From the IMG/VR virus record IMGVR_UViG_3300013136_000027, positions 1 through 31,757 of that record: a stretch of DNA of 31,757 bases. The stretch is one strand, 5' to 3'. Positions 1 through 31,757 of this stretch are shown here, piece by piece; within the stretch, counting starts at the first letter, position 1, and the number at the start of each line of letters is the position of its first letter. Under the pieces are notes generated by a model. It did not search any database. It was not told the origin of the DNA and was given only the letters and a program-made list of their open reading frames with translations. This DNA is from a virus. The position numbers were made by a program, and so were the translations under genes.

Positions 1-1844
1 CCCTTGACATTCATTGTCTGTTGTGATACACTTTGTTTGGAGGTGGTACCAATGTTACGATTTGCACTAACAGAAAGTGGCATATTGATTGACGCTGATA
101 AACTCTTGGCTTTTTCCCCTTCTAAACGAGCCTGGGTTAAACCTTCAATGTCCATGGCTTCCGTACTTGACGCAGACGGCATAACTGACGAGGAAGCAGC
201 GGCCTTGATCGAAGACTCAAGTTCACTCAAAGAACCCGCAGAATAGCCCTTCTTAGCAAAGAAATCCAAATAAAGCTTTTCGGTCTCTTTGCGCAATCTA
301 TTATACTCAGCCATTTCGGCTTCGTTTAACTTATTCACATTCATGGTCCGGAACGGACGATACAATTCGTCCGTTTTTAATTTAAGCGCCCAACCATCAT
401 CCCCCATAATTAACTGATCTTCTACTCCGACCCCATTGCTTGCTTTTGCATCCAGAAATACCCCCATATATCCCGACGGATGCGGCTTAGTTAGATAAGT
501 CTTGATCTTCGCTTCTGGATACTTTTTAATAAAAGATTGGATGACTCCCGGTCCATGAGAGGCCATATCCGGAACGATAAACGTCTGCCTGGCCCAGTCC
601 TTTATCATACTTACATGATAATCAAGCCTATTTTCTTCAATTTTCCTACGATTAACTTTCAATGCCGCGCTGGTCGGACTCTTCGCCCGCATCTCAGCCG
701 TCACCGCTTCGTCGCCTGAGATCCGCTTCACCCCGGGGTTCTCCGCAATTACCTGATCATGTATCACATCTAATTCCTTCTGCGCCTCTACCGCCTTGGG
801 GCGGAAGGCGGCCGCCACGGCTACATCCTCTGGTGAATTTATTATATGTTTACCTGATTTTAATTCAGGGTATTTATCTAGGGTCGCCTGATTAATTGGC
901 TTACCTTTATATATATTCTGGAGAATGGCGGCAGGAATAGCTTTGGTAGCCGCTCCAGATACAGAAGGTTTAGGAAGGTTAGCAACTGCTTCTTGAGCCG
1001 TTTTCTTAGTTATATCTATAGGACCTTTCTTACCAGGAATATTAAGTTCACCCTTTTGGGATTTAAGATCTTCATAAAGCATTCTTACGGTAGATTGTCT
1101 ATTTGCCCAATCTTGCAACAGACTTGGACCAGTTTGACTAATTTGATAAGGTTGTCCAATTACTCCTGGTTGCTGAATAAGTGTAGCCTCTGCTTGTGGA
1201 GCAGTTATTTCTTTTAAGCGTTGCGTTTTGTAAACATCCTTTAAAGTTTCTTCTGCTTTCCAACCGGTAGGCATAAATTTAGAAGAACGTACTACCTGCG
1301 TGGCTTCTTTATCTAATTCCTTCGCTAAAGTTTTCTCTAATAAATTCTGTCGTAAGGCGGCTTTTACTATGCCTGGTCCTGCATAAGTAGCGACATCTTC
1401 TCCGGCTGAAAGTAAAGCACGGGGTATCAATGCCGCAGTTGATCCTTGTTCCCATTCTTGGAACGGAAGTTCTGAACTTAATCTACGGGCTTCATCTGGA
1501 TTTAAGAAAGTAGCTAAAGCTGACTTGCTAGCACTCTCTAATCGTTCTCCTGAAGGAGCCATAATTGCCCCAACCGCCGCCGATCGCGCAGGTTCATAAA
1601 CTCTTGCCAATTGCCTAAGTGGATAATCCGTAGCTTGCTGTGCCGCAACTTGTTCTTGTGGGGTAATCTGTTTAGATATGGTCTGCGGAACTGGCGATCC
1701 TGCCATTGCCGCACCTTTAAGTAAACCTGAATATAATTCTCCAGATGTTAACGCCTTAACAAAATTAGCTAACGAAGACTTCTCTCTTTCACTCGCCCTA
1801 AGTAGACTTTCTTCATCTATAACCTTCTTAAGTTTCTCAGCCAT
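1..1844 (-). CDS. Large phage protein with RelA/SpoT-like domain, C-terminus cut by window edge
   Basis: The frame is open from an ATG at 1844 to the window edge, giving at least 614 residues with no stop. The start lies one base after the stop of the preceding gene, with GGGGA upstream. Residues about 380-480 resemble the synthetase domain of RelA/SpoT homologues: RAKS at 386-389 with Lys396 ten residues after Arg386 (the RxK...K nucleotide site), Asp416 in a DWARQTF context, Tyr459 in SGYMGV (the guanine-stacking Tyr), and Glu475/Gln477 in VEDQ. The usual His four residues after the Tyr is Phe463, and the Arg after the Gln motif is missing. The first 360 and last 110 residues are unrecognised. 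It follows three probable internal virion proteins, so it may be packaged and ejected. Whether it makes (p)ppGpp is unknown; a related nucleotide-transfer activity or an inactive domain is possible. Confidence 0.7.
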   Translation of the reverse strand, partial: MAEKLKKVIDEESLLRASEREKSSLANFVKALTSGELYSGLLKGAAMAGSPVPQTISKQITPQEQVAAQQATDYPLRQLARVYEPARSAAVGAIMAPSGERLESASKSALATFLNPDEARRLSSELPFQEWEQGSTAALIPRALLSAGEDVATYAGPGIVKAALRQNLLEKTLAKELDKEATQVVRSSKFMPTGWKAEETLKDVYKTQRLKEITAPQAEATLIQQPGVIGQPYQISQTGPSLLQDWANRQSTVRMLYEDLKSQKGELNIPGKKGPIDITKKTAQEAVANLPKPSVSGAATKAIPAAILQNIYKGKPINQATLDKYPELKSGKHIINSPEDVAVAAAFRPKAVEAQKELDVIHDQVIAENPGVKRISGDEAVTAEMRAKSPTSAALKVNRRKIEENRLDYHVSMIKDWARQTFIVPDMASHGPGVIQSFIKKYPEAKIKTYLTKPHPSGYMGVFLDAKASNGVGVEDQLIMGDDGWALKLKTDELYRPFRTMNVNKLNEAEMAEYNRLRKETEKLYLDFFAKKGYSAGSLSELESSIKAAASSSVMPSASSTEAMDIEGLTQARLEGEKAKSLSASINMPLSVSANRNIGTTSKQSVSQQTMNVK

Positions 1845-1845
1845 T

Positions 1846-2484
1846 TTATTCCCCGCCAATAGGATATTTAGGTTTTACTGCTGGACCTGCATTGATGTCA
1901 ATGCTGGTATCATAGTTACGCGGCAGTCCGAAGTATTCCGCTAAGAACGATTTTGCCCAAGGATACCTGCGTAAGTATTCTCGGTAGAGAGCCATTTTAT
2001 TAGGTCCTACAATATCTTCTTCTTTTAAATTGCCTAAATCGTTTACGACCGCCTTGTATTCAGTAGTATTATCTTCATAAATCGACCGCCCCGCGCTCAA
2101 TCCCGATCCTTCATTTAATCGCGCAATCTGCCCGATTGTTTTGCCGAGATAATCCCAGGTGTTCGCCTCGCGGCCGAGCGGTTTGTCGATCATGCCGTAG
2201 CCTACGGATTGCATGAAATGCCCTAAATCCGAACCTAATGTTTTTTTGGAATCTTGAATCGTTGCTTGAACCGCTTGCGCTATACCTGGAGAATTTGTTC
2301 CTCCTTGCGATATCTCCTGCGGTACATTCTGCGCAATTACATTAGATAGACTCGGATTCACAGGCATAGGATTTGAATAATCCGGAAAATCCCGAATTGC
2401 CGCTTGGAGTTTAGATTCTTCCAAGATTTTCTTTTTTGCCTCTTCACCCGAAGCACCTTTAAATAAATCACTTAGCCACGCCAT
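1846..2484 (-). CDS. Putative internal virion / ejection protein, 212 aa
   Basis: I do not recognise a family. The protein starts MAWLSDLFKG, with an amphipathic N-terminal helix and a charged segment, followed by a Gln/Ser/Asn-rich linker, a helical middle and a C-terminus with YLRRYPWAKSFLAEYFGLPR. The start ATG overlaps the stop of the preceding gene in a TAATG junction, so it is probably translationally coupled. Its place after the nozzle and fibre genes, between an Ala/Gly-rich protein and the large RelA/SpoT-like protein, is where short-tailed phages keep their ejection proteins. That role rests on position and composition only. Confidence 0.6.
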   Translation of the reverse strand: MAWLSDLFKGASGEEAKKKILEESKLQAAIRDFPDYSNPMPVNPSLSNVIAQNVPQEISQGGTNSPGIAQAVQATIQDSKKTLGSDLGHFMQSVGYGMIDKPLGREANTWDYLGKTIGQIARLNEGSGLSAGRSIYEDNTTEYKAVVNDLGNLKEEDIVGPNKMALYREYLRRYPWAKSFLAEYFGLPRNYDTSIDINAGPAVKPKYPIGGE

Positions 2485-3296
2485 TAGTAATATCCTCCCG
2501 GAAATTTAGTTGGAGAAGCACCAAGGGGGACTGAACCTCCCTGTGCTTGCTGTCTTTTGAGCATTTGCACTAACTGCATCATTTGTTCGGGCGAAAGAGA
2601 AGGTTTCTCTCCGCCCTGTTTGCCCGCTGCCGGAGCCGCTTGTGTCGTAGGCGCCTGGCCCGAGAAGGAGTTGTCAATATTGACATTGACCTGTTCCTTT
2701 TGATTCTTCGCATCTGCTACTTGTTTAACTGCGACATTCCCTACATTTTCTTTTAAGGATGCGTTTGGATCAATCCCAAGTAATTCTCCCGCGGCTAATC
2801 CGGCAACATCTTTTAATAAACTACTTTTTGCGGTAGTCACTCCTAATCCTTCAGCACCGAGTTTTGTGGCAAGAGCTGTACCACCATGAGTTGCGATAGG
2901 CGCAGCAGTAGAAGCTAACGAAGAAACTGCAGGAGCGGATAAGGCACTTGTTAATCCCGCGCCTGATCCACCCGCGAGTCCCCCTACTCCGCCGGCTTGT
3001 CCTACACCAAGCATACTTGCGGCTCCTGTAGAAGCACTCCCGGCAGTTCCGGCAGCGGTCGATCCGCCGCCTAAACCTAAAGCCGAACCTATGGAACCTA
3101 TTCCTTCTCCGATTGCCCCGGCAGCCGAACCTATCCCACTTCCGATAGCGCTTGCAGCACCACCCACTGCGCTTCCTATAGAGCCAAGTGCCTGCATTAT
3201 TGGAGCTAACCACCACCAGATCCCCTGATTGCAGGGTTTGCCTTGGGCAACCCGCTTCGGCCAGAGGAGCTTATCAATAAGTTTAAATAGTCTCAT
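2484..3296 (-). CDS. Ala/Gly-rich glycine-zipper protein, probable internal virion or ejection protein
   Basis: This 270-residue protein has a short basic N-terminus followed, at about residues 30-120, by a long run of GxxxG-like repeats of Gly, Ala, Ser and Ile (for example IGSAVGGAASAIGSGIGSA). That pattern is typical of membrane-inserting glycine zippers. The C-terminal third is Gln/Pro/Lys-rich with LSPEQMMQLVQMLKRQQAQG, a probable helix. Ejection proteins of short-tailed phages often look like this because they insert into the host envelope to form a DNA conduit. The start follows the upstream stop immediately, and the stop overlaps the next start. No specific homologue can be named. Confidence 0.65.
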   Translation of the reverse strand: MRLFKLIDKLLWPKRVAQGKPCNQGIWWWLAPIMQALGSIGSAVGGAASAIGSGIGSAAGAIGEGIGSIGSALGLGGGSTAAGTAGSASTGAASMLGVGQAGGVGGLAGGSGAGLTSALSAPAVSSLASTAAPIATHGGTALATKLGAEGLGVTTAKSSLLKDVAGLAAGELLGIDPNASLKENVGNVAVKQVADAKNQKEQVNVNIDNSFSGQAPTTQAAPAAGKQGGEKPSLSPEQMMQLVQMLKRQQAQGGSVPLGASPTKFPGGYY

Positions 3297-3962
3297 TTAG
3301 AATAGTCCCCATAAATAGGATCCCTGTGTTCTCTGTCCAGCGATCGGTCTCGCCGCCTGAGTGTATGCTCCATAACCCTGTTGCTGGTAGTTCATTACCG
3401 AACCGGGTGTAAATGTAGAAGCATAGTTCGTAGTCGCAGGTTGCGTCGGTTGTGATAAAGGTTGTCGGCCAGCAAGTGAAAGCCCCAGATCCCTGTAGTA
3501 CTTCTGCTGTTGGAATAATTGGTTCTGCATACCTCTTGAGACATAGTCCGCTCCGATAGGGCTACCTGCATTCGTACCTAACTGAGAATTCATATCAGAA
3601 AGATACTGTTGACGCATCCAGTCTGGCATAGAAGTTGCGGTCATTCCTTGCGTAGCCTGATCCGCCATCGTTTCCTGTAAAGCGGCTGTCTTGGGATAAA
3701 GCGCGGCATTAGCTGCATAGTCAGCTTGAGCCAACGGAAGAGCATACTGCTGATACAACGCCATCTGCTGTGCCGCCTCAAGAGGAGCCTGGCGTTGCTG
3801 TTCAGCAAACACCGTAGGCATAGACTGCACCCAGGCGTTGATCGCTTCAGCAGTACTTGGTTGTGGAGCAGGTTGCGGGTAGGAAACTTGCATCGAACTC
3901 GCACCTTTCCACCTTCGGTTCTTAATTTCTAATTCTGGCTTCTTAAAATGCCAATGTAACAT
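3297..3962 (-). CDS. Gln/Ala-rich probable virion protein, 221 aa
   Basis: The ATG at 3962 has a strong AAGGAGGAATT ribosome site and lies 9 bp after the stop of the GNAT-like gene; an internal Met at 3892 is a weaker alternative. The protein is rich in Gln, Ala, Pro and Tyr, with a helical centre (AEQQRQAPLEAAQQMALYQQ) and a low-complexity tail ending in LWGLF. It lacks membrane segments and recognisable domains. Similar Gln/Ala-rich proteins lie between the tail and ejection genes of many short-tailed phages and are often virion components. The role is inferred from position. Confidence 0.6.
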   Translation of the reverse strand: MLHWHFKKPELEIKNRRWKGASSMQVSYPQPAPQPSTAEAINAWVQSMPTVFAEQQRQAPLEAAQQMALYQQYALPLAQADYAANAALYPKTAALQETMADQATQGMTATSMPDWMRQQYLSDMNSQLGTNAGSPIGADYVSRGMQNQLFQQQKYYRDLGLSLAGRQPLSQPTQPATTNYASTFTPGSVMNYQQQGYGAYTQAARPIAGQRTQGSYLWGLF

Positions 3963-3971
3963 AATTCCTCC

Positions 3972-4415
3972 TTATAGTTTCTTATCAACCACGATGTAGG
4001 TACTTTCTACACCGAATCTTTGATGCCAAAGACGGGCAACCGAAGGATGCGCCCATCCACGCACCCGGCTCGCTCCGTTTGCTTTAGCCCAATCGCAGAA
4101 CTGCTTCCAGCAGTCTTGCGTCGCAATCATTCTTCCCCCGATACAGGTCATAAAGGCGATCCGTTCGTTGGGATAGTTTTCAAATTGTACTGTCGCCGCA
4201 CCATATATTTTACCATCTTCTTCTGCTACCAATAAGATCTGTTGGCCTTGAATAATCAGCATCTTTAAGTAATCTACGCCATATTCATTCTGCGAATGCT
4301 CAAGCCCACGCAGAAGCATATAATTAACCTGCGGCCATATCGTATGGATAAAAGCCGGATTAACCTGGTGTACAGTCAATTCTGCAGATTTAGTTTCTAT
4401 CAAGGTGTCACCCAT
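3972..4415 (-). CDS. GNAT-fold-like protein, possible T7 gp13-like internal virion factor
   Basis: The product has 147 residues from ATG 4415, which overlaps the end of the fibre gene; a GTG at 4466 in the same frame would add 17 residues. The layout fits a small GNAT fold: an N-terminal helix-rich part, then ILLVAEEDGKIYGAATVQFE like the beta4-beta5 hairpin of GNAT proteins, then a WKQFCDWAKANGASRVRGWAH helix-strand and an RLWHQRFGV segment. The classic Q/RxxGxG/A acetyl-CoA loop is not clear, so catalytic activity is doubtful. T7-like phages encode GNAT-fold gp13 at the same place, before the internal core genes. Confidence 0.6.
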   Translation of the reverse strand: MGDTLIETKSAELTVHQVNPAFIHTIWPQVNYMLLRGLEHSQNEYGVDYLKMLIIQGQQILLVAEEDGKIYGAATVQFENYPNERIAFMTCIGGRMIATQDCWKQFCDWAKANGASRVRGWAHPSVARLWHQRFGVESTYIVVDKKL

Positions 4416-6043
4416 GTCGGTAAAGCGATATACGCACTTGTCGGTGGCGTGAAATCCGCCGTCCACCTCGCCACGCCCTTACTCCACCTAACCTCATCAA
4501 GGAACCCCATAAAGTAAAGAGTGGATGCAACATTCAACCTACCTATTTCCAAAGGCTCGGTATAGTTGGGAAATGTCCGTGTGGAGGTCGTAGAGCCTAA
4601 ACTCACCCCGTCTTGGTAGATGTTAAAAGCATTACCGTTCCTTACAACTGCGATATGATACCAAGTATCCGCTACCAAAGTTGTATTGCAAGAAAAATTA
4701 AGGTCAGCTTCCCCTGTCTCCGCCATAAACATACGCCAGTATTTCTGACCCGCAGAATCGCCTACCGAGATATGGAACTCATTGGAACTGTCTGTTATCT
4801 GGCTTATCACATAATGCTGTGCGTTAGTTACGGGGAGAACTGGGAAGCGAACCCAGAAATCAATGGTGAATGCCCCGTTGCTTAATGACCAGTCTGCGTG
4901 GTCAGCGGTATTTAAATATGAGCCCCCACCGTCAAAATACCCACTCGCCGTCCCGAACTTCTTTTGGGTAGTAGAAGTGATTACCTGTCCGTAAGGATAG
5001 GCTGGAAGATTAGCAGAGAAATCAGCAGTCCAGCGGGCGATACCTTTTGAAATTCTGAACTCGTCTATCCAACCGTCGTGTCCATCAGATGCATATATTC
5101 CTACTTTAAGAACTGCCGCTACATCACCGACATCGTTTGTTCCGAAGGCGGTTGTTTCGGTAAGTGTTTGGGGAACCCCGTTTTTAAATAAAAGGCAGGT
5201 AGTTCCGTTTCTCACTACCGCCCAGTGGTTCCAACTCCCATTTACATTGACAGCACTTGTAGTTTTATATTCCCCTTTATCAACTCCACCAGAACGGAAA
5301 TAAATCCAAATCTTCCCGTCAGGATTTTCATAAATTGTCCAATAATTATCAGCATCTGCGTATTGGCTTACTACTCCTCCACCCAAATCAAAAGCGTTTG
5401 TCTTCATCCACCAGTCAATAGTAAAGTTTCCCGTCCCAAAACTCCAATTTGCGGAATCTGGCAGAGTCACATTATCTGATGTAGCCCTTGTTAACATCAA
5501 CGACGCTGAACCGAACTTCTTATCAGCGGTATCTAACTGTGCGGAATTAACAAAAGTATAAGCCCCTGCTACGGGGTCGGTGTAGGCGGTCGCAGCGTCA
5601 GAACCGTCAAAGTGAGAGCAGGTCTTAGTGTAAGAGTCGTAGTTGGCGGTGTTGGTGACGGTCTTGGCTCCTGCGTTGCTATCAGTAAAAGTCACTCCGG
5701 CGTCAGAGCCGTCGCAATGGAGCATAAGTTTATTATATGCGTTCGCCTGATCGTGGACTAAGCGGAGTTTCTGTCCGGCGGTGCCGACTCCAAGCCGTGT
5801 CCAGATAGTGCCGTTATGGTAGAGGAAATCTCCCGCGGCTTGCGAAGCGATTGTCAGTGCCGAAACGTTAACCTTATCCGCAGTAGAGATAGTATCAAGT
5901 TTCGTTTCTGCTATGGCAGCACCAGCTGCAAAGTTTTCGTTCCTGAGATTAGCTACCGTGGCAGAACTCATTATATCATTCAACTTAGTGCTCGTTACCT
6001 GGTCACCTTTTACGAATCTTCTGGTCTGCGTGAAATTACCCAT
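4400..6043 (-). CDS. Tail fibre / receptor-binding protein with two LamG-like domains
   Basis: The 547-residue protein has an N-terminal repeat-type segment (residues about 1-95) that is homologous to the whole neighbouring 107-residue protein. Two concanavalin-like LamG_3 domains follow. The first contains FGTGNFTIDWWMKT and later WIDEFRISKGIARWTADFS; the second contains LSNGAFTIDFWVRFP and later FLDEVRWSKGVARWTADFT. These paired signatures (FTID.W near the start, DE.R.SKG.ARWT at the end) are typical of LamG-like carbohydrate-binding domains in phage fibres. It probably binds host surface glycans. The start directly follows the preceding stop (TAA ATG). Confidence 0.85.
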   Translation of the reverse strand: MGNFTQTRRFVKGDQVTSTKLNDIMSSATVANLRNENFAAGAAIAETKLDTISTADKVNVSALTIASQAAGDFLYHNGTIWTRLGVGTAGQKLRLVHDQANAYNKLMLHCDGSDAGVTFTDSNAGAKTVTNTANYDSYTKTCSHFDGSDAATAYTDPVAGAYTFVNSAQLDTADKKFGSASLMLTRATSDNVTLPDSANWSFGTGNFTIDWWMKTNAFDLGGGVVSQYADADNYWTIYENPDGKIWIYFRSGGVDKGEYKTTSAVNVNGSWNHWAVVRNGTTCLLFKNGVPQTLTETTAFGTNDVGDVAAVLKVGIYASDGHDGWIDEFRISKGIARWTADFSANLPAYPYGQVITSTTQKKFGTASGYFDGGGSYLNTADHADWSLSNGAFTIDFWVRFPVLPVTNAQHYVISQITDSSNEFHISVGDSAGQKYWRMFMAETGEADLNFSCNTTLVADTWYHIAVVRNGNAFNIYQDGVSLGSTTSTRTFPNYTEPLEIGRLNVASTLYFMGFLDEVRWSKGVARWTADFTPPTSAYIALPTWVTP

Positions 6044-6367
6044 TTATGCACCCCACTCAAGCGTAGTTGCTCCTGCTGCCACTTTCAAGTACTGTCCTGC
6101 TGAACCTACTGCAAGTCGTATCCAGTTCGTTCCGTTGCAGTACAAGATATCGCCAACCGCCTCACTTGTAGCTACAAGAGCTGTAGTGTTAACCTTTCCA
6201 GTAGTCGTGATAGTTGCAAGTTTTGTGTCAGCAATCGCTGCAGAAGCTGAGATCTCGGCGTTAACTATACCGGCTATAGTAGCTGATCCTGCGATGTCGT
6301 TAAGTTTAGTATAAGTAACTGATTCCGCTGCTGTAAACTGTCTAACCTGAGTTATTGTAGCTGCCAT
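6044..6367 (-). CDS. Short fibre-associated protein paralogous to the LamG fibre N-terminus
   Basis: The 107 residues align almost end to end with the N-terminus of the downstream LamG fibre. Shared features include YTKLNDI, SATIA, a run of AxIAxTKL, GKVN, and a final GDxLYxNGTxWxRLxVGxAGQxL. The NG-tW-rL...GtaGq motif is a common repeat in phage fibre shafts and capping modules. It therefore looks like a free-standing copy of the fibre's attachment or trimerisation module, perhaps a connector between tail and fibre. The start lies 3 bp after the nozzle gene's stop. Confidence 0.7.
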   Translation of the reverse strand: MAATITQVRQFTAAESVTYTKLNDIAGSATIAGIVNAEISASAAIADTKLATITTTGKVNTTALVATSEAVGDILYCNGTNWIRLAVGSAGQYLKVAAGATTLEWGA

Positions 6368-6370
6368 ATT

Positions 6371-7966
6371 TTACTCCGAGTAGTATTCTTGTGGATACGT
6401 AATGATATTACGTTCATAAATCGTTATGTCATCTGAACCGCTGGTAGCGTTATGCTGTATCTTCAACTGCAGGACTGTCCACTCCCCAAGAGAGTCAATA
6501 GGAAACTTCTTCCTTGCTACATCTTCTCCAGTCAAAGTAAAGGGTAGAGTCTGAGGTAAAGAAGGAGCCGAACCAGCAAGATTCATCGTTCCTAAAAGAG
6601 AATACGAACCGTCATCAGTAGCGGTATAGATGGAGAGATCGTAGTCACCTGAAGCTTTGGCCTTAATCTCTATCTCGCCTGCGCATTTCTTTTTCATCTT
6701 ATCGCCGCAGTCATTCTTCCTTGTCTCTTCCTGGTAGTTGATAGCTGTACTGTTATCGCTTGAGCCGTACCAGGCGCGGTAGACACTACCGTCATTAGAG
6801 TCTACATAGAAAAGCCTTTCCTCTCCTTCATACTTCATCTTCGCCCAGGCGCCTACGTTCCATCCGGTAATGGCCATTGCTGCCGGAACTATGATATTCG
6901 GACCGGCCTGGACCATATTGGAAGGGAAGAACACCCAGACCTCGTTATTATACGTACTCGCTCCAGTAGGAACCGCAAGGAAATACTTATTATCCCAGAA
7001 TATGCCCTGTGCTAAGTGGATATAAGACCAATTCAAGCTGTCATATTGTTCTTTCAAGAGATAACTTAATGGATAGGATTTCTGCAACTGCAGATTATCC
7101 TGCTGCGTTCTGAACACTCCGCGCAGGCCGTCAGGCGCTACGAACCAGACATCATCATTTACTTGGGCTACAGTCTTATTGGCTACACAGCCGATATCCA
7201 AAAGTTTCTCTGGTTTATCTGCAGAAGGATCTGGCGTAATAGATGGATTAAGACCCCATACCTGGTCAGAACCTATTAAGATAAGACCCTGGTCTCTTAA
7301 CCCCACTATCGCTCTCTCTGTGCCTATAGGCATACGAAAGGCATTAGTCGCAGTATCGAAAGCAACTGAGTAATCTGCCGGGAAAGCATCAGAGAAATAG
7401 GCGAGATTTGACTTAACTACCCAAACTCTGTTTCTAAAATAGGTGGCTACCGTAGATTTGGGCGGGGAATCGTTACCTGTTCCAGCGGTAGAACCTAAGT
7501 CCTGCATCGTGTGAGATTGATTCATTCTGAACCAGTTATCCGTTCCATTCCCGACAAGCACAACATCGCCTTCTCCTGATTCACCCGCTTTGATCATAAT
7601 AGTCTGCTTATCTGCGGTAAAATTAGCTTTATGTTCAGTGAAGGTATCTGAACCGGAAGCGGCTGGGGCGGTGCATCCCTGCAAGCTGGTATCCTCTATA
7701 ACTAATAGTTCATTAGTGCCGCCGTCAGGTTCAAAACCTAAAGCACCGCAGCCATAGTCATTAGAAAGGTCTTTACAAAGCGTCATACCTGGTCTTTTCG
7801 TAGATTGACCGGGTACACCAATATCTGCGTTATAGAGGAGAGTAACCTGATTTCCGGCTATATCAGCTCCGTAGAAGCGATTATTCATACCGCCGGAGAC
7901 ATCGCCGATAGCGGCTACTAACTTCTCATCATCTCCGGTCTGATAAACTACATTAAATGGTGTCAT
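6371..7966 (-). CDS. Tail nozzle / stabilisation protein (T7 gp12 or P22 gp10-like)
   Basis: The 531 residues are rich in beta strands and aromatic residues, as expected of a beta-propeller nozzle. The N-terminus carries the motif GGMNNRFYGADIAGNQ followed by LLYNADIGVPGQSTKRPGMT, close to the 'GG.n....p..i....a....N.......g....RpG' opening seen in podovirus tail-tubular-B / P22 gp10 families. The gene overlaps the adaptor gene by 14 bp, the standard adaptor-nozzle order. The product should extend the tail and close the channel until adsorption. Confidence 0.75.
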   Translation of the reverse strand: MTPFNVVYQTGDDEKLVAAIGDVSGGMNNRFYGADIAGNQVTLLYNADIGVPGQSTKRPGMTLCKDLSNDYGCGALGFEPDGGTNELLVIEDTSLQGCTAPAASGSDTFTEHKANFTADKQTIMIKAGESGEGDVVLVGNGTDNWFRMNQSHTMQDLGSTAGTGNDSPPKSTVATYFRNRVWVVKSNLAYFSDAFPADYSVAFDTATNAFRMPIGTERAIVGLRDQGLILIGSDQVWGLNPSITPDPSADKPEKLLDIGCVANKTVAQVNDDVWFVAPDGLRGVFRTQQDNLQLQKSYPLSYLLKEQYDSLNWSYIHLAQGIFWDNKYFLAVPTGASTYNNEVWVFFPSNMVQAGPNIIVPAAMAITGWNVGAWAKMKYEGEERLFYVDSNDGSVYRAWYGSSDNSTAINYQEETRKNDCGDKMKKKCAGEIEIKAKASGDYDLSIYTATDDGSYSLLGTMNLAGSAPSLPQTLPFTLTGEDVARKKFPIDSLGEWTVLQLKIQHNATSGSDDITIYERNIITYPQEYYSE

Positions 7967-8864
7967 AGCTCGCCCACCCCGTAAAAGGTTCTATAGCCGA
8001 AGGGCCTCCGCGTTCCGGTATCCACTGATATCTCTGATTAGGCTGTGTGTTTTCCCTGCCTATCCTCTTCTTCAGTTCGTATTCGTATTTCTGCAAAAAG
8101 TCAGAAGCCTTTTGATACTGGCGCTTATAGAGCCACGCTTCAGATATTGCTCCGCACTCCAGGATATACTCTATATCCCTGATTACCGGAGAAGTGAAAA
8201 TCTCAAAGGTTTCGTTACCATCCGGGCAAACATCAGTCTCTACAGTCAATTGTGTTTCACTGTCAACCGAAGTGACTATAGAGTAAGTCGTATCGGTAGT
8301 ATTCTTAATCCGCATTCCCGGTTTCACTCCGCTGGTGATGAAGGTAGAAGCGGAAGCGATTACTTTGTTTGCAGTATCCGTAGTACAGGTCCCGGTTACC
8401 GAAATAAGGTCTTCGCATTTACGTTTATAAGGCATCGCAATAGTGTGAGTGTTGTTCGGAGTCGGATCAAAGGCTATCTTTCCGAACCCGGAGCCATCAG
8501 ATTTAATACGCTCCTGCAGGATTACATAGCGGGTAGCCGTACCCTGAGTAATAGTACCTCCGGAATAGGCTTCTGTCCTATTCTCCCACCACATACGTTC
8601 GTTCATGCGTCCAAGTTTGAAACCGTCAGTAGTATCGGATACAGCCATCTCCACCTCAAAATCGGAAGGAAGGTTGTACTCCGCAGTACCGCTGATCAAG
8701 GTCAGTGTGTAGTTGTTATTTATAACATCCGAGAAATGGTATTTCTGCCAAACGTCATGGTACTTATCGTTCAACCACCTTCCGATCAACGTGGCAAACG
8801 CAGCGGTAGTGTCCATAACCATATTACCTACGTTGGTCTTCATCTCGTTAAATGTCTTAGCCAT
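7953..8864 (-). CDS. Head-to-tail adaptor (T7 gp11 / P22 gp4-like)
   Basis: The chosen ATG (8864) gives 303 residues; an upstream TTG would add two. The helical start (FNEMKTNVGNMV) is followed by a helix with WLNDKYHDVWQKYHFSDV, then TLISGTAEYNLPSDF. This 'n..y..i..r..W.......g...Y.LP.df' pattern is typical of the tail-tubular-A / gp4 adaptor family that docks under the portal. The C-terminal part is helical (KASDFLQKYEYELKKRIGRE). It is coupled to the nozzle gene and overlaps the membrane-protein gene before it by 8 bp. Confidence 0.75.
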   Translation of the reverse strand: MAKTFNEMKTNVGNMVMDTTAAFATLIGRWLNDKYHDVWQKYHFSDVINNNYTLTLISGTAEYNLPSDFEVEMAVSDTTDGFKLGRMNERMWWENRTEAYSGGTITQGTATRYVILQERIKSDGSGFGKIAFDPTPNNTHTIAMPYKRKCEDLISVTGTCTTDTANKVIASASTFITSGVKPGMRIKNTTDTTYSIVTSVDSETQLTVETDVCPDGNETFEIFTSPVIRDIEYILECGAISEAWLYKRQYQKASDFLQKYEYELKKRIGRENTQPNQRYQWIPERGGPSAIEPFTGWASYDTI

Positions 8865-9357
8865 GTACAAACCTCACTATCGTAGCGAAGAAGCCGCGGC
8901 CGAACTCCTCCACGTAATCTACATCAGACATGGTGCTTATTAAACCCATGCCTACGGCCGATATCAGAGCTTGGGATAGTACCGCCCACCAAGCGTAACC
9001 AAAGAAAAAGAAAGGTAGTGTTGAAATACCAACAAAGAACCCGTGCATCCAGAAGTTATCTTTACCCTTGTTAAAAGGCACCCAATCCCAGTAAGTAGAT
9101 AAAGCAGCACCCATCGCTCCCCAGGTACAGATACTTGCGATCAGCAAGTGTAGCGGAGGTGCTTCATGCCAGAAAAGAAGTAATCCGGTAATGCTTAACG
9201 GCGGTATCAGCCAGTCTCTTATCCAAGAGTGCCGTAGCCATTTCGGTATCCACTTCGGTCGTGCCGTGTCTTCCTGGCCCATTCCACCAGCGCGGTAAAG
9301 AATAGCCGATAATCCTGATAGTATTGCTAAAGCCCCAAGTTTAAGCGGAATTTCCAT
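8857..9357 (-). CDS. Polytopic membrane protein of unknown function
   Basis: The 166-residue protein has about four hydrophobic segments: residues 5-20, 50-65 (PPLSITGLLLFWHEA), 72-88 and 107-145 (FVGISTLPFFFFGYAWWAVL onward). A basic loop with KWIPKWLRHSWIRDWLIPP lies between the first two. It sits among several small membrane proteins and just before the adaptor gene, a position where a holin or other envelope-acting protein is plausible, but no family is recognised. The start has GAGGGTAAACTT upstream. Confidence 0.65.
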   Translation of the reverse strand: MEIPLKLGALAILSGLSAILYRAGGMGQEDTARPKWIPKWLRHSWIRDWLIPPLSITGLLLFWHEAPPLHLLIASICTWGAMGAALSTYWDWVPFNKGKDNFWMHGFFVGISTLPFFFFGYAWWAVLSQALISAVGMGLISTMSDVDYVEEFGRGFFATIVRFVHG

Positions 9358-9569
9358 AAGTTTACCCTCACTCCTATTATCTTGTTCTCATCCGGACAGC
9401 TTTGGATGATCTGCGTTTGGATTGTCTGATGAGTGGTTTTTGCTATAAATACCTTGTGGTAGATACCGATGGCGATGGCGGATAGGACAAGAACCCATAT
9501 GATCTTGCCTACCCGCTTACCGTCAATCGGCAGAAAACCCTTGAACAGAGTTATCAGCCAGAGCCACAT
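9327..9569 (-). CDS. Small single-span membrane protein, 80 aa
   Basis: The start chosen is the ATG at 9569, because the longer in-frame extension overlaps a well-formed 32-residue gene. The product begins MWLWLITLFKGFLP, carries one clear membrane span (IIWVLVLSAIAIGIYHKVFI, about residues 24-43), and ends with an exported-looking domain containing one Cys and a WKFRLNL strand. It overlaps the next membrane protein by 31 bp. A role with the neighbouring membrane genes in lysis is possible but unproven. Confidence 0.55.
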   Translation of the reverse strand: MWLWLITLFKGFLPIDGKRVGKIIWVLVLSAIAIGIYHKVFIAKTTHQTIQTQIIQSCPDENKIIGVRVNLWKFRLNLGL

Positions 9570-9570
9570 G

Positions 9571-9669
9571 TTATTTCTTTGCCGGATTCTTGATCCAGCC
9601 TCTTTTGATGAAATACCACATCGCTGCAGCACCCACCAGAACCAAAACAACTCCTATCAGTACGATCAT
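9571..9669 (-). CDS. 32-residue single-span membrane peptide
   Basis: The ATG at 9669 follows a textbook TAAGGAGGAAAA ribosome site. The peptide is one hydrophobic segment (IVLIGVVLVLVGAAAMWYF) followed by a basic tail with KRGWIKNPAKK. Its stop lies one base before the next start. The N-out, basic-tail-in topology resembles small phage holin-complex or antiholin peptides, but size alone cannot prove this. Confidence 0.65.
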   Translation of the reverse strand: MIVLIGVVLVLVGAAAMWYFIKRGWIKNPAKK

Positions 9670-9678
9670 TTTTCCTCC

Positions 9679-9852
9679 TTATTTGTAGTCCTCTGCTTCT
9701 TTGTGGAATTTATGTAAATCCTCTTCTCTGCGCGCGTCAAACTCGTGTCCGCAGATGAGGCATATTATTTTCAGTTTCCTCCCGCTGCGCCAGGTCATCT
9801 TTTCTCCGTTGCAATGAGGGCAACGATCCTTCTCCCTTCTTTCTATCGCCAT
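9679..9852 (-). CDS. Small zinc-ribbon protein, 57 aa
   Basis: The ATG at 9852 lies inside the last codons of the holin-like gene (coupled start); a longer in-frame version from 9900 is less likely. The product has CPHC and CLICGHEF pairs about 22 residues apart, a four-Cys zinc ribbon, in a basic protein with an acidic/His tail. Such small ribbons are common in phages; no function can be assigned. Confidence 0.6.
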   Translation of the reverse strand: MAIERREKDRCPHCNGEKMTWRSGRKLKIICLICGHEFDARREEDLHKFHKEAEDYK

Positions 9853-10073
9853 CCTATATGTGCTACCAATATCCCGAAAACTATTCCGATAGCCCCCCAC
9901 ATTAACCTTGATTGAACAATTCGCCCCTTACAGGGCAGTTTAGCGAAGTCAATCTTTAATCCGTCTATCTTATCGCAGAGTTTCTTGCGGTATTCGGTAG
10001 TTGTTTCCATCCACTCGGTTACTTTAGCTGTAAAAGATGCTACTTGAATTTCCAACTCTTTTAACTCATCCAT
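9843..10073 (-). CDS. Holin-like / XhlA-like protein: coiled coil plus C-terminal membrane span
   Basis: This 76-residue protein has an N-terminal heptad-like helix (MDELKELEIQVASFTAKVTE and on), a basic linker, and one C-terminal membrane span (MWGAIGIVFGILVAHIGW). The architecture is that of haemolysin XhlA-type phage proteins, which cooperate with holins. No endolysin was recognised nearby, so a lysis role is an inference from architecture. The gene is short and coupled to the zinc-ribbon gene by an overlapping start. Confidence 0.6.
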   Translation of the reverse strand: MDELKELEIQVASFTAKVTEWMETTTEYRKKLCDKIDGLKIDFAKLPCKGRIVQSRLMWGAIGIVFGILVAHIGWR

Positions 10074-10074
10074 C

Positions 10075-10239
10075 TTATTTCTCCGTAGTTGTCTCCTCTA
10101 CCTTCGGTTTATTCATTTCCTCGGCTATCCGTCTTACCAAATCCCCTATCCTTCCGCCCGTGGGTAATTGTATTGTTCCTAATATCGCTGCCTGAATAAT
10201 TGCCTTACCTAACTCACTATGCAACTTTTCCAAGTCCAT
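10075..10239 (-). CDS. Hypothetical 54-residue phage protein
   Basis: The ATG at 10239 lies one base after the stop of the preceding gene, with AGGAGGATAGG as its ribosome site. The product starts MDLEKLHSELGKAIIQAAIL and continues with a helix (IGDLVRRIAEEMN) and a Glu/Thr-rich tail. It is soluble and helical, with no family recognised. It sits between a small helical protein and the holin-like gene. Confidence 0.6.
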   Translation of the reverse strand: MDLEKLHSELGKAIIQAAILGTIQLPTGGRIGDLVRRIAEEMNKPKVEETTTEK

Positions 10240-10240
10240 C

Positions 10241-10447
10241 CTATCCTCCTAATTGGTCTATCTGCTGCTGTATGTTGTCTTTTGTCGTGTTTAGTTTTCC
10301 CAGTCTTTCCGCCTTTATTTGGGCAAAGGTTGAGCCTATCTCCTCGGTAGTCAAATTTCCTATCTCATCAAGCATTTCATTCAATGCCCCGATGTCCATT
10401 CCTAATCTTAACGCTATCAAAACCCGTGCTTTTTGTTTAGTGGTCAT
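10241..10447 (-). CDS. Hypothetical 68-residue helical protein
   Basis: The ATG at 10447 is preceded by AGGAGAACTT; an ATG at 10480 in the same frame lacks a ribosome site and would overlap the fibre gene. The product begins MTTKQKARVLIALRLGMDIG and is predicted helical, ending KDNIQQQIDQLGG. It has no Cys and no membrane span. It follows the large fibre gene, where small chaperone-like or fibre-assembly proteins can occur, but nothing shows that directly. Confidence 0.6.
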   Translation of the reverse strand: MTTKQKARVLIALRLGMDIGALNEMLDEIGNLTTEEIGSTFAQIKAERLGKLNTTKDNIQQQIDQLGG

Positions 10448-10463
10448 AAGTTCTCCTATTCCT

Positions 10464-12335
10464 TTAGGGATTTGATACATAACTTGTGAGTATTCCCTTT
10501 GAGAATGTCATTTGAGTAACCTGTCCGCTGGTTCCATCTGAATAAAAGTTTAAGGTTACATCCAGTCCTGCCGTTCCGTTTACATTCATTCCCCCCGTAA
10601 AATTTATATCTCCACTAATATCCAGTTTATAAGAAGGTGTTGCTGTCCCTATTCCTATTCTATCGGTAGAAGCATCAAGATAGAAAAGATTGGCGTCCGT
10701 GTCCCCTTCAATTCTCAAATCATAATCAGCACCTGTGTCGTTTATAATAATTCCTTCTCCACCAGCAGTTAAACCTGTTTTAAAAGTCATTCTATCAACC
10801 AGTGTTTGCAGTGTAGTTCCTGAAGTTGTTTGAACTGGTGTTTGCAAAGAAAGATATTGTGTTGACGCAGTTCCACGACCCATACCAGAAGATATAATAA
10901 GAGGGCAACCATTCCCATTAGAGCTTCCGCCATTGTTTCCACCTCTTAAATAATGTGTTTCTCTGGTTGCACCACCCGCACCATCGTTTCCAAGAAGTAA
11001 AGCATAGTTAGCTGTCGTGCCACCGAATTGTGCGGAAGAAGTTGAGATAATTCCGTAATCTGTGCTATCTATACGAAAAAGAACATTACCGCTTGCAGAA
11101 GATGCGAAGTAAGCGTTGCCAGCGACATAAAATCCGTATCCATTTGGTAAGGTTATACTTTGTCTTATGTTTATCGCTCCATCTGCATCTATTAAAAGTG
11201 CATTACTTGGAAATGTTCCAGAAGCAGGAACAAAACCTGAAGTTGTGAAATTAACTAGGGCTTTCCAAACCTTTAATGTCTTACCACTTCCAGCACCATA
11301 ACCTAAATTATTTGCATAAGTTTCAAATTGAGTGTCGCTTGTTATATGTGCTACCCTGTCCCATTGTGCTCCGTCTGTAAGTGAGACATAATCCCCAATG
11401 GCAAGTTCTGTGGTAAATTGCCCACCACCATCAGAGGTGCAAACCTTTGATGTGTTTACATAAGAAACAAGTCCTGTCGCAGTAAATTTTGCATCTCCAC
11501 GCACAGTTAGTTTATTTGTAGCTCCTGTTACGGTATGATGATTTATTCCAAGTCCATTTCCTGAAACTGCATTATATGGAAATTGAAAATCTATATTATT
11601 AGACAATAACCCTGCCGTTGAAGCAAAAGGAATATAATTTAATGTAAGTCCTGAATCAGTTATATTTGCAAAAGTTACAGTATCACCAGATTTATAATAA
11701 GTATTTGTATCAACAGTAAGAGTTCCGTTTGAAGCAGAGAATTTAACAAAGCCATCTGTTGTATAAGCATTTAATTTTACTGTTCCCGTTTTTGAGATAT
11801 TCAGTCTTTCATATGCCGAAGAATATCCACCTGTATTAACAGTAAAATAACCATTTGCCCCACCTGCACCAAGTGCAAGTTGCCCGTTCAAGTGTTCCGC
11901 AAAGAACCCGAAGGAGTTAGCGGCAAGATTCACTCCTCCGCCGGAGTTATAGTTTGAAGCGGAAAGAAAAATCTGTCCTAAAAGACTGGTGGCTTGGTAG
12001 AAATCTACCGCCACATAAGAAAGTGCGGCAGACGCATTATTGGCTTCTTGAACTATTTTTAATCCAGTTCCCGCACTACCATTAGGGGAGTTTATAGTAG
12101 TTGTCCTAAAAGATGGAGTTGAGGTAGTTTTAACTGCTTGGTTTAAATAATCAACTGAAATAAGTTTCTTATTAGCATCTGTCATTAACGCCTGTGAGGC
12201 AGTTAGCCAGTCTAAAACAGGCGAGGCGGTTACGGTCTGGGGAGTGGGATTTTGGTCGAGGAGGAGGAAAGAGCCGCTTAAATCAGCAATAGACTGATAT
12301 TTATCAAGTTTCTTGATCGCTGCATCGTAAGCCAT
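10464..12335 (-). CDS. Large tail fibre / appendage protein, 623 aa
   Basis: The N-terminal helix (AIKKLDKYQSIADL) is followed by a long beta-rich shaft full of Gly, Asn, Ser and Thr. The C-terminal part contains DRIGIGTATPSYKLDISGDINFTGG, the 'iGiGt.sP..kLdv.G' repeat typical of phage fibres and of proteins upstream of intramolecular chaperones. A full peptidase S74 chaperone is not visible; only about 45 residues follow the motif. It is thus a fibre or tailspike-like protein, probably trimeric. It lies in a separate cluster from the LamG fibre, so the particle may carry two appendage types. Confidence 0.75.
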   Translation of the reverse strand: MAYDAAIKKLDKYQSIADLSGSFLLLDQNPTPQTVTASPVLDWLTASQALMTDANKKLISVDYLNQAVKTTSTPSFRTTTINSPNGSAGTGLKIVQEANNASAALSYVAVDFYQATSLLGQIFLSASNYNSGGGVNLAANSFGFFAEHLNGQLALGAGGANGYFTVNTGGYSSAYERLNISKTGTVKLNAYTTDGFVKFSASNGTLTVDTNTYYKSGDTVTFANITDSGLTLNYIPFASTAGLLSNNIDFQFPYNAVSGNGLGINHHTVTGATNKLTVRGDAKFTATGLVSYVNTSKVCTSDGGGQFTTELAIGDYVSLTDGAQWDRVAHITSDTQFETYANNLGYGAGSGKTLKVWKALVNFTTSGFVPASGTFPSNALLIDADGAINIRQSITLPNGYGFYVAGNAYFASSASGNVLFRIDSTDYGIISTSSAQFGGTTANYALLLGNDGAGGATRETHYLRGGNNGGSSNGNGCPLIISSGMGRGTASTQYLSLQTPVQTTSGTTLQTLVDRMTFKTGLTAGGEGIIINDTGADYDLRIEGDTDANLFYLDASTDRIGIGTATPSYKLDISGDINFTGGMNVNGTAGLDVTLNFYSDGTSGQVTQMTFSKGILTSYVSNP

Positions 12336-12649
12336 TAAAAAGTATTGTAATAATAGTCGAAAGTGCTTAAAGACGCGCGGTTAGTCCAGTTCAAAGCGTA
12401 GGTGTCATTTCCTGCCGTATACCGGTAGGTAGTAACGCTTGCAACAGTCACCGCTTTCATGATATACCAACGTCCGTCTTTATCAACAAACCCAACATAC
12501 ATAGTGCCTGCAACCGATTCGTCCTTATCGGAGATATTCCAGCCTTCATCAGAGACGCAGAGCGACCCGTTAGGCCGCACCTGCGCCTGGAGCTGTTCAA
12601 AATCGTCATTATCCTTCTTGTGTCCTACAATTCTGACTGCTTGAGCCAT
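12335..12649 (-). CDS. Hypothetical protein linked to the fibre gene, 104 aa
   Basis: This is a beta-rich protein with no recognised family. It starts MAQAVRIVGHKKDND and has a WYIMKAVTVASVTTYRY stretch, then ends in NRASLSTFDYYYNTF. Starts and stops on both sides overlap in TAATG junctions, so it is co-translated with the large fibre protein. 'RWYI.k' followed by a strand-rich C-terminus is common in small virion-associated proteins near fibres; this is only positional evidence. Confidence 0.6.
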   Translation of the reverse strand: MAQAVRIVGHKKDNDDFEQLQAQVRPNGSLCVSDEGWNISDKDESVAGTMYVGFVDKDGRWYIMKAVTVASVTTYRYTAGNDTYALNWTNRASLSTFDYYYNTF

Positions 12650-12831
12650 TATGAAGTATCCTTATGCAAAATAACTGCTTTGTACTTGTTATCAGGAGTA
12701 TGAATTATCTTGATAAGCCATGCTGCCTGAGTGGTAGAATCTAACGTCTCTAACTTAGTTTCAATCGCTGCCGCTGCGGTTATAATATCAGTAGACGTTG
12801 AAACGTAGTCTGAAGCAATATAATTTGCCAT
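12649..12831 (-). CDS. Small phage protein, paralogue of the adjacent gene
   Basis: The 60-residue product (starts MANYIASDYVSTSTDI) aligns with the protein at 12840-13016 throughout: MAxY, xxD, an Ala-rich helix with AIE/ALE, LETL/LMET, then IIxxPxxxKYxxVIxH. The ribosome site AGGAGGAATA is strong. The pair are tandem duplicates whose function is unknown; their place before the fibre suggests virion or assembly roles. Confidence 0.65.
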   Translation of the reverse strand: MANYIASDYVSTSTDIITAAAAIETKLETLDSTTQAAWLIKIIHTPDNKYKAVILHKDTS

Positions 12832-12839
12832 TATTCCTC

Positions 12840-13016
12840 CTATGCTTCGTGAATGATAACACCCTGATATTTACGAGCGTTTGGAAGCTCAATTATGTCC
12901 ACATAATAAATAGTTTTAGTGTCTGTAATTGTTTCCATCAATACTTCTAATGCCGCCATTACAGCTTCTATGCTGTCTGCAGCAGTAGTTAAATCTGTAA
13001 CTGCGTATGCCGCCAT
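12840..13016 (-). CDS. Small phage protein, paralogue of the adjacent gene
   Basis: The ATG at 13016 has TAAGGAGGATAA upstream. The 58-residue product begins MAAYAVTDLTTAADSIEAVM and ends KYQGVIIHEA, matching its neighbour at 12649-12831 in layout and in the C-terminal KY..VI.H motif. Its own coding frame is intact. It has an N-terminal helix and a C-terminal strand pair, with no Cys and no membrane span. Confidence 0.65.
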   Translation of the reverse strand: MAAYAVTDLTTAADSIEAVMAALEVLMETITDTKTIYYVDIIELPNARKYQGVIIHEA

Positions 13017-13025
13017 TTATCCTCC

Positions 13026-13457
13026 TTACGCCATATTCAGGGTAGCCCAAGTCCATCTCCAGGGCTTTCCCGGATATTCAAATGTGATTGTAGTCAGATT
13101 GTTCGCCCCAGTATCGTCAGCGTCAGCTATTGTCGCGGTTACTACTTTGACCTCTACCTCAGGGCCGCCATTAACACTAACCCATAAAGAACCAGGATTA
13201 GGCTTAGCTGTGGCATTAGCGAAAGCATCTCCTAAATGAACCAATCTTTTGTCGGCTGTAAACTTCAGCATGTCTCCGTTTGCTAACAAAACATCTTGGT
13301 TAGCACCAGCTCCTACATAAGTTCCAGTCTCCCCCAAGTCATAGAGATAAATCTGAAAATTCTGGGCTGTTCCGCTTACTGTCGTCCTTTCTCCGTCAGG
13401 TAATACCCACGGAGAGCTTGCAGTATCGATTGTTATTGTCCGTAATGCGTCTGCCAC
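13026..13457 (-). CDS. Hypothetical beta-rich phage protein, 143 aa
   Basis: The start is GTG with AAAGGAGGAACAG upstream. The protein is beta-rich with many Thr, Val and Gly residues, for example LVHLGDAFANATAKPNPGSL and VEVKVVTATIADADDTGANN. It resembles an Ig-like or virion-decoration protein in composition only. It lies at the downstream edge of the sugar cassette, the first gene after it that looks structural. Confidence 0.55.
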   Translation of the reverse strand: MADALRTITIDTASSPWVLPDGERTTVSGTAQNFQIYLYDLGETGTYVGAGANQDVLLANGDMLKFTADKRLVHLGDAFANATAKPNPGSLWVSVNGGPEVEVKVVTATIADADDTGANNLTTITFEYPGKPWRWTWATLNMA

Positions 13458-13471
13458 CTGTTCCTCCTTTG

Positions 13472-13627
13472 TTATTTCTCTTCTACGAGTTCACCCTTAC
13501 TAGGGTCGTACTTCACCTTGCTGAATTCTCCGTGAACCCGCAAGTCTCTCAGTGCCGCTTCGTCAGCGTGCTCCTGTCTTGCCTTCAGATACTCTTTTGT
13601 TTCCTTTGCGTGCTGTTTTGCGTCCAT
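13472..13627 (-). CDS. Hypothetical charged 51-residue protein
   Basis: The ATG at 13627 follows the methyltransferase stop directly (TAA ATG). The product is strongly charged and helical at the start (MDAKQHAKETKEYLKARQEH) and ends with FSKVKYDPSKGELVEEK. A longer frame that overlaps it on the same strand (13563-13760) is a shadow of the methyltransferase gene. No family is recognised. Confidence 0.55.
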   Translation of the reverse strand: MDAKQHAKETKEYLKARQEHADEAALRDLRVHGEFSKVKYDPSKGELVEEK

Positions 13628-14449
13628 TTAGAAATACCTCCGTTGCGCTATAATATGAAGATCGAACCAGCTCATAAACCGGCTTGAGTAATTTCTTCTC
13701 TTCAGTATTATGTTGAATCCCAATCGTTCGAGCTCTCTGACCAGCGCTCTTTCCGACCAAAGTATGTAATGCTCCCTCTTCTTGAAATACGGCCAGCCAG
13801 CGACCGTATTCTTGTAAATAAATTCCACATCGGGAGTAGAAATGAATAGTACACCTTTAGGATCAAGAAGCTCATAAGCCTTATTAAGGGCGGCAAGAGG
13901 ATCTGGCATATGCTCGAGAACATGACCCATCCAAATAAGATCAAACTTCCTATCAAGCTTCTCAGCGCCTGTCGCCTGTTTAACCGAATCGTTGGATAAG
14001 CTGAAGTCATAATTTAAGAAATCTCCTTTGTATATGTTGCCTTGCCCTGTGAGTGTCGGGTTAACATCTATAGCCCAGGTCAACCAGCCTCTTTCTTTCA
14101 TCGCAGAGAGGATATACGGCACGCAGAACCCTACATCTAACATCATCCTGCCGAAAGTTAGCTCTTCTATAAGCGGTGCATAGAGCCTTAAGAGATACTC
14201 GTAGCGCTCCTTCGCGGACTTGCCCTCAGCAAGATTAGCTATATACTTCTCATCGTAGGCTTCTAACCCTTCTGGGAACTTATCCTGGAACCAGACACCA
14301 CAACCACACTCAAACCATAAAGATCTATCGCCAGTTTTGCCGTCCTCTATTGCATCTGCCTTTATTGTTTCAACATTGCATATCGGACAGAACTGCGGCG
14401 TTACTTTGATCGTGCTCTTTTCTTTCGATAATACTTCTGATTCGGTCAT
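13628..14449 (-). CDS. Zinc-ribbon class I SAM-dependent methyltransferase
   Basis: The 273-residue protein has an N-terminal Cys set (CPIC at 21-24; CGCG at 48-51), then a class I fold: MMLDVGFCVPYIL (motif I, Asp105-Gly107, with Cys where Gly is usual), AIDVN with acidic Asp128, and FDLIWMGHVLEHMPDP (HxLEH, motif IV region). It matches small-molecule or sugar C/O-methyltransferases found in polysaccharide clusters, including the 'CP.C' zinc-binding N-terminus of sugar C-methyltransferases. Its first 80 bp overlap the HNH gene. It probably modifies a nucleotide sugar or glycan made by the cassette. Confidence 0.8.
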   Translation of the reverse strand: MTESEVLSKEKSTIKVTPQFCPICNVETIKADAIEDGKTGDRSLWFECGCGVWFQDKFPEGLEAYDEKYIANLAEGKSAKERYEYLLRLYAPLIEELTFGRMMLDVGFCVPYILSAMKERGWLTWAIDVNPTLTGQGNIYKGDFLNYDFSLSNDSVKQATGAEKLDRKFDLIWMGHVLEHMPDPLAALNKAYELLDPKGVLFISTPDVEFIYKNTVAGWPYFKKREHYILWSERALVRELERLGFNIILKRRNYSSRFMSWFDLHIIAQRRYF

Positions 14450-14903
14450 CTTCTACCCCATAATGCAGTTTCTTATGGCATTCTTTACATAAGGTGATGC
14501 CATTTTCAACCTTTTCCCGGAATTCAGGATATTCCTTAAAAGATAGAATATGGTGTGCGTGCAATTCCCCACCATGGTGTCCGCATAATACACAAGTCCA
14601 TTCATCCCGCTGATAAACTGCTTTAGCCCAATTTAACCCCAACAATCTATTGCGAAGCAATTTAGTTTCTTTAGTTTTCCCGCCCTTCCAATTAGGACCC
14701 CTTTCACCAAGTTGTGCATGTTTACGGCAATAAAGAGCTCTATGTCTAAAACTTATCGGAGTACCGCAAACCAAGCACTCTCTATTTATCTCGGGTTTTC
14801 TTCTCCCTAAGCCAGAACACTTCCAAGAACAATATTTACCTACGTTCTTCTTGTGTAAATATACCTTAAACTGCTTCTTGCAATACTGGCACTCTTTTAG
14901 CAC
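14370..14903 (-). CDS. HNH endonuclease, probable free-standing homing type
   Basis: The 177-residue protein has an N-terminal Cys-rich treble-clef-like part (CQYCKKQF, KYCSWKC, CLVC), a NWKGGK spacer, and a C-terminal HNH domain with YQRDEWTCVLCG, LHAHHILSF and ENGITLCKECHKKLH. The catalytic His pair and both zinc Cys pairs are present, so it looks active. It overlaps the glycosyltransferase 3' end by 38 bp and the methyltransferase 5' end by 80 bp, as if inserted at the junction. It is paralogous in architecture to the gene at 27794-28480. Confidence 0.8.
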   Translation of the reverse strand: MLKECQYCKKQFKVYLHKKNVGKYCSWKCSGLGRRKPEINRECLVCGTPISFRHRALYCRKHAQLGERGPNWKGGKTKETKLLRNRLLGLNWAKAVYQRDEWTCVLCGHHGGELHAHHILSFKEYPEFREKVENGITLCKECHKKLHYGVEDDRIRSIIERKEHDQSNAAVLSDMQC

Positions 14904-15855
14904 TTAAAACCTCTTCTATTCTTTTATACAGACGCTCAGGAGGAATCCCCTCAGCCATACACCAGGCTGCATGAGTGACGCACTCAATCGGGCATTGTAT
15001 ATCATGGTCGTAAATAAGTCTGAAACACGGACTACAGGCACATTCTGCTTCAAGCGAGTAATCATTCTTAAAGTGCTTAGTTATGTTAATGCGAGTCGTA
15101 TGTCCCAAGAGACCAATCTTCGGTGTCTCGTAGCAACCCGAGGCGTGCAGCACGCCGGTATCCGGAGAGATCACTAAATCTACAAAGCCTGTCAGAGCCA
15201 TCGCTGTCCTTACGGAGATCTTTCCGCTTAAGTTTGTGATGTCGGGGTCTTCGATACTCTCTAACATTTGGCATTTCTCATCTCCTGTGGTAATAAAGTG
15301 GACATTCTTATAGTTCTTTAATACCTCACCCATCACGTAATCCGCCCATGGATAGACTTTCTGATGACCAGAACCGGAGAGCTGCCAGAGTATGTTAAAC
15401 TTGCCGGGGGACAGGTGTTTCCGCGCTTCCTCAAGCTCGAAAGGAGTAAAGTATAGCTCAGGAAGCTTCTGGCAACCCTCTAGTTTGGCCCACTGCTCAG
15501 AGGCATCATAGTAATTACGGTCACAAAGAGCTCTGCGTTCTGCCTTCGTGTAATTATACTGTGGCTGGATGGGATGTAAGGCTACGTTACATTCTAATGA
15601 TTCTGAGAAGTTAATGAATTTATCCGGCTTGATATTCGCTTCAAGCTTTTTCCAATGCTCCGGAAGATCGTCAATGTGCATCTTTTCATCGTGTTCAATA
15701 TATTCATCCACATTCGGGTTTTCCTGCAGAACTTCTTTTCCTCGTTTATTAGTGTTGAGAACGACATAATATCCCAACTCCTTAAGACGCTTTAATACAG
15801 GAGTAATAATCAGCATATCACCATAAGCACCCAAACGTATTACCAGCGCCTTCAT
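14866..15855 (-). CDS. Glycosyltransferase family 9 (heptosyltransferase-like)
   Basis: The 329-residue protein opens with KALVIRLGAYGDMLIITPVL, the GDxL signature of GT9 ADP-heptose:LPS heptosyltransferases. It later has YPWADYVMGEVLKNYKNVHF and LVISPDTGVLHASGCYETPKIGL, the classic 'DTG..H.A......i.l.G' donor-site motif. It transfers a heptose-like sugar to lipopolysaccharide or another acceptor. Two Cys pairs occur near the C-terminus (CACSPCFRL). The last 12 codons overlap the HNH gene, so its original C-terminus may have been altered. The ribosome site is GGAGGAAA. Confidence 0.85.
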   Translation of the reverse strand: MKALVIRLGAYGDMLIITPVLKRLKELGYYVVLNTNKRGKEVLQENPNVDEYIEHDEKMHIDDLPEHWKKLEANIKPDKFINFSESLECNVALHPIQPQYNYTKAERRALCDRNYYDASEQWAKLEGCQKLPELYFTPFELEEARKHLSPGKFNILWQLSGSGHQKVYPWADYVMGEVLKNYKNVHFITTGDEKCQMLESIEDPDITNLSGKISVRTAMALTGFVDLVISPDTGVLHASGCYETPKIGLLGHTTRINITKHFKNDYSLEAECACSPCFRLIYDHDIQCPIECVTHAAWCMAEGIPPERLYKRIEEVLSAKRVPVLQEAV

Positions 15856-16997
15856 TTATATATTTCCTCCCTTGTTCCGTGAGGATAGGCAGCGGTACCA
15901 TAAACTACATTGCACGGAGCGACATCTTTAGTTACTACGGCTCCTGCACCTACTATTGCATTCTCCCCCACGGTCACACCCGGTAATATAATAGCACCCA
16001 TCCCGATTACTGCGCCTTTCTTGATTAAAATCTTGCCCCACTTATCCTTACCTGAAGGTGGATGCTTGTCATTGCTGAAACTGACACGAGGAGCCACAAA
16101 AACATCGTCTTCAATAACGACCCCTTCGGGTATAAAGGTGAAAGCAGATATGCGTACATTATTCCCGATAACAACGTTATTCCCAATCTCGCAAAATTGC
16201 CCAATAGAGCACCCCTTTCCAATCTTGGCTGTAGGATAGATATTACTATTCGGCCAGATTGTCGTTCCACGATCTATGCGGTAAGCCGCATCCAACAGAG
16301 GCACATCCTCTACCTGCTTTAATAATAATTCCATATCCTCTACGGTACAATGCCCGCCCACATAGTCCTTAAAGGGATAAAGCACCGGCTGGCATAAATG
16401 AGACGTCCCTAATGAAAGCATCCCATCATTCCTGCTCTCTTCATAAGGAGTAACAATCTGCTGGTAATCAAGCCCAAAACATTCGCAGATAGCTTCCTGC
16501 TCCTTGGCAAAAGCGATATAAACTCCGTACCGGCACAACTCTAACAACTTCATCAGTTCGGTAGAATCAGTATTATTTACCACCTTGACTGTCATCCCGG
16601 TTTTCTCGAGATACTCCATTACCTTTTCTACGTCTCTGATATTATCGTTGTAAGAGATGTACTTTAGGTAAGTCGTCAACCCCTCAACCATTTTCGGATG
16701 TACGCCGCGCACTGGAGAATGAAAGCAGTTAAATCCTATCTTCTTGGTCGTTCCCACCGGGACAGAAGAGTGTATAACCACATATTTCGGCAGGATGTTC
16801 GTGATATAGCTCTTTACTATCTCAACAAAGGAGTCTGAATATGGAATACAGATATGCATAATATCTATCTTCGCGGGTAACCTAAGTGTCCACTCTGGGT
16901 CTTTTACATCCCCTGAATAGACCTCCGGATATGCTTTCTGCAGTATACTGTGCAACGCCGAGCCTATCTCACCCATTCCAATCACAAGACTGGTCAT
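15852..16997 (-). CDS. Fusion: truncated nucleotide-sugar 6-dehydrogenase plus hexapeptide acetyltransferase
   Basis: Residues 1-230 form a Rossmann domain with GMGEIG (7-12) followed by a helical domain (ELMKLLELCRYGVYIAFAKE) and VGGHC with Cys217, the catalytic Cys motif of UDP-glucose / UDP-GlcNAc 6-dehydrogenases. The usual C-terminal UDP-binding domain is missing. In its place residues about 235-381 form a left-handed beta-helix of hexapeptide repeats (IGKGCSIGQFCEIGNNVVIG; VIGMGAIILPGVTVGENAIV), as in WbpD/WlbB-type sugar N-acetyltransferases. The two functions are successive in UDP-GlcNAc3NAcA-type pathways. The start has GGAGGAAAA. It overlaps both neighbours by 4 bp. Confidence 0.8.
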   Translation of the reverse strand: MTSLVIGMGEIGSALHSILQKAYPEVYSGDVKDPEWTLRLPAKIDIMHICIPYSDSFVEIVKSYITNILPKYVVIHSSVPVGTTKKIGFNCFHSPVRGVHPKMVEGLTTYLKYISYNDNIRDVEKVMEYLEKTGMTVKVVNNTDSTELMKLLELCRYGVYIAFAKEQEAICECFGLDYQQIVTPYEESRNDGMLSLGTSHLCQPVLYPFKDYVGGHCTVEDMELLLKQVEDVPLLDAAYRIDRGTTIWPNSNIYPTAKIGKGCSIGQFCEIGNNVVIGNNVRISAFTFIPEGVVIEDDVFVAPRVSFSNDKHPPSGKDKWGKILIKKGAVIGMGAIILPGVTVGENAIVGAGAVVTKDVAPCNVVYGTAAYPHGTREEIYK

Positions 16998-17926
16998 TTT
17001 TCCTCCATTGCGTCAATTACCGGTTTATAATTATTCCTGAAATCATACTTCTCTTCTGCCCACGCCCGCATACGAGAAGGCGCAAGTTCGTCTTTATCAA
17101 GCCTGGTATAGCAATCCTTCAGTTCGTCAAAGGTAGTCCAAACACATTCTTCCGGAAACTGGATACTTGCTCCCGGCCAGTTATGCACTAATGGTATAAC
17201 GCCCATAGCCATCGCTTCGATCAGGTTCATCGGGCTACCTTCAGCTATAGAAGTAGAGATTATAAACTTCTTATCCTTCAGGAAATTCCTTACGAAATCA
17301 TGATTGTTGCGGTATTGAGAGTTAAACCAAGAGCCTTTTAGTTTAGGCAATACTGTATTAAGATAATAAGTCCTGCGTATGTCCTGGTTTCTCCCGATAT
17401 GCTCTATCCTGACTTCAGGGTTAATCTTATTTAATTCGTGATTTGCCTGCACAAGCAGTTCAATACCCTTCTTTTCGTTTATATCAGCTATAAAAGCAAT
17501 CTGATTTCTATCCTTAAGCGTGCCGTTTAACTGCCACTCCGCAAGGTCAACGCCGTTCTTAATGAAAGTAGGGGTAATATTAGCAACCCTTCGCTTAAAA
17601 ACATGGTAATGCGCTTCATTCAGCATAAACAACTTTTTAATGTTACTCCAATTTATCTTCTCAAGATTAGCCCAGCCATCTGCATTAAATATCTCGTAAG
17701 AACGAAGTATCACATAAAGCGGCTTCATATTGTCTATACGAGACATAAAGATAACAAACTTATCAGCCCAATGAGAAAGCACCTTATCGCACCACTCTAT
17801 GTCTTTAATCCCGTCAGCGATGCGTGGCCCGATAAACCAGCGAAGTTCATGCCCTCTGGACTCTATATACCTTGTCCAGTAAGGAACCCAAGTATTCCTC
17901 CAAGGAGTTACGCAAAGTATCTTCAT
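16994..17926 (-). CDS. GT4-type glycosyltransferase
   Basis: The 310-residue protein starts MKILCVTPWRNTWVPYW and has a GT-B layout. The C-terminal half carries FIKNGVDLAEW, then HIGRNQDI and EGSPMNLIEAMAMGVIPLVH, which is the E-x7-E donor-binding motif of GT4 enzymes. It transfers a sugar from a nucleotide donor to a glycan acceptor; donor and acceptor are unknown. Its start overlaps the preceding methyltransferase stop by 4 bp, so the pair is coupled. Confidence 0.8.
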   Translation of the reverse strand: MKILCVTPWRNTWVPYWTRYIESRGHELRWFIGPRIADGIKDIEWCDKVLSHWADKFVIFMSRIDNMKPLYVILRSYEIFNADGWANLEKINWSNIKKLFMLNEAHYHVFKRRVANITPTFIKNGVDLAEWQLNGTLKDRNQIAFIADINEKKGIELLVQANHELNKINPEVRIEHIGRNQDIRRTYYLNTVLPKLKGSWFNSQYRNNHDFVRNFLKDKKFIISTSIAEGSPMNLIEAMAMGVIPLVHNWPGASIQFPEECVWTTFDELKDCYTRLDKDELAPSRMRAWAEEKYDFRNNYKPVIDAMEEK

Positions 17927-18414
17927 CTTACAAACACCATAAAGTTATAGGCTTCTTTAAGTTCGTTGAACGCATAGTATTCAAGATAGACCAGTTTTCC
18001 TAATCCAATCAGGCTCTCTATCGGAACAATATTGTCTATTGGCTGAAGCGGATGCTGGTTATCCGGCTGATTTATTAAAATTAAGCCGCCTTTCTTGCAA
18101 AACTTCTTAAGCCGTTCCAATGCTTTGGGAACGTCAGGGACATGCTCCAACACATCAAAACAGCACACAACCTCATATTCTTTTCCATCATCCCAGGTGT
18201 ATAAATCCTCATCTATATCTATACCAGTAACACTCTTGGCATAAACCCTCATACAAGTCGTCAATACCTTTGTCCCGCAACCGACATCTAATACTTCTTT
18301 TCTTCTGATAAGATCCGGGACAAGCGAGATAATCTTAAGTATTCTCGCAGAAATCTTCTTTCTCTTGGCGTGCTCGCGGTAGTATTCTTTGATATCCGGC
18401 AGCAATCCTAACAT
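17923..18414 (-). CDS. Small class I SAM-dependent methyltransferase
   Basis: The 163-residue protein has VLDVGCGTKVLTTCM (motif I), VTGIDIDEDL (motif II acidic residue), CCFDVLEHVPDVPKAL (motif IV, xVLEHxxD) and GGLILINQPD (motif VI). The pattern is typical of the Methyltransf_11/25-like enzymes in surface-polysaccharide clusters. It is on the short side because it lacks an extended C-terminal substrate domain. It is coupled to the glycosyltransferase that follows and lies 8 bp after another, so it probably works on the same glycan. Confidence 0.75.
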   Translation of the reverse strand: MLGLLPDIKEYYREHAKRKKISARILKIISLVPDLIRRKEVLDVGCGTKVLTTCMRVYAKSVTGIDIDEDLYTWDDGKEYEVVCCFDVLEHVPDVPKALERLKKFCKKGGLILINQPDNQHPLQPIDNIVPIESLIGLGKLVYLEYYAFNELKEAYNFMVFVR

Positions 18415-18421
18415 CTCAGTA

Positions 18422-19417
18422 TTACGATAAAAGTTGACAATATAAATCCTTTACTATATGAATATGCTTTTCCATTGTAAACTGGTGGCGCTTGAGCATT
18501 ACATTCCTCTGGCAACGCTCTCTTTCATCCCAGCGCTCCTTTATTTCCTCTACGCTGCTTACTGAAATCCCTACATCGTGCTCTTTAACAAACTTTCCGG
18601 TTTCTTCAGCATTCAGCGCTATGATCGGTATTCCTGCAGCCATATACTCAAATAACTTATTCGGCATAGCTACATCCCACTCCCTGAATTTACCCAAATT
18701 ACCGCACAAACCCCAGTCAAATATACCCATCATATTTATTAGGTGCTCGTGCGGGACACCCTCATTCAAGTTGCATAAATCCTTATAAGCTTCCTTCATT
18801 CCGGGCTTTTTGGTTGAGGGACTGAATATGCTGAATGCTATGTCGTGCTTATCAAGCTCTTTACATAGATCTACGTATTTTGCATAAGCCATAAACTCTT
18901 TCTGATCCGGATGGTCTATCCTACCCTCATATACTATCCCTCCGGCATACCCCCAAGCATTGTAAGAGATATGCTGTTCATTCACATAGGGTGGAAGCAC
19001 AATACAAGGGAGTTTTGTCTCTATCAAAGCCTTGCAAGGTTCTGAAGGAACGATAATCCCGTCCACCCATTTTGATACCAGTCTTTCCTCTGCCGAGGCA
19101 TCTTCTGCTTTCTCTGACCGCCATACCTGCGCATCGTGCCAGTCATATACGATCTTCTTATCCGGGAGGATTTCTCTGCAGGGTATCACCACCCAAGAAG
19201 GCTCGCTGACTACATGGATAATATCAACGTCCTTAAATCTCTCCAAAGTACGTCTTAACCCGGCGGCGTCATGAAAGAATGAAACTGTCTTAAAGATATC
19301 TGCCTGCGGGACCGTGTGGGTTACTAAATGCAAGTCCACTAAATCACTTAAGGCATGCATCTGCTTAAGCATCCTACTGCAAGTCCGATGAGCTATAGCT
19401 AATACTTTTAACTTCAT
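18422..19417 (-). CDS. GT-B glycosyltransferase
   Basis: The 331-residue protein starts MKLKVLAIAHRTCSRM. It has a first Rossmann half (VDIIHVVSEPSWVVIPCREI, KIVYDWHDAQVWR) and a second half with IVYEGRIDHP and MPNKLFEYMAAGIPIIAL, the 'pnKlfEYmaaG.Pvia' donor-site motif of GT4-like enzymes. The His-Asp in DWHDAQ fits a GT4 N-domain. It is the first gene of the sugar cassette after the head genes and has no clear ribosome site, only A/T-rich sequence, after a GC-rich hairpin. Confidence 0.78.
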   Translation of the reverse strand: MKLKVLAIAHRTCSRMLKQMHALSDLVDLHLVTHTVPQADIFKTVSFFHDAAGLRRTLERFKDVDIIHVVSEPSWVVIPCREILPDKKIVYDWHDAQVWRSEKAEDASAEERLVSKWVDGIIVPSEPCKALIETKLPCIVLPPYVNEQHISYNAWGYAGGIVYEGRIDHPDQKEFMAYAKYVDLCKELDKHDIAFSIFSPSTKKPGMKEAYKDLCNLNEGVPHEHLINMMGIFDWGLCGNLGKFREWDVAMPNKLFEYMAAGIPIIALNAEETGKFVKEHDVGISVSSVEEIKERWDERERCQRNVMLKRHQFTMEKHIHIVKDLYCQLLS

Positions 19418-19453
19418 AAAAACATCAAAAGGTTTCTCTTCCGCTATAATTGA

Positions 19454-19474
19454 GGGCGGGTGATTAGCCCGCCC
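19454..19474 (-). terminator. GC-rich hairpin between head genes and sugar cassette, terminator-like
   Basis: A perfect 7-bp inverted repeat, GGGCGGG / CCCGCCC, encloses a 7-nt loop. It lies just downstream of the stop of the 137-residue head protein and 37 bp before the first glycosyltransferase. The run after it on the minus strand is only TCAATTATAG, so a classical U-tract is missing. It could be a weak terminator that lowers transcription of the sugar cassette, or an RNA 3' end stabiliser. Confidence 0.5.
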
Positions 19475-19483
19475 CCCATTGTG

Positions 19484-19897
19484 TTACGCTGAGTCTGCTA
19501 CATCGAATTGTTCAAGAATATCAATGTAGTAGTGGAAATTGCCACCTGAACCGATAACACCGACAGCAGGAGCCATGTTTTCGTTAGCTGCTATCGTAGT
19601 AGCTGTTATCGTATCACCTGTGGAATGTCCAGTTGCTGCAACTACACCCGCTGCGGAGAAGGTAAACTGGCAAAGAGTCGCCGTTGTTCCACCGCCTGCA
19701 GGCCAATACAGTAAATCAAGCACTGTATTGCTTGACACTCTGACATCATTAGCGCTTGCGATAAGACCAAACTTGACTATCTTGGTCTTTGTGGCAAAGC
19801 TGATATTGTCAGGGTGAGTAGCCGCTGTACCTATTGCTTCAAGCGTGGGGAAGATAACCCTACGCTTTAAACCATATTTACTATTCGCGTATGTCAT
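19484..19897 (-). CDS. Probable capsid decoration / head accessory protein, 137 aa
   Basis: The ATG at 19897 follows AAGGAGGATAAT and lies 10 bp after the capsid stop; the longer in-frame reading into the capsid gene is not expected to be used. The product is beta-rich with Thr, Ala and Gly (TYANSKYGLKRRVIFPTLEA at the start; VVAATGHSTGDTITATTIAA). Small proteins of this kind directly after the major capsid gene are often decoration or stabilising proteins. The role is inferred from position. Confidence 0.65.
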   Translation of the reverse strand: MTYANSKYGLKRRVIFPTLEAIGTAATHPDNISFATKTKIVKFGLIASANDVRVSSNTVLDLLYWPAGGGTTATLCQFTFSAAGVVAATGHSTGDTITATTIAANENMAPAVGVIGSGGNFHYYIDILEQFDVADSA

Positions 19898-19907
19898 ATT
19901 ATCCTCC

Positions 19908-20837
19908 TTAGAGTGAAGTAAGGTGTATGATTCTCGTTTCCGAGTCATTGGTAAAATCCCAGGTGATCTTGAACCCACCGAGGTAATACCAGGCAATAGC
20001 CTGATCTCTTCCGAAATCCTTAGGTAAATCAATACGGATATCCTCAGGGATCACGATACCTTCGCGGACTGCGTCGCCACCGAAGAACACGGCTTCGCCA
20101 TCCACCGAACCAGATCCTAAGGTGTTCTTCAGGATGTTGGTCTCTTCCACGAAACGGCAGCCATAGTACTGTCCGACTTCCCCGTTATACATCGGCTTCA
20201 TCGTTGTCTGCATAGCCTTTGCTTCAAAGAAATCGTACAAACCACGGATACTGTTTGTTGAAGCAATACAGATGTAGTTGTTACCATCGTATCTTGGAAC
20301 ATTCAACTTCTTCAGCTGGTCGATAACATCGCGGACATTCTTATCTGACATAGAGCCAGATGAGGTTGCGGAAGCGGTGCCAGACGTGCTGAAGGTTGTG
20401 GTTGCAGTGTTAACTACCGCTGCTTTGTACACGCAGGTTTTGAACTCTGCGGCTGCTGCTGAATCCAGAACTTTAGCCATATCATTTCTCAATACGGTCT
20501 TCACCATATCGGGAACTGTGACATCAGCTAAGCTCTGCACCTTCAGGGTGTACGGAATTGCGTTGCCGTACTCGTTCACTGTTAAGGTGCTCTGAACGAT
20601 GGTGTAATTCCTCTTCGGAATGGTGCTCGTTTCAGATAACGTACCGCCAGCTGTGGAGATGTTGCTTATCTTGTTGAAGAACACTTTATCTCCACGATTC
20701 TTACCAGCTGCAGCTTCTGCGTTCACGAATTGACGAAACTTCATGAGGGGTTGCGCAGCATGGCGAATCTGCTTGCTTAATACGTTATTAGAAAGATAGC
20801 CACCCAGCGAGGATGTTGCCCATATCTGCTGAGACAT
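19908..20837 (-). CDS. Major capsid protein, HK97-fold, N4-gp56-like family
   Basis: The 309-residue protein has an N-terminal region with PLMKFRQFVNAEAAAGKNRG and TAGGTLSETSTIPKRNYTI, which resembles the 'l.f..f......GkN.Gdtv....i....gg.lsE...ip' opening of N4-gp56-type capsids. The middle contains NEYGNAIPYTLKVQ; the end contains GGDAVREGIVIPEDIRIDLP. Its length fits an HK97-fold capsid monomer. It follows the scaffold gene with a one-base overlap and precedes a probable decoration gene. This assignment is supported strongly by context. Confidence 0.85.
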   Translation of the reverse strand: MSQQIWATSSLGGYLSNNVLSKQIRHAAQPLMKFRQFVNAEAAAGKNRGDKVFFNKISNISTAGGTLSETSTIPKRNYTIVQSTLTVNEYGNAIPYTLKVQSLADVTVPDMVKTVLRNDMAKVLDSAAAAEFKTCVYKAAVVNTATTTFSTSGTASATSSGSMSDKNVRDVIDQLKKLNVPRYDGNNYICIASTNSIRGLYDFFEAKAMQTTMKPMYNGEVGQYYGCRFVEETNILKNTLGSGSVDGEAVFFGGDAVREGIVIPEDIRIDLPKDFGRDQAIAWYYLGGFKITWDFTNDSETRIIHLTSL

Positions 20838-21808
20838 TAGACTCCTCTTTCAATTTGATACTGTTTGCGCTCGTTGATATAATCTTCGAGGCGCTCGGGT
20901 TCGCTTGAGGGGGGAGCCTTCTTTTCACCGCTCGGCACTCCGCTCACAGGCGACTTTTTCATCCTTTCCTTAGTCAATTGCTTTGTAAGCTTCTTGACTT
21001 TGGTATCGGTCTGTTTTCCGGCTTTAGTGCGCATGAGATAAGCTAACGCATCCGCCACTGCCAATTTCTGACCGCCAGGAGTGTTTTGGTAATAAGCCGC
21101 CTTCTCCGGGATCTTATTGAAGTAGAGTGCGTAAGCAATCTGGTAGAGCATAGAAGTACCGTTTTTAAGGTCAAGGTCTTTGTGAGAATTCGGCCAGATC
21201 TCAGGAACTTTGGTATCAGCATATTTCGCGTAGATATCCACAGTTTCCTGCCATTCGGCATTTATACGCTTCTCTTTTTCGACATAGCTATTCTTCTCAC
21301 CCTCGTACATATCAATGAGCTCTTGCTTGGTCTGCTTCCTCATGTGGTCCATAATATCCCACGCAAGATTAGCATCCCCTTCTTCCCACGCTTTTTTAAG
21401 CGCGGTCTTCAGTTGCTCATCGGAGTACTTCGGGACCCTTCCACTCTTAGTGGCTTCTTCCGCTACCTTTGCTTCTTTCTCCGCCCTCAATACTTTAAGT
21501 TCGGCGGTCAGCTTGTCAATGCGCTTCTGCGCATTCGGCGTTATCTCGCTTTCATCTTCAGCCGTTGCTTCTTTAATCGCCTTCTCAACTTCGGAAAGCT
21601 CTTCTTTCGGAGCAGTTTCTTCCTCTCCAGGAGTTATCGCCTCAGCGATTTCCTCTGCTTCCGTGGAGACTTCTTCAGTAGCGGGTGTTTCCGGCTCTAC
21701 AGTAGCCTTACCAGTGGATTCGTCTACCAAACCGTCTTCGAGTATTTCTCTTGCGGATTGTTCGACAGGTGCCTCAGTAACCTGTGTTGCTTTAGCTTCA
21801 TCAGCCAT
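20837..21808 (-). CDS. Scaffold protein
   Basis: The ATG at 21808 is preceded by GGAGGTTCAA, which is better than the ATG 12 bp upstream. The 323-residue protein is highly charged, with a Glu/Thr/Ala-rich first 100 residues, a coiled-coil stretch (AQKRIDKLTAELKVLRAEKE) and a basic tail with KKLTKQLTKERMKKSP. Such acidic, helical proteins with a basic C-terminus next to the capsid gene are internal scaffolds, which bind the capsid through their C-terminus and leave before DNA packaging. The fit to context is good. Confidence 0.85.
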   Translation of the reverse strand: MADEAKATQVTEAPVEQSAREILEDGLVDESTGKATVEPETPATEEVSTEAEEIAEAITPGEEETAPKEELSEVEKAIKEATAEDESEITPNAQKRIDKLTAELKVLRAEKEAKVAEEATKSGRVPKYSDEQLKTALKKAWEEGDANLAWDIMDHMRKQTKQELIDMYEGEKNSYVEKEKRINAEWQETVDIYAKYADTKVPEIWPNSHKDLDLKNGTSMLYQIAYALYFNKIPEKAAYYQNTPGGQKLAVADALAYLMRTKAGKQTDTKVKKLTKQLTKERMKKSPVSGVPSGEKKAPPSSEPERLEDYINERKQYQIERGV

Positions 21809-21904
21809 TTGAACCTCCATTCAGCGCTTACGATGCGCAGGAACTTAAAATCCAGCGTTTTCTAAGGAAAGCGCAGAAACCTTAATTTACTATCACAGTG
21901 AGAG

Positions 21905-22303
21905 TTACCTCACATAATAATATTGTTTATTACCACTCTCAAACCAACTACCGCCTGTTACATACCTGGAACCATCGGTGGACTTGGTATAAATATGTCC
22001 ATCTACGTAATACTGGCAGACGAGATTGCCTTCCGGATCGTATCTATTTTCTACTCCCGGACGATCCTGGACGTAGAGAGAATTGAAGGTCTTGTCTCTG
22101 TTAAACTTTGCAAACCCCCAATCCGCCGTTAAGGTCAAACAAAGAATATAGTAAGAGTTTAATTTACCATTATCAAATCTGACTATACCTTCTTCAAAGA
22201 GCTGTACAGGAGCCGGGTCAAGGGATTCGAGAAAATCGTTACTGAACCTGTACCCAAGTTCCGTCTTGATAACGCCAGGTACCTGCTCCAAGTCTTTTAC
22301 CAT
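21905..22303 (-). CDS. Hypothetical head-region protein, about 132 aa
   Basis: The ATG at 22303 (AGGGATTGGTA upstream) gives 132 residues; a GTG at 22348 is also possible but overlaps the preceding gene by 110 bp. The beta-rich product includes GIVRFDNGKLNSYYILCLTL and ends GGSWFESGNKQYYYVR, with DPEGNLVCQYYVDGHIYTKS. It has no recognised family. About 100 bp separate it from the scaffold gene, where no clear promoter or terminator was seen. Confidence 0.6.
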   Translation of the reverse strand: MVKDLEQVPGVIKTELGYRFSNDFLESLDPAPVQLFEEGIVRFDNGKLNSYYILCLTLTADWGFAKFNRDKTFNSLYVQDRPGVENRYDPEGNLVCQYYVDGHIYTKSTDGSRYVTGGSWFESGNKQYYYVR

Positions 22304-22544
22304 TACCAATCCCTGTCTGTTTAGTGCCACGACCGCTAAAGAAACCACCTCCGGGGGAGGACAAAGACTCTTGTGCCAGTTTTTGTAGGCTTATGTGTGC
22401 TCTCTTGCCTTCCCGGACCGTGGCTTGACTTATTAAAGAATTTATCAAATTCGTTTTAGCTTGGGGGTGGCCGGGAGCGGACGCAATACGTCTCACCCGT
22501 CTTGCAACTTCACCGTAGTCCATGCCCGGCCGCAAATCACTCAT
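22239..22544 (-). CDS. Hypothetical 101-residue basic protein
   Basis: The ATG at 22544 overlaps the stop of the 41-residue gene in an ATGA junction. The product begins MSDLRPGMDYGEVARRVRRI, is helical and basic at first, then Gly-rich (SSPGGGFFSGRGTKQTGIGN) and ends WRYQDGTWVQVQ. No family is recognised. Its long overlap with the next gene (65 bp) is unusual for the rest of the operon, and may mean that one of the two starts is misassigned. Confidence 0.6.
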   Translation of the reverse strand: MSDLRPGMDYGEVARRVRRIASAPGHPQAKTNLINSLISQATVREGKRAHISLQKLAQESLSSPGGGFFSGRGTKQTGIGNGKRLGAGTWRYQDGTWVQVQ

Positions 22545-22666
22545 TTCTTCCTGCTCATTCCCGCTACGTTCAAAGCTATGGCTATCGCCTGCTTGCGCGG
22601 CTTACCTGCTTCCATTTCTTTCTTGATGTTATGGCCTATGTTTTTCTTGCCTTTCTTAAGGGGCAT
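22541..22666 (-). CDS. Small conserved basic phage protein, 41 aa
   Basis: The ATG at 22666 begins MPLKKGKKNIGHNIKKEMEA and the product ends with ALNVAGMSRKK. The 'MPLKKGK....NI...m..GkP.KQAiAIAL..AG.srkk' layout is a recurrent small phage protein that lies among head and tail genes; its function is not known. It overlaps the preceding gene by 11 bp and the following one by 3 bp, so all three are probably co-translated. Confidence 0.75.
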   Translation of the reverse strand: MPLKKGKKNIGHNIKKEMEAGKPRKQAIAIALNVAGMSRKK

Positions 22667-23063
22667 ACTTACCCTCCCTGTATCTTGTATCGTCCACTAA
22701 CGGAACGCGGTAACGTTCCTCTTTTTCCTTCTGAAGCTCTTTTAGATTATCTTCGAGTATGGGAAGTTGCTGGAGGTGGAACATCACCCTGCTATGCAGA
22801 TCCATAAGTGCCTGCTTATAGCCGATCCAGAACTCCCGGCGCTCCTCTTTCTTAGCTCTATCCAGTTTTCCTGAGACCCAGGTATCGCCTATCTTACCAC
22901 CTACAGTATCTATGATCATGCGGTCAAGAGTAGGCAGGATAGTATTCTTCCAGCCGTCGCTTTCAATAGTATCCTTAACCCTGCGGCAGATCTCTAACTG
23001 CTTATTGAGTTTCTGTTCACTGGCGTTGACTAACTGCTCATGTTCTTCGTTAGAATAACCCAC
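22656..23063 (-). CDS. Hypothetical helical protein downstream of portal, 135 aa
   Basis: The start is GTG with GGAG seven bases upstream, overlapping the portal end by 14 bp. The product is strongly helical: NEEHEQLVNASEQKLNKQLE, then a second helix (DRAKKEERREFWIGYKQALM) and a C-terminal coiled-coil-like stretch (LPILEDNLKELQKEKEERYR). No domain is recognised. Small helical proteins right after portal are common in podovirus-like genomes, but their job is unclear. Confidence 0.65.
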   Translation of the reverse strand: MGYSNEEHEQLVNASEQKLNKQLEICRRVKDTIESDGWKNTILPTLDRMIIDTVGGKIGDTWVSGKLDRAKKEERREFWIGYKQALMDLHSRVMFHLQQLPILEDNLKELQKEKEERYRVPLVDDTRYREGKYAP

Positions 23064-25125
23064 TCAGCAACTCCTTCCCCGCTGTCAGCGCGGCATTGGC
23101 TTCCATATTATCGCTATTCTCTTTTACCTGTTGCGCCTGCGCATCGACTTCCTTCTTCTTGTCTTTAGATGTCTGCAGGTCTTTAGTTGCTTTTTCCCCT
23201 TGCATAGCCATTCCAGCCATTTGTTGTGACATCTGACCAAGTTGAGTCTGCATCTGGTTGATCTTTTCCTGCGCGATAATCTTAGGGTCAGTACAGAACT
23301 GATCCGGGTCTTTGACTCCGTCCTTTTCCAGCCAATCTTTAAGCGCATTATACCGGTCCTCCGAGTTAACTATGTCCTGGAGAGCCGGGTTTAGGATAAC
23401 CTGTAACCGCATAGCTGCCTTCTGGGTAGATAACTGTTCATTAGCTATCTCAAGGTCTCCGTTTGACTTTACCTCAGCAGGGAAATTGAAGTCCTCTTTG
23501 GTAATCTCCACTCCATCGACATAGATTGAGTCTCCCAGGCGGTCTTGTAAAAGCAGAAAGACTTTATAATACACGCGTGAGAGTGTTTCATTCCAAGATA
23601 TAACTTCAAGATTCAGCGGTCCGGAGTTCTGCTGAATGCCGACATTGATTTCCCCAAGGGTCTTGCCTCCTCCGGCATTGGTAGCGTTCCGGAAGAGTTG
23701 ATCGCTAACCGCGAGGTATTCTTCGGTGTACGCCTTTAAGATAGTCATTATCTCTGTGGAGTTCGGGTCCGGCTTGGGGTAGTCCGAAAGTTGCTTTATC
23801 TCCGTTCCAAGTTGCCGCACCGGCAATTTTGCTCCGGGTGTCATACGGATATGGGCGTCCATGATCTCTGAAGTATCTAAGACCTCCCACATAGGAGTAT
23901 TGGACATCTCATCCCGGATTATCTTGTTATTGATGCAGCGTTCCATAATCTCCTGCATAGCACGGATCTGCTCCGGAGTCCCGCGGGAAGCTAAGTAGCG
24001 AGCATCTTTTACTTCGTTATCGTCTTTCTCATACTGCCAGCCGTCAAAATTAAACGGGAAGTCTATATCCTGGGCAAGTGCCAGTTCCGGGTCCATAGCG
24101 TCAGCAAAGAAAGTGAATATCTTTCTGGTAAAAGGCTTATTCTCGTCTTCCCTGAACCAGCAGGATATCTGTTCCATACGGAACAAATCAGACTTAGAAG
24201 TATTGTCAGTGATGCCTTCGTTGCGGGCTTTAGTCGCTTCCACCTGGTCATTATCCCCGCCATTCCAGTAAGGAATCTCTTTAAGGTCTTTCTTCAAAAA
24301 GATACCTTCATCCATAAGCTTGACTACGGTATGCTCCGGAAGGAAGAACTCCTCCCGGATACGCACTGCGGTATTGATATCCTTGGTGTAGGAAGGGACG
24401 GTGACAGAGACCGGATCTACTACGTCAATCATTGGGACAGACTTGTATTCGGTGATCTCAAAATCTATAATCTCATTGCCTGCATTTAATTGTTTGATAA
24501 TATCGTTAAGTATCTTCTTATCGTCTTTGTCTTCCGAATCAAGATTGTACTGGTCCGAAAACCAGAGTTCCTTTTCGCTATTAGAAAGGGACTTGAGAAA
24601 CTTAAGTTCGGTTTCGTCCATCACGGTAGTATCAATGGTCTTACCGATGGTGTTGCAGATAAACTTCTCGGAGACTTTAAAGATAGCGTGCCCGTAATGT
24701 TTGCGGTTATCTCCGGCAAGCATAAGTTTACGGAATAAGTCCATATCCGTAGAACGCAGGAACATGTTCATCGCCATCTCGGCACGCTTCGCCTGTTCCT
24801 TGTAGGGCGTATCGTCAACTCCCTGAGCTACTCTTACCCGGCACATCTTCTTCGGAGACCAGGCAGAAAGAACAAGGTTAGGAACGGACTTCTTTATAAG
24901 TTTATCAGTCTCGGGCAGCGGGATATCGGGAGCGCCTGGGTAAGGGAAGGAAGTATAACGTTTGACTCCTAACCGCTGATTACCGGCTATGATCATCTTC
25001 TGCTTCCAGACCGAACGGTCCTGGGTATCTATCCTGACCTTACTGCGGATATCCCGTAGGAAGTCCAGATACTTCTGGGTAAAACTCGGTTCTAATGATT
25101 TGTCTTTAGGTTCGTCTACCGCCAT
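23050..25125 (-). CDS. Portal protein
   Basis: The 691-residue protein is large, as in P22-like and T7-like portals. It carries RLGVKRYTSFPYPGAPDIPLP near the start and MAMNMFLRSTDMDLFRKLML, then KHYGHAIFKV, followed by an acidic centre. The C-terminal 120 residues are coiled-coil and Gln/Met-rich (QEKINQMQTQLGQMSQQMAG), as in portal crown or barrel helices. Terminase on one side and scaffold/capsid on the other give the canonical order. Its start has GAGGAAATACT upstream. The dodecameric portal is the DNA entry and exit pore. Confidence 0.85.
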   Translation of the reverse strand: MAVDEPKDKSLEPSFTQKYLDFLRDIRSKVRIDTQDRSVWKQKMIIAGNQRLGVKRYTSFPYPGAPDIPLPETDKLIKKSVPNLVLSAWSPKKMCRVRVAQGVDDTPYKEQAKRAEMAMNMFLRSTDMDLFRKLMLAGDNRKHYGHAIFKVSEKFICNTIGKTIDTTVMDETELKFLKSLSNSEKELWFSDQYNLDSEDKDDKKILNDIIKQLNAGNEIIDFEITEYKSVPMIDVVDPVSVTVPSYTKDINTAVRIREEFFLPEHTVVKLMDEGIFLKKDLKEIPYWNGGDNDQVEATKARNEGITDNTSKSDLFRMEQISCWFREDENKPFTRKIFTFFADAMDPELALAQDIDFPFNFDGWQYEKDDNEVKDARYLASRGTPEQIRAMQEIMERCINNKIIRDEMSNTPMWEVLDTSEIMDAHIRMTPGAKLPVRQLGTEIKQLSDYPKPDPNSTEIMTILKAYTEEYLAVSDQLFRNATNAGGGKTLGEINVGIQQNSGPLNLEVISWNETLSRVYYKVFLLLQDRLGDSIYVDGVEITKEDFNFPAEVKSNGDLEIANEQLSTQKAAMRLQVILNPALQDIVNSEDRYNALKDWLEKDGVKDPDQFCTDPKIIAQEKINQMQTQLGQMSQQMAGMAMQGEKATKDLQTSKDKKKEVDAQAQQVKENSDNMEANAALTAGKELLSGLF

Positions 25126-26474
25126 AGTATTTCCTCTTTCGTTCCATCATGATAGTTCCAGCCGTATGGATTTCCGATCTGCTGGTTATTAAGATAAAAA
25201 TTTCTAGCTCGGTTAAAATCCTTAGCCGCATCTCTCATATTCCGCGCTCCCCACAACCCAAGCGTAAAAGCATCCGCCCGGTCCGGAGATCTCCCCAACC
25301 GAGTCTTTACTTCATCTTTCGGCTCAACAATAATCTTCCCGTTTGATCTATATGAATGTTTCACTATCCCAAGTTGACGGATTAATAAAGGATCGTTAAT
25401 AATAGAAACCTTTCCTTTTTCAAACTGCTCCCTGGCATACCACCAAATCTCCGACTTCAAGTTAGCAAACTTATCATCATCCCCGGCCCTCTCTCCCCCA
25501 TTTACCGCCAGCACTTTCTCATCCATCTCCCGGAGCCTATCCGTCACTCCACCCCCCAACGCCGCATCATCCACCACCAACATCCTAGCATTGAAAACTT
25601 TCCTTTTGTTAATAATACGACCAACAGTTTCCATCAAAGATTGCTTATTACTAACATCCTGCTCGACCAGGCGGTTGCCGAGCAGATAATCAATAACTAT
25701 CTCATCATCCCCGAACCGCGCAATATCCGCCGACACCACCTTCTTGTCTTCTTCCTCTATCTCCCGATTCACCGCCCTCCGGATCCAGTCCCCGGGAATC
25801 ACACTCTTTCCATCCGACAGATCATCCCACGACCCCTCCAAGAAAATCTTCACCCAATCCTCCGGGTACGACTCCCTCAGCTTCTCTTCGTAGTCGGCCG
25901 GCAGGTACGGATTATCCCGCGGCAAACTCGGGATAAAACTATAATCCGGATGATCATTATAAACAAACAAATCCTTCAACCAACAATCATCCGGGTTACT
26001 TGCCAACAACCCATAAAACGGCGGGAACGACCCATCATTCAACCGCTTCCTCAACCTCGACTGAAACAACAGAAAATTCTCCTTCGGAATCTCCGACGCC
26101 TCATCCAACGCAAACCACCCAAGCTCCATGGATTTCAACTTACTCACATTCTCCGCCTCGCTCATCCCCATGTAAATAATCTCACTACCATTAATCAACT
26201 TTATGGTATGCTCCGCGAGATTATGGCTGACAATGATTTCGGGCGGAAAACATTCCTCAATGCACTTAAGCGTCGAGTTCTTGAAGTCCGACAGATGGTA
26301 CCGACACATCACCCCGCGGTTCCCGGGGTGTGCCATACTCAGCTCCTTCGCCTCCTCACACAACCACCTCGTCTTCCCTCCCCCCATCGCGCCACCAAAA
26401 AGTTTATAACGAGCCGGAGATTTGTGGGCGCGGATTTGGGTGGGGGTGGGATTGTAGTGGCTAATAAATTCCAT
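25116..26474 (-). CDS. terL: Terminase large subunit
   Basis: The ATG at 26474 has AGGAGGTCT upstream and gives 452 residues. The ATPase domain has Walker A GGAMGGGKT (Lys34) and Walker B WFALDEAS (Asp124-Glu125). The nuclease domain has SADIARFGDDE (Asp250), VVDDAALGGG (about 308) and SPDRADAFTLGLW near 415, matching RNase H-like acidic residues. This is a typical packaging motor and headful/cos-cutting enzyme. The gene is strikingly purine-rich on the coding strand (many GGN and GAT/GAG codons), unlike its neighbours. It overlaps the portal gene by 10 bp. Confidence 0.93.
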   Translation of the reverse strand: MEFISHYNPTPTQIRAHKSPARYKLFGGAMGGGKTRWLCEEAKELSMAHPGNRGVMCRYHLSDFKNSTLKCIEECFPPEIIVSHNLAEHTIKLINGSEIIYMGMSEAENVSKLKSMELGWFALDEASEIPKENFLLFQSRLRKRLNDGSFPPFYGLLASNPDDCWLKDLFVYNDHPDYSFIPSLPRDNPYLPADYEEKLRESYPEDWVKIFLEGSWDDLSDGKSVIPGDWIRRAVNREIEEEDKKVVSADIARFGDDEIVIDYLLGNRLVEQDVSNKQSLMETVGRIINKRKVFNARMLVVDDAALGGGVTDRLREMDEKVLAVNGGERAGDDDKFANLKSEIWWYAREQFEKGKVSIINDPLLIRQLGIVKHSYRSNGKIIVEPKDEVKTRLGRSPDRADAFTLGLWGARNMRDAAKDFNRARNFYLNNQQIGNPYGWNYHDGTKEEILWR

Positions 26475-26646
26475 AGACCTCCTGGGGATGGGACCCAAAA
26501 TCAAGAGATGTAGACTCAGGGGTACTACCTTCTAATCTCAGATGGGACCCATTTATTTTATTAATTAAATCCTCCCGGGCCTGCCGGATCTTGTCGCGGT
26601 CGGCATCGAGTCGATCCATAGCTGCCAATATACTATCTATATCCAT
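26461..26646 (-). CDS. Small helical protein between terminase genes, 61 aa
   Basis: The ATG at 26646 begins MDIDSILAAMDRLDADRDKI and the first 30 residues form a charged amphipathic helix (QAREDLINKIN). The tail is less ordered. It overlaps the large terminase start by 14 bp, and the terminase ribosome site lies inside it, so it is part of the packaging operon. It may help the terminase or be simply a small linker gene; no family is recognised. Its own ribosome site is weak. Confidence 0.55.
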   Translation of the reverse strand: MDIDSILAAMDRLDADRDKIRQAREDLINKINGSHLRLEGSTPESTSLDFGSHPQEVYGIY

Positions 26647-26688
26647 AATTAAAGCTCAACTTCCTATAATGTACAAACTGTTAACTTG

Positions 26689-27036
26689 CTAAACTGAGCT
26701 ATCTTGTTGTGTATCAAGCAGTTCCGTTTCCAACCCCAGAGTTGGAGTCTTATGCTCTTCAATCTTTTTGGGTACATACTCATTAATCACTTCCGGCCGC
26801 GGGACGTTGCTGATGTAGGTAATGACCGGATCCCGGGAGACGTTCAAGCTCATGTCTTTAGGTAAACATGCAGCCGCAAACTTTATAAGTGTAGTAGTAT
26901 CAACACTTTCCAAATCTTTTTCGCTCGTTATCCGGCGCAGTAAGATCCGGAAGAGCTTGTCCCGAATAATTGGGAGCGTGTTCTTGGCACCTTTTGGCCT
27001 TCCTTGACTCAATTTATTCCCTGGTGCAAACGGCAT
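26689..27036 (-). CDS. Probable terminase small subunit
   Basis: The 115-residue protein opens with MPFAPGNKLSQGRPKGAKNT, the 'F.PGN....GRPKGs.N' opening common in small-terminase-like and DUF5681-like phage proteins. A basic helical part follows (IIRDKLFRILLRRIT), then a Pro/Glu-rich tail. The position just before the large terminase is the usual place for TerS, which recognises the packaging site. The ribosome site is GAGAGG about 11 bases before the ATG. I did not see a clear helix-turn-helix; the assignment is mainly positional and motif-based. Confidence 0.6.
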   Translation of the reverse strand: MPFAPGNKLSQGRPKGAKNTLPIIRDKLFRILLRRITSEKDLESVDTTTLIKFAAACLPKDMSLNVSRDPVITYISNVPRPEVINEYVPKKIEEHKTPTLGLETELLDTQQDSSV

Positions 27037-27125
27037 ATGTTATTTTCCTCTCAATTACCAACCCAACTTTTATCCTTGTCATTATCACAAAAGAGCCCTT
27101 GGCGATGCTATCCCATGCTTTTTCT

Positions 27126-27375
27126 TTTGACATATCTTGACATGACTTTTTACTTTATAAAGAGATTTGTCAAGTCTGTGCCATATAGAGTTAAGTAGGT
27201 TTTCAACAGGTTGTCCACAATTTGACATAACTTTTCAACCTTTATATGTACAGCATATATATATATTCTTCTTTGTTATAAGAAGGATAAATCAATGTCA
27301 AATCCGGAAAATCGCCTATTTTTGTTGTAAGTCGTTGTCTCCCATGGGCGACATATTTGACGGATATTTGACATA
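27126..27375. repeat. Repeated TTTGACATA boxes
   Basis: Three exact copies of TTTGACATA occur on the plus strand at 27126-27134, 27221-27229 and 27367-27375. Near-copies CTTGACATG (27136-27144) and TTTGACGGA (27356-27364) sit 10 and 11 bp from the outer exact copies, about one helical turn. Such spacing suggests protein-binding sites (operators or iterons). They might also be coincident -35-like sequences, but matching -10 boxes at normal spacing were not seen on the plus strand. Confidence 0.5.
27211..27219 (+). promoter_or_regulatory. DnaA-box-like site
   Basis: TTGTCCACA differs by one base from the consensus DnaA box TTATCCACA. It is preceded by TTTTCAACAGG, a context also seen near host origin boxes, and is followed directly by a TTTGACATA repeat and AT-rich DNA. 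A single box is weak evidence of an origin. Confidence 0.35.
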
Positions 27376-27387
27376 TGTACGGGTTTT

Positions 27388-27771
27388 TCAAATTTTCCAC
27401 TCTTTTAGTGGTTTGTGCTTCTTGTTTTGGTTGCAAGCATGGCAAGAAACAATTAAGTTGTTGGCGACTGTCTTGCCTCCCTTAGAATAAGGAATAACGT
27501 GGTCTATCTCCAAAACAGTATCCTTAGCATCATATTTAACCCAATCAATTCCGCGCCAGTTATTGAGATCGTAATTGGCTGGGTTGGCTTTTGCTCCGCA
27601 ATATTGGCAAGTGTAACTATCTCTGTCCAAGACAAGTTGTCTTAAGGCTTTGCTGATGTTGCGGTCTTTGGTGTTTCTTCTTGGGAGTCTTTTGTTGCGC
27701 CTGCCGATAACTTTTCGCCTCCAACTCTCCCATGCTCGTTTCTTTATTTCTTTGCTTTCGTTGCTTTCCAT
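27388..27771 (-). CDS. HNH endonuclease next to terminase genes
   Basis: The 127-residue protein has a basic N-terminus (KRAWESWRRKVIGRRNKRLP), then a canonical HNH domain: RDSYTCQYCG, VLEIDHVIPYSKGG, TVANNLIVSCHACNQNKK. All zinc Cys pairs and the catalytic DH are present. The ribosome site AAGGAGGAAAG is strong. HNH proteins next to TerS/TerL help terminase cut in many cos-type phages, so it may be a packaging partner; it could instead be a selfish homing enzyme, since other HNH genes lie nearby. Confidence 0.85.
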   Translation of the reverse strand: MESNESKEIKKRAWESWRRKVIGRRNKRLPRRNTKDRNISKALRQLVLDRDSYTCQYCGAKANPANYDLNNWRGIDWVKYDAKDTVLEIDHVIPYSKGGKTVANNLIVSCHACNQNKKHKPLKEWKI

Positions 27772-27793
27772 CTTTCCTCCTTACAGGTAACGG

Positions 27794-28480
27794 CTATGCC
27801 GGGGGTAAGGCCCCGGCAAGGGAATGACCCTTTTCGCCGGCGTTCGTGCTGTCCTGGGGCTCTCTAGCCCCCAGGGGCGTAAAATTATGGCTTATGTCAA
27901 AACGCACGCGGGACGGAGCGAAAAGGCCAACTTCCGGATGTCTCCCAGCATGACAAGTTATGCAGAGCGTCACTCCGTTGTCCGTGTTCCATAACTCTTT
28001 GCAATTAAGAGCTTGATCTAATGTAACAATTTCATATTGTTTCAATATATGGGAAAAAGGTTTGATATGATGAGCATGTAGTTTCCCACCGGTTTTATGG
28101 CATTCACAACAGGTAAAGCCATCTCTTACGAACACCCGATGACGCCAGTCGGAGTAGGCTGGAATTTGCTTTAGGGCATACCGAAGGGCCACTCGTCCGC
28201 CTTTCCAATTACCATTATTGCTCCCACGATTTATACCCAAACAAGACAACTTAACCTTACTCCGGCGCTCAATTGATGCCGGGACGCCATAGGATGGATT
28301 GCCTGACCCAGTCATTAGTTCTGACATGTGTTTCCGACGCTGTTCTGTATGAACTTGGGATTTCATTCTTTCGGAAGTTTTTATATAAAGACACTTTTTC
28401 GAACAGTATATGCGTTTTTGGGTGGGCCAATCCATGAATTCTTTGCTACAAACAGGGCATTTATAATTTATCTTCGGCAT
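27794..28480 (-). CDS. HNH endonuclease with odd C-terminal tail
   Basis: The ATG at 28480 begins MPKINYKCPVCSKEFM; a GTG further upstream at 28540 is in frame but less likely. The 228-residue product has an N-terminal Cys-rich part (CPVC, IYCSKKC), NGNWKGGRVALRY, and an HNH domain with RDGFTCCEC, LHAHHIKPF and GVTLCITCHAGRH. The last 40 residues (from SRVRFDISHNFTPLGAREPQ) are GC-rich, lie over a hairpin tract, and begin like the C-terminus of the small upstream protein. The layout is paralogous to 14370-14903. Confidence 0.75.
   Translation of the reverse strand: MPKINYKCPVCSKEFMDWPTQKRIYCSKKCLYIKTSERMKSQVHTEQRRKHMSELMTGSGNPSYGVPASIERRSKVKLSCLGINRGSNNGNWKGGRVALRYALKQIPAYSDWRHRVFVRDGFTCCECHKTGGKLHAHHIKPFSHILKQYEIVTLDQALNCKELWNTDNGVTLCITCHAGRHPEVGLFAPSRVRFDISHNFTPLGAREPQDSTNAGEKGHSLAGALPPA
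27798..27875 (-). repeat. Tract of consecutive inverted repeats at the 3' end of an HNH gene
   Basis: Four inverted repeats follow one another: GCCGGGG-gtaagg-CCCCGGC (27798-27817), AAGGG-aatga-CCCTT (27818-27832), CGCCGGCG (27835-27842) and CCTGGGGC-tctcta-GCCCCCAGG with one bulge (27853-27875). They lie inside the last codons of the HNH gene, and the tract is much richer in GC than its surroundings. No U-run follows on the minus strand. It may be a structured RNA element, a transcription attenuator, or the remnant edge of a mobile element. Confidence 0.55.
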
Positions 28481-28649
28481 CTTTATGTATAGGAGTAAAA
28501 TAGGTGCTATTTTCAAATTTGACACGGCATGAGTTGTCACGAGCCGATCGGCAAGTACGCTCTATCGAATAAGCGCTGATGGGCGCCTGGGTTTTAACCG
28601 GGAGGTTGCGGATGCAGTTGATGGCGGTACAGTTGTTGAATGTCGGCAT
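28461..28649 (-). CDS. Small Cys-containing protein, 62 aa
   Basis: The ATG at 28649 is preceded at 11 bp by GGAGG. The product begins MPTFNNCTAINCIRNLPVKT with a CxxxxC pair, then CRSARDNSC, giving four spaced Cys that could bind a metal in the manner of small DUF1540-like proteins. The C-terminus is CRVKFENSTYFTPIHKDAED followed by KL. It overlaps the HNH start by 20 bp, and a minus-strand promoter lies about 100 bp upstream. Spacing to the ribosome site is long, so confidence is moderate. Confidence 0.5.
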   Translation of the reverse strand: MPTFNNCTAINCIRNLPVKTQAPISAYSIERTCRSARDNSCRVKFENSTYFTPIHKDAEDKL

Positions 28650-28750
28650 GGACGCTGGGACCTCCGTGGGTTAAGTAGGCGCAGTCAGAGATCAAGCTCG
28701 GCTCCAATATGGATAAAATGATTGTCCTTGATTCTTTTACGCCTATTATA

Positions 28751-28779
28751 AGTATAGTGATTTACAATGGGTTATGCAA
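28751..28779 (-). promoter_or_regulatory. Probable sigma70-type promoter, minus strand
   Basis: On the minus strand TTGCAT (28779-28774) and TATACT (28756-28751) are separated by exactly 17 bp. The start site would be near 28743, giving a leader of about 95 nt before the 62-residue gene. A second TATAAT overlaps just downstream. The surrounding bases are AT-rich. The -35 box matches the consensus at only three of six bases. Confidence 0.45.
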
Positions 28780-28793
28780 GTTTTGTGAGGGAA

Positions 28794-29036
28794 TTAAATA
28801 CTGCGGTTGAGGATTTTCTCGACGATGGAACGCAGGTGGGCGAGGCGGTTTTGTGCTTGCTCGATTTCAAGTAAAAGTGCCGACAATTTAAGACGATCCG
28901 CAGTGGCCAGCGGCGTAGATTTCTCAAACTCTTTTTGCAGCTTCTTTTGAGGAAAATATACTTCAATGCGTTTGAACTCTAAGATCACGTTTATGTTGGT
29001 AGCGAATACATCCCCGCCAGGAGCCGAAGGGGGCAA
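28794..29036 (-). CDS. Possible 80-residue coiled-coil protein, TTG start
   Basis: The frame opens at TTG (29036); there is no in-frame ATG and only a CGAGG 13 bp upstream. The C-terminal half is a heptad-like helix (KLSALLLEIEQAQNRLAHLR). The N-terminal part contains VILEFKRIEVYFPQKK. It lies between a zinc-type gene and the promoter at 28751. It may be real or the remnant of a longer gene; no family is recognised. Confidence 0.4.
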   Translation of the reverse strand: MPPSAPGGDVFATNINVILEFKRIEVYFPQKKLQKEFEKSTPLATADRLKLSALLLEIEQAQNRLAHLRSIVEKILNRSI

Positions 29037-29054
29037 AGTAGATGCAAGCCTCGG

Positions 29055-29507
29055 TTAGAGTACGCCAGGGCCTACAGCAGGCGCCCTGGCGTAAATAACG
29101 GCATGTTGGGCTTTCTCCTTATTCACTGCCCTCACCAACTCGTTGATTTTACTTGCTAATCTATAAAATTCTTCATTTCCATACATTCCTGTTGGGCTTA
29201 ATTCCTCTATGGGCTTGGGTTCTGGCTTGGGACTATCGAATTCCTTCACCTTGCCGCATTTTTTACACATGCTGTATACGACTGCATTACTTTCATAATT
29301 TGCATCTCTTAATTCCCACTCGTGTTCGCATTCTTGCTTGGGCTGGTGCATTTGGAATTTATCAATAAACCACTTTCCAGAGCTGTCTATTTGGCAACCA
29401 TATCCTTGCTCTATTAACTGCTCAATGAGTTCGGAAGGGGTGAGTTCAATAATATGCGTATAGTTTCTATTACATAAACAACTACCCTCTAACCTTATCT
29501 TTTCCAT
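29055..29507 (-). CDS. Hypothetical protein with zinc-binding Cys pairs, 150 aa
   Basis: The start has AGGAGGACTG upstream. The 150-residue product begins MEKIRLEGSCLCNRNYTHII, then a centre with CEHEWELRDANYESNAVVYS and MCKKCGKVKEF, a Cys-His/Cys-Cys ribbon pattern that is common in small phage proteins ('C.HeW' followed by 'C.kCg'). The C-terminus is helical (FYRLASKINELVRAVNKEK). No activity can be assigned. Confidence 0.65.
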   Translation of the reverse strand: MEKIRLEGSCLCNRNYTHIIELTPSELIEQLIEQGYGCQIDSSGKWFIDKFQMHQPKQECEHEWELRDANYESNAVVYSMCKKCGKVKEFDSPKPEPKPIEELSPTGMYGNEEFYRLASKINELVRAVNKEKAQHAVIYARAPAVGPGVL

Positions 29508-29518
29508 CAGTCCTCCTT

Positions 29519-29635
29519 TTACTTCGGAAAGGGATGGCAGTCAACTCGTCTACGGGCGTTTGTCGGTTGACTCTGGGCGATTTTATCTGCAGGTTTACCG
29601 TAGCCGAACTCTGCTTTAGCCGCAAATCCTTTACA
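29519..29635 (-). pseudogene. Open run without start codon, possible decayed small gene
   Basis: A protein-like run of 38 codons (GFAAKAEFGYGKPADKIAQS, then QPTNARRRVDCHPFPK) ends with TAA just before the next ribosome site. It has no start codon in frame. An ATG just upstream is followed at once by TAA; loss of one T there would give MKGFAAKA and restore the frame. This could be a pseudogene or a sequence error; it could also be chance. Confidence 0.3.
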
Positions 29636-29681
29636 TTAGTGAGGGAATTACCCTCTGGCTTCCCGCCACATCCCCTTCCGA

Positions 29682-30158
29682 TTATTTGAATAAATCTGCT
29701 ATGTCTTGGAGTGCTTGGTTGCTAAGTTTGTAATGGCACTTTCTACAAACCCAACGCACATCAAGAGGCTTATTGTAGTCATCGTGATGAGCCTGGATAT
29801 ATTTATCACTTCCGCAAATACAGCAGAAATCATTCTTGGAAAGCAATCCTCTCTTAATTGCCTTATTTAATGTATTTCGGGCAAGTGCCTTAACTTTGTT
29901 TTGGTAATAATACCTCAAACTTCTTTCATTCCTCTGTTTCTTAAAACATAATTCATCTCTATGTTTTTCATAATACTCTTTACCATAGGCGTTTCTTTTA
30001 TCCTTGTGTCTAATATGCTTTTCCTTGTCTTTCTGCTTAGCTAATTCGGGGTTATCTTTACGCCATTTCCTTTGGCGTTCTCTTTCTGATATTCTAATTC
30101 TATCTATATTTCTTAACCGCCATACCTTACAATATAAACTATGTTTTGGATGTGTCAT
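29682..30158 (-). CDS. HNH-like zinc protein with NQAL..IA tail
   Basis: The 158-residue protein has a very basic, coiled N-terminal half (RISERERQRKWRKDNPELAK), then CCICGSDKYIQAHHDDYNKP and DVRWVCRKCHYKL, an HNH-like treble clef (C..C, HHDDY, C..CH) often annotated as a phage HNH-like protein. The last residues are LSNQALQDIADLFK. Its start overlaps the next upstream gene in an ATGA junction. The tail is almost the same as the tail of that upstream gene. Nuclease function is plausible but the usual Asn is not clear. Confidence 0.7.
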   Translation of the reverse strand: MTHPKHSLYCKVWRLRNIDRIRISERERQRKWRKDNPELAKQKDKEKHIRHKDKRNAYGKEYYEKHRDELCFKKQRNERSLRYYYQNKVKALARNTLNKAIKRGLLSKNDFCCICGSDKYIQAHHDDYNKPLDVRWVCRKCHYKLSNQALQDIADLFK

Positions 30159-30373
30159 TTTAGTAACTCCGCTATGTCAGATAACGCTTGGTTGTATGCT
30201 CTATCAGGGTCATTAGGCGTATAAGCAATAATTTCCTTCTTCTTCGCCAACACCCACTCACGCAAGGAGGAGAGGGCTTGTCTCATTCTTAAATATGGGG
30301 CTGTAAAATCTTTGGGGTCTCTCATATCCAAGCATAATCTAATCAAAATATCTTCAGGCGTAGGCGTTTTCAT
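30155..30373 (-). CDS. Small hypothetical protein, 72 aa
   Basis: The ATG at 30373 (AAGGAC upstream) starts MKTPTPEDILIRLCLDMRDP. The product is helical and ends with RAYNQALSDIAELLK. That C-terminal 'YNQAL.DI..LL' motif recurs in many short accessory phage proteins. The start overlaps the stop of the preceding gene by 4 bp (ATGA), and the stop overlaps the HNH-like gene start. No function is known. Confidence 0.6.
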   Translation of the reverse strand: MKTPTPEDILIRLCLDMRDPKDFTAPYLRMRQALSSLREWVLAKKKEIIAYTPNDPDRAYNQALSDIAELLK

Positions 30374-30510
30374 TTCAGTCCTTTCTTGGGGAGTGCTTCT
30401 TCCTCGTAGGTTTCGCAAAGCTCATAATCCTGTTTATCATAATAAGAACAAACATCATCACACGCAGAACAAAACCCTTCTTTTATTTCGTGCTTACATT
30501 TCCCTTTCAT
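30370..30510 (-). CDS. Cys-rich 46-residue protein
   Basis: The ATG at 30510 has GGAGGGAAGGG upstream. The product begins MKGKCKHEIKEGFCSACDDV and holds six Cys (CKH, CSAC, C and C), an acidic centre and a short tail ending LPKKGLK. This suggests a small metal-binding protein. It overlaps the next genes on both sides by 4 bp. Confidence 0.65.
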   Translation of the reverse strand: MKGKCKHEIKEGFCSACDDVCSYYDKQDYELCETYEEEALPKKGLK

Positions 30511-30692
30511 CCCTTCCCTCCTTCTGCGGTGTTAAGTTCTTCTCTTTTTATTCCGCAACGAATACAATAATCTATTGCTTGATAGTGCGTTTGAGTTATT
30601 ATCCCTAATATTCCGTTATCCTTAACAAGTTCTTCCTTCTGACCAATAAACTTATGTCCGAATAATCTACAAGCTAAAGTTCCTATTTTCAC
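30507..30692 (-). CDS. Small zinc-type phage protein, DUF1660-like, 61 aa
   Basis: The product starts MKIGTLACRLFGHKFIGQKE and later has YCIRCGIKREEL. The layout 'CrlfGHk......C.rCg' is that of small DUF1660-like prophage proteins, with one Cys-His pair and one CxxC pair for zinc. Its start overlaps the stop of the 117-residue gene by 4 bp. The function is unknown. Confidence 0.65.
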   Translation of the reverse strand: MKIGTLACRLFGHKFIGQKEELVKDNGILGIITQTHYQAIDYCIRCGIKREELNTAEGGKG

Positions 30693-31042
30693 TTCTTCCC
30701 CTCCATTGCTGATGAGATGGCTATTGCTACATTCTCAAAGTTTTCGTCGGGTATATGATAGCGTTTTATCTTTTCTCCTTGTAGGGTAGTAGTTACTCCA
30801 TTTTCCCAAGACTCGTTATTTAAGATCTTCTCTATCTCCTCCACCGATAACTTTTGAGATTTGAGTTTTACTTCAATCTGGGCATTACATAAATCGCAAT
30901 CGGCGTAAGGAATTTGATGTTTTGAACAAATACTAACTATCCCGTGCTTCTTTTGCCATTCAAATATCTGATTTATAATTTCTTTTCTCTGCTCCTTCAG
31001 CCTTGCTATTTCTTCATTCTTCTGGGCGAGTTCTTTCTTCAT
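30689..31042 (-). CDS. Coiled-coil plus zinc-type hypothetical protein, 117 aa
   Basis: The start has AGGAGGTAATCT upstream. The first 35 residues form a coiled coil (KELAQKNEEIARLKEQRKEI). Then SICSKHQIPYADCDLCNAQI carries C..H and C..C pairs, followed by a helix (LSVEEIEKILNNE). The C-terminal part may be a second small domain. No family is recognised. Confidence 0.6.
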   Translation of the reverse strand: MKKELAQKNEEIARLKEQRKEIINQIFEWQKKHGIVSICSKHQIPYADCDLCNAQIEVKLKSQKLSVEEIEKILNNESWENGVTTTLQGEKIKRYHIPDENFENVAIAISSAMEGKK

Positions 31043-31045
31043 AGA

Positions 31046-31195
31046 TTACCTCCTATCTCGGCCTTTATTTTCAACAAATTTTAATCTCTTTCCGCAATGT
31101 GGGCAAAAATGGTAAGTTATATCTCCGATATGTAATTTTGTCTTTTCTTTGCGACAATAATGGTATGCCATTGGGTGTTCTAATTTCTTCCTCAT
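31046..31195 (-). CDS. Small zinc-ribbon protein, 49 aa
   Basis: The ATG at 31195 follows AAGGAGGATGAAGG. The product begins MRKKLEHPMAYHYCRKEKTK and then has FCPHCGKRLKFVE, with basic ends. The CPHCG ribbon with an upstream His/Cys is a common small zinc-binding element. It lies 17 bp before the methyltransferase stop in genome order, that is, just downstream of it in transcription. Confidence 0.65.
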   Translation of the reverse strand: MRKKLEHPMAYHYCRKEKTKLHIGDITYHFCPHCGKRLKFVENKGRDRR

Positions 31196-31212
31196 CCTTC
31201 ATCCTCCTTGGG

Positions 31213-31757
31213 TTAGGCAAACATCTTGCTTATGATATACTCAATCACATTCACCGTTACCGCATTGCCGAGGCATTTGTATCTTTGGCTATCGCTTACT
31301 CCCTCTGTCCATCCGTCAGGAAATCCCTGTAGGCGTTCACATTCGGTGGGAGTGAGGCGGCGAATTTTATTCTCATAACTTACTCCGTGTATATCCTGCC
31401 CGGTCAGAGTAAAACTCGGTTCTCCATCCTCTTTCATTCTGCGGCCATTCTGTCGTTTTTCTAATCTGTCTGGAGTGAGAACGGCTTTGACATAAGTAGC
31501 ACCAGATTGTCTGGGATTTTTAGCATATTGAGCAACACAAGCACCACTTATATTTGTTTCTTGAGCCATACTATTTATAAGTTTTATTCCAACTTTTTCT
31601 CCCTCATATGCCGTAGGATATTGTTTATCATCGCCTCCGACAGGAAATACTTGTCCGATACTTTCTCCTCCAAGACATCCGATAATGAACACTCTTTCCC
31701 TATTCTGTGGGACGCCGAAATTCTTGCTGTTAAGCACTTGCCATTGAAGGTCATACC
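31213..31757 (-). CDS. Cytosine-C5 DNA methyltransferase, C-terminal part
   Basis: The frame runs to the window edge, so only the C-terminal 181 residues are present. It holds FGVPQNRERVFIIG (motif VIII), RRLTPTECERLQGFPDGW (motif IX) and KCLGNAVTVNVIEYI (motif X). These are diagnostic of m5C methyltransferases. The target-recognition part lies between motifs VIII and IX (SGACVAQYAKNPRQSG and on). The N-terminal catalytic PCQ motif is outside. It probably modifies phage DNA against restriction. There is no adjacent restriction gene in view. Confidence 0.9.
   Translation of the reverse strand, partial: YDLQWQVLNSKNFGVPQNRERVFIIGCLGGESIGQVFPVGGDDKQYPTAYEGEKVGIKLINSMAQETNISGACVAQYAKNPRQSGATYVKAVLTPDRLEKRQNGRRMKEDGEPSFTLTGQDIHGVSYENKIRRLTPTECERLQGFPDGWTEGVSDSQRYKCLGNAVTVNVIEYIISKMFA

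Follow-up and report, generated by a model that had tools for sequence, protein, structure and literature searches.

RelA/SpoT domains have been described within large polyvalent proteins of phages by Iyer et al. in 2017 (PMC5512222) and, in the same year, fused to MuF (PMC5512222; PMC5576092), and the large phage proteins embedding a Rel domain have been read as delivered effectors (PMC5512222; for MuF toxins PMC5576092). MuF-linked Rel-type domains produce (p)ppApp and show toxicity in E. coli; Apk2 enzymes are MuF-linked adenosine 3'-pyrophosphokinase toxins of temperate phages, and they can be told from the RSH enzymes by the Syn3 motif (GxN in Apk2, SxH in RSH) and by the Syn4 motif (YH in Apk2, IR in RSH) (PMC12226406). 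In phage SU10, the structural block ends in the gene run gp20-24, which encodes proteins that the head ejects (PMC9509320). Because polyvalent and MuF Rel domains have already been published, the domain analyzed in this work represents a new divergent example rather than a new kind: it adds an SU10-like podovirus to the phages known to carry Rel-type domains and leaves the general picture unchanged. A limited literature search found no earlier report of a Rel-type domain in the SU10-like phage group.

The DNA analyzed (hereafter the window) comes from IMG/VR, where it is a virus record 31,757 bases long; no end repeats were found in it, and its source is an uncultured SU10-like short-tailed phage (podovirus). 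The gene of interest, at the end of the structural operon (Table 1), is interrupted by the left end of the window. Its frame is open from base 1844 down to base 3 and then runs off the contig, so that the C-terminus of the protein is missing and, since no overlap between the contig ends was found, not recoverable from the other end. A TTG start at 1859 can also be read (619 aa available from it), but the ATG at 1844, preceded by GGGGA five bases upstream and placed one base past the stop of the preceding gene, is the better start; residues are numbered from this ATG unless otherwise stated. The original prediction, that this large late-operon phage protein contains a Rel-type synthetase domain, is supported by profiles with shuffle controls, by a structural model and by PF04607-positive phage homologues, and we consider it very nearly certain that the domain is truly, if distantly, related to the Rel-type synthetases, the enzymes of ppGpp-type alarmones in bacteria. 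The segment first pointed out, residues 386-480, corresponds to nt 405-689 and lies inside the 300-720 interval then given; the similarity reaches beyond it, to approximately residues 350-530, including a C-terminal helix (LNEAEMAEYNRLRKETEKLY), which provides a defined domain for assay. The GC3 is 0.26 in residues 1-345 versus 0.51 in the domain (Fisher p 9e-9); by this measure, it is the N-terminal part that stands out, the domain being similar to the window's other structural genes. There is, as expected for module exchange, a mosaic join near residue 330-345, at the domain edge. In an operon whose GC3 is mostly 0.45-0.58, two stretches are low, 798-1844 (0.26) and 10464-12335 (0.25), which suggests that they are recently exchanged modules.

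Like the polyvalent proteins (PMC5512222), the protein harbors its Rel-type domain inside a large phage product; unlike them, its sequence is very divergent and its at least 614 residues show one recognised domain, since the protein is truncated by the contig end. Another SU10-adaptor phage (L058) has the same arrangement, there with the whole polyvalent protein: a gene at the end of its structural genes encodes a 2345-aa protein (L058:3514-10551) with Rel-type, ddrB-ParB and RadC domains; a BLAST comparison of the two proteins aligned the domain only (28.9% identity over 128 residues, E 0.003). Apk2 resembles our protein in having a Rel-type domain in a head-associated (in our case putatively so) phage protein and in the D..R.T and GY.G patterns, but no MuF domain was matched in the 619 aa available, Syn3 has no Asn and Syn4 no YH; neither IapK or Aph1 genes nor HD_4 were found in the window, which ends inside the gene, the downstream side being unseen. 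Tas1 (PDB 6ox6) shares with the region the IKDxARxT and GYxGV patterns, whereas its carrier is a type VI secretion effector and not a putative phage ejection-type protein, for which no immunity gene was seen. The fold, the metal ligands, the Tyr and the conserved flanking helices are in common with RelP/RelQ and RelV-like enzymes; these are stand-alone and chromosomal, while in the phage we find a module of a large protein with altered Syn3 and Syn4. Finally, the domain is 22-27% identical, across its length, to that of Bordetella phage PHB04 (ATI15652.1) and its relatives, although the PHB04-type gene, found in a larger phage and with a different carrier, adjoins the portal gene and is followed, within two genes, by one for an HD-type alarmone hydrolase. 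Altogether, the domain appears closest to those of phage polyvalent/MuF-type proteins and of RelV-like small alarmone synthetases. In PHB04 (L004, MF663786.1), as well as in an Oxalobacteraceae contig (L014), the product of a gene next to the portal has a Rel-type domain at its C-terminus, and an HD_4 alarmone-hydrolase-like gene comes shortly after it, a layout that might represent an effector and its immunity function like Apk2/Aph1, without a recognised MuF domain.

Table 1. Features of the window, in gene direction
Feature	Position	Strand	Basis or remark
Terminase	25116-26504		First of the structural block in gene direction
SU10-like portal	23050-25125		After terminase
Probable scaffold			Between portal and major capsid protein
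Major capsid protein	19908-20837		
Glycan-modifying gene block	13628-19417		Inside structural operon, between capsid and tail genes
Tail-fibre-like protein			Between glycan block and SU10-type adaptor
SU10-type adaptor protein (PF24175)	7953-8870	(-)	Marks the phage type
Protein conserved in related phages	6371-7966		After adaptor
Laminin-G fibre	4400-6043		Followed by a run of family-less proteins, the Rel-like protein last
221-aa protein	3297-3962	(-)	Has a conserved counterpart at this place in the related phages L002 and L003 (~40% identity)
Gly/Ala-rich 270-aa protein	2484-3296	(-)	Probable virion/ejection protein, by position only
212-aa protein, next upstream in operon	1846-2484	(-)	Probable virion/ejection protein, by position only
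Large late-operon protein with Rel-like domain	3-1844	(-)	At least 614 aa, 3' end cut by contig end
N-terminal part of this protein	798-1844	(-)	No known family; GC3 0.26
RelA/SpoT-type synthetase-like domain	255-797	(-)	Residues ~350-530 (ATG numbering); profiles, AlphaFold2 model, fold search
Lys396	657-659	(-)	Aligned with conserved Syn1 Lys of LKSxxR in relatives
Syn2-like D416-W-A-R419, then Q-T	588-599	(-)	Metal-ligand Asp and Arg of DxxRxT; alignment
Lys448 (KIKTYL)	501-503	(-)	Aligned with conserved Lys of VKNRF / FKDYI
G458-Y459 (Syn3 Tyr), then M-G-V-F	468-473	(-)	Alignment; motif definitions from PMC12226406
E475-D-Q477	414-422	(-)	Syn4 metal-ligand Glu and Gln; alignment
Region after the domain	3-254	(-)	Low complexity, continues past contig

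When searched alone, the protein gave no match in Pfam, PHROGs, NCBIfam, PDB sequences, phage records or viral contigs, and the direct comparison with PF04607, proposed at the outset, failed to yield a match even at E 10. For this reason, the domain is here treated as a distant Rel-type relative and not as a PF04607 member, and the conclusions are drawn from profiles that were constructed with intermediate sequences. The first intermediate, PHB04 ATI15652.1, whose domain lies above the PF04607 cut-off, was retrieved with a designed consensus of phage-type Rel domains, 90 aa in length, which itself is part of no profile. When five PHB04-type domains were searched against 398 genomes, they retrieved canonical RelA/SpoT and 12 stand-alone synthetases of 256-269 aa, which, by size and motif, we take to be RelV-like. 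Against a profile of these 17 domains (5 phage and 12 synthetase, the query being left out), the protein scored 27.4 bits (E 1.5e-10, Z = 1) over residues 355-532 (TTG numbering), a score to be read with the mild selection bias of one profile member (L018, same place as L014) retrieved, like L014 and L057-L059, with alignments holding the query among designed consensus sequences; 4000 shuffles and all the other ORFs of the window reached at most 14.6 bits. A further scan revealed related domains in three phage proteins: that of L058, a ddrB-ParB protein more than 1000 aa long (L059), and a protein beside a portal-like gene (L057) in which Pfam names only RelA_SpoT, weakly, and which, as read from its sequence, would be of MuF type. 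When these three polyvalent/MuF-type domains, which share the bias just mentioned, were added, the protein scored 38.4 bits over residues 355-535 in TTG numbering (E 6.3e-14), 4000 shuffles reached no more than 15.9 bits against this 20-domain profile, and every other ORF of the window fell below the protein. Judged by the cut-off that Pfam sets, representative profile members belong to PF04607 (30.6-30.7 bits; 28-34 bits for phage records), and the domain is significantly similar to a profile of accepted members of the Rel-type pyrophosphokinase superfamily. The 12 synthetases alone gave 20.0 bits versus 17.9 for shuffles, the five PHB04-type domains alone produced no separation (7.9 versus 12.4 bits), and with a canonical RelA/SpoT profile alone the protein was not above shuffles. 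A record deposited as 'Enterococcus phage Efs 1-1-1' (L005, OR846646.1) looks bacterial and not phage, because it carries a chromosomal-type Rel gene with housekeeping neighbours.

The alignment shows that the domain keeps Asp416, Glu475, Tyr459, Lys396, Lys448, Arg419 and Gln477. The metal-binding Asp and Glu (RelSeq D264 and E323) and the stacking Tyr (Y308) correspond to D416, E475 and Y459, and in Rel the base of the acceptor stacks against the Syn3 Tyr; the Arg of the DxxRxT motif is common to the phage domain under study, to the RelV-like enzymes and to the other phage members. The six residues on which the original prediction was built (R386, K388, K396, D416, Y459 and E475) are present exactly as it listed them. 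As for Syn1 (RxK...K; RelSeq R241, K243 and K251), K396 is conserved as the Syn1 Lys, but R386 and K388 fall in an insertion of the alignment where the register is ambiguous; since Lys396 takes the place of the Lys of LKSxxR, the RxK...K spacing may be coincidental, and Arg386 and Lys388 are probably not the catalytic pair. The position of the second Syn1 Lys would be occupied, in the family register, by Glu404, or the Lys might be supplied by Lys401, in a region that is poorly aligned and in which the pLDDT of the model is under 50. The motifs GYMGVF (Syn3) and EDQLI (Syn4) correspond to neither the RSH nor the Apk2 signature. The SxH of Syn3 and the IR of Syn4 that mark RSH enzymes are also missing in the RelV-like and phage relatives; thus, the absence of the His and the Arg, which had been correctly noticed and had led to the idea of a specialised enzyme, is no mark of an unusual domain by itself, and that idea is weakened. 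The His of GHxxY, conserved in the relatives, is lost in the domain.

Because of the loss of this His, and of the second Syn1 Lys being perhaps replaced, the domain could be weak or inactive. It is therefore conceivable, although in our opinion rather unlikely, that the Rel-type fold persists with catalysis lost, as a structural or binding module of an ejection protein that interacts with nucleotides, DNA or tRNA, or that blocks host Rel; the missing GHxxY His, the disturbed Syn1 and the GVF and LI of Syn3 and Syn4, which fit neither RSH nor Apk2, would be in agreement with this. Nevertheless, both metal ligands, the Tyr, two or three phosphate-binding basic residues and the Gln have been kept in spite of an identity of 20-30%, and such retention in a very divergent domain would be unexpected if catalysis had been lost. 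Judging from these residues, we regard a catalytically active domain as reasonably likely.

The second issue concerns the place and time of action of the protein. Its gene follows those for terminase, portal, capsid and SU10 adaptor, that is, it lies where ejection proteins are expected, and its placement among the ejection-type proteins relies on this position, because no sequence similarity to SU10 gp20-24 was found. The product of 3297-3962 exhibits marginal similarity to SU10 gp20, and no PF04607 match was found in the available contigs of the related phages L002 and L003. By analogy, the chances that the protein is delivered in the virion with the DNA may be put as even. It might alternatively be an active synthetase made late in the infected cell and not delivered, acting as a late-stage regulator or as a toxin released at lysis; the gene order, which puts the gene in a late structural operon and makes late expression expected, speaks for this, whereas the correspondence of its place with that of the SU10 ejection proteins (PMC9509320) and the reading of large phage proteins with a Rel domain as delivered effectors (PMC5512222; PMC5576092) make it, in our view, unlikely.

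The interpretation to which we incline, by a little, is that of an ejection/polyvalent-type protein of an SU10-like podovirus bearing a Rel-type pyrophosphokinase in its middle, which is packaged, ejected and active on the host. According to this interpretation, the protein would be packaged in the phage head and would enter the host together with the DNA; the domain would then use ATP to pyrophosphorylate the 3' position of an acceptor, which might be GDP/GTP, ADP/ATP or the tRNA 3' end, and this transfer would slow host transcription and translation early in infection. The basis consists of homology, fold, the retained metal ligands and base-stacking Tyr, and the operon position; from it we infer activity, acceptor, packaging, delivery and effect. 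A wider and decidedly tentative proposal is that SU10-like podoviruses inject an alarmone-type synthetase within an ejection protein, giving a small-molecule or tRNA-modifying signal from genome entry, before phage expression, with the unusual active site (GYMGVF, EDQLI) setting the substrate. With Rel-type domains in its virion-associated proteins, a phage would be able to reset the transcription and translation of its host immediately. Rel-type chemistry is also used by some host defences, such as CapRel and toxSAS.

For structure prediction, the sequences used were those of the window proteins and of the related loci only. The AlphaFold2 model obtained from the single sequence had a pLDDT of 44 and was left out of the fold search; that obtained with nine phage homologues (10 sequences) reached 68, with a core of about 80, and has the synthetase fold, even though it is not independent of homology, because its input alignment consisted of Rel-type proteins. 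Foldseek returned only three PDB matches at E < 1e-3, namely Tas1 (the top one, 2.8e-5, 20-21% identity), an exported small alarmone synthetase and RelP. In the VIA-align comparison, RelP, RelQ and Tas1 came first (Z 10.2-11.2, with about 145 aligned residues across the whole domain, flanking helices included), followed by CapRel and RelA/SpoT (Z 8-9). Among the best-matching viral models are phage proteins 980-1320 residues long, one of them annotated as RelA/SpoT and one ART-PolyVal-like. The order of the matches obtained with this model agrees with homology, and the fold comparison put forward with the original prediction thus finds Rel-type synthetases best and no other family better. The fold search did return other nucleotidyltransferases, with Z 7-8, as would be expected if the domain were another member of the Pol-beta superfamily (cGAS-like or terminal transferase) merely resembling Rel; this we judge very improbable, given that both PDB comparisons put Rel-type synthetases at the top, with the whole domain and the flanking helices covered, that the matching sequence profile is one of Rel-type domains, and that Asp, GY and ExQ follow the Rel pattern. 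That a likeness of this kind should arise by chance, from the spacing of residues in an Ala-rich ejection protein with no relation to Rel, as the absence of any match of the protein alone in Pfam, PHROGs, NCBIfam or PDB sequences might have led one to suspect, is scarcely credible, as with the broader profiles none of the 4000 shuffles, and no other ORF of the window, came within 10 bits of the real score.

Some other features of the window may be mentioned. The gene block lying between the capsid and tail genes comprises glycosyltransferases, methyltransferases, a hexapeptide-repeat/UDP-sugar dehydrogenase-like protein and an HNH gene, and its role is perhaps the glycan decoration of the virion or of the host surface. 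The three HNH endonuclease genes (27388-27771, 27794-28540 and 14370-14903) probably encode homing endonucleases, and the right contig end cuts a C5 cytosine DNA methylase, the C-terminal half of which is encoded at 31213-31755.
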